DNA of 64,000 bases from Paramyrothecium sp. XJ0827 (lineage: Eukaryota; Ascomycota; Sordariomycetes; Hypocreales; Stachybotryaceae), in assembly GCA_020881915.1 (NCBI GenBank), contig JAJFPB010000003.1:5270001-5334000 (forward strand), written 5' to 3'. Under the pieces are notes generated by a model. That model was not told where the DNA came from and searched no databases. It was given only the letters and a program-made list of their open reading frames with translations. How positions within the stretch are numbered: the first letter of the stretch is position 1; each line of letters opens with the position of its first letter. This document shows, piece after piece, positions 1-64,000 of the stretch. A program made the translations under genes and the position numbers.

Positions 1-1102
1 TTTGGTCTGCTGTACCTCGTTTTTATTTGCATTTTTGTTGCACAATATCTGTCCTCCTTACAACAAGATTGATGATGTAGCCAAGACATAGAGAGTGTAA
101 ACCCAGTTGAATACGAGCCATACCGTAGCATATTAGGGTTAAAATATCCCTTCTCTGTCGGAATGGGTTGTGAGGTTTCAAAGCACACCATCATGGTAAT
201 TGTAAAAGGGTTCTTGGTGAAACGATTACTGAAATCGAGGCTACGAGATGGACAAGCGATGGTATTGTGTCGGCTGAATGCAGCAGTTGCCCAAGCTTTG
301 CACAAGCCATTGCCACAAGTCACCGGAAACGACGAAGTATTCTCCGCACGTATGACTCTTGTCCGGGAAGCCTGATCATCTAGCTGAGCCCTGTTGACCT
401 AAGCTTATACCTAGTCGCCAGTCGCAGGATGCAAAACACGTCAAATCTGCGTCTCCATTCAGTAGCTGAATGTCATGGCTCAAAGGATGGCATCGAGGTT
501 GCTGCTGCACGCGGTTGCGGAGCGGGAACAATCCTTGGTCAATATACGAAGACCCCATCTTGTCAGAGTCTGTGACCGTTTTCTCGTGATCGGTGCCCCC
601 TTGTCTTCTCCACACGTGCATATAGAAGAGCCTGGACATTGCGCTTGCCCAACGTGGCAGGTCAGGGTCCAGGGTCCTTGCACTGATCTCGTTTGCTTGC
701 TAGCCTCGGGCCTAGTCCTGGCATCTCAGCCCTGACATTGCAAGGCGCCATGATCAGCTTTAGCGTACGCTCGACTCACGATTCCGGCGAGGATTAGATT
801 CCTCCAGCGTGCTGCGCCAAGAGTCAATACTTTTCCCAGCAACTACCGAGCCACGTGTGTCACCGCTGCCCGACCCACCGAGTGAGTTGTACAGCCTACG
901 GGCAGCGAGATTCTTGCTGGCCGGTGCGTTGCATTGCGCCATTGGCCAGGTGTATCAAGACCTTTAGCGCATTTGTACCACCCCATCCGTCTCGTAACTG
1001 GTTTCTTTTAAATCACCTCGCTTTCTCCCCGAGCTTCCTGCTGGTTCTGCGTGCGCTGCAGCCCACTCTGTCCTGCCATCTCGACTTTCCGAATCTGGCA
1101 AC
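1..1102. other. Gene-free stretch, upstream of FAD oxidoreductase
   Basis: Several short open frames overlap on both strands but none resembles a protein family. The last 120 bases before the start codon at 1103 are C/T-rich, with a TTTTAAAT element near 1007, which fits a fungal promoter and 5' leader. Confidence 0.5.
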
Positions 1103-2785
1103 ATGTATCTCCTGCGCGCATCGGTGCTCTTCCTGAGCCTGGCGGCCCAGTGGAGTGCCGCAAGCCCGTTGAATGCTGTTCAGGTGTCCTCTCCAAAGGT
1201 CCTCGCCGCCTTAAAGGAAGCATTTCCTTCACGCCAGGTGGTGGTGGAGGGCACGGGGGCCTTTGACGAGCTCAATGGATCGTTCTTGTCTGAGATCAAC
1301 AGCGACATCGAGCCACAGGCCATCTTTTTGCCCAACTCGGCTGCCGATGTGTCCAAGTTTGTCAAGATTGTTTCCCCGTATGCCTCGGTTGGTCTCGCCC
1401 ACATCGCCGTACGCGGTGGTGGTCAGCAGCCCGCTCCAGCATGCAACAACATCCAGAACGGGATCACCCTGGACCTCCGCAACATATCCACCATCTCTAT
1501 CAACACCGCGGCAAGCTCTGTTGCGATTGGTGCCGGCGCAAGATGGGGGACCGTCTACCAAAAGCTGCAGCCACTTGGCCTTGGTGTGGCTGGAGGTCGG
1601 TCGGGAGCCAACGGAATCGGAGGTCTAGCATTGTCCGGCAAGTAACAACTCTTGAGCCAATCATCTGACTCTGGCCTGGAGTCGATCCCAAGGTCTGCCA
1701 GTTTCGAACCTCGTGGCTAACTTGTTCGCAGGCGGACTATCATTCTTCTCGTCGCGCGAGGGATTCATCGCGGACAATGTTCTTTCGTTCGAGGTTGTGC
1801 TGGCCTCGGGTCAGATTGTCACGGCCAGTGCCAAAGAAAACAAGGACCTCTACAAGGCCCTCCGCGGCGGTGGCAACAATCTGGGCATCGTCACCAAGTA
1901 CACTTTACGTACCTTTCAGCAAGGGCCATTCTGGGGTGGCAACGTTTTCTACTTTGCTTCCAGCTTCCCCCAGCAGATAGACTCTCTCGTCGCCGAGATC
2001 AAGAAGCCAGATGCCGATCCGGACACGCATATCATGATCAGCGTTGCTTTCTCTGCGCAGTTCCTGGCACTTGGTGGTACTTTGTGCCTCAACCAAGTTT
2101 ACTACACTCGGCCCGTGGAAAATCCACCAGTACTTCAGCCTTTCACCAACATCCAGCCGCAGCTGGATCCTCTCAGCACTCTCCGTAACCTGACATTGAC
2201 CTCAGCTGCTGGTGAACAAACCGAGACGAGTACCGATTCACAAAGGCAAGCCCACTGATCCTCTACGCCTCTCCTTCAAAGCTGACATCCTTCCTTCACA
2301 GGGTTTCTTACATGAATCTGCATGTCAAGGCCGACGCTACTACCCTTAAACGCGCAGCGGATATATACGTGGCAGGCATCGAGCCGTTGAAGGTTGTGGC
2401 AAACATAACTGCCTCTTTGACACTACAGGCCTACCCTACCTCACTCCTCAAGCACACCGCTTCCAACGGTGGTAACGTCCTAGGGATCAATGCTTCAGAC
2501 GGCCCGATTGTTTCCATCTTGTTTCTCACGTGGTGGGATAACCCCGAGGACGATGCCCTCGTGATAGGCACTATCCGTGGTCTCCTGGAACAAATCGAGG
2601 CTGACGCCAATTCCCGCAACACCAAACTACCTTTCGTCTACATGAATTATGCACACAACTTCCAAGACCCCATTACTTCATATGGGTCCGCATCGAAGAA
2701 GTTCCTGCAGCAGGCCAGTAAAAAGTACGACCCCTTTGGCTTTTTCCAGCAAGCAGTGCCAGGAGGGTTCAAGTTGTGGGCTTGA
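1103..2785 (+). CDS. Secreted FAD-linked oxidoreductase, BBE/PCMH type
   Basis: Predicted exons are 1103-1637, 1732-2245 and 2302-2785, giving 510 residues. The protein starts with a signal peptide (hydrophobic stretch ending near AASP, residue 21). A PCMH-type FAD domain follows, with the motifs GAGARWGTVYQKL, GGRSGANGIGGL, GFIADNV and LRGGGNNLGIVT. The C-terminal BBE segment reads MNYAHNFQDP...SKKYDPFGFFQ. Such enzymes oxidise alcohols, sugars or secondary metabolites outside the cell or in the secretory path. Two features are odd. First, both introns keep the frame only if they start with GC (GCAAGT at 1638, GCAAGC at 2246) and end with AG. Second, the usual covalent FAD ligands are absent: the His of the RxGGH loop is Gln (VRGGGQQ) and there is no Cys in the second loop, so FAD is probably not covalently bound. 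The family is clear; the substrate is unknown. Confidence 0.88.
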
Positions 2786-3113
2786 AGACTGCGCATGCAA
2801 TCATATGTAGCGAGGAGAGCGTCTCGCGTGGTAACTTAGACCGGGAGCCGGAGGATTTGCGGTTGACGCTAGAATCAGGTCTCTTCGACGTGCACATCAA
2901 GACTTTTTCCAACCATCAAACACAATTCGACGTAGCCAAAACAATTTAATCTAATCATTTTGAATATTTCTGGACCAAGGCCCACTGAAATCTCATGGTA
3001 AACCAACGGAATACCGGCCAACCAGGCCTTATTGATCTACAATTCTTCGAAGCCGCTTCAGCAACAGCTCAATCTTATTGAGCGCTGCCGCTCCTCGGAA
3101 TACTCACTGTGGC
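2786..3113. other. Intergenic, convergent 3' ends
   Basis: This stretch separates the converging ends of the FAD oxidoreductase and the MFS fragment. It is A/T-rich with nothing else recognisable; it presumably holds both transcription terminators. Confidence 0.4.
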
Positions 3114-4667
3114 TCATACAGCCTGCTTATTGGCGGCGCCTTCTAGGGCGACGGGATTGACCTCAGAGTCTGCTGTTCGGTTGTTGTTGCGCTCCTCAAT
3201 ACCGTACTCTGTATCTAGTTCTGTCCTGAGTTCCAAGCCCCTTTCCACTCTAACGACAAAGAAGCTAACTATGCTGACGCCCATGCAGAAGTACCAAATA
3301 GCACTCAGACTCTGTAAGAAGACCTCGACAACCTGGTCCAAGATATGGCTGGGCACTTCTCCGTTCCCCCGGAGAATATGAACTTGACTTGCAAATGCGT
3401 AGGCCGCGCCATGCTCCAGCTGAGGGTGCAGAGACGTATCCGAAATTTTATGCATATTGCTGTTGAATATGTCGTTAAAGAGAATACCAGACAGGGTTAC
3501 ACCCCAGATAAAACCAAAGGTACGAACAAAGCTGTAGGCAGCACTAGAAGCTGCCACATCACCCTCAGGTAAGGATGCCATGATAGCAGGTAGCAGGACC
3601 GGCATAATGAGACCCACACCAGCACTGGCAACGAGCTCAAGGATAACCCAAACAGCCTTTGATGAATTCTCATCTAGTATCGTAAAGAGACCCGTGGCTA
3701 GTGCCATGATGGCGAATGCTACAGCATGAATGGGCCTGTAGGCTCCAAACTTGCTTAGCAGGGTCCCACCTGCAACAGCAAACACAAGCGATGGAATGGC
3801 AAAGGGAAGAAAGAAGGTGCCGGATTCAAGGACTGTCGTTGCTTTGACAGCCTGAAAATAGATGGGAAAGAAGTAAGTAACGGCTTGCAAGATAATGGAA
3901 CTCGTAAAGGTCAGCACAAAGGCAGCAGCCGAGGTACGGTTGGCAAAGAGACGTGGTGGCACGCTAGGATGTTGAGCAAGGTAGTACTGTTGTAGGTGAA
4001 AACCGATCCTCCGAGGAAACCTAAGACGAGAGGGACAACGATACGCCACGATGACCATGGGATCTCGCCGCCGCCCATGACAACACCCCATAGCAGCGAG
4101 ATCATGCTCGGGATGAAGATGATGTTGCCCAGGTAGTCCAAAGAACGTAGGCCGGAAAGGCGACTGCGAGACCTCGAGTTTGACAAATTGCTTTCCTGTT
4201 GGCCGTTTGACGGGCTGCCTATCTTGACGCGCATAAAAAAGACAAGAGCTATCATTACGACACCACATATGGGTAGGTTGAGGTAGAAGATCCAGCGCCA
4301 GTTGCTCTCAGCGAGCGCTCCGCCGACTGGGGGACCAAGGGCAGCCGCAACACCGGCCCATGAGAACATCAAACCAAGATACTTGCCACGCTCGCGCATG
4401 GGCACCAGGTCACAGCATACAATGTCGATGAGGACATTGATGCCGCCGGCTCCAGCACCTTGCACGGTGCGGCCAATGATGAGCATCCCAGGACCAGTGG
4501 CGCCGCCGCCAATGCCGCTGCCAATGATGAACAGGGCGACAGAGGCCAGCAAGGGTGTCCGACGCCCTAGTATGTCGGCAAGCTGGCCGCAAAGCGGCTG
4601 CAGAACGCAAGAGGCAACGACGAATGAGTTGGCGATCCAGATGTACTGCGTCGCACCGCCAGTCGCA
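3114..4667 (-). pseudogene. MFS drug-transporter (DHA2-like), truncated and frame-shifted
   Basis: The minus strand encodes most of a multidrug-type MFS protein. From the N-terminal side it reads ATQYIWIANSFVVAS, then GQLADILGRRTPLLAS (the conserved loop 2-3 motif), then many membrane helices, ending in a polar tail NPVALEGAANKQAV. Two defects are visible. The reading frame changes at the A-run 3999-4002 (four T on the coding strand): upstream reads ...LGFLGGSVF, downstream FHLQQYYLAQHPSVPPRLF, and one missing T explains the shift. Also, the first about 100 residues, including helix 1 with its usual LDTTIV-like sequence, cannot be found upstream; the coding sequence begins after a possible splice acceptor at 4668-4669. 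It may be a decaying gene, or a functional gene with an assembly indel and an undetected first exon. Confidence 0.75.
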
Positions 4668-5538
4668 CTGGGGCACCGAAGTCACAACCCGTGCCGCACT
4701 ATCACTCTCCCGATACATCAGCCCTGACTATCAAGCCTCATATGCAGGGAAGGCGGACCAGCCAATCCAAATCCTCGATTCAGACACAATGCCGATGTCT
4801 TGACAGTGTGTCCTAGTGCATGGGGGCACAGTGCACCCGCCAAGCCCGCATGGTGTGGGTCACAATGCATCCACACAACCCTACCAAGCCTTCGACAGGG
4901 ATGCGTATCCCTGCACGGCGTTTTGCGTAGCGAAGGCTGGGCTACGGTGAAGCAGGCGATGTAACTCTACTGCATTGGTATGCCACTTTCACGGGTTCTT
5001 GGCGTGGTGTTTCGGGCAAGTGCTGTCCAAAGACGCAACAATGACAACCTCCACTCTCGATTTTCGGGATCAGTCCGTCTTTCAGGGGCCTTGTGTCTTG
5101 TCTTTCCTAAAGCACTTTGCTGCATTTCCCCTCGCCGTTTCGTGCTCCCCGTGTTTTCGAGAGAGTCCCACCGTACGCGCCCCCCGACAAGGCTTCAGGG
5201 GTCCATTTGGAATTACCCTACTCTCCACGTGATGGCGCAGCGCGTCTCTGGAAATAGACCAAGCTTTGCGGGACTGGCCGCTCCATATTCGGCAATCTGG
5301 ATCATCGCTTCCCGGCTAGCCTTACGGAGCGGTTCCGTCTGTTACTGTTGGTTGATGGACAGCCGGATGGCCTGCCAAGCCCAGCGACTAACAAAATGAC
5401 CTGGCCAATACCACGCGCCCTCTCATCACCTGTGGATTCGAAACGTGACGACTTAAAGAGGCATGATCCCCCCTTTTTCCATCCAGGCAGCAGGCAGCGT
5501 CGTTTGCATCTTATCCCGCTCTTCACACATCAGCCACG
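4668..5538. other. Gene-free stretch
   Basis: No first exon for the MFS fragment could be found here on the minus strand. The right end is presumably the promoter of the membrane-protein gene at 5539. No clear motif was seen. Confidence 0.4.
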
Positions 5539-5991
5539 ATGTCCCACATCCACAAATTCTACCACGTGTGGTTCAAATGGATAGACCCCATCACCTTGGC
5601 TCCCACGGTCCTGGCTACCCTTTTTATGCCCAGGGTCATGCTGAATTCCTTCGTCCCATCAGAAATCTCTGCCTACAATCCAGACCAAGGTTTCCTACTT
5701 CATCAACTCGCCGCTCTCTTTGCATTCGTCGCCATCGTGCAGGGTGGCATTTTGCGCGTCTCCGATGATATCAAGGTCTGGAGGGTTTCCAATGCGGGCG
5801 TGTTGGTCATCGATATTGCAATGATCATTAGCTGGTTCCTGAGCCTCAGGCAGCAGAAGCGACTGTCTTTTGCAGGCATCCGGGGAGGAGATTGGGGAAA
5901 TCTCGCCTTCACAACATTGGCCACGGTCATCAGGATAGTTTTCTTGGCCGGTGCTGGCGTGTCGAAGGGAGGCAGGTCCAAGCAGGCTTGA
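5539..5991 (+). CDS. Small four-helix membrane protein, DUF7704-like
   Basis: This is a single-exon gene of 150 residues. It has about four hydrophobic segments: LAPTVLATLFMP near the N-terminus, LLHQLAALFAFVAIVQGGIL, NAGVLVIDIAMIISWFL, and LAFTTLATVIRIVFLAGAGV near the end. The pattern of a short N-terminal FYHVWFKWIDPI segment followed by these helices resembles the fungal DUF7704 family, whose function is not known. It has no signal peptide separate from helix 1 and ends in a short basic tail. The start is the first in-frame ATG and is followed immediately by conserved-looking sequence. The family call rests on memory of the pattern and is tentative; that this is a real membrane protein is well supported by length and hydrophobicity. 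Confidence 0.7.
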   Translation: MSHIHKFYHVWFKWIDPITLAPTVLATLFMPRVMLNSFVPSEISAYNPDQGFLLHQLAALFAFVAIVQGGILRVSDDIKVWRVSNAGVLVIDIAMIISWFLSLRQQKRLSFAGIRGGDWGNLAFTTLATVIRIVFLAGAGVSKGGRSKQA

Positions 5992-8168
5992 CTACGATGA
6001 TGGAGAATAGCCACTGTGCAATCGCCTCGAGATTTTCTCGTGGTCGAGCGGCTAGATTGATTAGAAAATTAGCTCCGGACGATTTTTCAAGTCCTTTACA
6101 CACCAACTCCTTAACCCATGCGATGTGGGAAGGCTACAAGTTAATGGCTGTCGTCACTCGAGTAGATAGCGTGGACAGCCTCTCCGCTTCGTCGCACACA
6201 TTTCCGGTGGTTAGGCTATTTAGACTACCTACACATCCATAGACGGATGTATATAAGACTTGAAAGTTTATCACAATCTAGCTACAGTGTAGACGTCTGG
6301 CCCTTAAGCTATGTCCGACTATCCATGCAATGAAACGGAATTCGGGATTCAGTAACAATCCCCTACTTAAAGAATGGATCATGTCAGATAACGTTCAATC
6401 ATTTGATCTTGAGAGAATTTTCAACTTGATTAAAAGAAGATTTTAATTCCGTCCTTGACTTGCTAAAAGGTGATAAGACCCCTTACTCACATACAAGATT
6501 TTTATAGACCTCCAAGAGTCATTGTGTAAGCTATAGGGTAGCTAATACAAGAGGCGTGCTTTTTCTATATCACAATACTGAAGCTAATGCATACTTCACT
6601 AAAGGAAGATCCAAGACTGATTCAACCAATGTGTCCCTGGCCTACCTTACCATCGCTGCTTGAAGGCGTGCCAGTCAAAATGCCCCTGGCATTTGTTCCA
6701 ATTACGCGGATCACCAATATTGAATACCTTGGTGTAAAGCGATGCAGCGTGCACGCCCATGATCACACAGTCATATGCGTGATTATTTATACTTAGGTGA
6801 TCACGATTATAAGGTGCAGTTAGTGATTTCGAATGGAATTCCAGAAAGTGATCATCGGACTGGATTGTGTCGCCGCAGGATCGGGGCGGGTACATGATGA
6901 TATAAGGATGTTTGCTGTAAAAGAAGGAAGCTGAAGAGATTGCCTACCATCAGAACGTAACTGAGCTCAACACGATTGATTGATCGATGTCACGTGGTGC
7001 CTAATTAGCGAGACTTCTCAGAGGATTCAGAGTGCAACAGCCCATTGTAAATTATTTGGTGCTTCTGACAGTGTTTCTGAAGTGCTGGTGCAATAGTGTC
7101 AAAAATGGACCTGGTGGGCTTCTCAATGAAGCAAAGTTCGAGCGGTGATGTAACCGCCTTTGGGGCGTGTAGAGAGTCACTGTTTGATGCAGACATCATT
7201 GCACCAGGGCACCAATATCCTCATACTGCATCATTAGCCAACGATCACTGAGAGACGTAGAATGGAAAAGGGTCCGCCACACATCCAGTTGGTCGACGAG
7301 TCTCGAAAAACATCAGACCATTGCAATAAAAATTTAGCAAAATTTGAAAGGATAGAAACCGAAAGGAGACGAGGAGATCAAAAACAAATCTCACAAACAG
7401 AAGGTGCCTTACGCTAACAACCAGCATTGATTAGCCCCATTCATTCCTTGGTCCACAGGTAGGAGAAGCACCTGCTAAGCATTCTTGGGCAATAATCGAG
7501 GAAAATGATTCAGTCCATGACTTCGCTAACGTCCTGCTGAAATGTACATAGACCAAAGCATAGCCGCCCACCGCCGTGTCTTCTGCGTACATCAAGGTCC
7601 ATCCAAAGGCAGCAGGGACGCAAACGCTGACTGATCTGCAAGTTTGTAGGTAATTTCACCGTAACGAAGAAGAGGACATCCCAATGCATGTTACCAAAGG
7701 GCAGGAAGAAGCCAAATGCAGTCATGCAAATGGAGCAAAGAACTGAACCCTGGACGTCCGTCAAGTGGCGCCCTCATTGTAGCCTGGTGAAAACGCCGCC
7801 GGACTTTATGTTCAGCGAACGACAGGTTTACTTGTGGGGCCAGGGGACGGTGAGCAAGATGGGATTACTGACTGGCAAGTTGGACAGGGCTCTTGTGCTG
7901 GAGTGAACCTTGATGCAGCCAACCTCGCATACTATTGATCCGATTGTAGCCATAACAGGTTAGTGGTCTATTGCCATGTAAGCACTTGTCCTCAATCGGC
8001 AGCCGGAATTGCACACAAAACAACAAGGCAACCAACAATGCGGTCGCACCAACCACGAATTCCTGGCCATTATAATTCTTGCTCCGCGAACAGTATCTTC
8101 TATTTCCTTGACAATTGGGCCGCATGACTGTAGAAAGGTTGGTCAATTGCTGTTTGAAGTTGTTGAGG
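5992..8168. other. Long gene-poor stretch
   Basis: About 2.2 kb with many stops in all frames and only short unconserved open frames. It is locally A/T-rich around 6240-6560 and 7200-7430. No transposon terminal repeats or transposase sequence were recognised. Confidence 0.45.
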
Positions 8169-10047
8169 ATGGAGCTTATGACAACCTCTGGGGCTCTTCT
8201 CGCCCTCACCGCAGCTGCATTTGGTTGGTTCCTGTACAATTTCTACCGTGCTAGAACTCGATTCCATGGATTGGTGAGGCAATTCGTCGTGCATCCTTGA
8301 CGGCATCCCATACTGATCCAGCGGAATAGCCACAACCACCTCACAGCTTCTTATGGGGCCATCTCAAGGCCATGGGCGAGATTGCCTCAGAGGTCCCGCC
8401 CAACTGCCACCCGCTGGTGTACGTCACAGAGCTGGCTCGTCGCCACAACCTCAAGGACATCTGGTATCTCGATCTCTGGCCCATCGGCCCGGCGCAGGTT
8501 GTATTGACGGAGCCCGAGTTGATGGACCAGATCCAGGTCTTCAACGTCCGCAACAAGCACTCTCTAGCCGAGAAATTAATGACGCCACTCGTTGGCAAAG
8601 ACAGCATCCCGGTGGCCAACGGGCCAGTCTGGAAATGGGCACACAAGGCCATCGCGCCAGCCTTCTCGTGGTCTCACATTCGTGGGCTCACCGGAGTTAT
8701 GGTCGAGGAGGCGCTCATACTTCGAACAACGTGGGAGCGACTCGCCACGAGCGGGCAAGTCTTCTCCTTTGAGCGCGAGGCCAGTAATGCCATATTCGAC
8801 ATTGTGGGCCGGGTAACGATCAACGAGCGGCTTCATGCCCAGACGCAGGGCAGCCAGTATCTCGATGATCTGCGCGCCCTCATTCAGCTCAGCAATGATT
8901 CCATCTCGATGAACCCCTTGGTCCGCCTCAAGTCATTCTTCCGCCGGATACCACTGCACCGCCGCCTCGACACGGCTCTGCTGCAGAGCATCAAGGAGCG
9001 CCTGCGGCTGCTTCGCGAACAACAGATTGTACCTTCGCGCAGAAATCCTTTCAGCATCATGGACCTCATGCTCCGAGAGACCATCATTCAAGATGAAAAG
9101 ACAATGGGCAGGAATGTGCATTCACTTGACGCGATTCCCAAAGAAGAACTCCGTCTCACAATGACAAAGTAAGTTGGCAAGCCAGAAGCAGCTGCCTTGG
9201 GTTTGTGCTTGACTGATACTTCAAAGCATCAAAGCATTGCTCCTCGGCGGACTCAGCACAACCATCGACACGCTTTGCGTAAGTCTATGGCCCCCATATC
9301 CAACCGAGCCCGGCGACCTGGTCTTAATAGTGTTCTAGTGGGTTATGATGCTTCTCTCAAAGAATCCTGAAGCGCTTCAGAGGTTGCGCCAAGAAATGGA
9401 CGACGTTTTCCCATCCGACCTTGAAGAGACCTTGCGAGTGCTGCAGCATAATCCAGAGAAGTTATCAGAACTTGAATACGCCAAAGGGGCAATAAAAGAG
9501 GCTCTTCGCCTGTTTCCCGTCAGTTTTGGAACGAATGAGGGACCGGAAGGGTAGGCTACATGATTCCCACGTCTCCTAGCCCGACATCACCCAAGTCGGA
9601 TTGACTCTTGACTGACACGAAAACCTATTTAGCGACATGTTGAATCACGAGGGCCGCGACTACCCCATCGGCGACCTCATGATCGTCTCTAATTGGCACA
9701 CGATGCACTACAACCCACGGTACTTTCCCGAGCCCGACACCTTCCGGCCAGAGCGGCATATGGACGATGGGGTGCCGCGGGGTTGGTTCCGCTCTTTCAG
9801 CCGTGGCACGCGCAAATGCGCTGGCGAGAACCTTGCCATTGAGATGCTCAAGGTACTTCTGCTGCTCGGCGTGCGGGATTTTGAGTTCGAGCTCGCCGAC
9901 CTGAGGCCGAATCCTAAGCCCAAGCTCGGCTACTCGGCACTCGACACCGTGTATGGCGACCTTGCCTTCCCCGATCTGGCCATGGAGGCGCGGCCCCGTG
10001 GCGGTATGATGATGAGAATCAAGAAACTGGATGAGACCAGAGCCTAA
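8169..10047 (+). CDS. Cytochrome P450 monooxygenase
   Basis: Five exons are predicted: 8169-8273, 8330-9168, 9227-9278, 9339-9550 and 9633-10047, giving 540 residues. The protein has an N-terminal membrane anchor (GALLALTAAAFGWFLYNFY) and a proline-rich hinge (PQPPHSFLWGHL). The K-helix ExxR is in KEALRLFP, a PERF-type motif is in DTFRPERH, and the haem loop FSRGTRKCAGENLA has the full FxxGxRxCxG pattern. The I-helix reads GGLSTTIDT where most P450s have (A/G)GxDTT, so the acidic residue that relays protons is a Ser here. The enzyme would be an ER-bound monooxygenase needing a reductase, plausibly in secondary metabolism. It converges with the Zn2Cys6 regulator at 10176. Substrate is unknown; family assignment within the P450s was not attempted. 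Confidence 0.93.
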
Positions 10048-10175
10048 AATTCCGATCGGGTAAAAGCTTTGGCAGCCAGGACAGTACGCAGACACTCAAG
10101 TCTCGGTTCTATGGACGAGCCAGAGGGGAATCTCCGAGTCAAGTATCTGATACATGAAAAACCTCAAAATTCTCG

Positions 10176-12768
10176 CTATATCGTTCCCGAGCCCGAATCC
10201 AAACTATCGAAAAGCATAGTCCACTGCGGTAGATCCAGCCCTGGCGCAGCATCGTAGAAGTCATTCCAGACTTGGCCCCAGTCAGGGTAGCAATTATCGT
10301 CAAAGACCGAGTTGATAGTGCCTGTGTCTCCGTGAAAGTTTATGCCATCCTGAAGGAAAGGTGTGCCAGCTTCGTCGATCTCGTGGCGGCGAAGACTTTG
10401 AGTTGGCCCAAGCCCGCAGGCATTACCGACCGTGATGCTGTTTGCATGGATGTTGTTGTCATTCAAAACAGGAGGCGAACTGGTTGTGGAAGTCAGGATA
10501 TCATCAGACACTGGCAATGAATTCTCATGCCTCTCGGTGGTGGCGGCTGTGTGCATTTGTGATTTCTTGCTACTCAACAGCAATTTTAGCTTCCGGATAT
10601 TTGACTCGATATATTCTCTCGCCGTGGGTGACTCTCTTTTCGAGACTTCAAGCATGTCATAAGCAGCCAAGACTTCTGCTTTCCGCAAATTCGCCTCCGG
10701 GGACTCGGGGCTGAACGAAATTTCGATGGCGAGAATTACGGCTGCCATGAAAACATGCTGAATAACGACACAGTAGAGAGCCAGCCGAAGACCGGCCGAA
10801 GAACTTGCATCGTCCACTTGAATGGTTATTGTCAATACAATGCCTCATAGGTTATCACTTGACGGCTGAAATTTATAAGGGCCACCAACCTGAATGTCGT
10901 AATCGCAGCACGGTTTGCGCTGCGTGAGTGCATGTAATGCGGGAAAAATAGTATCTCGGATCGGTCAAGCCTTCCAGATGAAACTTCTGATGAAACGTCC
11001 GGTGGAGCCTACACAGTCTTGTATTGTAGCTGAAATGCAGCAGTGCCCTTTGCCAGGCAATATACGGCCGTTCCTCGCAGATGTTCTGGCTCTGTTGAAT
11101 GCTGTTCTCATCAAGGCGGAAATAGATTGGTAAGTCCTGTACGAATTGCTGAAACTTGGCGTGCAGTGCCAGAATGGTATCGTAACTGGCTGCCTGATTC
11201 TCGACATTGATTGATGGGAGCATGTCAACGGCTTCGCGGCAGAGCCCGGCGAATCGAATTCGGTATATGAAGTAGGACATCGAGGTAGGGATGTACAACG
11301 GTAGACCTTCCAACTCAACGATTGTTGTAAAATCGGTGTCATCCCTATTTAGTGGATAATTCACATTCATCTGTGTCGGGTGATGTACATAGGTGCCCTC
11401 GAGAGTACCGCCGGAAAATGCCCCTAGCCTGGATTGGAGCCGAAGCATTGTCAATCACTGTTCAGAAGAAGTAAAAGAAGAAATGACAGCTGCCGACAAG
11501 GATTCTAATGAAATTATCTTACCAGTCAGTGGAAACCATATACCACCATATGCGTCTCTGGAGCTCGAGTTCAATATGGTTACAGCTCTCGAGTCTCCTT
11601 CGTTCGCGGCTCTTTGGTGTATCAAGGCGGTGTATTTGAAGCACTCGGGTCATCCAGAGTGCCCGAGCTTTGAGCGGGTACACTTGATCTAAACGATTCT
11701 CCGTATTCGCTAGCAGATGGGTCAACAGCAGCAAAGTTTCCAATGCCACTCTGGATGGAGCCAAAGGCGGTGATAGCGCATCGAGGTATGTAGTAATCAA
11801 ATCACAGTAGCTCTGAAAGGCTGCTTTAGCATCCGTCGGCGTTACATGCATTTCCTCAAGCAGTTCTGCAGTCCAAGTCAGGGCACAGCTTGCACAGATA
11901 GCGAACAATAAGAGCACCGAGCTCGCGTCTGCCTCATCGCAAATCAAAACATCCTGATACATATTTTCTATCAGGCTTCGAATCGACGGCATGTGTAGAA
12001 CCCCAAATGTGGGTTGCACAGATTTGGCGTAGTGATGGAGTAGCTTGACCATTTGGTCCTTAGCTGGCAGATACTTGAACATGTTTGATTCGTCTAGAGG
12101 CTGAGTCCGTGTGGCGATTCTTAAAGATTGAGAGCAAAAGGGCGTCCACCAAGCGGATTGCTAAAGTCCAAGTAAGCAGCAGATCCAAATGCTTCGTCCT
12201 TCGATTAGAGGTCGCGAATTATTATGCAGTTCTGAAATGTAATGGCTAAAGGCTTAAGGCCATGAGAGTGGACATCACTCACGGTATTGCCGGGAGTTGA
12301 TTCGGCAAGTCCAAATGGACCGCTGTTCGATGCTTCTGGTTTGTCAAACACAGCATGCTCTAATCTTTGAATGCGCTGAAGCATCCCCTCGATATCCCTT
12401 CATAGATCGTCAGTGTGTTCTTGAGTGGTAGTGCAATGCACCATAATCATAAGATATCTCTGGCTTGTGATGAAGTAGGGGCTGTACCTTTGCGGCAATG
12501 GTATTGGAGCGTTTCGCCGAGCAGTGGCTGCTTGGTTCTCATTGAGGCCATCATCTTCTGTTGAACGAGCAGCATTGTCACCTTGCGGCGATGACGCGTC
12601 GGATTCGGCGTATTCGCATTTCACCTTCCTCGACGTGCAATTCGAGCAAGGCTGGAGGCGGTTGCATCTCAGCTTCTTGTGTCGACAGAGTTGACATGAC
12701 AAGGTGGAGCGACTCCGTCGTTCTACAGTGATCATCCCTACTGGGACACCGCTCCTGTTCCGTTTCAT
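10176..12768 (-). CDS. Zn2Cys6 transcription factor with fungal TF middle domain
   Basis: Five exons on the minus strand are predicted: 12488-12768, 12283-12397, 11523-12160, 10890-11428 and 10176-10816, giving 737 residues. The N-terminus has a Zn2Cys6 cluster, SCQLCRHKKLRC...PCSNCTSRKVKC (spacing C2C6C5C2C6C). A coiled segment DIEGMLQRIQRLEHAVF follows, typical just after the zinc cluster. The middle region carries the fungal-specific TF domain with RRIWWYMVSTDW and GGTLEGTYVHHP. The acidic tail ends GLDLPQWTMLFDSL. The start was taken at the Met before KRNRSG; another Met lies 11 residues later at 12735. Next to the P450 it is a candidate local regulator, but that is inference. All junctions keep the frame. 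Confidence 0.88.
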
Positions 12769-13883
12769 TGCCAGCGTGGAGAACAAGCTCTTTATCGAGG
12801 CTTCGCGTGTCCCGGGACGTTGTGTAGGTGGTGAGATTGTTGAAATGGGCAATACTCTCCGCGGAGTCAGCATGTGGCACTTGCATGAGCAGGACCAATT
12901 GGGAAAGAAATTCCGCGGGGCTGACATAACCCTGTTATGCGCAGCTCACTGAGGAAATATGTGGATATAGTTGCTTGGCAATATTGCTCAAATGGTAATG
13001 AGTCCACGGAGGAGCCAGACAGTGTTGGCTGGTAGGGCCACGCATATAAACTCAAGAGCTTTCCTAGCCGTCGACAGGTTGGAGGAACAATCTCCGGCTA
13101 CATATTCGTTTCATGTATCAAAACTAACATTTAAACCCAGAGCGCTTGTTGGGATTCTGTAGTTGGCGCTGTCAAAGACGCCACTGGCAGCTTTGCTGGC
13201 TTAATCATTATGTCCGGCATAACAATGGTGAGTCCCTCAACTTATCGATATTCTCTTTATTCGATAAAGGTCTGATGTTATCACAGGCTATTGGAAGTGC
13301 TTTATTCTTGGCAAGTCGAGTGAGAAAAGGTAGTTGGAAATTGCACGCGAAAATTTAAGTTTCAAGCATTTGGTGGTAAACATGGATCCTTTTCAAGTGC
13401 TGGTTGGCTACAGAAAGCGGTTGCAACCCTTCCGCGGTCTGAAGTTCTATATGGTTTAGTTTATCTTTTCCCTCTCTCTGCGCGTCATATGCATCGCATT
13501 CTCGAGTTAGATAGAGTCAATATTGTACTCAAGCTCGAAGGAGGATGTGGGTCGCCATCGCATTTCGATGGACTATTGTTTCGAAAGATCTTTAAGGCAT
13601 TACCCATGACTGCTAGATTTAGATCAATTGAAAAAAGAATGACACGTATTTCAAGACCTTTTCACTCGCCAAGTATTTCATTTGCTTGTTATGATTGTTG
13701 CTGAAAAGGGTTTCTAAAATATTGGTATGAACAGGTATGTAGACGGCAAAGCTGCTAAAGAACAGATTTACATTGGACAAAGTCGTCTACTACTTATACA
13801 AGTAATTCTCAACAGTGAATAAAGACAATATCAACAAGAAAATGGCGGTACAAACAACGAATGTTACCTATGTCAATACATGT
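12769..13883. other. Intergenic stretch
   Basis: This holds the upstream region of the Zn2Cys6 gene and the downstream region of the dehydrogenase gene. It is increasingly A/T-rich towards 13850. No further gene was recognised. Confidence 0.4.
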
Positions 13884-16312
13884 TTAAAGCGAGCGCTGTC
13901 GCCTGCGGCAAGGTAAGCCTCCGAGTCCACGCTCGGCAATAATCCTCTTGATGGCATGCTCCGCGGCCACCATAACAATGGCCTGCGTGTTGCCCGTGGG
14001 AATGTCGGGGTGGAAAGAAGCGTCAACAACATACAGGTTGTCGGTGCCGTAAACCTTGTTATTGAGATCGACGACCGAGGTACCGCCACTCCTGCCATCA
14101 TCAGTGCCCATCTTCGCAGTACCGACCATGTGGATTCCGGGCTGTACTGGTCCGCTCAGAACGGACGCAGCAGTCGCGTTCTTGCCACCGGAGAAAACGA
14201 GGGGGCTATCTGGTTTGCGGGCCATATCAAGAAGTTCGTTGATAGCAATCGCCCACGCCTCGCGGTCCGTATCGGTATTCGTCCATGGCTCCTTCGTGAA
14301 GAAAGTACTTCCGCCGGCATTGATGGCGAGGGTTCCTCTCGATGTCAAACCATGACTAATGAGAAGCATGAACGAAACACTGTCGTTTTTGATGGAATTG
14401 CAATGCGTTTGGAACATGATTTTGTGGCCGTCGGACGTCTGGACTTGTCTGAAAGTGTCCAGACGCTGGAAGGATTGTGTCAGGACACCATTTCCAGCGT
14501 GGAAGTGGTCAATGTCAGCTTCAGACGGTGTTGCCAGCTGAGCTTCGCTGTACGTCGTTAGGCCGCCGGGAACATGAAACTCAAACTCGTAGCGCGAATG
14601 GTCTTTGACCTCGACGCCCACTGGCAGGTTGATCCATTCGCTCTCGGGCAGGAGCGTGACTCCTGTGGTGCCCGACTTGACTGTGTTGATCTGTTCCGAG
14701 GGTCCAATGCCAGAATTGAAGAGGACGCGAGGGGTAGACATGACTCCAGCCGCAAGGATGACGCCACCGCCTGGCTTGAGGTTGATTATATGTCGGCCTT
14801 GAGCATCTTCAACCTCAACACCAGTCGCGGTAGAATTGTTGCGCAAAACACGGATCACCTTGGTGTTGAGCTGGAGCTTGAAGTTCGATTTCGCTTGAGC
14901 CAGCGGCAGATAGGTGTGAATGGGACCAGAACGAATACCATGGGCGATCTGAATTAACAAATTAGTCATTGCAAAGATTTCCCATACAATCCTACGCGAA
15001 AATTGCGAGCGATAGGTTCTAACACAAGTCGCAGTTCGAGGTTTGGAGTACTCACGTTGAGGGAAGGTGGCCCGAAGGACTGAATCTTCTCATCCGGATC
15101 TTCAATGCCATCGGCGAACGTCCAGCCGTTCTTCTCCAGCCAAGGCGTCAAAACATCGGAAACTCCAGTGTCGTAATACTTGCCGTCAGCAGAAGGCAAA
15201 GTCGTACCTGGGTTCCTTGCGTACAGTCGTGCAGCAGCGGGTTCGACGTCGGCCCACTTCCATCCCTCTGGCCAGTTGTCATCAAAGTCCCAGCTGGGAG
15301 GGTGGATGAAAGCCATGCCATTGACAGAGCCACCTCCTCCAAGAATGCAACCAGCAACAGCGGCAGTGTCGGTACAGTATCCCTCGCCAAGGGTGGCAAA
15401 CGGCAGCGATCGAAAAAGCCCAGGAACGTCATAGTGAGTCAAGCTCTGGTTCCATGACACGAGTCTGGTGCCGCCCGTGGAGGCTGTCGAGGCCATTCCT
15501 CGCTCGATGAGAAGAACGGATTTGCCAGTTTCAGTAAGGCGTTGGGATGTGACCAGGCCAGCAGGTCCGCCGCCAACGACGATGTAGTCATAGGTTGAGT
15601 TTGAGATGGGCACCGTGCCATTGCCAGGGTTGGGGTTGCCCCCGCCGTCACCAGGTGGAACCTCGGGAGGCGTATCAGTGTCGTCAGCCAGGGCGGCCCA
15701 TTCGGCAAAGTCTGCTGATCGTGCAGCAGCAAGGTCAACACTGAACAAGCCGAATCCTGCGGAGTGGAATGTCAACCGCGAGGCGGGGTCCGCAGGAGAG
15801 CTGACAGCGGCAGCCGCAAGACCGTAACCCAGAGTAGCAGGACTAGTGTCGAATGTGAAGGTGCTCCCATCAGTCTGAATACACCCCTCGCAAAGGAAGG
15901 TGAATGTAAATGCTGATCCCTCAGATCGTGTTCCGGTGGGAATGGTCTTCAGTAAAGCAGAGCCCGAGTAGACTCCAGGACTAGCATAGCCCGTTGACCG
16001 GCGCAAGGAAGATACGATGTCGTTTTCGTGAGACCAAGCAATAACCATGAGACTGTTCACCATCCTTCCGCCCAGCGATACGCCTGCCCATCCTGCAGTG
16101 CCATCGACGCTGATTCGACCAATGAAGTCGGTTCCGGGGTCCTCAGGGAGTGCGATGCCGAAAGAGTACGACCCCTGCGTGACCTGCTGGTACGTGATTC
16201 CCGTCTCTGGGTCAGTGAAGGTCGAAGACTGTTGGGCATAACAGCCCCCGATGAGGCCAGAGCCGAGGCCGAGGCCAAGGCTCAGGGTCGAAAACAACTG
16301 CTTGCACAACAT
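13884..16312 (-). CDS. Cellobiose dehydrogenase (AA8 cytochrome + AA3_1 GMC flavodehydrogenase)
   Basis: Two exons, 15056-16312 and 13884-14948 (intron 14949-15055), give 773 residues. The start was placed at 16312 because a signal peptide (MLCKQLFSTLSLGLGLGSGL) begins there. Residues about 28-200 form the cytochrome domain; the likely haem ligands are Met84 (GGRMVNSL) and His183 (TFHSAGFGLF). A Pro/Gly linker with PPGDGGGNPNPGNG leads into the GMC flavodehydrogenase with YDYIVVGGGPAG, GGGGSVNGMAF and a C-terminal HPDIPTGNTQA. The active-site His (GIHMVGTAKMG) and Asn (TGNTQ) appear intact. The enzyme oxidises cellobiose and passes electrons through the haem domain to lytic polysaccharide monooxygenases outside the cell. 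It has no C-terminal cellulose-binding module, as in some ascomycete enzymes. Confidence 0.93.
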
Positions 16313-18485
16313 GATGTTACCAAGCACAAGAAGAAATGAACGAGAGCGAAAGGACGGGCTCGGCCTGGGTGCTCGAAGGCATTTAGACACCCGACAACAT
16401 GGGCAAGATGAGGCCAGGAGAAGGACCCCTGCCCCAAAACGTTAAGCACCTGTTATAGCGATGGAATTTCAAATATGACCCCATAAAACACCAGGATTGC
16501 AATCTATTAGACGAGCAACCCCTACTCTGTTCCACGGTCCTAGACCAAATGCGGGAGGTGAGCCCGTCCTCCCTCCAAACTCGCCTTCGGTCTCGGTTTC
16601 GCACTCATTCTATTGGATGAACGGCCTCAGAGTCCAGGGGTCCGAGATGCGAAGAATGCAGCCAATTTATCCAAGAGCCAGAAACGGTTCGAGGTTATAT
16701 TAATTAATTCATGCCGCGTCGGAGAACTCGGGATGATCCACGTGTTTAATCCCAGCGCTACGGTCGCAAATTAGGTGAAGTGCCAAGACCAAGAGGCTAC
16801 CCTATACGCGTATTCAATCTTGCCCTGTAGACATCAAACTCAAGATGCCATTCATTGACAGATTCTATTCGATGAAGTGAGAATTCCATGGAGCAGCCAT
16901 TAATACCAGTAAAAACAACCATAAACCGCGAATAATCATTCCATAATAATTCTTGTTGATCATGTTCGCCAGGCTGCCTTCAATCACTCCCTTCGGCTTT
17001 CATAGCTGTGATGACAGTGTTTAATCTGGCTTTGTTTGTCGAAAGTCTCGAATTAATCATCCTAGCCCCGTAAGCTTTGCACTAAAGTTGCAACTCTCAC
17101 GGAATCAGTTCATGGCTGGTACCTTCACACCTAGTGTGGAACCTTTCCCAGCAACCGCTTTCTAAACAACGCGCTTTGAACCATTACAAACTGCATAATC
17201 TGTTGTCAGATTAAGCTTTTTTTGATGTTCTCGCGACATTGCTGGGGGCAATTCGAATTGTGGACCAACTAGAGGCATTTGAAGATGAATACCCTAGACC
17301 AGGATCCGCATGATCAAAGGTTGGTTGATTAAAGCGGGAACGGAATTGGTAGGATGGTAGGGATGATCCATCATCATGTATCTCAACTTTACCGAACTAA
17401 AATTTTGGACCCATTTTCTATGACCGCTTTGAGAGATCAGATGATCCATGGCTCAGTAAGGCTCAGTCCCTCTCTTGGTGGCAGCCTCAATGACTGCCGC
17501 TCCAACTGCTTCATCCCCTTGGACAACACTGTCATCCTATCATTAGGGGTGGTATTTTGGTTCGCCCGAACACACGATATGAACGGTTAGGATCAACCAC
17601 TATGCGGTTGAAAGTATGAATTTGGACCAAACGTCTGTCAATGACTGCACAAGGCACTGGGCAAGGTTCAGCAAAATCAAAATTGGCTGTCTGACGCCTT
17701 CTATGAGCCATAAGCGCTGGAATCACTGGGCAAAAAGAATTCCTTTGGTGTACATGTGGAAACTAGATGAGCTTAAGCAAAAAGGTTAAGATTCAATGCA
17801 AGTCAAATATAGGCCAGCAACAGGTTCTCAGTGACATAATTGCCAGGGTTGCATTCAAATTACTGACTGGCCATTCCCTCTGTGTTACCGTGCATTTGCA
17901 AAAGACATCTATTAATCTTGAGTTCGTCTTTTCTTCCATTGTAATCTGTGTTTCTTTTGGCCATATCTGATCACCTCTCTGTTACACGCAAAGGCTGGCG
18001 AAATAATTACGATGACCCTTTGTATCATCAACCTAAAACAATGTGAAGCTGAAATATACTGATTCAAATGAGTACTTGAGAGCTTTTCTTCATCTATAGT
18101 GAAATGCTTCATGAGGTAGACAGAATTAATTGCTTCGTGGGTTTAGTAGAAGGAGAAAAAATACCCGATGATCACCATTCTTTCGATTACAGCACAATGC
18201 AAAAGTCTTTGAAACATACGTGAGGAAGAGAGAACTAGGTCGGGCTTTCCTCGGGGTCATCAAGATTTCGACTTGTCTCTTAAATCACAAGTATTAAACA
18301 GCTGGGCAAAGCATCCATCTGGTTCTAATGTCTCCAATCCTTGATACTAAATTCTATTATGTCTATTGAACGTATTGGTACGAAAGAAATACAGTCCTTG
18401 TACACTGCATGTCTTCTGTCGTTTGAGGCCTACTTGGCCTGTAGGCGACAAGTGCATGGAACCCATCAGGCTAGAAACCTCCAGC
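16313..18485. other. Long gene-poor stretch
   Basis: About 2.2 kb without a recognisable gene. The left end includes the dehydrogenase promoter. The rest, especially 16850-18360, is A/T-rich with short unconserved open frames. No repeats or mobile-element ends were identified by eye. Confidence 0.45.
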
Positions 18486-20217
18486 TTAGGGACCAGCGAC
18501 ACAGGCATGCGTGCCTGACTGAAGGTTGTTGCAATTAGCCCCGATAGCAGGGTTCCACTTGTAGAACTGGGCTTGAGTGATCTGTTGGTAGCTTGTGATC
18601 TGCGAGCAGGTGTTGCCAGGTGAAATGTAGTGGAACTTGGTGCAGCTCGTGGTCATGCCCGGCTGGATGGGCGTGGGCGTGACAATGCCGTTGCCAGGCC
18701 TGGTGGTTGTGGAGGTCGTGATGGTCCTGGTAGGGTTAACACCAATGATGCTGACACAGATGTGGTAGTCGAGCCACATCAAGCCGCAAGTAGGGCCAAT
18801 CTGGGGATTCCAGGTGGTGAGCTGCTGGATGGTGACACCGTAGGTCTTGGACAAAGCGTCGCAAGTATCACCGGTCTTGACCTTGTGGAAGGCATCGCAG
18901 TTACCAACGGTTCCGGGTTGAAGAGGAGAAGGAGTCTGGATGCCGTTGCCTGGGGCAGTGGTGGTGCTCGTGGTGGTAGGTCTGCTTGGACCGACGCCGA
19001 TGATGCTGACGCAAATGTTGTAGTCGAGCCAGACAAATTGACAGTTGGACCCGATCTCCGGATTCCATGTGGTCAGCTGAGAAACGGTGACGCCGTAGGT
19101 CGACGCCAGGGCTGCACACGTGTCGCCAGTCTTGACCTTGTGGAAAGCGTCGCAGTTACCGACCATGCCAGGCTGAATGGGCTGAGGGGTAGCAATACCG
19201 TTGCCGGGTGCAGTGGTAGTAGTAGGAGGCTGGCTGGGGCCGACACCGATGATGCTGACACAAATGTTGTAGTCAAGCCACATCAACTGACAGTTAGATC
19301 CAATCTCAGGGTTCCAGCTAGTGAGCTGAGAGATCGTGACTCCATAGGCGGAAGCGAGAGCTGCGCAGTTGTCGCCAGTTTTGACTTTGTGGAATGCATC
19401 GCAGTTTCCGACCATGCCGGGCTGGATGGGGTCGGGGGTAGCAATGCCATTGCTGGGGGCTGTCGAGGTGGCCGAAGGCTGTGGCTTGGTTGGCTCAACA
19501 CCCACGATGCTCACGCAGATATGGTAGTCAAGCCAGAGGAACTGGCAGTTGGCACCAATCTCGGTGTTCCATGACACAAGCTGAGCAACGCTGATGCCGT
19601 AGGTGGAAGCAATCGCGGCGCAGCCATCACCGGACTTGACCTTGTGGAAGGCGTCACAGTTGGCCGGGATACCTGGCTGGATGGGCTCAGGAGTAGCAAT
19701 GCCGTTGCCAGCAGAGGTGGTGCTAGTGGAAGTGATGATTGGTGGCTGGGAAGAAGAGGCACCGGTGGTAGGGCCAGGGTTGGTGGTTGAGACACCGGGA
19801 ATATCTTCGAAGGCCTCAACACAGTATGAGAAACCAGAAGGGAAGGTTCTACAGTCGGCGCTGACGGAGGGGTTCTTCAAGGTGGTTAGCGATGATCGGA
19901 CAGACGACACAGCACTATGAGGAGTTGACAATACGTACCCACCACAAGAACTGCTCCATAGTGATTCCCCACCAGTCAGGAATGTCCTTGCACACCTGGT
20001 CACCACGGTGGTCGACCCACCAGGTGCAGACGGCCGAAGAACCGGGAGCACGAGGAAGCTCGGGCTCAGGACCCAAGAGCCTCGCCGAGCCACGTCTAGC
20101 AGGCGAAGTAGCAGCCGGCGTAGCAACCGCTGCATTGGGCGAGTTGGCTTGCCGGGCGACTGCCGCCAGGGAGAGCGGCAGCGACGCAAGCGCGAGGCCA
20201 AGGGACTTGGTGAGCAT
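18486..20217 (-). CDS. Secreted multi-LysM chitin-binding protein (TAL6-like)
   Basis: Two exons, 19939-20217 and 18486-19874 (intron 19875-19938), give 555 residues. A signal peptide (MLTKSLGLALASLPLSLAAV) precedes a spacer and six LysM modules. The first is divergent (VCTWWVDHRGDQVCKDIPDWW...DCRTFPSGFSYCVE), four are very similar (CDAFHKVKTGD.CAALAS.YGVT...WNPEIGSNCQ..WLDYNICVSIIG), and the last is again divergent (CTKFHYISPGNTCSQITSY). Linkers rich in Thr, Pro and Ser join them. LysM modules bind chitin and its oligomers; fungal multi-LysM proteins shield hyphae from chitinases, hide chitin fragments from hosts, or act on spore germination. It lies close to a chitinase that itself has a LysM, an arrangement described for subgroup C chitinases in Trichoderma, where TAL6 is the LysM partner. 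Confidence 0.92.
18660..19700 (-). repeat. Tandem LysM coding repeats, about 250-base period
   Basis: Four neighbouring copies of a LysM plus linker unit occur at roughly 250-base spacing; the linker GNGI(A/Q)TP recurs near 18690, 18945, 19200, 19450 and 19703. The copies are alike at DNA level as well as protein level, so they probably arose by recent duplication or are kept alike by recombination. Confidence 0.85.
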
Positions 20218-21656
20218 CTTGCTGGAGGGCAGTTGTCTTGGACCTGAGGGAGGGGAACTTCAGTCGAACTGCTTCCACGATAGTTGGCTGGAAGATGGTG
20301 GCACGGACCGCGGCTGGTTCTAGGAAATGATGGGCGATGAATTCTATTCTTTTAATACTTGAGCATCGTGCGAGTCGTCTCTAACCATCCATCAACACCC
20401 CAGCATCAGCGGAAGTCGGCAATTTCCTTTCCTGGCAAAGCCAGCCGGTCGAGTCCGGCTCAATTGTTAAGCTGCGCAGTGCCTGAATGACCCCGACCAG
20501 TGCTAGTGTATACGGAACAGCCGAGTACAAGCTTACCAGCCCACCAAGCTCCTGGGATTCTATTCGTTCCCTCTCGCTTCTTTCCCCCCTGTCCCATTTC
20601 AGTCGTTCTCGACGGGCGGCCAAGGAAAGAGAACAAAGTCCCTTTCCAGTTTCCACCCTGGCTACCTTTGTACGTAGTACGATGTGTTCGAATCCTACCA
20701 GCAAGCGCCCTGGAAAACCTGGGCCCATGATTGATTAAGCTTAACAGGGCTGAGGCCAGACTAAGTAGTGGGCTCGGCACGTACCGCTTCTGGACAAGAC
20801 CCTCAGATTCCCTGTGCCGGAAGGATTCACCGGCATAAATCGATCCTTTCGGTGCAACTGTCGGCAAGCAGGGAGCGATTCCCGTGCGTGACTGAACTTG
20901 ATTGTTATCCATTGCGGGTTAGTCAGGTGGCAATATAACCAACTTCGCTTAAGACATCATTATGCGTCAATGCGAAGGATTTTCGAAGAAGTCATGGACT
21001 AAACCCCTGGCAAGCCTGGCACGCGGGCCATGCACTCTGCCCCGACTCCGGTTGCTGGACACCAGGCTGCCACGAAATTGAGTTGCAGTACTGCAACGTA
21101 CCTACATGTCGCGTGCAACTACCTGGGATTGTGGGGTTGCCCCTGTCTTTTAAGCTGAGGTACCTTGCTTGATGCATATCAAGGGGTTTACCGTTGTTGG
21201 ACTTGACTTTGTACCAGTACATGAGTCGGTATTCTGTGGCTGAGTCTCCTAGGCTTCACTTAGTAACCATCCTAGATAGTTTGGTTACAAGTGCCTCATC
21301 AATTTCCTATCTTAAGGCGAAGTTTTACTCCTCTCCCAGCTGACCTGTCGAGACGGTTCTCAGACTATGCTTCAACGAGTGGGCGTTGATGAGAATGCGA
21401 CTACCTTACCTCCGAGAATTTGTAACCGGCCTCATCAAGTCATAGAATGCCAACCGGTTTCACACAAGGGGTGATTATTTGCCCCTGAATTTTCCTCACC
21501 GGTCAATTCCGCTGTGACTAGGATAACTCCCCAACGTTACATCATCCCATGACCTGCCTGAAAGGGAAAGGTTCTCGACCCTCCGCAACAACCTCATTGT
21601 ACAACCGAATGTTGCCTGATGATCGGACTACAATCAGCGCACGGTGAAAGCAATAA
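20218..21656. other. Gene-free stretch
   Basis: This is the upstream region of the LysM gene plus about 1 kb without recognisable coding sequence. A hairpin at about 20441-20461 looks like a tRNA T-arm, but no complete tRNA can be folded around it. Confidence 0.4.
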
Positions 21657-23462
21657 TCAAGTGCGATCCTCCAGAAGTTTTTTCGCTTCTAGCACAAACG
21701 GCCTGCCCCACTCTGACGCACGATCGAGGCTTTCCACAAGCACCCCGGTGACACTTGCGCCACCGACTTCCACCTGAGGGTTTGCGCCGTTTTCCCGGAG
21801 GACTTCCAGAAGGTGGAGACGCCGGCTGACAATCGATGGTGTAGTTAACGCACGGCTTGACCATCGATCGGGATTGGTGGACAGTATACTATAGTACTCG
21901 CACAAGTCGTACAGTGGAGTCTTGCCTCGGCTCAGTACCGGGGCGTTGACGTTGGCCCCGAACTGCAGAAGAACCTCGAGAGTGGCGAGGTAAAGATCGT
22001 CGAGGCGCGGGGCTTCTGTGCGATACCATTCTGCTCTCCCTTTCTTAGCGATGAGATCTGCTAGTAGTAAATCAAGTGCGTGTGTGGTTCGGCCAGGTGT
22101 TGACGCTAGCTCGTGCTCGACGATAGCAGTAAGAAGACGGCGCCACGCTGTGACGATACTACTTGGATGTGTGCCGTTGCCATCTATGTGCCTGGTATCG
22201 TACCATTGATATTGTAGAAACAAATCTTTCTGGTTCAACGAGCCACCCCCCCTTTTCACAAGATGCATTAAAACATCCGTGAAACCTGGCTCAGCAAGTC
22301 GTTTCACTCCCCATTTACTGAGTAAAAGCTCGACACATGATGGGGATGGTTGGATATCGTAATAGGGTGCTGGATTTGATATCAAAGGTTTGTTGTCCCC
22401 GGTTGAGATGTCGGCGCCTTGACTTAAAAAGAAATCAATGTCCTCTAGACGAGTTTCCACCGCTGCCGATGGCCAGCTTGGGATATTGTCGAGGTATGTC
22501 AAGAATGGCGATGTAGGATAATACAGAGGTCTCCAGTAGAGTATATCTTGACCCCCTCCGTAGTGTCCGAGGGCACGCCGTTGGACAGCTCGGTCATTCA
22601 TGTCAGCGCCATGGGCCAGGCATGCATTCATAACTACCCGATTCGTTGCTGAGAGTGCCATAGCCTTGGCAGCGGCGAAGATTGGTATAGATGCAGGACT
22701 TTTCGATCGTGGGGAACGCTGGTTTCCGGAAATCAAGGCTCCTTTCTTGATGAGAAGGTCAACAATCTCAACGTTTCCATTCAGGATGGCAGCGGATAGC
22801 GGCGTCTGGTCTCCATTGTAACGACGAAGTGTCTGGTTTGGGTCAGCGCCGCGTTCGCAGAGCTGCTCGACTATGCTGGTAGGAACATTCCCGTTAATCG
22901 CTGGGATTAGAGGCCAAGCGATAGCCGGACAATGCAACCTTTTGACCTGCTCGTCAAGTCGCTTGTTCAAAACCGCACCAAGACATTCATGTAACTCGCG
23001 CTTTCGGCACAACCAGTACATGATTTTCTTGGTTTGGCAACCGACATTCTCAGCCTGAGGCTCGTCCATGTGAGCTCCGAGTTTGACTAGAGCCTTGAAA
23101 ACCTTTGGCTTGTTGTGCTTGGCTGCCAAGTATAGAGTAAGCACTGGGTAGCAATCCTGTGGCGAATCATCCATGGCAGAAATGGAACTGCGGGCGGCAA
23201 CAACGCCAATCTGCGTGCTGCGTAAGGCTACATTCCGTACCATGGCAGCGTTTCCGTTGATACAAGCCCACCAGAGAGTTTTATTCCTGGCGTCTGGGGA
23301 CCCGTATAGTATTGGCTGCAACCGGTTGGCGAGCGTTTTGCTGGTGATGACTAGCTGAGCAAGGTCGGGCATCTCAAGATAGTGGATCAGATAATGAAAC
23401 ACGTCGTCAATCAGGGACTCCATTTTTGAGCTCGCAATTCCTGCTGTCGTTTTGTAAGTCAT
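21657..23462 (-). CDS. Ankyrin-repeat protein, probable F-box-like N-terminus
   Basis: A single exon encodes 601 residues (or 588 if translation starts at the second Met at 23423, which begins the conserved-looking MESLIDDVFHYLIHYLEMPDL). The N-terminal 40 residues resemble an F-box-like helix pair (LIDDVFHYLIHYLEMPDLAQLVITSKTLANR is read in two parts here). Ankyrin-type repeats follow. Recognisable examples include LYLAAKHNKPKVFKALVKLGA, TPLSAAILNGNVEIVDLLIKKGA and a later LEVLLQFGANVNAPVLSRGKTPLYDL. Several repeats carry long insertions. No enzyme domain is visible. Such proteins are abundant and fast evolving in fungi; the partner is unknown. It sits between the LysM gene and the chitinase-side genes, and ankyrin genes are not known to be required there. 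Confidence 0.85.
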   Translation of the reverse strand: MTYKTTAGIASSKMESLIDDVFHYLIHYLEMPDLAQLVITSKTLANRLQPILYGSPDARNKTLWWACINGNAAMVRNVALRSTQIGVVAARSSISAMDDSPQDCYPVLTLYLAAKHNKPKVFKALVKLGAHMDEPQAENVGCQTKKIMYWLCRKRELHECLGAVLNKRLDEQVKRLHCPAIAWPLIPAINGNVPTSIVEQLCERGADPNQTLRRYNGDQTPLSAAILNGNVEIVDLLIKKGALISGNQRSPRSKSPASIPIFAAAKAMALSATNRVVMNACLAHGADMNDRAVQRRALGHYGGGQDILYWRPLYYPTSPFLTYLDNIPSWPSAAVETRLEDIDFFLSQGADISTGDNKPLISNPAPYYDIQPSPSCVELLLSKWGVKRLAEPGFTDVLMHLVKRGGGSLNQKDLFLQYQWYDTRHIDGNGTHPSSIVTAWRRLLTAIVEHELASTPGRTTHALDLLLADLIAKKGRAEWYRTEAPRLDDLYLATLEVLLQFGANVNAPVLSRGKTPLYDLCEYYSILSTNPDRWSSRALTTPSIVSRRLHLLEVLRENGANPQVEVGGASVTGVLVESLDRASEWGRPFVLEAKKLLEDRT

Positions 23463-24005
23463 CTATTGTAAAGACAGTGAGTAATGTGGACGGGAGTTTC
23501 AGACTGCCTCGAGGTCGCTGGGAGGTAAAGGGGACGGTGTTCATTTCATTAGTCAGCCTCGAGCATGCCCTGCACTTCCACAGTAAAGTCTACCATGTGC
23601 GAAAAGGATCCTGTGTAGAAGACGGGAACATTGCCAAATATTGCCTTTTACAGTGAGTGATTATCTGCTTGCTGACATTATGATGTCTGTGGCTCTTGCC
23701 GACTATAAAATGGAAGCTTTGTTCCACAACAGTTTCCGGCGCTGTTTCAAATGGAAAGCTGCCCAACAACAGGCTGCGGTCAACGAAGCTTCACCAGTAT
23801 CATACAATACCATATAAATAACTCACAAGGGTCGTGATTGTAAGACTCTGACAAATGAGAAGATTAGACCAAGAAAAGTGCTATTACACCGTCTATTCAG
23901 CTACACTTGAACAATTACAGCGTATGTTCACTAATAGTCACGACAAAGCAGGCACCGAGATTGGCATTTATAGGCTCTGCCTTTCTTCCTAGAACAATCC
24001 CAGGC
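23463..24005. other. Intergenic stretch
   Basis: This holds the promoter of the ankyrin gene and the 3' region of the secreted-protein gene. No gene-like sequence was seen. Confidence 0.4.
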
Positions 24006-25118
24006 TTAACAGGCCAGCACCGCGGCAGTGGCACTGATAGAGTTGATAGCTCGCGCGTGTTCCGCAGCAGCTGGAGTGGCGTTATATCGGTCGACTGCGG
24101 CTTGCCAGGCAGCCTCAGCATTCGCACGAGACACCCCGGCATCCATAGCTGCTTGAATAGAGGCTTCGCGGTCCGGTACCTGCCAAGCAGAGATGCCGAA
24201 GGGAACATCTCGGCCGTTGTGATCCTTTCCGTTCGGAGCCGTGGCCGGTTTTTGCCTGAAATGGCTTGCATCCATGGGGGCCTGCAGATTGTTGCGAATG
24301 CCGGCAACTGTAAAGCTAGCATCATCGGCGATGCGAAGGTATTTGACGAGGTCAGCGCCAAGGCGAACTTGAAACTGCCATTTCTTCAGCATCGGCTTGG
24401 TGACATCCTCAAACTTCTTTTGTTCGTCGGTAAGCTCCCCACCCGGTGGAGGCGTGGGAGGAGCCTGGTCAAGAAGCTCTTGGATTCTGGCCTGGGTAGG
24501 CTGCAATTTGCTCCCAAACTGCTCGAGTGTCTCAAAATAGTCGAGGCCAGTGAAGACAGCACCAGGCTTAAGATTTCCAGTGAAACCGCCAGCAGGGCTA
24601 CCGCCTGCGCCTCGTACCGCCGGTACCTGAAATGAGCGGATGGCATTCTTCATATTCACAACGTCAGCCCTGCCGACTTCCTTGCTGGCTCTGTTGGCAG
24701 GCCGCTGAAAGTGTCGGGCGACGGTAGCCGGGTCTGGCCTGACATCCTGACCCCTGACGATGTTGCCTGCGCCGTCTCGCAGAGGCCTACCATTGTTGTC
24801 CAGCAAATTCGCCTCGGTCGGTTCCCACAGATGGAAAAGGAACTCTTCGAGCGTGCAGCGTTTCTTTGTGCTTCCCAGTCGCACATGGTCGCGAGTTCCG
24901 ACACAGCCAGTGGCGACTGTGTACTTGGCATCGTCTTCCCAGACCTCCTCCGCTACGTAAGCAGCGTAGAACATGGCACTAGATAACGCTTGTCAGCAAT
25001 GCTGCCACCAGACGAAGCTTCCTGAATTTGGCACTTACCGTTCACCGGCGCCTCGGACTCCGAAGGCGGTGGCCCAGGGCCACATGCTGGCGAACGCGAA
25101 GACAAGAGTTGCCCTCAT
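24006..25118 (-). CDS. Secreted protein of unknown function beside the chitinase
   Basis: Two exons, 25039-25118 and 24006-24978 (intron 24979-25038), give 350 residues. The join was chosen because the first exon supplies a good signal peptide (MRATLVFAFASMWPWATAF) and the frame continues exactly into AMFYAAYVAEEVWEDDAKY. The mature part is hydrophilic with few cysteines (CVGTRDH, KKRCTLEEF and the very last residue). It has a proline-rich loop PPTPPPGGELTDEQ and an Ala-rich C-terminal helical region. I recognise no family or catalytic motif. It is transcribed divergently from the chitinase at 26347 across a 1.2 kb gap, so co-regulation is possible. A role as a cargo or partner of the killer-toxin-like chitinase is only a hypothesis. 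Confidence 0.75.
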
Positions 25119-26346
25119 CTTGTCGATTGTCTGTGCCTGGCTGCTTTGTTTGTCTGGCACGGCGGCGACCCGGAACAACACGTCGTGCTTGAAAGGACGA
25201 GCGGTGGGTCGTATACTCTACTTTTTGTAGGACAAAACACACGGCCACTCATCGTTCAGTCAGGAGTCCCGGAGCCCGTCGGACGGACTTTAGCTGGGGC
25301 TCGAAATCCGTCAGACTGGCTGATGCACAATTTCGGTCTTGGCCGGCGGAACCCCCCTGAACGCAAACCACCAAATCCATCACGGTCTAGATTGGATTCA
25401 GGCAGAGTCCAGCTTGAACTGGGAACACAATCCTACGGCATCTGATGACCAGAAGAGTCGAAATGACTAGCTTGTGAATGCAGGCTAAGCACAACACATG
25501 TGTGCATCAGGGAACTCAATCGGATGAAGCTTGGCAAGCATGGGAAGCCCGGTAGTTTGCTGGGAACCCTTGAAAGGTCCGTGTCCCAAAGGCTGTAAAC
25601 GTACTCATGCACAAAAGCGGCAATGTATCGATACAAAGGATTAGGCCTCGTCTTGATTGGACAATCAGCCGACGAGACCATTCCGATCACGGTCCCACAT
25701 GAACTGTAGGTTGTTGATTGGATGGTACAGTGATGCCCTGCGACCAACTTCATGTAAGGGGAAAAACTATAAGGGGCTTGCCAAAGCATTAGTACTGTCT
25801 ATCTTTGCGGAGGCGGGTGATTCCACCCCCGGACCTTGTCAACGTCGAGGATAATTTTCCATGGACATTGTTAGCTTGCGGCTTTTGCCACGGTAGGATT
25901 CAGCAATTTTTAGAACAAACTTCATGCTTGTCCCGAATTGGTGTGCATTTCCGAGCTTGATGGAGTGGCGTTTCTCTGTCCGTCAAGCTCTTCAACAGGC
26001 AACGGGGGCCATGACATGACATACCGGTACGTTCCGGAACAATTGGCACATGCCCATGCAAAAAGGGATCATCGTGCCCCCTGCACATCAAGCGGTGTCG
26101 GTGGCCCCGTGTCAACACCGGGATGAACACCGTAGGCACCACACTTATTGGTTCTCATCTCTTCTATGTATTAAAACCGACAATGCGCCTTGCAAGCTTC
26201 ATTTCTCAAAGTGCCGCAAAGGTCTGCGCGACCGCCATCACTTTCCTTCTCTTTCTTGCCCTCTGCGCATTCACATCGTCCCGTTGTCACACAATCTTGC
26301 GTCCTTTCACTCGCCAACTCTCATCGGCGAGTTCAAGCTCGTCAAG
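25119..26346. other. Divergent promoter region
   Basis: A shared upstream region between the secreted-protein gene (minus) and the chitinase gene (plus). The 200 bases before 26347 are C/T-rich, like many fungal core promoters and 5' leaders. An open frame reads into the chitinase from 26050, but its N-terminal part is not protein-like, while a signal peptide starts at 26347. Confidence 0.5.
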
Positions 26347-29300
26347 ATGAAGTTCTCCACCCGGCCGCTGGCTCTTACGCTGTGGCTCAACCTTGCCTGG
26401 CAGTCACAGGCCGGTGTTGATGTGGATGGTGAGCCTGTCCTCGCTCTAGGCGATGCTATTCCTATTGATGAGTACGATACATATTGGACTCCACTCCACA
26501 CTTGCCCCGCAGCCTGCTCCGGGGCAGGATCTGAAGAATGGATGTCCTACACTTCCCTTCGTGACTTTGCGGAGTGTGGCGAGCCTCTGCTTCTGGACTT
26601 TTCCCTGTATAACCCCATTGAGCCTGGGAGTACGCTCAGGCTGAAAGCTTGCAACGCTGGCAAGGAGACGGAATCGGACTCGCCTTCCACGAAGAAGATT
26701 GCCGCTTCTCGTCGAGCTATCACCAAGAGGGACGAAACCGAGTGTCCCTCTGCCGCTCCACACAAGACCGTGGTCAGTTTGCCACTCTCTCGGGGCAAGT
26801 CGGACGCAAAAGCCTCTGATAATACACTTGCCTTGTTGAAGCAACTTTCGGGTTATTTGAAAGAAGACTCGGGCTGCACGACTAAACACCTGTTCGGATA
26901 CAGCAATGGGACCGTTGCAGGTCTTTACGCAGGTGCCTCTTATGGCAGCCGAAGCGCTATCTCGCTGCTTGAAAAACTCACCGAGACTGTCAAGGTTGAC
27001 GGTGCCTCAACTACTCTTATCTCGCAGCTTTGCAGCGCGGATAGTAATGTTAACGAGGTTATTGGCGTTGCCATTGACACTACAGGCGATCTTGCTGCGG
27101 TCCAGAGGGCGGTTGTCTCCTGGGATGCTGCCAAGTGCGTTAAACAAGGCTCCACAACCCAGCTTGAGGATGTTCCCGTGTGGAAGGCCTCTGAAGCACG
27201 CAACGTCACGACAAACTCTACCGAGAGCGAGTCGAAGCTTCAGGCTAGGGACATCAGGCCCAGGCAAAACTCGGATGGCTCGTGTAAATCATACGTCACC
27301 GTCACAGACGACAGCTGCTCCAAGATCGCAACCCGAAATGGTCTGACGCAAAAGGAGCTCGAGAGCTTCAACGACAAGACCACGTGGGGCTGGAACGGCT
27401 GCGACCCCAAGACATTCTTTGTCGGCGTGAACATCTGTCTTAGCAAGGGGTCCCCACCTTTGCCGGCACCAATGGCTAATGCCGTCTGTGGGCCATTGAA
27501 ACCTGGCTCATCACGACCAACAGACGGCACCAAGATTGAGGATATGAATCCATGCCCCTTGAACGCGTGCTGCAATATCTGGGGCCAGTGCGGTATCAGC
27601 GGCGAATTTTGCGTGAAGAGCCCTGGCCCAACGGGAAACCCCGGCACATCTCCAGCTGGGAAAAACGGTTGCGTATCTAGCTGCGGAATGAGCATCGTCA
27701 ACAACAGTCAGAAGCCAGGAAGCTATGGACGTATCGGATACTATGAGAGTTGGAACTTCAACCGCCCATGTCTTCACATGCGGGTCGAGAACGCCAACAC
27801 AGATGGCACCTACACGCACATTCATTGGGCTTTCACCGAGATCAACACAGGTGACTGGACCGTAAAGGTGGCTGACCCTTACAACCAGTGGGCCAACTTT
27901 AAGAAGATGCCCAACGTCAAGAAGATCATCTCATTTGGTGGTTGGGGCTACTCGACGGAGCCAGGCACGTACGATATTTTACGGCAAGCTATGAGCCCCG
28001 CCAACAGGGCCAAGTTCGCGGCCAATGTTGCGTCCTTTGTTAACAAGGAAGGCCTTGATGGCGTCGACTTCGATTGGGAATACCCTGGAGTGAGAATCAA
28101 GAGCCCCACCGATTGTTTCGCCCCAGTATGCTAATAATTGTACCGTAGGCTCCCGATATTCCAGGAACGCCTCCTGGTCTGGCTAGCGACGGACCAAACT
28201 ATCTGAAGTTCCTCACGGTTATGCGAGGCTCAATGGCAAGAGGGCCCAACGGCAAATCGTTATCAATTGCTGCCCCTGCCTCGTTCTGGTACTTGAAGCA
28301 GTTCCCTATTGCTCTAATGGCCAAGGAATTGGACTATATCGTGTACATGACCTACGACCTGCACGGTATGCACAATCACCCATAATCGGCAAGTGACGTC
28401 AACAACTGACTTGAATCTGTACAGGCCAATGGGACTCGGGCAACAAGTGGGGCATGGAGGGTTGCGAAGGAGGTAACTGTTTGAGGAGTCACGGTATGAA
28501 CATTCACCCTTTGTCTAGGTTTCCATTTGCTGACACTAGGGCGCAGTCAACATAACCGTGACGGACATTGCTCTCTCCATGGGTAAGTATACGATTCTTG
28601 GTGCTCAGAAAGCCTGCTAACCAGTATTGATTCCAGTCACAAAGGCCGGCGTACCAACATACAAGATTTTTGTGGGAGAATCCAGTTATGGACGCAGTTT
28701 CAAGATGGCTCAAGCAGGTTGCACGGGCCCAGACTGCAAGTTCTTGGGCGATCGACTTAATTCCCCAGCCGCTCCCGGCCGATGCACCGGCACAAGCGGC
28801 TACATTTCTGACGCAGAGATCAATGAGCTTGAGATGTCTGGCGGAAATGTCAAGACTTGGCATGACGATAAATCGGACTCGGACATCATGGTATACGACA
28901 GTACGTACCACAACCCCCATCCCTTCCAGCAACATCGTGCCCCTTTCTCTCCCAATCATAAATTTATCACATGTTAACCACCGAGTACTATAGATACCGA
29001 GTGGGTTGCTTATATGAAACCGGCGACGAAGTTGATGCGTCGTGCCGCCTGGCTAATTGGTAACTTTGCTGGTACCATTGATTGGGCCGTCGATCTTCAG
29101 GCTTTCACCAACGATGAGTGGACTGGGCCTGAAGACCTTGACTGGGAACTGCCAACGCCCAAAGATCGCTCCAAATGCACGGGAACATACGACACATTGT
29201 CTTCTATACCTTCCGACACCCCAACCCATTGCCGCAACCTGTACATTCTGCAGTCCCTACGCAAAATGCTCAAGGACACTATGACCGACTATGATACTTT

Positions 29301-30522
29301 GATCAACGGAGGCTACGATAAAAAGTTCAATACTTATGCCGATGCTGTTGCTCGGAGTGGAAATAAGGTGATTGAGAATTTCATGTTTACCAAGGGTAAT
29401 GATTACTTTGCTTGCAAGGTCTGGGAGCGGTATACCTGCTGCGAAGCCTGTTACTCCCAGCCCCATGAAGATGCGGACAAGGCATGCCGACAGTGCGACA
29501 AGAACTGGGACTGTGGTTGGGATTCTGTCTGCAACAATCCCGAGGTCCTCACCTGCGACATTAAGCATCGCTTCAAGGAAATCGACACATTTTGCCCCCC
29601 TAACTACTCAGAACGATCTGAGGACAACCCATGGGAGCCTTACAACTTCTACTCAACCCAAGCTGTGACTTGGCGTTTCCGTGACGGTAAAAAGGACCAG
29701 TTCTATGCAGATCTTTACACGGAAACTGGTATCAAGGAGGAAGATATTACCTGGAAGAATATCCAGCGCATGGAGTGCACACCTTCGGAGCCCAAGGAGG
29801 ACTGCGCGAGGCACAACTACGACTACAACTTCCCAGTTGCCACAGGATACGAGCGCAACGATGTTATCAACCCCAAGAGTGTTGTCGAAGAAGCGCGTGG
29901 AAAGCTCAACAATATCGGACCAGACTTGGAACAGGTTATCAAGGAGATCAGGGACGGCAAGTTCCATGGCAGTGACTACGACCTGGTGGATGCCCTATCA
30001 CTGCCAATCACCATGGTTGCCGACGCCATTGACAGCATGCAGACTATTGATGACCTGGTTGATAAATGGGACGCCGACAAGCGCAAGAACATTTTGATGG
30101 CTTTCTTGAGTGCCATCTTCTTCTTTGTCCCCGTTCTGGGCCAAGTTGTCGGTAGCATCGCCGCTTTGGCCAATATTGGAAGGATCATTGCGCTGGCTGG
30201 GTTGGCCGGCAACGTCGCCCTCGGCATTCACGATGTGGTTGACAACCCAGACAACGCTGCCCTTGCGATTTTCGGGTTGATCCTTGAGCCTCTGGCCCTC
30301 TTTGATATCGCAAAGATGTCTCGTGCGGCTAGTATCAAGCGAGCGATGAACCCTGATGATTTGGCCAAGTTGAACGCCAAGCCGGGCAGCCGGATGGACG
30401 AGATCGAAAAGGCCAACAACTACTGCAAGCGGCCGAACACGAAGAGGGACGTTCCCTTCGGTGGTCTCCCAATGACCAGCCTTCATGGAATCGAATACCA
30501 TGCTGTTGAAGTCGGCCTCTAA
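26347..30522 (+). CDS. Large GH18 chitinase with LysM and CBM18, killer-toxin alpha/beta-like (subgroup C)
   Basis: Six exons are predicted (26347-28089, 28149-28365, 28425-28493, 28547-28582, 28637-28900, 28994-30522), giving 1285 residues. All joins keep the frame. A signal peptide (residues 1-22) is followed by an N-terminal domain typical of these long chitinases. A LysM lies at about 313-362 (SYVTVTDDSCSKIATRNGLT) and a CBM18 chitin-binding domain at about 380-428 (CPLNACCNIWGQCGISGEFC). The GH18 barrel starts near 456, with SFGGW at 529 and the catalytic DGVDFDWE at 571-578 (Glu578 is the acid). The C-terminal 450 residues are Cys-rich and then hydrophobic (FLSAIFFFVPVLGQVVGSIA and following helices), as in the precursor of the Kluyveromyces zymocin alpha/beta subunits. 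Expected role: binding and permeabilising chitin walls of other fungi, arthropods or nematodes. Confidence 0.93.
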
Positions 30523-30968
30523 AAAGTAGTTGTTAGATTGTAGTACTTAGACATCACGGCTGTCGAAGCCCAGTATAGAAATCAAAATTCTAACCATGAA
30601 ATTCCGAACTTTGAGAATAATGGTAGCAGTCCAGTTTCATCTTGAGATCGAGCAAGTTCGTAACCAGTAGCTCATAAAGTGAATGAAAGGAGCCAGGTCC
30701 TCCACTGCTGAGCCTCAAACTATTTGGGGTTGGGAATGGCGCCTATGTTGTAGTACGTATGCTGCACAGCCTGGAATGGCTTTGAAAAGTTGATCGCCTC
30801 CCATGAATAGATGAGTTGTTGGAAGGCTTTATAAACGATATCTACCAGGAACATCTCATACATAAATAAGCGTATGTCAAACCACACAGTGAATATATAA
30901 TAGGTCATGTGATGTTATTTGATCTTTGATTTTTTCTCAATATGTAAAAGTGAACATCAATTCTCTTG
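30523..30968. other. Intergenic, convergent 3' ends
   Basis: An A/T-rich stretch between the converging chitinase and metalloprotease genes. No gene was seen. Confidence 0.4.
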
Positions 30969-32259
30969 CTACAAGCATTGGGAATAGTACTCGTTATACC
31001 TGGTGCATGTCAACCCAGACGCACATGTTCCAGAACCAGTCCAACTTGCACCTCCGCACTGGCCCCACCTCGGAACAACATCAGAAATGACTGGCTTAGA
31101 CGGGGCTACGATGGGCGCGGGCTCAGGAGCAGGTTCAGGCGCGGGCTTAAGTGTAGGTTCCGTGGTGTCAACAGGATCAGCATCCTCGACAGAGCTCTCC
31201 ACAGCAACAGGCGGCTTCGTGCTGGTCTCTTTTGTCGAGGTTGGTTTTGGCTCAGATATAGCTGTGGTGGCAGGCGAAGTACTGTCGGCAGAAGAGCCTT
31301 GTGATGTCCAGCCGTGGATCCGAGAAAGCTCGTGCCACCAGTTGCGGTACATCCAGCCGTCAAAGTCGGTGATTTCCATGGATGAGCCAGCAAGCATGAT
31401 GAAGTTGGTAACGCCGCTGGGTGTCCAGTCGTAGAAGTCATCGAGAGCAAACGTGTGGCCCATTTCGTGGAGTAGGATGTGAATACTATCGGAATCGATG
31501 TTGTTCATGAAATACTCGCGGCCTACTTGCTGGCCCCAGCTGTAACCAAAGCCACCCTCAAGTCCATCGGTGAGCCAAAGGGAGTGGTCGTAGTGGCTGG
31601 CAGCGCCACCTGTGCAACCGCTGTAGTCGCCGTCGAGGTGTGCCTCACCGGCGCATCCGATCGCGCACATGGGAACACCATCCGGATCAACATCAGTGTA
31701 AACATCGATATCGTCCGTAGCTCCCTGCAGTAGACTCTGGTCCCTGACAGCCCAGCCCACGATGTTGACCTTGATGCTGGAATAGGGGAAGCCATCGAAG
31801 CCATAAAGCCATTTGAACCATTTCTGATACTGGGCGTTGTATGCCGTAGCGACCTTCTCGCGTTCCGCCTCGGTTACGCTGGTCTTAGAATCCCATCGAA
31901 CGCAGATGTTGAGCGACCTAGACAGGAAGAGGAGTTAGCTCATTGCACAAAGCGTGTGAGTGATGGGCTTTAATGTACCCCTTATTCCGAATGACCTGAT
32001 GCCAGCCCCAGTTCTTGTTGCCCTCCACGCCACCATCATAGGTCGAGACATAGTGGTCCCAAACCTCCTTTAATGGCTTGGCCAGGTCCGAAGGCGGGTT
32101 CCAACCTGATTGTCGCTTGTATGGCCGGTTGTTCAGACGATCAGTCGAACTTCCAGACAGCTGCTGGGTTTCCAACGTCTTCCATACAGAGCCGTCCAGG
32201 TCGGATATAGCGATCACGCTGGGAATAAGGCCAGCAATGGTAATCGCGGAGAGACGCAT
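30969..32259 (-). CDS. Secreted zinc metalloprotease-like protein with C-terminal CBM1
   Basis: Two exons, 31979-32259 and 30969-31917 (intron 31918-31978), give 409 residues. A signal peptide ([19 protein letters not shown]) and a short propeptide-like region ending near PYKRQSG come first. The catalytic domain contains [11 protein letters not shown], then [19 protein letters not shown], a zincin HExxH with a downstream Asp that may be the third ligand. A Thr/Pro/Ala-rich linker (including repeated APEP) leads to a complete fungal cellulose-binding module ([15 protein letters not shown]...[12 protein letters not shown]). The combination suggests a protein held on plant cell wall or cellulose while acting on protein. 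Peptidase activity is inferred from the motif only; the substrate is unknown. Confidence 0.88.
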
Positions 32260-33178
32260 CTTGATTCCCGGTTTAACGAATGCTAGAAGATTGAATTGTA
32301 TATAATATGAACAAGTAACGAGTGGAAGAAGTAGAGAGCCAACCAGGGCTGGAGGTGAACGAAAGACGAGGGCGTAAGGGGGGAAGAAAAGGTTGTGAAA
32401 CTAGAAACACTCGGCCCCCAGGGTTTTATAAACTTGTTTTCCGAAAATCTCGATTTTCCTCGACCGGCAGTCGCATGATGCCATTGGGTAACTGTGGAGA
32501 TACGAGACGGGAAATTAAGTCAAGGACCATTCGGAGTGGGGACCCTGTTTTGGACTTGGGACGATTCATTACTTCGGATGTCGATGCCGCTATTAGGATC
32601 CGCTATAGAGTACCGCTAACGTGGTCATAATATGTAGCGGCTTAAACAATTAATGTAAGTAATACATAACGGAATGATGGACAATTTAGGCCACCGCGAA
32701 TTCACCATAACCTCTGCCTACCTTCAGGTATCGCTCGGACCTATGCCAAACGGAAGTCTGTCCCCTATGTAAAGTATTCAACAGTTGCACGCCATAGCTG
32801 ACACGTTGCTCCACGTTCGTCACCCGACATGTATGAGCCAGAGGCTGGAAAAGGACGTGTGTGCTAGCATCGAGTTACTTAAACTGTCTACTCTTCGTCA
32901 GAGCAGCAAGAGATTCAAGAATAGAAACATCAAATGCATTCTAAAGCCAATTTCAAGAAACAGTACGGATGTTTGGTTTCCAAAACCGATGAAACTAATT
33001 CTTCGAGATAAACAACGACGTTATCCGCATCGACAAGTTGCAGCGAGACCCAGTCATATAGCACTTGACTAGAATTCGGTTCCAGACAATAAAATACATC
33101 TTCCAATCAATTGAAAAGCCAGGGAATGACCATAAACCCCAGCACAAAGATAGCAACTAGTCGCTACTACATGAACCC
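32260..33178. other. Intergenic stretch
   Basis: Left part: promoter of the metalloprotease gene, with an A/T-rich TATATAATATG-like segment near 32299-32309. The remainder shows no recognisable gene. Confidence 0.4.
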
Positions 33179-34847
33179 TTAATAAGCATAGAACATTGTC
33201 TCCTCAGTATTTGATTGCTTGATGCGCCGATTCTCTCGGATCAACATCCATCTCATGACCCAAGCAAGACCAGCGGACACTGCTGAGAATGCCGCACTGC
33301 TTGACATGGCAATTGTGTAGCGGGGAGCATCCGAGCTGGGCCAGAGATACTAGAAGGAATCAATCATAGAACGGCAAGTCGGATTTCAGACCTTGGACTT
33401 ACGGGTGTATAGATGGGCCCTAGAGTAGCGACCGTGTTCACTATGGCCAGTGAGACGGCCTTCTTCTCCTTTGTCTGGCCACACGTGCTTGCGACCCAGC
33501 CAAGAATGACACTGTTAACAGCGTAGACGCCGCTGGCAAAAACGCACATGGCGAAGTAGCGAGCGCCGACGTTCATGGTTGTACACGCCAGGATGAAGCC
33601 GAAAACGGCGACGATCTTGGCAACAGTGATATGCCAGGTTCTTTCATTCATTCGTCCTACTCATATTAGTGGAAGGCTTGTCACAGTATAGATCCGTGAC
33701 GTACCCGAGTTCGCGGCCCACAAGATAGAAACAATACCAGAGACGATGTAGGGAGGGCAAGTCAACGCGAGGGTTGTGTTGCGACCGAAGCCGAGAGTCT
33801 CGACAATCGTCGGGAAGAAGTTTTTGAAGTTGCTAGCCGACATGTGGAAGTGCTGCATAAAGACCAAGACCCAGAGTCGAGGATCACGCATGGCCTCGAG
33901 AAGTCCGGAGAGAGTCGTGGTATTCTCTCGAATCTCGACCGTGTCAGCTGCAACTCGGTCCGCGGCCAGCTGACGTTCGTCCTCGGTCAGCCAGCGGGTA
34001 TTTATGGGCTCATCCGGGAGGATGAAAGCGGAGATGATGGCCAACACGAATGTGATGATCCCTTGTAGGATAAATAGCCATCTCCAGCCCGACAATCCGG
34101 CTGTGCCACCCATTTGGAAGACGCCGATCGCAATGAGGCCGGCAAAGGCAGTGCCACAGATATTGCCTGGATAGACATAAATTAGCCTTGGGATTCAATG
34201 TCTTTAGAGTACAGCAATATGACGAACCGGTGAACAGAATAGAGATACGGGTCGCAATCTCTTTGCGTGTGTAAAACATGGACAACATGTACAGGGCTCC
34301 AGGATAGAAGGGGGCCTCGGTGACGCCAAGGAAGAATCGAGTAAGAAGCAACCCTTTGAAGTCTTGGGCAATTGCAGTAAGTGTGCTCACCACAGCCCAC
34401 AGAGCCATGGCTCCGGCCATGTAAAGAGATGGGCGGAGGCGCGTCATGAGCATGTCTGTGAAGTGTTAGCCTCGCTTTCAGAGAGTCTAGTTGATCATAC
34501 GTACTGCTAGGAATCTGTCCGAGGATGTAGCCGACGAAAAGAATCGACACACAGGTCTGGTATTGAGTCGATGTGAGGTTCAACTCCTTCTCGAGGCCAT
34601 CCAAGCGTGCAACGGTGATGGCATTTCGGTCGAGGTAGTTGAACCAGTACATCAGCCACAGCGTCGGCAGCATGATCCAGTCTATCTTGCGAACAAGCCT
34701 TATCTCCGCTGGATCTGTCTTCTTGTGTGCTCCAGACCTGTCCACCTGGACAGCAGCAGGGTCATGTTTGTTCAACTCTATGTGCGCAAAATCTCCCTTC
34801 TCCTCAGCGGCGGCGTCGGCCGAGCGGCGATCTTGATTCGTAGTCAT
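33179..34847 (-). CDS. MFS permease, anion:cation symporter (Dal5/allantoate-type) family
   Basis: Five exons on the minus strand are predicted: 34505-34847, 34228-34455, 33705-34166, 33403-33659 and 33179-33349, giving 486 residues. The introns are 45-61 bases. The N-terminus is a cytoplasmic tail followed by RLVRKIDWIMLPTLWLMYW and FNYLDRNAITVARLDGLEK, the classic start of this family. Later segments include GVTEAPFYPGALYMLSMFYTR, FTGNICGTAFAGLI, WRWLFILQGIITF, FLPDEP-type sequence (FILPDEPINTRWLT) and NSVILGWVASTCGQTKEKKA. Twelve helices can be traced. Members import organic anions such as allantoate, nicotinate, pantothenate or small peptides at the plasma membrane; the substrate here cannot be read from sequence. 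Confidence 0.92.
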
Positions 34848-36578
34848 TGTCGAGAAAAGTGGCTGTTAAGCAAGGGACAGTAGGTAGGCACAAAGAACAA
34901 GAGTCAAGGCCGCCTCTGGACCCGGATTGATGGTCAGGACATGGAGCAACAGCAGTCGTTTTATGTGTTGAGGGAAGCATCTTTGCAGAACCAGACCCCA
35001 CAACTACCCCGGATTACCCCAGACTGGGACGAGCTAAGCTGTTAGACTAGGGATGCTACGCGAGGATGATGACCACTAAACAGCCTGTAAATTGTCATGC
35101 CGCCAAGCTCAGGTAGGCAGAATGGGGTGACCACCACTCAGCAAAAACTGGTCCGCCTGCACCCGTGTTTCTCAGCCGGGTACGTCCGGATAGAGACGCA
35201 TTCTCCTGGGCCGCCACGGCCAGTCACTTCGTGCGGGGGAGCGAGTTCTGTCTAGTGCGCCCCCAGCAGGTTTAGAGTTCTCGACAACGCCACTGTTGGT
35301 GATGTGTTGGTAGGAAAACCTGCAATGGTACGATATCCTCGACTAGGTTGCGATGTGAACATCTTCGGGGTAGGCAACTTCCACTCCACTGTATGGTTCC
35401 TGTGCTCCATCATGAAACCTCGAAATGAAAGGCGAACTTTGACAGGACTTACCTCGTGTCGAGACTGGTAACCTAGGATATAGCCACCAAGACGATGGCT
35501 CGAGTCACATTTCTCCACGTTGATGCGTGACGGCCAGGATGCAACTGCTGAAGAATTGGAAGACTGTACCTAGCTTTGTATTACTAAAGCACTATAGGAA
35601 CCATGCTTTGACGCTAATCTAAGAGGATATTTGAACTGCGAAAATTGTCATGAGTGCCGTGATAAGAGTTTGAATCGCTATGTGATACCATGTCAGATCG
35701 GAGTCTTTCTCATCCTTGCATGCATGAAATGGATGTTCGGCTTTCTGCATCATGTCGGAGCAGGTTCAAGGATGGCTTCATGGCTGTTTTCGACGGAGCA
35801 AGCACCAGAACTATTGGCGTTGGCCCTTGGCTGCGAAACCAACTAGTGCAGTCGAGAATGAGAGAGGACATGGAGCCATCACTCCTGCTAATCGATACTT
35901 GTCATGCGCCGTGGTGGTTCTGTTGCTCTCTGAGATATCCAAAGTTCACTTTATCAGGCATCATAGGTAATGGCTTCGACAAATGCTGATAACAAAATGC
36001 TCAACGTCACATTCTCACGGCCGTATAACTTTGTTCATTTTAGCGGCATATTTCCAGCGACCACTCAGCGCTCCCTCCAGTGGTTGACCCTGGGTTGGTG
36101 CACCAATTTGAGTAAAAATGGTGGACATGAGTTCGAGATGACACCTGGATTGCCCGGTCTTGTCGAATAGTAAATACAGATCAGTGCTGCATGACCAACT
36201 CTAACATAATTTGATGATTGAGTTTCTAAATCAGCACGTTCTGGGCTGATCCAGATCTTGACCCAAGCCTACGGTTTCAATTGCCGACAAGTCGTCCACT
36301 CTGAGACAGGCCCCCAAGCTGAGAGCCCCCACCAAGGCCAGCTCTGTATCATCCGGCTAACCTCTGATGGGCATGGCTAGCCCTGCGGGTCTGAGGGGTG
36401 ATCGCTCGCCAAGTGGATTTCGCTCTTCGTTTGCTGCCGAGGCCTTCCGCGTCGGTCCGCGCCGGTCCGCATCGACGTCTTGTGGACTTCCCGTGACGAC
36501 GGCTAGGAATGGCAGCACCAGCACCTGGAAGAGGCAGTATCTACATTGATTAATGCAACAGACCGAGTCCTTGCAGTG
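34848..36578. other. Long divergent intergenic region
   Basis: About 1.7 kb between the divergently transcribed permease and the Zn2Cys6 gene. It holds both promoters. Small unconserved open frames occur but none is convincing. Confidence 0.45.
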
Positions 36579-39114
36579 ATGCCTCCTGCCTCGAGGAGCC
36601 CAACAACCGCGGATGTCCGAGACCGATCCCACCAGCGCGGGTACGTGGCCTGCCTGGGATGTCGACAGCGAAAGGTGCGCTGCGTGCTGGGGTCTGGACC
36701 CCCTTGCGCCAAATGCGCTCGCGAGCACAGGGAATGCGTGTTTGAGACGCACAAGAAGACGCTGAAGCGCCGAGAAGCGCCCAAGTGGACGCGGGCGCGG
36801 CATCTCTCGCAGACGTCGGCAGATCGTGATGCGGACAATCACGCGGAGCGCAGCAGCTTCTCCGAATCAAACACTGCCCCTGATTCGTCCACCCTGGGTA
36901 TGGAGCCTGACAATTCCAGTGATGGCCTCAGCCAGGGTTCATCTCCCACACTGCACCCAGCGGGTCTACGTTCCGTCGACGGCGATGCACCACTCGCCGA
37001 GTCGGTCATGTCAACGATCCTGGTCAAGCCAGGTGATGCATTAGATGTGCTCTTCGAAGTTGCTCGGCCCCAGAATGCAGCGGCGTCTGCACCCGGGGCC
37101 CAAGAGCATCAAAATGCACCATTGATTACGCCCTGTATCAGCAGCCCGGATACAAATCTCGTGGGCGCCAGCGGGTTCGTTTCCGTGACGGCGCTGTCAA
37201 GACCGACCGACGATGTACTGGATTTATGGGACAAGTGTCGCTTTGTGCGGCAAGGGTGGTTTACAGCGCAAGAAGCCGTCACCTACCTCGACCTGTATGT
37301 ATTCATCGCCGTGATTGAAGCAAATACCTACTGATAAGCCATGTAGCTTACACCAACATCTGTCGCCTTTGTCCCCTGTTATAACTGATGATTTCAAGGC
37401 TCACGAGACGCACGAGCGGCTGGTAAGAGAGGAATCCATGTTGTGTTGCACACTGCTCATGATTTCGTCTCGTTACTTTATTCTCCCTGGTGCGGGGGGC
37501 GTCTCAAGAGGCCACTTTATTCATAACCGGCTTTGGAGATTCTGCGAGCATCTCATCTCCCGGATCATGTTTGGCCAGGAAAAGCATTCAACATCAAAGA
37601 CAAGAGTGATAGGCTCAATCGAGAGTCTCATCCTCATTTCGGACTGGCATCCGCAGTCGGTGCATTTCCCTCCTCTCACCGAGGGTTGGGACAGCGAGCT
37701 TATCTCTCCTGGATACGATCGCCAGAACCGGATACAAACGGACGAAGACGTGCCCTTGATCCGGTGGAGAGAGGATGTGTTTGAGCCGGCCAAGCGATCG
37801 GAGCGCATGTCATGGATGCTGCTGGGTGCAGCGACCAGCCTGGCGCACGAGCTTGGTGTCTTTGCCGATACCGCAGCCTCGACTGGATCATCAGCCCCGT
37901 CGCAGCCGTCCCAGAGTTCTCGCTATACCCGTGTTAGGATGCTGCTTTACGCGCATGTGACGCAGCTGTCAATGAAGATGGGATGCACGTCCCTACTGCC
38001 CGACAGCGCGTCTTTCTCTTCATCGCCGTCCCTCACAGGTGCTTCGCAAGATGGATCTGCTCGGTACATTGTTTTGTGGACCGAATTAACTCAGTTGATG
38101 AAAACAGCTTCTGCCCTCTTCTTCCAGTCGAGGACTCACACGCAACAGCAGGTTTCAACGGGCCAATACAGCATTCTCCTCAGACATTTCAACTCCTCGA
38201 TGGCGAGGTGGCGTGACGGGCTCAAAGCCTCCTCAGCTGGTACGTCTCCAAGTCCTCGCCTATTCAGTCTTATTTGCACACTCAAAATCACAGCCAATAA
38301 GTGAGCCTGGCTAAAGTCATGTGTAGACGTATCAACTGCTCTAAAATGCCTCTTGTTGATAGAATACCACTATCTCAAGACATGTGTAAATGCCATTGCT
38401 ATACAGGCCGTCGTTGAACGTGCCATTTCTCGGGGGATAGATCGACTCAGGGGCACCGCCACGGAGGGGATGGACGCATGCATGCTTCCCCATGACAAAG
38501 AACTCATACAGGACGTGGTATCGGACAGCGTTACCGTCCTCGAAGTTGCCATCTCGATGGCCGCGGAGAAGAGGTTGAGGTACGCGCCTTTGCGGACGCT
38601 CGTTTGCATCACGTCCTCGTCAGTATATCTTCTCAAGGCTATCAGCCTGGGCGCACGCACAGCAGATTTGCAGAGCTCGTTACAAACTCTGGACAAGTGC
38701 ATTGATGCTCTGCGGCGTTCTGGCACCGACGACATGGATTTCTCCGTTCGCTACGCCGCCCTGCTCGAAAAACATGTGGCCAAGTTTCGACGTAATTTCA
38801 CTTTGCCGCAACTGCCAAACCACGTGTTGCGCGGCGTCAATGATCACCCGCAGCCAAGGAACTCAGAGACATTCCAAACCCTCTTGTCTAATAGTCAAGC
38901 CGAGTTCAGCCCTTTTTCTGTCGCTGGTGTAGGCACCCGCGATGACCTGGAGCACTTCAACGCATTCGAGACCCCGCAGAATCTTCCCAATGAATGGTGG
39001 ATGAGGCCGTTCGACCCCAATATTGCGCCTTTTAGCACGCAGGGCGAGAGCATATCGCTGGGATTGGAACTGGATTCGCTTGATTTTCTCTGGAATCTCC
39101 CCGAAATAGCATAA
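36579..39114 (+). CDS. Zn2Cys6 transcription factor
   Basis: Three exons, 36579-37294, 37347-38239 and 38363-39114, give 786 residues. The zinc cluster is ACLGCRQRKVRCVLGSGPPCAKCAREHREC (read as C2C6C7C2C6C). A long Ser/Pro/Asp-rich linker is followed by the regulatory domain, beginning TYLDLLHQHLSPLSPV and including SRYFILPGAGGVSRGHFIHN, LILISDWHPQSVHFPP and SWMLLGAATSLAHELGVF. That pattern is seen in fungal activators of amino-acid metabolism of the Aro80/ArcA kind, but I would not name it. The start is at 36579; an upstream in-frame Met at 36546 is possible. It lies directly upstream of, and on the same strand as, the isopropylmalate dehydrogenase-aconitase fusion, so it may control it. 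Confidence 0.88.
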
Positions 39115-40072
39115 TTCAGTGATGGATACTTTTGAGAAGCCTAGCTGCGTTAGATATCAGTTGCAGTAAACAATTCTTGCGCCTGATGTAATCCTATCTA
39201 CTACGGGCTTGCAGCCATTTGTGTCATGCCACAAGTTGTGCTTGAAGCAGATCAAGAGGCTAGACACTCAGGTGTAACGAGAACGAATAGAACAGTAGTG
39301 AAATATCTTGGTTCCCGACATTACATCGGAAACCTTAGGTCCGATAACATGCGTACTCTTTCCATGCTTAAAAAAGTATGTAAAAGTTGCATAAAGTATG
39401 TAGATGCATGAAATCTTTGATCCAACCATACTTGAGGCCCTAAATCATAACGAGCGAAATCAATCATGGCAGCCATCATCTGGGTTGGTCAAGCTCTGGC
39501 GTCCCATGCTCGGTTGTCCATCTTTCGATTTATGTTAGCCAAAGTCTCAAGTCACTTTGAGTAGTCGCTAAACATGCTCTAGTTACTCTAACCGGCTAGA
39601 GGTAATGGTGATGCGCTGTTGCGGGCCGGCAATGGCAGTTGCGGACAGAAGCGGGCCGATGCGGCAAGGCACTCCCCACAACCACCCACCAGTAATCAGA
39701 CCCAATCACCGAACGCCGAGTTCTTGATGTGGTGATGGACTGCTCACGGCCACCATGATTGCATGTTGATGGAACGAGATTAATATACCCAAAGGGTTGC
39801 AAGTTGAGTTTACCTGTTCTCTGAAAGTCTCAAGATCTCATTCCAAAGAATCGTGAATCAGGCTTGATAATTCCACAATTGCCCGTTTGTGCGTGTCATT
39901 TGCTTACGGACCGGAGCGGTTGCAACATCGTCGCCACGGCTCTCGAGAAAAGCGCTTAAGATATAGATGTTCACAGAGTCCGATGTCGGATCCGTCTGTG
40001 TTACTTAAGTATCACGCTCAATATTTTCATTGACGAAAACATCAGTCTCGTTGTTATCTGAATCCATCCACC
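39115..40072. other. Promoter region of the fusion gene
   Basis: About 960 bases between the regulator and the fusion enzyme gene. No gene was seen. The last 120 bases before 40073 form an A/T- and C/T-mixed leader. Confidence 0.4.
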
Positions 40073-43000
40073 ATGGCTGCCTCAGATAATGCGCGACACT
40101 TCAGGATTGCCCTGTTACCAGGCGACAGTCCTGGTCCCCAGCTCGCGTCCTATGTCACGCAGACCCTAGACCTCATTCAAAGAGTGCGGAGAAATATCGT
40201 CTTCGATGTCGACGAGCATGTCTTTGGAGGTGTTGCCCTTGATTCAGGGCACGATTCTGCTCTACCGCAGTCCACTCTTCAAGCTTGCCAAAGGTCCAAC
40301 GCCGTGATTTTATGCGCTTGCGGGGACAAAAGATTTGGCATCGAACCGGAAAAGGGACTACTGCGGCTTCGTGAACAACTCGGGGCGTATGCCAACGTTC
40401 GTTCTATCAGATTCCCGAGCCCTCAATTAGCTGAGTTGAGCGCGTTCAAAGTCGAAAGGGTTGAGGCGGTCGACGTTACGTTTGTTCGCGACCTGACAGG
40501 CGGCATCTACTATGGAGACAGGAAGGAAGCCTTGGGAGCCGACGAAGAAGCTTACGACACCACTTCTTACACGAGCCAATCAATCGAGCGCCTCGCCCGC
40601 TGGGCCGGCCACATCGCAAGGCTCCATAGCCCACCCAAGCCCGTGCACTCGATAGACAAGGCCAACGTCATGGCAACTTCGCGACTCTGGAGGTCCGTGG
40701 CTTCAGATGTCTTCCAGCGGGAATTCCCAGAAGTGCCACTTGATCACATTTTAGTCGACACCGCGGCAATGATGCTATCATCCAACCCTACGGCACTGAA
40801 CGGCATCGTCTTGACAGAAAACATGTTTGGCGACATCCTATCTGACCAGGCCAGTGGAATGCTGCCTTCTCAAGATCTCCTAGCCTCTGCCTCGGTATCA
40901 GCTTTGCCGGGTGCTGGAAGCGATGACTCGCCAGGGATGTTTGAGCCGCTCAACCTGAAGCCACGAAAACAGGTTGCCAATCCTACCAGTATCATTCAAA
41001 CCGTCGGCCAAATGCTGGAACTCTCGTTTGGCCTTTCCAAAGAGGCAGAAGCATTGGGTAAAGCCCTCCGCCGCACCCTGGATCCCATCGAGCTCATTGG
41101 CTCCCATATTCGTACAGTCGATCTTGGTGGGTCAGCGTCGGCGGATGATTTCATGGCACAGTTCCTTGAACACCTCGAATACAATCTTGAGGCAGTCAAC
41201 TCACTTGAGATGGTCGCATCTCCTGCCGCAACCCTTCAGCCAAAATCCAGCTCCTTCATGGGAGCCGAGGGCAAACGCCCAATGGGAGTTGTCGAAAAGA
41301 TTATGACGAATGCCGGCATTGGCTTGAAAAAGCCGTACGTGGTGCCTGGCGAAATGATATGTGTAAAGGTCGACTGGACAGTGACATCTGAGCTGCTCTG
41401 GGGCGGCATGGAGAAGACGTATGATCAGATGAAGCGGCCGCGACTATTCCGAAATGATAGACTGTGGCTAGCCGTAGATCATACTGTTGATCCCCGTTCT
41501 AACCATTTACCACGGCAACGAGGTCTTATCGAGAAAGCGGAAAAGTTCAAGCGAGAAGCCAAGATTATCGACTTCTTACCAGCCAACACCAGTATCATGC
41601 ATACAGACTTCACACGCGAACGAGCGCAACCGGGCAAAATTGTGGTTGGAAGTGACTCCCACACATGTTCCGCAGGCAGCATGGGGTCTCTGGCCATTGG
41701 CTTTGGCGCAGCCGACGTTGTGATGCCCATGGTAACCGGTGAGACCTGGTTCCGCGTACCGGAGATTTGCAGGATAGACTTTGTCGGTCAGCTGCCGTTT
41801 GGCGTGGGAGGCAAGGATGTTATCTTACACATTCTTGGTCTTTTCAAACGAAACACCATTGCCTTCCAGCGTGCGGTAGAGTTCGGAGGACCAGGTCTCG
41901 GTGAACTCTCCATGGACGCTCGTTTCGCAATTGCCAACATGGCAACCGAGTTTGGTGGGATGGGTGCCTGTTTCGAAGCAGATGAGCATACGGCGACTTG
42001 GATCGCTGGGCGATCATTGCCGGAGCATCGAGAGGGTGGGCTGTACTTCCGTGCTGACCCAGACGCTCAGTACGCAGAGAGACGGGTCGTTGATCTCTCT
42101 CAAGTGAAGCTAACGATGGCATTATACCCCAATCCCGACAATGTAGTGGCAGTCACTGAAAAGACTGGGATGAAATTGGACGGTTGTTTCATAGGCGCAT
42201 GCACGACGACCGAGGAGGATCTTATCCTGGGAGCCTTGGTCCTTGAAGCTGGGTTGAAAGCCGGACTGACACCGACCCCGCATGGCAAGAGGCGTGTTAC
42301 TCCTGGCAGTCTGACTATTATCAAGAATCTTGATCGTATGGGTGTGTTGGATTTCTATCGCCGAGCCGGATTCGATATCGGCGCACCCGGGTGCTCGTAC
42401 TGCGTCGGCATCAACGATGTCGACGTGGCCGGCGAAGGGGAAGTCTGGCTTTCTTCGCAGAACCGGAATTTCCGCAACCGAATGGGAAAAGGAAGCTTTG
42501 GAAACATCACCTGTTCGGCGGCAGTCGCTGCGTCAAGCTTCTCAATGACTGTGACCGATCCCGCTCCGCTGCTTCAACAGCTTGACAAAGCCAAGGTGGA
42601 GAAGCTCCTCCGCAGTTGGAAGTCGTATGACACCATTATACCAACAATCCAGGAACCGACACCCGAGATTTCGTCACTTGAGACGCCTTCTCTACTGAGT
42701 GGAGGAGTTGATCTGAATGAGACGGTTGTGCCTCATTTCAGCTCACCAAGAGTCATCAAGTCAAAAGTCCAGCGTTTTGGCGAAAATGTTGATACGTAAG
42801 TCCTGCCCCTCCGACTCACCCAATTTTTGCATTCATCTCTAATCGACGGTATTAGAGACGCCATTATACCCGCAGAATTCATGCCAGGCGTGGATGACGC
42901 GGACCTAGGGAGCCACTGTTTCCAGTACTATCGCCCCGAGTTCCGAGAAAAGGCTAGGAATGGTTCTCGTGTCATGTAGGTCTCCTTACCTGCCCGTGAT

Positions 43001-43534
43001 TTACACAACCCAGAGCTAACTCGGTCACAGCGTGGCGCAACATGGATTTGGGAGTGGATCCTCCCGTGAGGATGCAGTCCGGGCGCTTAAAGGCTCGGGT
43101 GTCGAAGCTGTCATTGCTCAAGGCTATGCCTTTATCTGTAAGTCATAGCTATTCTCCAAAATCGCAAGATCTGGTTGATTAACAGCATTGCAGACGAGCG
43201 CAACCAGCTAAACATGGGTCTCTTCAACGTCCGGCTGCAAGATGACGACTTCTACGCCAATGTGCATGAAGACTCCGTTATTGAGATCAACAAAGATGAC
43301 AAAACCATTCGCATCGAAGGGTTGTCCAGGGTTTTCTCCTATGAACAATCGCAAATTGAGGAGACCTTGCTGGACGACGGTGGAGTCATCGCACTCTACA
43401 AACAATACGGGAAGAAGATTTTCCGTCATATTACTATAACGAAAGCTAAGAAACGAAAGATTGGGAATAATTCACCAACTAGCGCAGACACTGAGGTGAC
43501 CGGTTGTGGCAGTCAACGGGGCATGGACTGGTAG
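40073..43534 (+). CDS. Fused isopropylmalate dehydrogenase + isopropylmalate isomerase/aconitase
   Basis: Four exons (40073-42795, 42856-42975, 43031-43137, 43194-43534) give 1096 residues. Residues 1 to about 365 form an isopropylmalate/isocitrate dehydrogenase: VRDLTGGIYYGDRK, SIDKANVMATSRLWR (catalytic Lys) and ENMFGDILSDQASG. From about 400 the protein is a complete LeuC/LeuD-type aconitase. The three 4Fe-4S cysteines are in SDSHTCSAGSMGS, FIGACTTTEED and GAPGCSYCVGIND. The swivel domain ends with HGFGSGSSREDAVRAL and ALYKQYGKK. No stop or splice signal separates the halves. Normally leucine synthesis uses separate Leu1 and Leu2 proteins. Some changes stand out: CTTTEED replaces the CTNxR loop and NVRSIR replaces the usual NLRP. 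A dedicated alpha-keto-acid chain-extension enzyme for a secondary metabolite (as htyC/htyD in echinocandin loci) is the favoured reading. Confidence 0.93.
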
Positions 43535-44311
43535 TGTGGTAGGTATGATATATGAGGGTGTGAATATGGATTTGATGCCTTTTCTTCTTTGTTTACCAGC
43601 ATAACTTGGCGTTCTACGGCTTAACTGGCTTAAATACTCCATATATACAAATGAAGGGAGCGATTGGTAATTTACCGTCAAGGTATTACCACATTTTATC
43701 TTATAATCTCTGGATAATTTTACATGAGCCTCAGTTGGTAAAATAATGCATAGGCTCCTACAAAAATGTTGCTACCTAGGCTACGTGAGTCGGGGCCTAA
43801 GAGACTCCGTTCTAAACCTCGCCGGCTGAAGTAGCCTACCCTAAATCTAATTTATGAACCACTCATCTGTAGGTCGCCAAACCGATGGTCAATCTGCCAC
43901 GCTTGGTCTGCCATATCCGCGGGATTACACTTGCAAACAGGGTCATTTATGCCCGATGGCATTCAACAGCTCAAAAGACATTTATCAGATTTGTCAAAAT
44001 TGTCAAAGAGAGCGAGCTTCAGCCGCCAGCAGGTGTTAAAAGTTCTTCGTCAATAAAATGAATGACTTATTGGGCTCTAGCGAGACGATTTGCTATTGCC
44101 AGGTACTGCAGCTGAGGTAGAGACAGAAAGGCCTTCGACACGGAGCAGCCGACCGGCCAATACAGGTCAAGAGACAATAAGGACACAAAGTTCGAAGCCG
44201 TAAGGACCTTCAAATTGGTGCAATAATATGCAAAGTTCCCATCCAAACGCGTACTTTCGTTTGCAGTCCTCTGCAAATACCTGCGAAGCGCATGGTTCGC
44301 CGTGTTCGGAG
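43535..44311. other. Intergenic, convergent 3' ends
   Basis: An A/T-rich stretch between the converging fusion gene and peptide-precursor gene. Short open frames only. Confidence 0.4.
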
Positions 44312-44689
44312 CTAGTAGGAATCCTCTGCTCCAGCGCTGTGTTCAGCCTCGGAGGAGAAGCCGCGCTTCTCGGGCTCCGTGATAAAGCTTCGCTCTGCTT
44401 CAGTTACAAAAGCACGCTTCTCAGGTTCTGTAATAAAGCTTCGCTCAGCTTCGGTAACAAAAGCGCGCTTCTCGGGTTCCGTAATAAAACTTCGCTCAGC
44501 TTCAGTAACGAAGCTACGCTTCTCGGGTTCTGTGACAAAGCTGCGCTCAGCCTCGGTCAAGAAGCTACGCTTCTCAGGCTCGGTAATGAAGCTTCGCTCA
44601 GACTCGGTAACGAAACCACGTCTCACTGGGGCCGGAATAGCAACGGCAGAGCCCAAAAGTGCAAGACCGACGACCTGAGTGACCTTCAT
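44312..44689 (-). CDS. Kex2-processed repeat peptide precursor (KEP/RiPP-like)
   Basis: A single exon encodes 125 residues, starting at the Met of a clear signal peptide (MKVTQVVGLALLGSAVA); an upstream in-frame Met at 44773 would destroy it. After a short IPAPVRR propeptide come five 17-residue repeats: GFVTESERSFITEPEKR, SFLTEAERSFVTEPEKR, SFVTEAERSFITEPEKR and two identical copies of AFVTEAERSFITEPEKR. The tail is GFSSEAEHSAGAEDSY. Every repeat ends in Lys-Arg, the Kex2 site, so the Golgi protease should release several near-identical acidic peptides. Each unit is itself a doublet of x-F-(V/I)-T-E. There are no W...W pheromone-like cores. The gene is divergent from two UstYa-like proteins, which in dikaritin loci modify such cores. 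No Tyr is present in the repeats, so any crosslink would have to use Phe, Thr or Glu. Confidence 0.9.
   Translation of the reverse strand: MKVTQVVGLALLGSAVAIPAPVRRGFVTESERSFITEPEKRSFLTEAERSFVTEPEKRSFVTEAERSFITEPEKRAFVTEAERSFITEPEKRAFVTEAERSFITEPEKRGFSSEAEHSAGAEDSY
44363..44617 (-). repeat. Five tandem 51-base repeats encoding Lys-Arg-bounded peptides
   Basis: The array covers residues 25-109 of the precursor. Copies four and five are identical in protein sequence; the others differ by one to three conservative residues. Because of the repeat, the opposite strand is also open over most of the array; that frame is a shadow. Confidence 0.92.
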
Positions 44690-44871
44690 ATTGAGGGACT
44701 GCAAGCTATTAGACTTTTGAATACGAGGTGGTCGACTGTAGATAAGTTGCAACTGACTTAGAAATGGCAACAATTGCTTTGCAAATAGCTACGAGGCGTA
44801 GAGGATGAGGAAGATTCGAGATAGTTGGATGGTTGAATTTGCCTGGAAAGAGGGAAGAGAAATAGGAGGGA

Positions 44872-44879
44872 CTTTATAT
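44872..44879 (-). promoter_or_regulatory. TATA-like box of the peptide precursor
   Basis: The minus strand reads CATATAAAGTCCC here, about 185 bases before the precursor start codon, followed by a C/T-rich leader. It is a plausible core promoter element; position implies a 5' leader of roughly 150 bases. Confidence 0.5.
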
Positions 44880-45484
44880 GCACTCTGTGGACCATTTACA
44901 CCCTGATACGGCCGAGCAGAATGTCACTACATCCCACGGGGCCCATCACGCATCGAAAGATGACTTCATCGGAGCATTCGAGTTGACAAATCGTATCGCA
45001 ACCCCGCTTCTGCCCACGGAGATGAGGTTAGATCCTGTCGAGAGGAGGCCAAGACGACAGATCGGGCTCTTATCAGCGACAATATAGCTATTGCTTCAGA
45101 TAAAGAGTCTTGGCTTGTGGCCGGTCGATAAATCTAACCAGTATTTGGATACACACCCATCGCGGCAAATCAAACTACAGTAATCCTTTGCTGCGGAGTG
45201 AATTGGATGATGCATTTGCCATAGCTGAACCTGCGTCTACGACCAAGCGATGTCACTCTCTGTTCTGGACATGAGCCAGGGTCAACCGTCGAACTGACCA
45301 TCATGCTGAGCCCAGCCAATCTGACACGAAAGATATGGCGATTCTTTGTCATCTCCAAGTTCTGTTCCAAACTTTATGTAGTATGCGCACATCAATGCAA
45401 CTGAGGATGACGAGTTCTTGCCTAATGTCGGCACTTATAATCTCGGCCAACATCCATCTAGCCCCATTTCTCGGCCGCTGTCCG

Positions 45485-45490
45485 TATAAA
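45485..45490 (+). promoter_or_regulatory. TATA-like box of the first UstYa-like gene
   Basis: TATAAA in the context CCGTATAAAACCC lies about 210 bases before the start codon chosen at 45701, with a C/T-containing leader after it. Confidence 0.45.
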
Positions 45491-45700
45491 ACCCTGACGG
45501 TTGTATTGAGATAGTATGAACGTGTTATTTCGGCGCCTTTTGCTTGCTATAAACGTTCTGGGCATCATCTTTGGGCCCGCACGTCAACTTCGACTCTGCC
45601 GCCTTTTCCACGACCAAACCCCACATTCGCAACCCCAGAGTGCTGCTTCGCTTAACCCTGCTGGCCTTTGCAACCCGAGGGAAAATACGAATTTGTCACG

Positions 45701-46435
45701 ATGAAGTTGCCCCAGCTTAACGGTGGCTACGACACGCACTCAGCTGTTTGCCTTTTCCTCTTGGGTGCTGCGGTGCCATGGGTCGGGAGTCTGGTCTATT
45801 ACAGAATACACTGGAGCGCTCAACATTCGAGCGTCCAGTCTTCACGTGCCGGCCTGCTTCAAGCCCTCGACACTGATGGAGGTCGTTGCGGAACATCTCC
45901 GAAAGAAGCCCGGGAGAAAGGATGTCGCTTCGAATCCTTCACTGCAACCTGGCAGTTACCCGAATGCTACGATGAAGATCTGGATAAGGAATTTCGATCC
46001 CTGAGACCTTGGAAATTCATTGCGGAGAAGAATGGTACGATTGAAGTATCCCTGGCGGAAGTTGAAGGGGGCTCAGCTCAGGTCTGGACCACTTGGGAGT
46101 TCCACCTGTGGCAGTGTGCTTTTTACTGGAAGAAGGAGGTGAAAATCGCCCATGGCCTTGTTTCCGGTCCAATTACGCCTCACCAATGCCTGGACCACTC
46201 CTTGATGCAGGATCACAAACACCCACTCGATTACGTCGGGATTCCGTACTGGCCACGCTTCACACCATGCCAACCGCCCTCGGACATATCTGTACACCAG
46301 TTTGAGCTCAAGCCTGCAGACTTCGACGGCATCGGCAAGGAAGGGCACGGGCATGGGAGCTTACATGGATCCCACGATGGTAGCAACCAAGATGTTCACA
46401 GTCGTCATAACAGTGGTCACAACAGTGGCCAATAG
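45701..46435 (+). CDS. UstYa-like (DUF3328-type) membrane protein, degenerate motif, His-rich tail
   Basis: A single exon encodes 244 residues from 45701 (an upstream in-frame Met at 45668 adds 11). One membrane helix lies near the N-terminus (VCLFLLGAAVPWVGSLVYY), so the bulk should be lumenal. The lumenal part has CGTSPKEAREKGCRFESF...WQLPECY, shared with the neighbour at 47011. UstYa-family proteins carry two HxxHC motifs thought to bind copper for oxidative cyclisation of peptides. Here the first is HLWQC (135-139, second His lost) and the second is shifted (TPHQCLDH, 159-166). The C-terminus is unusual: residues 216-240 are rich in His, Gly, Ser and Asn (GHGHGSLHGSHDG and onwards). It may act as a non-catalytic partner or have altered chemistry; this is inference. 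Confidence 0.75.
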   Translation: MKLPQLNGGYDTHSAVCLFLLGAAVPWVGSLVYYRIHWSAQHSSVQSSRAGLLQALDTDGGRCGTSPKEAREKGCRFESFTATWQLPECYDEDLDKEFRSLRPWKFIAEKNGTIEVSLAEVEGGSAQVWTTWEFHLWQCAFYWKKEVKIAHGLVSGPITPHQCLDHSLMQDHKHPLDYVGIPYWPRFTPCQPPSDISVHQFELKPADFDGIGKEGHGHGSLHGSHDGSNQDVHSRHNSGHNSGQ

Positions 46436-47010
46436 TCAGGACACCGGGAGGGATACCTGCAGCGCTAAACTAGTCTACATGTAAATAGCTAGACTTGATC
46501 AATCAGAGGAGCGCTTTAACAGGGGACATGTCACCTCATGCAACCCCATGTCTAACTACGGACTAGATCGTGCCCTACGCGCTTGGCAGGGCAATACCAA
46601 GATGGACCCAGCCGCGCTATCTGCGAGTCTCTCTGGATTTTGTGGTCATTCGTGAGCCAAGACGATCGACATGTGGCGATGCGGGCGCATGGCTGCTGAA
46701 GCATTGTCAGATATATCAGACATAGTAAGAAGTTGCCTGAGCAAGACTGGATCCTTGCAAAACTTTAAAGCGGCCCCGTTGCATGATAATGCATCGCTTT
46801 CCGCGGCAAAAGAGAAGCGGGGGTTGGTCTCCTAATTATTCATTCTGCTGCAAGGGTGTCACTCTCGATTTGCCTCTTTAGTCAGGAAGGCACTTGTTGC
46901 AGCTCAAATGCAATATCTGCTGAACGTGATTCTATTCTACAGACGGTTGTTTCTCAGACATCTCTCCATCTCTACTTTATCACTCCCTTACTCCTTATCA
47001 ACAAGACAAC
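46436..47010. other. Intergenic stretch
   Basis: Spacer between the two UstYa-like genes; the right half contains the promoter and C/T-rich leader of the second. No gene was seen. Confidence 0.4.
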
Positions 47011-47703
47011 ATGCCTGGTTCTGATGAGGAGGTCACGATTCATTTGTTTTCAGACGATCAGACAGAAAGTGATGACGAGCCTCTCACTATCAAACCGGCA
47101 AAACAAAACCGGGGTCGAGTTTGGAAGCTCTTCAAACTGGGTTGCCATTTCGTGGCAGGACTCTTGATTTCTTCCATCGTATTACTCTCCACGTCAAAGT
47201 CTCCTCACATCCATAACCAGAAAATGACTAATTTCACCGTCTGGGAGCCATCGTCGGCTTGCGGATCCTCCCCAGAAGAAGCAATGGCTCGTGGATGCAT
47301 CTACGACGAAGTATTACTTCATTGGATGCCTGAAGAGTGCTCCAGCCCTTTGCTGGTCGACGAGATTGCCCACGTTTGGCCGTGGAGGTTTTGGACAGAC
47401 AAAACCACAACGCGGGAACTGAGCCTCGCTGATGTCCGGCGAGGAGACCAACCCGAAAAATGGGTTTCTTATGGGTTGCACAGATGGCATTGTGTGGCAA
47501 CGTGGAAGATTTTGACGCTGGCAGCTACTACTGGAACCACGGTGCCGGCGTATGCGCTCGATTGGAAGCACACCGTTCACTGTTCCGACCACGTGCTCAT
47601 AAACAGACATTCGTCGAATCCGTTCGCGATCAACTCACATCTGGACATTGAGTATACGCCATGTGTTCAGATCGCCGTTGACAAGATTCTCGCACGCCGA
47701 TAG
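47011..47703 (+). CDS. UstYa-like (DUF3328-type) oxidative protein with two HxxHC motifs
   Basis: A single exon encodes 230 residues. It has a cytosolic acidic tail, one membrane helix at about 44-62 (GCHFVAGLLISSIVLLST) and a lumenal domain. The domain begins CGSSPEEAMARGCIYDEVLLHWMPEEC, clearly paralogous to the preceding gene. Two exact HxxHC motifs are present: HRWHC at 157-161 and HTVHC at 187-191, the hallmark of UstYa and UstYb, which help oxidise and cyclise Kex2-released core peptides in ustiloxin-type pathways. Topology and length also fit that family. Overall similarity outside the motifs looks distant from classical DUF3328 proteins, so this may be a separate subfamily; the motif spacing is shorter than usual. 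Confidence 0.8.
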   Translation: MPGSDEEVTIHLFSDDQTESDDEPLTIKPAKQNRGRVWKLFKLGCHFVAGLLISSIVLLSTSKSPHIHNQKMTNFTVWEPSSACGSSPEEAMARGCIYDEVLLHWMPEECSSPLLVDEIAHVWPWRFWTDKTTTRELSLADVRRGDQPEKWVSYGLHRWHCVATWKILTLAATTGTTVPAYALDWKHTVHCSDHVLINRHSSNPFAINSHLDIEYTPCVQIAVDKILARR

Positions 47704-48965
47704 GATGATGCGTGAAATTGACTTGTGGGAAGAGACACTTGGGCCCTGCAATTGATGCTTTTAGTCAGTCCTGTACAGCATAGCGATGTAGCTAAGACAA
47801 GTGTGAACTTGAAGCCTGTCTTCATGTACAACCTGCTGTAGATTTCCATCCAATTGTGGCCCTCTAATGATTGGAGCTTTCGCCCACTGTAATCCTCCTG
47901 CGAAGTCTAGATAGTTTCCCTGCACCTATATCTTCAGACTTGAGATATGAGTCACATGCCTTTGGCTTACATTGCTCTTTCGCTTACGAGATTTCTGTGG
48001 CCACACGCAGCAGCTGTCCACGTAACTACCTTACATTTGGAGGAGACCAGAACAAGTCATCCCATTCAAGCCAGTACAGGTAGGTGATTCGAAACCATCT
48101 GCAAGCAGCTTCATGGCATTGCCGAGGCAGTTGCCGCAAGGTAGGATCGTAACCATGGGGATATCAGCTTCATCTAGCTTGCGTACCATGCTGCATAGAT
48201 AGACTAAGTGACGCGACGTAAACGTTCGTAAGTCATGATGACACGTAGGAAATACCCTGTCTATCAGCCATAAGGAAACGCCCGCAACAAACTGCATCTC
48301 TGCAGCATCCATGGCACAAGCCCTTGACCGCTGCAAGCAAGTCATGACATGGGTGTATAGCGCCATTGCATGCCAGAATCCTGAATGTCTGCTGAATCGG
48401 TATCCCATTTTCGGAAGGTTGCCGATATCAGCAAATCCATGCTTTTGCAGGACTCTAAGTGCCTACTAAGTATAGCTAGGTCGAACTTTAGCCACACGGC
48501 CCCGTACAGGGACGGCCCGCAGATGAATGCACGCGTCTGATGGCCTGGTGACGATACCCCTCGTTTCCGTCGGTCACAATCCATACTAAACATCTCACAT
48601 AGATCTATTGTGGAGCAAAAGCCTTCAGATAGCACCGCACCCCGCAGATTGAACAGACTAGATGGAACAATGTGGATCGTCTAGTTTTGAACCGAGTACA
48701 CAGCAACGTGGGCTTACGATTTGCTGCACCCACTTTTGAACCATGGCTGCTTGCCCTCGACAGGGCTGTACTTCTGAGCCTGTCTCCTTGACCAAATATG
48801 GCCACCATTCTTGGTTGCAAGATAAAAGTCTACTCCGCTTCTCAGGCTATGATGAACATTTTGGAAAGTCCATTCGCATAATCAACGGCTAGACTTCGCT
48901 CGTTTCTTGTCAACACATATCAGATCTCCTCCTTTCCTATTCCTTTTTAAGAAGACTGGGCCAAA
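47704..48965. other. Intergenic with unresolved coding-like minus-strand segments
   Basis: Apart from the segments described separately at 48031-48820, no gene was recognised. The last 100 bases before 48966 are C/T-rich, as expected for the methyltransferase leader. Confidence 0.4.
48031..48820 (-). pseudogene. Possible degraded or unresolved minus-strand gene
   Basis: Three overlapping minus-strand open frames (48605-48820, 48342-48635, 48031-48408) have protein-like composition, for example GFCSTIDLCEMFSMDC and FWHAMALYTHVMTCLQRSRACAM. The second can be linked to the third through GCACTTAGAGTCCTGCAAAAG after a possible acceptor near 48462, but the only matching donor would give a 35-base intron, too short. 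I recognise no family; a remnant of a fungal transcription-factor C-terminus is possible. It could equally be chance. Confidence 0.25.
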
Positions 48966-49859
48966 ATGGCAGACTCAGTCCATGATGTCTACGGCTCTGA
49001 ACCCCCCAAAGAAAGGGTCACATTGACTGGCAGCCAGGAAACCCTACTGGGAACCATCTCAGCAAAAGCAGCCGATGCTCTCAGTCCCACCTCCATACTT
49101 CGGGATAGATGGGCTGCCGAGCTCCTCACCAAGCTGGACTACAACTTTAGTCGGCTTGGGGTGAATGGCTGGTTACAAGCATGGCCCGTCATGCGCAGCC
49201 GCAGCCTTGACCGCTGGACTAGTGATTTTCTTGACCAGCATGCCCATTCGCCGGTCGGAGTCACTGTGCTGCATCTTGCTTGTGGCCTGGACTCCCGAGT
49301 TCTACGCCTGCAACAGTACTTCACGCGATCCAACATTCGTTGGATTGATGTGGATTTGCCTGATGTCGTCGAGTTGCGTAGGAAGGTTGTTGAGGAACCA
49401 GCCATTGATACCCAGAGTCAAAGCAGTTACACCCTCATAAGCGCATCCGTCACTTCATCTGGCTGGCTGGAGAAAATATCGGCGGACCGACCAACAATCA
49501 TTGTCTTTGAAGGCCTTAGCATGTATCTATCCGAAGAGGAAGCTCATGATATGATTCGGAGGCTGGTATCGCATTTCAAACAGGGGCAGCTGATATTTGA
49601 CGCTGTCAATTCTTTCTTTGTTGGATCGCAGCGGTGGATCAATCCAGTGGCCAAGTCAGGTAGCACTCTGAAATGGTATGTTGATCGGCCCATCGCGCTG
49701 GAGGCATGGGCCGACGGCCTGCGTCTGCGTGATGAGGTGTTCCTCAGCACGAGGGCAGAGATAAAGGAGTTCCCGTGGTGGATCCGCTGGCAGTTCTGGA
49801 TTGCTGCGAGCCTGCCTAGGGTGTATGAATTCTCTAGAGAGCTCAGATTCAGCTTCTGA
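48966..49859 (+). CDS. SAM-dependent methyltransferase, LCMT/Tcmp-like
   Basis: A single exon encodes 297 residues. The fold markers are VTVLHLACGLDSRVLRL (SAM-binding glycine loop of the leucine carboxyl methyltransferase family), WIDVDLPDVVELRRKV (acidic residue for the SAM ribose) and TIIVFEGLSMYLSEEEA (motif IV/post-IV). Fungal and bacterial members methylate polyketide or other secondary-metabolite oxygens, and the PP2A methyltransferase is the housekeeping relative. This copy is shorter and lacks the PP2A-specific insert, so a metabolite substrate is more likely. It stands on the same strand as the two UstYa-like genes, 1.3 kb after them, which suggests a tailoring role in that locus; this is inference. 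Confidence 0.9.
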   Translation: MADSVHDVYGSEPPKERVTLTGSQETLLGTISAKAADALSPTSILRDRWAAELLTKLDYNFSRLGVNGWLQAWPVMRSRSLDRWTSDFLDQHAHSPVGVTVLHLACGLDSRVLRLQQYFTRSNIRWIDVDLPDVVELRRKVVEEPAIDTQSQSSYTLISASVTSSGWLEKISADRPTIIVFEGLSMYLSEEEAHDMIRRLVSHFKQGQLIFDAVNSFFVGSQRWINPVAKSGSTLKWYVDRPIALEAWADGLRLRDEVFLSTRAEIKEFPWWIRWQFWIAASLPRVYEFSRELRFSF

Positions 49860-50348
49860 TTTGTTCCATAGTATTGGATAAGCAGTTGGCTCGCGTAGAG
49901 AATCTCACAACTAGGGCTGCTTGGGTTAAAGCGACGAGCATTGGAACTCAGGAATGGAAAGTGCACTACTTGGGTTCAATTATGTATCATGAGTGATGTC
50001 GAATTAAGATGAAAAGGCTTCCTCATGTCAGGCTGGCAAGAAGATATATGAGCCAGGCAAGGATAGTAAGTAGGCCTTTCTGTGTATTGCCATGTCATCG
50101 ACTCTCGTCCTTGATAGCATGGGCCAAACAACCCGTTTCCTCGTCAATCATTCTCCAGATCCTTTGCTAGGTCCAATTTCAGAAACACCTTGTTCAGCGT
50201 CGGCTTTACGCGTCCGTTTACGGTGTCTCAGGGTATCTTGATCCAACACTACCCTCTTGCGCCCCAGCGAGACAAATCTCTACTATATTCGTGTGAACAA
50301 ATCCGTGTAAGCAATCCGTACCACTGCGTCTCGTCCTTTTCGCAGTCA
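49860..50348. other. Intergenic, convergent 3' ends
   Basis: Between the converging methyltransferase and DUF4267-like genes. No further gene was seen. Confidence 0.4.
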
Positions 50349-50726
50349 TCACCACCCTCTCAGATTTGCAATACCGGCCAAAGCGACCATAGGCGCGTAG
50401 TTCCAATGATCCCAAGCTCCATCCGCCGAAACCATGTTCGTAGCAAATCCATCGACAATTGCAGCCATAGCGAACGAAAGTAACAAAATTCCAAGCGTCT
50501 TCCTCTCGTTGAAAAGGGCAGCTGCGATGATGCTACCGCCGAGGGCAATGTTTCGTATGCCGATGACCGCTCCCATGCAGTCGACTGTCGCTGAGTGCTC
50601 CGAGCCTGCGAGAGGCGGCGCCACGTGGAAGAATGACAGGCCGGATGCGGTGCTGCGATACCAATTCAAGCCAAATGTAAGAGTAATGGTGCCAAGCACG
50701 ATACTGATGCTTTTAATGACCGACAT
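50349..50726 (-). CDS. Small membrane protein, DUF4267-like
   Basis: A single exon encodes 125 residues with about four hydrophobic segments: ISIVLGTITLTFGLNWY, MGAVIGIRNIALGGSIIAAAL, LGILLLSFAMAAIVDGFAT and NYAPMVALAGIANLRGW. The central IGIRNIALG motif followed by a short loop with an Arg/Lys (NERKTLG) and a VDG segment matches the pattern of DUF4267 proteins, common in fungi and often near secondary-metabolite genes. Biochemical function is not established. The protein appears complete, with a Met directly before helix 1. Confidence 0.7.
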   Translation of the reverse strand: MSVIKSISIVLGTITLTFGLNWYRSTASGLSFFHVAPPLAGSEHSATVDCMGAVIGIRNIALGGSIIAAALFNERKTLGILLLSFAMAAIVDGFATNMVSADGAWDHWNYAPMVALAGIANLRGW

Positions 50727-51552
50727 TGTCTTTCAACGTGTGTGCCTTTGATGAATCAGGTATTAAGAAAGGCGTGAGAATGAATGTGGGAATAACAATA
50801 GGATTCGCAGAAGTGCCTGCGCTTTAAAAGAAGTTGAACCCAGTTAGCTTTCACGTTTATTCAATCAGATTCGCTAGGCGGGATTCTGGAAATGTCCGTC
50901 GAGACACTAGCAAAAGTAAATGCAGCTTATGGACTTTTGCGCTCGGACTTTGGCTGAAAGGCCGGACCGACGCAAGCCACACTAGTCCTTTTGAGCTAGC
51001 ACAGGCAGCCACCATCTGCACATCAGCGCAATTCGAACCTAGAAAGAAACATCATCTGACATCACAGGAGCTTATGCTTTTCTCTAGTATATGCGAGCGA
51101 GGGTTAAGAACAGAAGTAGCTCTGGCAAGGTGGTCGCTTGAGCCATAGCTACGACGGCTCAAGATCTCAAGACAATATGCCTTGGGAAGTTGGGCCTGAA
51201 CAAGAAAACCCATACGGCTTCGACCACGGTATGGCGAGAACATTTCTACGTCCTTGGAAAATTGAACAATTGCCGAAAGTTGTTTAGCCATATGGATATG
51301 TATATTGATCCATTACTGCTTATGTCTTCTTCAAAAAGGTTCTCATCGCTTTGGCCGCAGTTTTCGAAAATCCAACATATTTTTCCACTTTCAGCTTGTA
51401 TTCCAATTATTGTCTTCAAACAAGTCAACATGTTACTCGTCTTAGAAGCTATTTGATTGCCGGTCTGACTTCGTTTTCAATTGTGCCTGGAATGAACGTT
51501 TGCGAAATTTTGTTAAAAGTTCAAGAAACTCGAGGACAGTGGCAATCGTTAT
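50727..51552. other. Intergenic stretch
   Basis: Promoter of the DUF4267-like gene and 3' region of the MFS gene; no recognisable gene. Confidence 0.4.
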
Positions 51553-53294
51553 CTAGTATGCTTCAACCTGCGTCATCTGGTGCATGGTCAAGCTATAGCT
51601 AGCAAAAGGGCTCCTCTGGCGCAGCCTCCTACTGTATCGTAAGAACAAGACTGCTGCGAGACAAAAGATGGCAGATATACCAGCCAGAACAGATCCTGCA
51701 ACATTCGTGTTCAACCGCGAATACATGACATGTGCTATCAGTGGCATAACACCTGAGATGAGAGCCCTAGCAAAAGCAAGACCGGAAAATACAGAGGCGC
51801 TATAAAGCGTGTATGAGTCTGCAAGGAATCCGCTGAGGGTATGGGCTGTCTCATTGACCGCGAAACCAACAGGAATTAAGGACAATGTCGGCACAACCCA
51901 ATGTATTTTATGGCCCGCTGGTGGTATGGTCCAGGCAAACCAGATGAGCCCTATGGTGAGCGCTGGTGCAGCAAATGCAAAGCCTTTGAGCTTGTCTTCT
52001 CTGAACGGCAAAAGTCAAAATCAGTTGTTAGCACCTGGGAAACTTGGATGCAACTCACGGCTCAATAGGCTTATTGGCTGCCTGGCGAAGACGCAACTTC
52101 TTCATGTCGGAAAATCTTGGGATGAGCGTGAGAAGGACACCAATGGCAATGGAGAGGAATGCCAGTGAGGCCTGTGAAGCTGTAAAGCCCATAGACCTGT
52201 AGACCTGTATAATCGAGTCGGTAAAGAGGTAGATTACGCTCCACGAAACCCCAGATGTAATGGCAATAAGAATGACAAGCGGTTCCGTGAGGAGGATATG
52301 CATTGGCCTCACTACAACGATATGTGTGAATATTCTCCAATCCTTGGCATTATCGGCGTTGGTCCATTGTAGGTCGGTGATTTTTGTCGTTTTGCGGAGC
52401 CGCTCAATCTTGCGGCCGAGTATAACGCTCGGACGACTCTCCTTGACCCTCAACAGCGCCAAGCACAGGACCGCAGTGCAAATGGCAGCGCTGTAGTAGA
52501 CCCATTCCCAACCGACTGAAGAAATGATGTACGCTGCGTATATAGGCCCGATGCACAATGCGATGGTTGTAGATGAGTTCCACAGCACCACTGCCCATAC
52601 CCTGTGCTTGGTGTTGAACAGATCTTCAACGCTCCCCGCAATCACAACTGAGGGTACGGCCGAGGCCAATCCGGTAACAAACCGGCCAATGTAAATGGCA
52701 GCAGGGCTGGAACCCAAGGGTATGACGGCACAAAACACGCTGAACAGTAGCGTAGAGACGAAGTATGGATACCAACGGCCTGCTAGCTCTGAAAATGGAG
52801 GTATCAAATACCCTCCTATAGCTTGGCCGAATTGATACCTAGTACATTCTTAGTATTCTGCCATCACCAAACAGCCAGATAGCCTCACATGGAAACAAAT
52901 GCTACCAGAGCTGGCAACTTATCCAGTCCATATTGAGGCCCGACTGCATGGGCCACGGCGGCCTGACAAACCAGTCAGCGTGGTCTCCTCAGAATACAAA
53001 CACTGAAGCTCGGATGCCACTCACTCCAGTAGTACTGATGATGGTCCTGAATAATAAATTAGATGCGTCCAATAATTCCGCAGCACGAATGACGTACGTA
53101 TATAGCTCCAGGAGGATAATTATGGATACGGCGTATAATTTCCTTTGTATTGTCCAGTTTCGGGGGTGGTCAGGACTGTCTTTTTGCCAGCATATCAGGC
53201 CCTCAGCATTCCTCTCGAGACCTTCAGCAGCAAGGAGAGAGGTTTCATCATCGTTGATCTCGATCACGGAGCAATCGCTCTCGTGGGTTTTCAT
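51553..53294 (-). CDS. MFS transporter (drug:H+ antiporter-like)
   Basis: Four exons, 53025-53294, 52889-52962, 52059-52838 and 51553-52000, give 523 residues; introns are 50-62 bases and all joins keep the frame. The N-terminal tail contains DHPRNWTIQRKLYAVSIIIL, typical of fungal DHA1-like exporters. The small second exon supplies AAVAHAVGPQYGLDKLPALV, then YQFGQAIGGYLIPPFSELAG and the conserved loop-proximal IYIGRFVTGLASAVPSVVIAG. The central loop carries LRVKESRPSVILGRKIERLRK, as in this group, and GFAVNETAHTLSGFLADSY comes late. Twelve helices are likely. In the middle of a possible peptide-metabolite locus it is a candidate exporter; the substrate is not readable. Confidence 0.9.
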
Positions 53295-54411
53295 TTTTGC
53301 TTACAAACGAAAGTTAGGAAACTCAACAGCTCTACTTGGGGGCCTGGTCGGCTTTGCTACCTGAACTGGTCTTATACCTACTGTTGGCGAGGCCGCATAT
53401 GAATCTCACCCGACAGCGCTAGTGGCAATAGATATCATCTCAATCTCACAGGATCAAGACTAATGACTCTACACACGTTTGCCAAGAAGAATAGACGGGC
53501 CTGCCGGACAGTTGAGACGATGGTGGAGCCGATCAATCCTTGGTAACTGGTACTCACACCAATATGCCTTAGACAGGGACTAGCTCTTTCCCTTGCTTCT
53601 GGAAAAGGGGGGGTTCGTAGCAGCTGCGGCACCCCAGCAAGGGAGAGACAAGGTTAGTGAATACAATCTCGCCAAGTCCATGTCCTCTCCCTGAAATCAA
53701 GGCGTCATTGCATTGACTTTAGTTTCCTGGTCCATTCTACCTGTTCGAAAAACGTCAAACAGGATGAAAGCTGTTGTACAGGATACACTATGTGATGAAT
53801 CCTTCACAGCTGGGTTTGTCATGATAATCTCGGTTAGAGAGCCCGGAACCATGTACCATAAGCGGCCCATGACACCTCTTCAGGACGGATTGTGACACTT
53901 AGACAGGGCACTTCATCACACACACCTGTATACAGGCGTTAGGGCCAGCAGTTTACATAAATCATGGAGTAAGCTGATATAAGCGCTAAGTCAAAGTCCA
54001 ATAGGAACTGTTTATGTACGATCCTCCGAGTATGCAAGACACAAGCAGGCATGAACAATTAGTCTACTGGAAATTGCGAAAACTTTTTTCTGCTACAGGT
54101 ACAGGCACGCATGCACTTGGTCCCCATGGTTGAGCTTGTAAATCTGTATCGTTCCCAAGATCCGGGAAGCTTCAGTCGCTTATGGCTAAAGCCGAAAAGA
54201 AAGCCTATCCAAGTAAGTCAAAGTCTACAACGTAGAGGCGTGTCTCGACCCCGCTTTGAGAGCCGGGTTCATGACTCCCTGGTCATGCTTCATTAATACC
54301 ATTATTCTTGACTCTTACGCCTTAAAGGGGTTGTCGCCCAATTTCGACGGCCACCAGGCCATCACAACAAGCAAGTATTCTTTAATCTGTGATCTATTAC
54401 TGCCATCAAGC
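53295..54411. other. Divergent intergenic region
   Basis: Lies between the MFS gene (minus) and the PLP-lyase gene (plus) and should hold both promoters. No other gene was seen. An open frame runs upstream of 54412 from 54256 but lacks conserved sequence. Confidence 0.4.
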
Positions 54412-55614
54412 ATGAACGAGCACGAAGCCTCAGAAAAGGTGTCATGGGGGGATCCGGAAAACACAGGCGCTTGTTTTGACTTTAGAAGTACGTGGAATTT
54501 GACAAAACATCCTTCATCCAATCCACTTGGAAGGGTTGCTGACGTGAAGCTAGGCGATGTCATAACAACCCCATCGCGTAGTATGCTTGCAGCAATAATC
54601 CATACAACTCTCAACGATGATGTGTATAATGAAGACAGGACCACGGCGTCATTTGAGTTGGAAATGGCGACCATATGTGGCCATGAGGCTGCCGCCTTCG
54701 TCATCACTGGTACCATGGCTAACCAACTCGCGCTCCGCACCCTCTTGTTCCAGCCTCCCTATGCCATCCTTACCGACGCCCACTCTCACATTATCCATTG
54801 GGAAGCTGGAGGTACGGCACTTGTGTCCGGTTCAGTTGTTCAGGCTATCCGACCCTCTAATCGGCGGTATTTGACACTGGATGACATCAAGAAGCATGCT
54901 GTGCTCACAGATGATGTTCACAAGTGTCCTACGCGGCTGATCAGCCTTGAAAACACAACTTCGGGCACCGTGATCCCTCTATCTGAGTTGCGGCGCATCA
55001 AAGAGTGGGCAACCAAGAACGGCGTCGCCGTTCATATTGACGGTGCACGATTATGGGAAGCAGTCAGCACTGGGGCCGGAACGCTGCGTGAGTTTGCCGC
55101 GTGTGCAGACTTGACGACGCTCGATTTCAGCAAGAACCTGGGTGCACCAATGGGGGCAATGGTCATTGGGTCCGCAAAGTCGATCAAAACTTTGAAACGG
55201 ATTCGCAAGGGCCTGGGTGGTGGGATGAGGCAGGCCGGTGTGTTGGCGAGTGCTGCAAGACAAGCAGTGGTTGAAAACTTTGGTCTTAGCGAGACCTGCA
55301 CAAAACTGACACTAAGAAAAAGCCACGAGATGGCGAGATTCATTGCTCAATTGTGGACGAATAACGGGGGTCTTCTTCTACGCGAAGCTGAAACAAACAT
55401 GGTATGGGTTGACCTTCAAGCTGCAGGTGTTGAAGTTGAAGAGTGGAACAAAAAGGGCAGAAAGCAGGGCATTCTACTCGATGGAAAAAGGATCGTCTTT
55501 CACCATCAGATTTGCGATTCAGCTTTGGCCCGGCTGAGCCGGGTCATGGAAGAGGTTCTCGGTCGTGGGCAACTGCTGCAGGTTCAGTCAAAGCCAGAAG
55601 TAGCAAAATTATAA
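54412..55614 (+). CDS. PLP-dependent threonine aldolase / beta-eliminating lyase-like enzyme
   Basis: A single exon encodes 400 residues from the Met at 54412, chosen because conserved sequence (FDFRSTW, then PLGRVADVKLGD) begins shortly after. Fold type I signatures are visible: DDVYNEDRTTASFELE, GHEAAAFVITGTMANQLAL (phosphate region), SLENTTSGTVIPLSELRRI, VHIDGARLWEA (Asp binding the pyridine N) and LDFSKNLGAPMGAMVIGS with the PLP Lys in SKNLGAP. The His-containing loop AHSHIIHWEAGG matches threonine aldolases. Typical activity is reversible cleavage of L-threonine or allo-threonine to glycine and acetaldehyde; fungal relatives in secondary metabolism include the alanine racemase TOXG. It may make or cut a beta-hydroxy amino acid in the neighbouring locus. 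Confidence 0.9.
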   Translation: MNEHEASEKVSWGDPENTGACFDFRSTWNLTKHPSSNPLGRVADVKLGDVITTPSRSMLAAIIHTTLNDDVYNEDRTTASFELEMATICGHEAAAFVITGTMANQLALRTLLFQPPYAILTDAHSHIIHWEAGGTALVSGSVVQAIRPSNRRYLTLDDIKKHAVLTDDVHKCPTRLISLENTTSGTVIPLSELRRIKEWATKNGVAVHIDGARLWEAVSTGAGTLREFAACADLTTLDFSKNLGAPMGAMVIGSAKSIKTLKRIRKGLGGGMRQAGVLASAARQAVVENFGLSETCTKLTLRKSHEMARFIAQLWTNNGGLLLREAETNMVWVDLQAAGVEVEEWNKKGRKQGILLDGKRIVFHHQICDSALARLSRVMEEVLGRGQLLQVQSKPEVAKL

Positions 55615-55763
55615 AGCCTTAGCGATGGACAAGGTTCTTGACATCATAGATATATGTCGAACTAATTGTTTGTAATTTTTACTCTCTATAACTAAAAAAC
55701 GACTCGCTTCAACTGGTCGTGGGCCAGACAGGATGGGACACTATGTGCAGTGACCATGGTCTA

Positions 55764-56695
55764 TTACACCCTGTTTTCTAATCTTCCTTTCAAAGCCTGG
55801 GCCACTGTTCGAGCAAATGTGAGAAGCGACGCAGCGCTGAGAATCTTCGGCACACTGATTTCAAAACCGAGTTTCTGTCGAAACCAGTTCCGCAGTTCAA
55901 TGGCAACTAGCGAGTCAATACCGAGGGCCGCCATAGGAGCTGAAATATCCGGGTCATCTCTTGGCTTCATCATGAGCTCGTAGAGCATGGCTCCGATATG
56001 GTGGGCAAACCCTGCAACCTCTGCATCTCCGTTGAGGCTGTCTGGCTTGATCTTTGCCGCGAGCAGAAACGCTCTTAAACCGTCATCTTGATTACCACCG
56101 GTGAAGACAGCATCGGCTACATAATCGGCTTCCTTGGTATTGCGGTACACACTGAAACGGGGGTCTCGCTTCCACTGAGCGCGGTTCGCGGCTGAGAAGA
56201 GTGGAGTTGCCGTTCGAGCGCCTAATGCGAACTAACTGTTGCTGACGTAGCTGCCACGCGGTCGGTCGTCGATTTTTTGCACGGCTGGCGGAGAAAGGTT
56301 GATGGCTAACTCCAATTCGTCGAGCACGGATTGCTCTTTTACAAAATAGGCAGATATAGCCTGTAATCTTGCAGCGACTTCCGCGTTCCGATGAATGTAG
56401 CCGACATCCTCAACAGGACCCAAAAGACAGAGGCCGGTAGGCCAAGGGCGTGTCGAGCCTGTACGGAGGCATCTTGGTAGCAGCTGCCCGCTGCGTAATT
56501 CGCTTGGTCAAGCCAACCATTCAAGCCTGCCATTGAGCTGAAGAGGACAAAGAAATCAAGGTTGTAGTTTTTTGTGGTTTTATGAAGGTTCCAACAACCT
56601 TGAATCTTGGGCGAGATTACTTCAGTCCAGTCCTCGTATGTCATGTTCTCGAAAGGCTCGTCCTGTATATTGTGTTGGCGAATGATTCTAAGTGG
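55764..56695 (-). pseudogene. 3' remnant of a highly reducing polyketide synthase (KR end + ACP)
   Basis: The minus strand encodes, in order, the end of a ketoreductase domain (FENMTYEDWTEVISPKIQG, LDFFVLFSSMAGLNGWLDQ), the linker (GPVEDVGYIHRNAEVAARL) and a terminal acyl-carrier domain with the phosphopantetheine Ser in ALGIDSLVAIELRNW. Lesions: the frame changes near 56430 at a run of four T on the coding strand (one missing T explains it), and an in-frame TAG lies at about 56230-56232 in the linker. Nothing upstream of the KR survives; the sequence passes into A/T-rich DNA at 56700. No ketosynthase, acyltransferase or other domain is in the window, so this cannot be active. Confidence 0.88.
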
Positions 56696-56783
56696 TGTGG
56701 CTTAGACAGTGACATACTCTAAGCACCATGGAAACCTAGAGCATCCTTGCAACGAGTTACTTGACGTTGGACACGACGGGCTG

Positions 56784-56909
56784 CATATAAACTATAATAT
56801 ATATATATGTATATAATAGGTTACTTATCAAGTGATAATTACCTTGCTTTCTTCCAGGCTTCTAATTAGTTCATGGCTTCCTAATAAAAGTTTATAATAT
56901 ATATAACTT
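56784..56909. repeat. A/T-rich tract with TA-dinucleotide runs
   Basis: Short runs of alternating T and A (for example around 56793-56816 and 56891-56905) lie immediately upstream of the dead PKS fragment. The tract may mark a rearrangement point or RIP-affected DNA; no mobile-element ends were found. Confidence 0.55.
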
Positions 56910-56998
56910 ATCACCTGCAGCTAATGAGGTTTCCTCGCCATTCCTGGGGGCTGTGCTAATAAAAAAAATGAGCAATCGCTAGGTAGTTACTTGACCCA

Positions 56999-58260
56999 AT
57001 GACGCTTGATAAAGCTTGCCAAAGACCAGCCCTTGCACAAAAGCACGCCTCGGAGACTCAGAGGACATTTGAGGATCCTCAAGGTTCGATAACGATGACA
57101 GTCATTGTCTCCCTCAACGGCATCGGCAGCCTAGAGAAGACTCCGCAAATCCACCTATTCCCTTCCGACTGGCGACTTCTCTGTCTAGGCGACATACTCG
57201 ACGATGACTTGGACCTCCGTGCGAGGCTGGCAGCTGCCGATTAGATGAGTTCGTGTCCGAGATATTCAAGGCCGTCGCACGGAGACAATCGAGAGCCGTC
57301 CACGCAGGCAGCGGCGCCCATGGCCTAGCTGTCCTCCAATGCGGAGCAAACATGTTCGAGGCTGTCGTGCTGGACATGATTGCCATGAAACAGAAGCACG
57401 AGGATCTCGCAGTCAATAAGGCAGCATTCGACATCATCGTCGCCAAGCTAGGGCTCACCATCCCAAGGGAAGACCACGCGATTCTCATCAAACATCATGC
57501 AGACCTCGAAGACACGGCAGAGACGCCTTCTGGTGAGGAGAACAGCCCCAGCCCCGTGGATCGAGATCAGTAACATTATCAAGAGATGCTCCGCTGAGCG
57601 CTCCGAATGCAGGAATAAGTAGACCAATATTATTGGGTCTGCGCGGTGGCCGACAGGCATTCGCAGCGTCAATTCCAGGATGCCATACGTGGCTACCTGA
57701 GAAGCGCAACGATTCTGCCTGATCTGCTGAAGCCGACCTTCGAAGGGATCAAGACCATCTACGCACTCGCAGGGCGTTCCGAATGCGGCAAGAGCACAGT
57801 GGCCGACATGATTCACAAGGCCCATGGCACTAGAGGGGCGCGGCTCAAGATGTCCTGCTTTCCGGATAAAGCGAGTAACGGGCTAGGTCATAATATCTAT
57901 TCCTTGTCTGGATACCAACGGGCTGCTGCTTTGCCAAGAGAGCTGGATACCTACGCTCGCTGCCATTGGTACCTATCGACACTCACCATCGAGAGCGTGC
58001 ACCGACGATTCCATCGCAGCTCTGAAGTCCTACCTCGGACCTCTCTTGCAGATCATATACATTGATACAGACGAAAAGCGGCGGTTGGAGAGAAGTGGCC
58101 GACCAAGGACTCGATTGGAACAGAAAGACGCCGCAAAGAAGGGGCGCGGTGCTGAGCGCGTCAAAGAGATCGCCGACGTTTCATTGACAACAATGGACCG
58201 AAAGAAAGCCTGGAAGACGCATTGCAGGTTCTGCTGCAAAGAAGAGAGAAGAAAGTTTAG
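56999..58260 (+). pseudogene. P-loop nucleotide-kinase-like gene with several frameshifts
   Basis: The plus strand reads as one P-loop NTPase in pieces. An N-terminal part (TVIVSLNGIGSLEKTPQI, a degraded Walker A) changes frame near 57234 into LDEFVSEIFKAVARRQSR. An intron 57570-57656 can be placed. After it comes a good Walker A, ALAGRSECGKSTVADMI, and LTIESVHR. The frame shifts again near 58001-58008 into DDSIAALKSYLGPLLQIIYID and RSGRPRTRLEQKDAAKKG, and once more at the T-run 58179-58181 into FIDNNGPKESLEDALQVLL. Each shift is explained by one missing base. The start could be 56999 or 57095. It is either a pseudogene or an active gene with assembly indels. It resembles dephospho-CoA or nucleoside kinase-type NTPases but cannot be named. 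Confidence 0.7.
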
Positions 58261-58499
58261 GTTGCTGGTCTTGTAGACTGGGCTTGGATTAGTTAAGCTC
58301 CACTTTACGTGATACATGAAGTCTTCCTCAGGCTTGAGCGATGATCCTGCTTTGTAACGTGCGCCTTCACCGGCTGGCTCCTTGCCACGATCTCGGATAG
58401 GATACGACCACTTTCCGGGCCTCTTCCGCGTTCTGACACTGCCCCATTCTCTGTGTACTGACTGGCGACTACGGTACACATCACGGATGCGTTGAGTTC

Positions 58500-59314
58500 C
58501 TAGGATGCTCGAAGCATATCTCTCACTCCTGCTAGGAAGCGGTCACGGCCGTACCAGCCGCTCAAGCGTTTCCACCTAGAATCCTTTGCGACCTGCTTGC
58601 TCCAATTGGCGTGTTTTTTGGCTCGCACTCGGAGTGACATTGCGATCAAGCTATTGCCTGAGAGCTCCCTTCGCAGAACCCCGGGGATCGTCAGCACTTC
58701 TGTACTCGACAGTCAGCACGAATTTGGGTCTCATCAACGACCTTTTGGAGAGGAGTTGGAGGAGGGAAGAGTGGAGTTACCCCAGATGGTGCGAGTAATG
58801 ACGCGCCATAATGTCAATGGCAGCGGCGTATCAATCCCTGAATAAAATGAAACGAAGATGCCAAGTCAGCAGATGAGCAATCGCGGCATACGAATAAATC
58901 CTTCTTACAAATGATGTCTGTCGCTTTGTTGTAGGACACGTCCTTCAACTGAACCCAGTGACTGTGCCTTAGATTGAGCATGGATTCCCCAGGCGAAATC
59001 ACAGTAAACGTACTTGCCGTCCAGAATCCAGTCGTCGTTCGACTCCACCAGAGCCTGGATGCTACGTCGGGCGTCGTCTTCCGATAATGCGCCACCGGCT
59101 CTAGACTCATGGAAGAGAGAGTCCAGTTCGCATACTGGTATTGAAAGCTCTTGGCCTAGTCGCCGTGCGAAAGTACTCTGGCATCAGGGTGCGGCATCAG
59201 CACAGTGATGTGACATTGGTATTTCTGCAGGCATAGGATTGAACGTACCTTTCCTGCGCCCACAACCCCAATGACTTGAATCCTTCGTCCATGAAGCTGC
59301 GGCTTCGAAGTCAT
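58500..59314 (-). CDS. Adenylate-kinase-like P-loop NTPase
   Basis: Five small exons (59249-59314, 59014-59177, 58909-58961, 58781-58837, 58500-58699) give 179 residues. Every junction has GT..AG ends and keeps the frame, and the assembled protein is coherent. It has Walker A GVVGAGKSTFARRL with the intron falling inside it between Lys and Ser, then LSIPVCELDSLF, then ALVESNDDWILDGN, NHWVQLKDVSYNKATDIIWID and LTLWRVITRTIWGE. The C-terminus HANWSKQVAKDSRWKRLSG, GWYGRDRFLAGVR matches the end of FlaR/adenylate-kinase-like proteins. Such proteins are small nucleotide kinases or DNA-topology modulators of uncertain substrate. It converges with the broken P-loop gene at 56999-58260. Confidence 0.82.
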
Positions 59315-61073
59315 CTGGGGCGGATTGACGAGAATGAAAAGATAGAGAGGAAGAGAGCACGTTATGCCCAGTGGAGGCTGACTCGAGTGTTCGTTTCTTT
59401 TTTCTTTTCTTTTTTTTAAAAAAAAACAAGTGAAGCAAAATCTTTTCGCAACAGAATTGGGCTTACCTTACCCTCATCGGCGAGGCTTATGTCAGCCTTA
59501 GGCAGCACTGGGCAGGGTCTTGCTAGGAAAAGATATCTCGCTGCGGAGGGTTTGATGGTTGTGGGTTGATTGTTGCGGGCGTGACTGCGTCTTTCGCCTC
59601 TCAATCATCCTGAAATGACCATGCACTGTCTCAGATCGCTCAGCCCTCATGTCTTGATCTCGTGCTAAACTGGTGACATTTGAGCGATACGAGCCGTGAG
59701 CTGGTTTCACGCCCAAATGGTCGTAATAGTTCACATACTCCTCGGGCCCAAGTTGACAGGGACGGCCCGGTTGATTGTAAGGATGGAGCCGACCAGCGGA
59801 TAGTTGACAGTGCTACTTGCAGTAGGCACCTCAGGAGAAGCTGGCAGTTTCCAGGTCGAGGGGATGGTTCGGCATCACACGGACTTGGCTGCGGCTAATG
59901 CCAATGAGGCTCTCAAACACCGGCGGCATACTTGCCAAACATCAGGACTGGCGGTAATTGAGATGAACAGGGCAGGTGTCCAACCAGTTCGTTGTCGCCA
60001 TGGCCCATGTCGTGGGCGACGTTGAGGCTGGAAGTAGACGTGCTATGCGGTACTTCGACTGGAACAGGCTTCTCTGCCTGCTTGCTGGTGTCTAGATTGA
60101 GATCGATAGCCGCGGTTTGTTCTCTTTGGTGTCAGCAAGCACGAGGACTGCGAAGGGGGTCAGTTGATAAAAAACCTCGGAAGCCCGGGGATGTTGGAGC
60201 AGTCAGGAAACACCGAAATTTTCGCATTGTGCTTCCTGCCTCGCGGCTTCCTGCGTCTGCCCCGTACTCCTACAAATTCCTGCCTTTTACTTCATGCCTT
60301 CTCATCTCCCACAGAACCTCACTTCACCACTGCATTCTTCTCTCCCTCGCCAGGTTCGTCCCAGCCTCTGAGCACTTCTCCCCGACGCTAAGCCTTACCC
60401 CCTCGGCAGTTACAATGCCCGAACGAGCCACGAATGTTGTCGGTGGTCCTGCGGATGGCTAGGACGCATCTGCTTGCCCCGTCTACTTCGAAGGGCTATC
60501 CTTCGACCGAATCACTCCCCACAAGCCATACGTATTCAACTTGAAGGTGAAACATACCTGCCGTTGCACGAGGACAACATGTAACGAAAGATATGGGGGC
60601 AGACTACAGTGAGTCCATGGCGGTAGTTTGACAACTATAGAGTAGCGGCAGACATGGCCGTGATTGAGACGAATAGGGGGCTGTAGTGATTTTTGCATTG
60701 CGATTCGCAAATAGGACGATGTCAGGCTGCAGACTGTTTTCATACCTCTCTGCTTCCGTCGTGCTAGAGCTATAGTAGAGCTATGTTCTGTTGTGCCATT
60801 GCCAGTACTTTTTCAGAGTCCAATAAGCGGTTAAAGAACATTAGAAGTTGACGAGGGGCCTCTGATGATCTCGGAAATTCAGCACTTCCGGGATCCATAC
60901 TTTTGTGATCCTTGAGGATCGACGAGCGGGGTGCAGGATCGTTTAATTCCCGTTATTCCCGGCCATTGGTGCCTCATGGTCAGCCCACCGTAAGATGGAC
61001 AGGAACCACGTCGCCGCAAGATCCCCATCTTCAAGTCTGAACATTCAAGTCTGGCTAATGTCCATTTTTCGAG
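59315..61073. other. Long gene-poor stretch
   Basis: About 1.75 kb. The segment 60250-60415 looks like a C/T-rich fungal 5' leader and ends in a 15-codon open frame (MPERATNVVGG...) reminiscent of the start of Con-6-type proteins, but nothing follows it. The rest shows no recognisable gene. Confidence 0.4.
59395..59427. repeat. Homopolymeric T/A tract
   Basis: A run of T with a few C is followed directly by nine or ten A, just upstream of the adenylate-kinase-like gene. Length is likely unreliable in assembly. Confidence 0.7.
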
Positions 61074-62182
61074 ATGCTCCGCCAGTTCATTGCCGTTTGG
61101 GCTGCCTTAGGCCTCGCTGTGTTGTGGGCGACTACTAGTCAACATGCCACGCCGAGTGATCTTGACGCTGTGCCCACCGGGGCAGATCCTTTGTACTCGG
61201 AAGACACGCTCTTGCTTGCAAAGGCAATTTCCTGTCCTGAAATCGTTCCAAAGGCTATAGGAATAGTTCTCCTAGTCCATGGTTCCGGAGTAACGTAAGT
61301 TAGGCAATGCCTCACCACCATCCCAGGGCACAAACTAAACAGTCTGCGTGTAGCCCGCAGATCAACTGGGACTCTACCCTCCTCCGGCCGCTCGTGCGTA
61401 AGCGTTATCAACCATATTATCTGGAAGTCCCGTACAGACTGTTCCGAGATGTTCAGCTCTCCGCGGAGTACATCAGTCATGCTGTTAAAAAACTGGCAGA
61501 AGAGCATCAGCAGGACATTTCTATCATCTCCTGGTCAGCCGGCTCCTTGGCGACGCAGTGGACGCTTGTATTCTATCCAGAGACTCGTGCCATGGTGAAG
61601 CGACACATAGCTATAGGTGCATCATACCGAGGCTCATGGTCCATGATTCCCCTATTCTACCTCAACATGTACTCAGAGGCTGGAGTGCAGCAACTGCCAT
61701 GGTCGAACTTGCTCGCAACATTGTACAAGTTCGGTGGCGGAAACGCCGTCGTCCCAACCACGAATATTGGATCGAGCACAGATCAGATAGTGCAGCCAAG
61801 CTTCTATGGTCAGGCTGGGAGCCGGCACGGATTTAAAGATGCCTGGAGGTTGGAAGGACCCTTAGCCCGGAATGTTGACGTGTTCAAAGAGTGCGCCTTG
61901 GCATCTCTACGTGAGTGGCGTCTCCCACGCTTATTCACACACGACTCGATATTATGGGAGGCAGCGAGCCATGAGGTTATCTTTGACGCTCTTGGTAACG
62001 ACACATTTAGCAATACGGCAGCGGCACTCAATGCTACTGTTTGTCGTGGTGGATGGGTGAATGATGTCCACTCTGGCTTGAAGAAGCAGCATGCTGCTAT
62101 CCTGCCCGAACTTTTCTCGTACGCCCCAACCCAAGCGGTCATTGGCTGGCCTGAGTTGGCGATTCGTGAGTACGCACGATAG
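61074..62182 (+). CDS. Secreted lipase, Candida antarctica lipase B-like alpha/beta hydrolase
   Basis: Two exons, 61074-61294 and 61354-62182 (intron 61295-61353), give 349 residues. A signal peptide or anchor (MLRQFIAVWAALGLAVLW) comes first. Motifs line up with CalB-type lipases: the oxyanion region VLLVHGSGVTPQINWDS, the nucleophile elbow ISWSAGSLATQW (Ser in S-W-S-A-G, as CalB has TWSQG), the acid in STDQIVQPS, and a late His in LFTHDSILWEAASHEV. CalB-type enzymes hydrolyse esters and acylglycerols and have a small lid. A donor-like GTGAGT just before the stop could extend the C-terminus, but the ending AIREYAR fits the family. Cellular role: extracellular fatty-acid release. Confidence 0.87.
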
Positions 62183-62357
62183 ATGCAGTCCATGCAAGTT
62201 GGGCTCGTCACGGGCTCATGTTCACAGTTACTTGTCTCCAGATACGCTAAGGTATGGCTGTGAAGTAGGTTATGTGAAGGTAGACTCAAATGAAACACCA
62301 AGCAGAAAATATCGCCTTCGAGGCTTAGAGCCAAGTGCTCGTTTTGGGCTCGCTCCG

Positions 62358-63575
62358 TTAACCCAGGGATTTGGTGTATTTGCTGCTTCTTTTCAATCCA
62401 TACGCAGCTTCTTTGGTTTCCAGCTCGGCCAGCATGTTTGATAATTGTTTCTCCTCGTCAGTAGGCTCTGGGATATGTTCCTGCTTTGCATCACGCATAA
62501 GAAGCGGGTCTTTTCGTCTTGTCTTCTTTATCCGAGAAGTTTCTTCTGCCGCGACAGCTTCCTGGTTGGACAGCCCCAGAGTCTTCACCCATGTGGCGTC
62601 CTTGGCCACGTTCAACTCACATCCCAGATAGGATTTGCCTTCTCTTTCCCGATTCCATGATTCAAAGCCAACAAAGAAAAGGGTGGTGCTGATCACACGC
62701 TGTTCCCAGTTGATTGGGGGCAATTTGCAGGCTTCAAATAGAACGTGACTGTTAACCAAAACACGAAAGCACCTGTCGACGTAATTATCGATCTCATGGC
62801 CCGCAATATGTCCTTTTGTGTTCTGGTCTCTGATACTGTCCATAAGTCGCATCGTGCTTCCCGCATAATTGAAGCGAAGGTCATTGGCCGTGAAAGCAAA
62901 TGGCACCCACGATTTGAAGCCGTCCTGCATGATGAGGTTGTCCGGGAAACACTTGATGATGATGAGGAATACAAGAAGCCGCAGAGAATCCTCAACAATT
63001 TGTGCCCAACCCACATCAAGATCATGTTCATGGTATCCTTGATTGACCTTCAAATGCGCTAGTGTCTGGACAGGAACATGAGGATGGTTGGCTAAATAAA
63101 TCAATGGCTTCACCTGGTTTGCTTCCAGGAGTGCCTTAACTGCAAAGCTTTGGCTCTGTTGCTCATTGAAGCTGTGTCTGCCATTTGAAACCCAAAAGGA
63201 AAGCCGCTGTGCCTGGGGGGTCAATGGTTGTCTGCCAAGAAAGTCAGACTGTGTGATGAGTAGAGGACAGTCCAGCACAAGATCATCAAATAGCTTGGTG
63301 TCGGGTGGTGAACTCTTTGCCTTCCGGAGATCAATCTCCATTTTGGCCTGGTCTTGAACCGCCCTGGCGAGTTTGGCTGCACATTCTTGCAGTTCAAGCA
63401 CCCAGTCCTCTCTGGAAGCTGTAGGTGTGAGGATCAATGGTTCGCGATCCCCGTTGTTACTTTTCCATGCCTGATAACTGCGTTTATAAGACTGGTCCTG
63501 GCGATTCGTTTGCGTGCGTACGATGTGGAATCGATGGCAGAAAAATGATTCCAACGTCTTCTGTGAACTATCCAT
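62358..63575 (-). CDS. Hypothetical protein, 405 residues
   Basis: A single uninterrupted frame on the minus strand begins MDSSQKTLESFFCHRFH and ends KRSSKYTKSLG. Composition is that of a soluble protein. There is a helical Lys/Glu-rich segment near residues 60-90 (LQECAAKLARAVQDQAKMEI), a compact central part with several Trp and Phe (LLVFLIIIKCFPDN, WVPFAFTANDLRFNY) and a charged tail with KKTRRKDP and EEKQLSNMLAELETKEA. There is no signal peptide, no clear membrane protein pattern and no motif I recognise. Length without stops strongly suggests a real gene. It converges with the lipase gene, 175 bases apart. Confidence 0.7.
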   Translation of the reverse strand: MDSSQKTLESFFCHRFHIVRTQTNRQDQSYKRSYQAWKSNNGDREPLILTPTASREDWVLELQECAAKLARAVQDQAKMEIDLRKAKSSPPDTKLFDDLVLDCPLLITQSDFLGRQPLTPQAQRLSFWVSNGRHSFNEQQSQSFAVKALLEANQVKPLIYLANHPHVPVQTLAHLKVNQGYHEHDLDVGWAQIVEDSLRLLVFLIIIKCFPDNLIMQDGFKSWVPFAFTANDLRFNYAGSTMRLMDSIRDQNTKGHIAGHEIDNYVDRCFRVLVNSHVLFEACKLPPINWEQRVISTTLFFVGFESWNREREGKSYLGCELNVAKDATWVKTLGLSNQEAVAAEETSRIKKTRRKDPLLMRDAKQEHIPEPTDEEKQLSNMLAELETKEAAYGLKRSSKYTKSLG

Positions 63576-64000
63576 GACGAATGAAGTTCAATTGGCTTTA
63601 TCAGTCTATGATCGTGGTGATAGAGTTTCTCTCCAGGGTGTTACATGTCTAGTAATTATCATATCTAAAGCAGAATTGCGTGCTGCTCCAACAGTGGCTG
63701 TGCAATGTCTCTCAGCTATATGAGTCACCGGTGTGCAGAGCATTGACTTTTACTCTGTACAGTCCGGGGTGACTCAGTAAATAAATGGGCCGCAATCCTT
63801 GTAATTTCTCCGCTCATCTTATTGGCTGTATCTCAGCCTGGGCAGACTGAGAATAGGCTCAGCAACCCTTACGCTAACTACGTAGTGCAAGACACTGTTG
63901 ATATCTAATAGATCTGCTGGCTGAAATAATCTCAATGCTCCGAAATAAATCGTAAGACAAGGCACACGGTTTGAGAAACCTGATTACTTTGTAGGCTCTT
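63576..64000. other. Intergenic, right edge
   Basis: Upstream region of the hypothetical protein gene; no other gene is visible up to the window end. Confidence 0.4.

Follow-up and report, generated by a model that had tools for sequence, protein, structure and literature searches.

Dikaritin clusters are the closest described systems to the locus considered here. The UstYa/DUF3328 protein (PF11807) is the class-defining enzyme of the dikaritins, and a tyrosinase in the cluster, which belonged to the definition of Ding, was later not required (both according to PMC12048977). A second point of reference is provided by repeat precursors (KEPs) that lack a DUF3328 neighbour (Le Marquer 2019, Umemura 2020): in Umemura 2020, the 15 nearest genes include no DUF3328 gene for 6120 of 7878 repeat precursors (78%), and such precursors number approximately 5.4 per strain (7878 over 1461).

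The locus lies within a 64,000-nucleotide stretch of the Paramyrothecium sp. XJ0827 genome, analysed as a whole and referred to as the window (C9:5270001-5334000). Its central features are as follows:

44312-44689, minus strand: precursor gene, encoding a 125-aa putative secreted Kex2-type repeat protein
44363..44617, minus strand: array of five 51-bp / 17-aa units, [GSA]F[VL]TE[AS]ER-SF[IV]TEPEKR
44690..45700, no strand: intergenic region, 1,011 bp between the divergent start codons of the precursor and B genes
45701-46435, plus strand: protein B, a 244-aa predicted single-pass membrane protein, paralog of A
47011-47703, plus strand: protein A, a 230-aa predicted single-pass membrane protein with HRWHC and HTVHC

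As in the ustiloxin, phomopsin, asperipin-2a, epichloecyclin and victorin clusters, a secreted Kex2-type repeat precursor is encoded beside genes of HxxHC membrane proteins. Unlike these dikaritin clusters, the window contains no PF11807 match, one protein of the pair has no HxxHC motif, the repeat is devoid of Tyr, and neither a tyrosinase match in the window nor an S41 peptidase match in the genome was found. The precursor shares its architecture with the KEPs lacking DUF3328, but differs from them in having next door an HxxHC protein and its paralog, which a PF11807 screen misses.

The five 17-residue, Lys-Arg-ended repeats in a signal-peptide protein, described in an earlier note on this DNA, are borne out by the open reading frame, the tandem array and the alignment of the units alike. 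The precursor consists of a predicted signal peptide, an RR pair, five 17-aa units ending in KR and a 16-aa tail. Residues 1-22 contain the hydrophobic stretch MKVTQVVGLALLGSAVAIPAPV, recognised by hydropathy rather than by a dedicated predictor, which corresponds to the signal peptide expected of a KEP; it is followed by the units GFVTESERSFITEPEKR, SFLTEAERSFVTEPEKR, SFVTEAERSFITEPEKR and two copies of AFVTEAERSFITEPEKR, each of 17 aa and KR-terminated, i.e. by the several near-identical, KR/RR-separated repeats that also characterise KEPs. TRF reported the tandem repeats at period sizes of 51 and 102 bp (scores 294 and 331, respectively). Of the 916 ORFs in the window that are at least 40 aa long, only one contains two or more alike KR/RR-ended segments, and no ORF does so in 20 first-order resamples of the window. 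The same note's statement that the repeat is free of Tyr also holds: the precursor has a single Tyr, with which the tail ends.

Judged from their codons, the repeat units are under purifying selection: over the ten pairs of units there are 65 synonymous versus 20 nonsynonymous differences (pS 0.68, pN 0.064, pN/pS 0.09). The ratio exceeds 2 in four of the five other frames of the array; the antisense frame in codon register is likewise low (0.15), so the choice of frame also rests on the start codon, the signal peptide and a relative of the precursor in Colletotrichum kahawae.

This relative (P0016, E 7.9e-13), the only one found in the database, is built of SFVTEDKR/SFVTEPEKR units, and a reverse search with it returned the precursor locus as the best match in this genome. 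The repeat, for which the earlier note knew no matching core, therefore has related units in another fungus. C. kahawae, the sole species with a precursor relative, is absent from the seven species named for protein A, in none of which a precursor relative was detected; the species names are those of cluster representatives (P0008, from C. asianum, stands for six sequences), and the reach of the search is limited by short genes that are often unannotated and by fast-changing repeats. P0016 carries the database name 'cell surface protein precursor'. Together with the absence of C. kahawae from the A species and with the majority of DUF3328-less precursors in Umemura 2020, this name speaks for a Kex2-processed repeat protein of the ordinary kind: its linear peptides would act alone (as surface/repellent, signal or effector molecules), A and B being neighbours by chance or through regulation and acting on another substrate.

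Proteins A and B each have one hydrophobic helix, located near the N-terminus, and their families are clearly related (hhalign 99.3, E 1.1e-20), in agreement with their description as two paralogous single-pass membrane proteins. The two perfect HxxHC motifs attributed to one of them were located in A (HRWHC at 157 and HTVHC at 187), with a spacing of 30 residues that is seen in A of the window and in all ten A-type proteins of alignment A1. Protein B has no HxxHC; HLWQC and PHQC stand in the place of the motifs, and its C-terminal tail is His-rich, as in 5 of the 6 aligned B-type members. Six Cys residues are invariant in all 13 rows of alignment A4. The database relatives are P0001-P0010 for A, and P0004 and P0011-P0015 for B. 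The two genes are adjacent in at least two other fungi: in Pyricularia pennisetigena the homologues have consecutive locus tags (PpBr36_04828 and 04829), while in C. somersetense a single gene model (P0004) spans 69% of B together with 60% of A. Adjacency is also hinted at, by longest contigs of equal length, in C. falcatum and for P0010/P0013.

The membership of these proteins in UstYa/DUF3328, proposed from the letters alone, was not upheld. In the PF11807 profile search A and B remained unmatched at E<=10, as did all 13 proteins of A4 (A, B and 11 relatives), and by this class-defining test the locus falls outside the dikaritins. None of the 28 PF11807 matches in the genome lies in the window; the same kind of scan recognised two UstYa ORFs of this genome with E 2.3e-40 and 9.3e-34. 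Against nine UstYa ORFs of the genome, the A and B family profiles gave a probability of 0.3; four UstYa subgroups detect one another at 95.2-99.7. A twilight match of A4 to UstYa subgroup G1 (probability 64), with both motifs in register, was equalled in 0 of 100 column shuffles. Masking of the motifs lowered the A4 match to 4.7, in other columns, and left the profile signal of two of three UstYa controls in place. The profile likeness of the A/B family to UstYa thus resides in the motifs alone.

UstYa proteins carry an N-terminal membrane helix, as A does, and A further resembles them in its two HxxHC motifs, with a spacing of 30 in A-type proteins compared with 27-34 in the nine UstYa ORFs. 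In the structures predicted for A and for a UstYa control (pLDDT 65 and 54) each HxxHC opens one of successive helices, and the order of predicted elements is similar; these low-confidence models matched no solved fold, and no relative of solved structure was found. The A/B family differs from UstYa in the lack of a Pfam match, the loss of likeness upon motif masking and the six invariant Cys, and the two HxxHC motifs typical of UstYa are present in A and absent from B. True, highly derived UstYa-family enzymes, in a standard dikaritin cluster whose core is unusual, would account for the spacing and register of the motifs, the helix order, the single N-terminal membrane helix and the neighbourhood of a further family member (see below). 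We consider this unlikely, since none of the 13 proteins was placed in PF11807, the signal comes from the motifs and B has no HxxHC. The empty motif-masked profiles and the His-rich tails of B-type members would also suit an unrelated metal-binding membrane family (e.g. of metal-handling proteins or redox chaperones) with convergent HxxHC, which is very improbable in view of two in-register motifs at UstYa spacing, each starting a predicted helix, and of one member residing in a UstYa cluster.

That member belongs to a second locus, at least three members of the A/B family being present in this genome at two loci. It is the only other member found (on C8) and sits between two UstYa (PF11807) genes, with a divergent Kex2-type repeat precursor (core STNNQAGWG) nearby; at both loci such a precursor lies within two genes of a family member. 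The window locus may still function like a dikaritin locus. At the precursor frequency derived from Umemura 2020, a second chance neighbour is unlikely, which argues against the ordinary repeat protein acting alone, although the UstYa genes of the second locus themselves attract repeat precursors. We regard that explanation as possible but somewhat doubtful.

The position of the precursor gene, adjoining the A/B genes in divergent orientation, is that of a dikaritin precursor close to its modifying genes. Of the shared promoter proposed earlier, the divergent arrangement stands; the case for sharing is weaker, with the start codons 1,011 bp apart and TATAAA on each side (a single copy towards the precursor and two towards B, by consensus match only). 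Two candidate accessory genes are located beyond A:

48966..49859, plus strand: LCM-type SAM methyltransferase (PF04072, E 6.2e-17)
51553..52849, minus strand: MFS transporter (PF07690), in two open frames

PF07690 was matched by frame 52058-52849 of the latter (E 1.5e-24) and not by frame 51556-52014. None of the 47 tyrosinase (PF00264) matches of the genome falls in the window, which fits repeats without Tyr; the asperipin-2a cluster is likewise not known to contain a tyrosinase. The genome scan for S41 peptidases gave no match, in a search whose positive controls matched in 10 of 14 cases, all of them prokaryotes.

Our best explanation, for which we find the balance even, is a small, tyrosinase-free, three-gene ribosomal-peptide cassette whose modifying proteins would be metal-binding membrane oxidases of a divergent family. 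The precursor would enter the secretory pathway, where Kex2 would cut after RR and after each KR, and KR trimming would leave 15-residue peptides of the type AFVTEAERSFITEPE. For the unmodified 15-mers the calculated [M+2H]2+ values are 863.4201 (AFVTEAERSFITEPE), 871.4176 (SFVTEAERSFITEPE) and 864.4098 (GFVTESERSFITEPE); if ER were also cut, AFVTEAER would give [M+2H]2+ 461.7351 and SFITEPE [M+H]+ 822.388. Protein A, membrane-anchored with its globular part presumably lumenal, would bind metal through the two HxxHC helices and then oxidise the peptide. By analogy with DUF3328 enzymes the metal is likely to be copper; copper-dependent peptide oxidation by the UstYa family has reportedly been described, a 2025 study by Chiang being named in this connection. 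Since the unit lacks Tyr and the window a tyrosinase, the probable reactions would be desaturation, hydroxylation or the linking of other side chains (Phe, Thr) instead of ustiloxin's Tyr ether. B, the paralog with a His-rich tail in place of HxxHC, may act as a partner or metal-handling subunit, and all three genes would function jointly. What counts against the cassette is the lack of a PF11807 match, the loss of signal upon motif masking, the low confidence of the two models and their failure to match a solved fold, the missing motif residues of B and the species mismatch between A and precursor. The earlier dikaritin-like reading is thus retained as regards a Kex2-type precursor beside paired HxxHC-type membrane proteins, with a third member in a UstYa cluster, and not supported as regards UstYa/DUF3328 membership.

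The locus points to an additional family of peptide-modifying proteins. No description of such a family was found in the literature searched, whose coverage mostly excluded subscription journals. Tentatively, and as a possibility short of an even balance, we propose that paired HxxHC-type membrane proteins form a second family, which escapes the DUF3328 profile employed by genome surveys and oxidises Tyr-free Kex2-repeat peptides as a two-subunit enzyme, in which the metal-handling His-rich tail of B replaces the catalytic motifs, and that such pairs serve part of the repeat precursors without a known modifying gene. A core without Tyr would also imply that side chains react otherwise than through the Tyr ether. 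Alignments A1, A2 and A4 can be used as a profile for the re-screening of genomes, and if a family has retained the motif and the genomic neighbourhood while escaping the profile, some of the precursors that lack DUF3328 would gain a modifying gene.

The claim that this is a dikaritin locus does not hold by the class-defining test: PF11807 (DUF3328, the UstYa family) matches neither A nor B, nor anything else in the window. The genes A and B, each a single open frame, are separated by 575 bp and diverge from the precursor gene.

44312-44689, minus strand: precursor ORF, encoding MKVTQVVGLALLGSAVAIPAPVRR, then five 17-residue units ending in KR, then the tail GFSSEAEHSAGAEDSY
45701-46435, plus strand: membrane protein B, 244 aa
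47011-47703, plus strand: membrane protein A, 230 aa, with two HxxHC motifs

The underlying observation of the earlier note, a repeat precursor together with paired membrane proteins, one of them with two HxxHC motifs, is sound and goes beyond chance. The genome holding the window (51.8 Mb, 15 contigs; window at C9:5270001-5334000) contains 28 PF11807 places, none of them in the window, and the profile search of the two membrane proteins that the note had proposed gave no match in A or B. PF11807 was also not matched in the 13 proteins of alignment A4 (A, B, a third family member on contig C8, five A-type and five B-type relatives; P0003, P0004 and P0008-P0010 omitted), nor in the relatives P0005 and P0014 and the C8 stretch L022:9228-9932, in a scan that detected two UstYa ORFs of the same genome at E 2.3e-40 and 9.3e-34. 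Judged by profile, the A/B family is not UstYa.

Ten of 266 candidates were retained as relatives of A at E<=1e-3, from Paraphoma chrysanthemicola (68% identity), Pyricularia pennisetigena and five Colletotrichum species (falcatum, somersetense, orchidophilum, asianum, phormii), with three further proteins; for B, six of 301 passed the same threshold (P. pennisetigena, C. falcatum, C. somersetense and three further proteins), none of them from Paraphoma. The C. somersetense protein P0004, common to both lists, is one gene model spanning 69% of B and then 60% of A, and the pair is adjacent, by locus tag, in P. pennisetigena. An equal length of the longest contig (158,140), the sole basis here, suggests that A- and B-type genes share one contig in C. 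falcatum, as an equal value of 6,165 suggests for P0010 and P0013. The A family (A1: window A and nine of ten relatives, the merged model P0004 being omitted) and the B family (A2: window B and five of six relatives, again without P0004) matched each other with probability 99.3 (E 1.1e-20), and six Cys, together with the first His of motif 1, are unchanged in every one of the 13 A4 rows.

In the six aligned B-type members the first motif reads HLWQC, HLHSC or HLTQC and the second HQC, with H135, C139, H161 and C163 invariant. A His-rich tail is present in five of the six, with 5 to 11 His counted from PPSD onward, whereas P0014, the shortest, has 1 His there; A-type proteins have no His beyond YTPC (10/10). 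We infer that B would not be the catalyst but a partner handling metal or substrate.

Against A3 (nine UstYa ORFs of the genome; a further two-motif ORF, L026:5376-5909, omitted), A1, A2 and A4 each gave a probability of 0.3, and A4 gave 1.2 once realigned and 10.1 with roles swapped; four small UstYa subgroups (G1-G4) matched each other at 95.2-99.7 in all six pairs. Among 16 comparisons of A1, A2, the C8 member and A4 with these subgroups, the sole standout was A4 against G1 (probability 64, score 38.5), with both HxxHC motifs aligned onto HxxHC; the C8 member gave 19 against G1 and 9.5 against G3, and the 13 others stayed below 3. In 100 column shuffles of G1 the score was never reached, either for the A4 or for the C8 pair (maxima 19.6 and 24.8), these two pairs having been picked post hoc. 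The A4 match falls to 27 once G4 is merged into G1, and A1 with the C8 member (B removed) gives 8.8 against G1. With the motif columns changed to X, the A4-G1 match was gone (probability 4.7, on other columns), and masked UstYa controls gave 99.3, 89.3 and 10.4 against G1, so the likeness is the double HxxHC motif and its spacing. It may reflect remote kinship of the two families or convergence. AlphaFold2 models of A (pLDDT 64.9, pTM 0.55) and of a UstYa ORF on C11 (pLDDT 53.6, pTM 0.54) have, judged by eye, a similar order of elements.

Elements in similar order in the two predicted models, as judged by eye
Helix: A 113-122, UstYa 70-80
Strand: A 136-137 (two residues), UstYa 85-87
Short helix: A 139-144, UstYa 89-94
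Strand: A 151-152 (two residues), UstYa 117-121
Helix starting with the first HxxHC: A 154-174, UstYa 122-137
Helix starting with the second HxxHC: A 185-196, UstYa 155-171
Strand: A 218-220, UstYa 178-182

Strands 97-99, 104-106 and 177-179 occur only in the A model, helix 203-213 and others only in the UstYa model; no solved fold matching either was found.

The same three family members, a lower bound for the genome, came out of searches with A, with B and with the C8 protein; one more row, at C7 (E 3.9), contains internal stops and was dismissed as chance.

C8:559228-559950 (L022:9228-9950): third A/B-family protein
C8:562272-562814 (L023:2272-2814): Kex2-type precursor with ten STNNQAGWG copies, divergent start at C8:562.27 kb

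PF11807 places lie on both sides of the C8 member, one at 557.8-558.7 kb and the other at 560.6-561.3 kb, and the repeat precursor is near, so the A/B family, itself outside PF11807, has a member in the working neighbourhood of UstYa proteins. Two loci of two with a precursor is a small number, the window locus having been noticed through its precursor, and the sole independent test, the C8 locus, is itself confounded by the UstYa genes there. A full dibasic site follows nine of the ten copies (pS 0.73, pN 0.11 among these nine), and genes flanking the cluster encode a class V aminotransferase, a Gfo/Idh/MocA oxidoreductase and a transporter. Repeat precursors were detected at 4 of 15 UstYa loci (C8, C9:4.99 Mb, C5, C10), grouped from PF11807 places and read over at least 10 kb in 14 cases and over 3.4 kb at C1. 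The core of the C8 precursor, in its UstYa cluster, contains Trp; three more repeat precursors beside UstYa genes, with approximate units, lie at L028:4105-5079 (VAYGRHTDDVP), L026:3921-4685 (YKLYSTEKR) and L031:5863-6093 (VADGFKR).

The window precursor has a TATAAA 189 bp upstream of its ATG, with a pyrimidine-rich stretch after it, and each unit comprises two half-units, [GSA]F[VL]TE[AS]ER and SF[IV]TEPEKR. Codon differences over ten unit pairs were 65 synonymous and 20 non-synonymous (pS 0.68, pN 0.064); the units are therefore old and their peptide sequence is conserved. As a frame control, the ratio was low as well (0.15) in the antisense frame in codon register and above 2 in each of the remaining four. 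The repeat had been said to match no known core; a relative does exist, P0016 of C. kahawae (85 aa), the one hit among 7049 candidates, with units GFVTEDKR, SFVTEDKR and SFVTEPEKR, whose best match in the genome is the window precursor (E 5.2e-13). Both halves end in KR in P0016, whereas the first always ends in ER in the window; these are therefore the same two half-units, one of two dibasic sites having been lost in the window or gained in P0016. Through DKR versus ER, the released peptide may have 6-7 residues in one fungus and 15 in the other. The precursor and A/B pair were not found together outside the window, and C. kahawae is absent from the species named for A.

Several other genes were also noted in the window.

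40034-43534, plus strand: one open frame fusing isopropylmalate dehydrogenase (PF00180) and aconitase-type dehydratase (PF00330)
55764-56231, minus strand: acyl-carrier piece from the C-terminal end of a polyketide synthase (PF00550)
54217-55614, plus strand: threonine-aldolase-type PLP enzyme (PF01212)
18486-20351, minus strand: protein with four LysM stretches
26020-28134, plus strand: frame with a GH18 chitinase domain

We read the first as a fusion enzyme for leucine-type chain extension, adjacent to the locus; the frame after it resembles a small dehydratase subunit, a reading without Pfam match. No synthase frame was found upstream of the acyl-carrier piece among frames of at least 130 aa, so this piece may be a remnant.

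Given the signal peptide, the dibasic sites and the single membrane helix, all three proteins (precursor, A and B) would share a compartment. A DUF3328 enzyme is reportedly copper-dependent (Chiang 2025). UstYa-family proteins are reported to cyclise and desaturate core peptides (PMC10512285) and, for cyclochlorotine, to carry out hydroxylation and chlorination within that cluster (PMC12048977). With no Tyr in the unit and none of the 47 PF00264 (tyrosinase) matches in the window, a ustiloxin-type ether is unlikely. Tyr occurs in 65.6% of the repeats that Umemura 2020 lists near DUF3328 genes; a third thus lack it, and Tyr-free cores are, on that account, not new by themselves. Whether the locus works like a dikaritin pathway is close to an even question; the new element of the locus is the A/B family itself.
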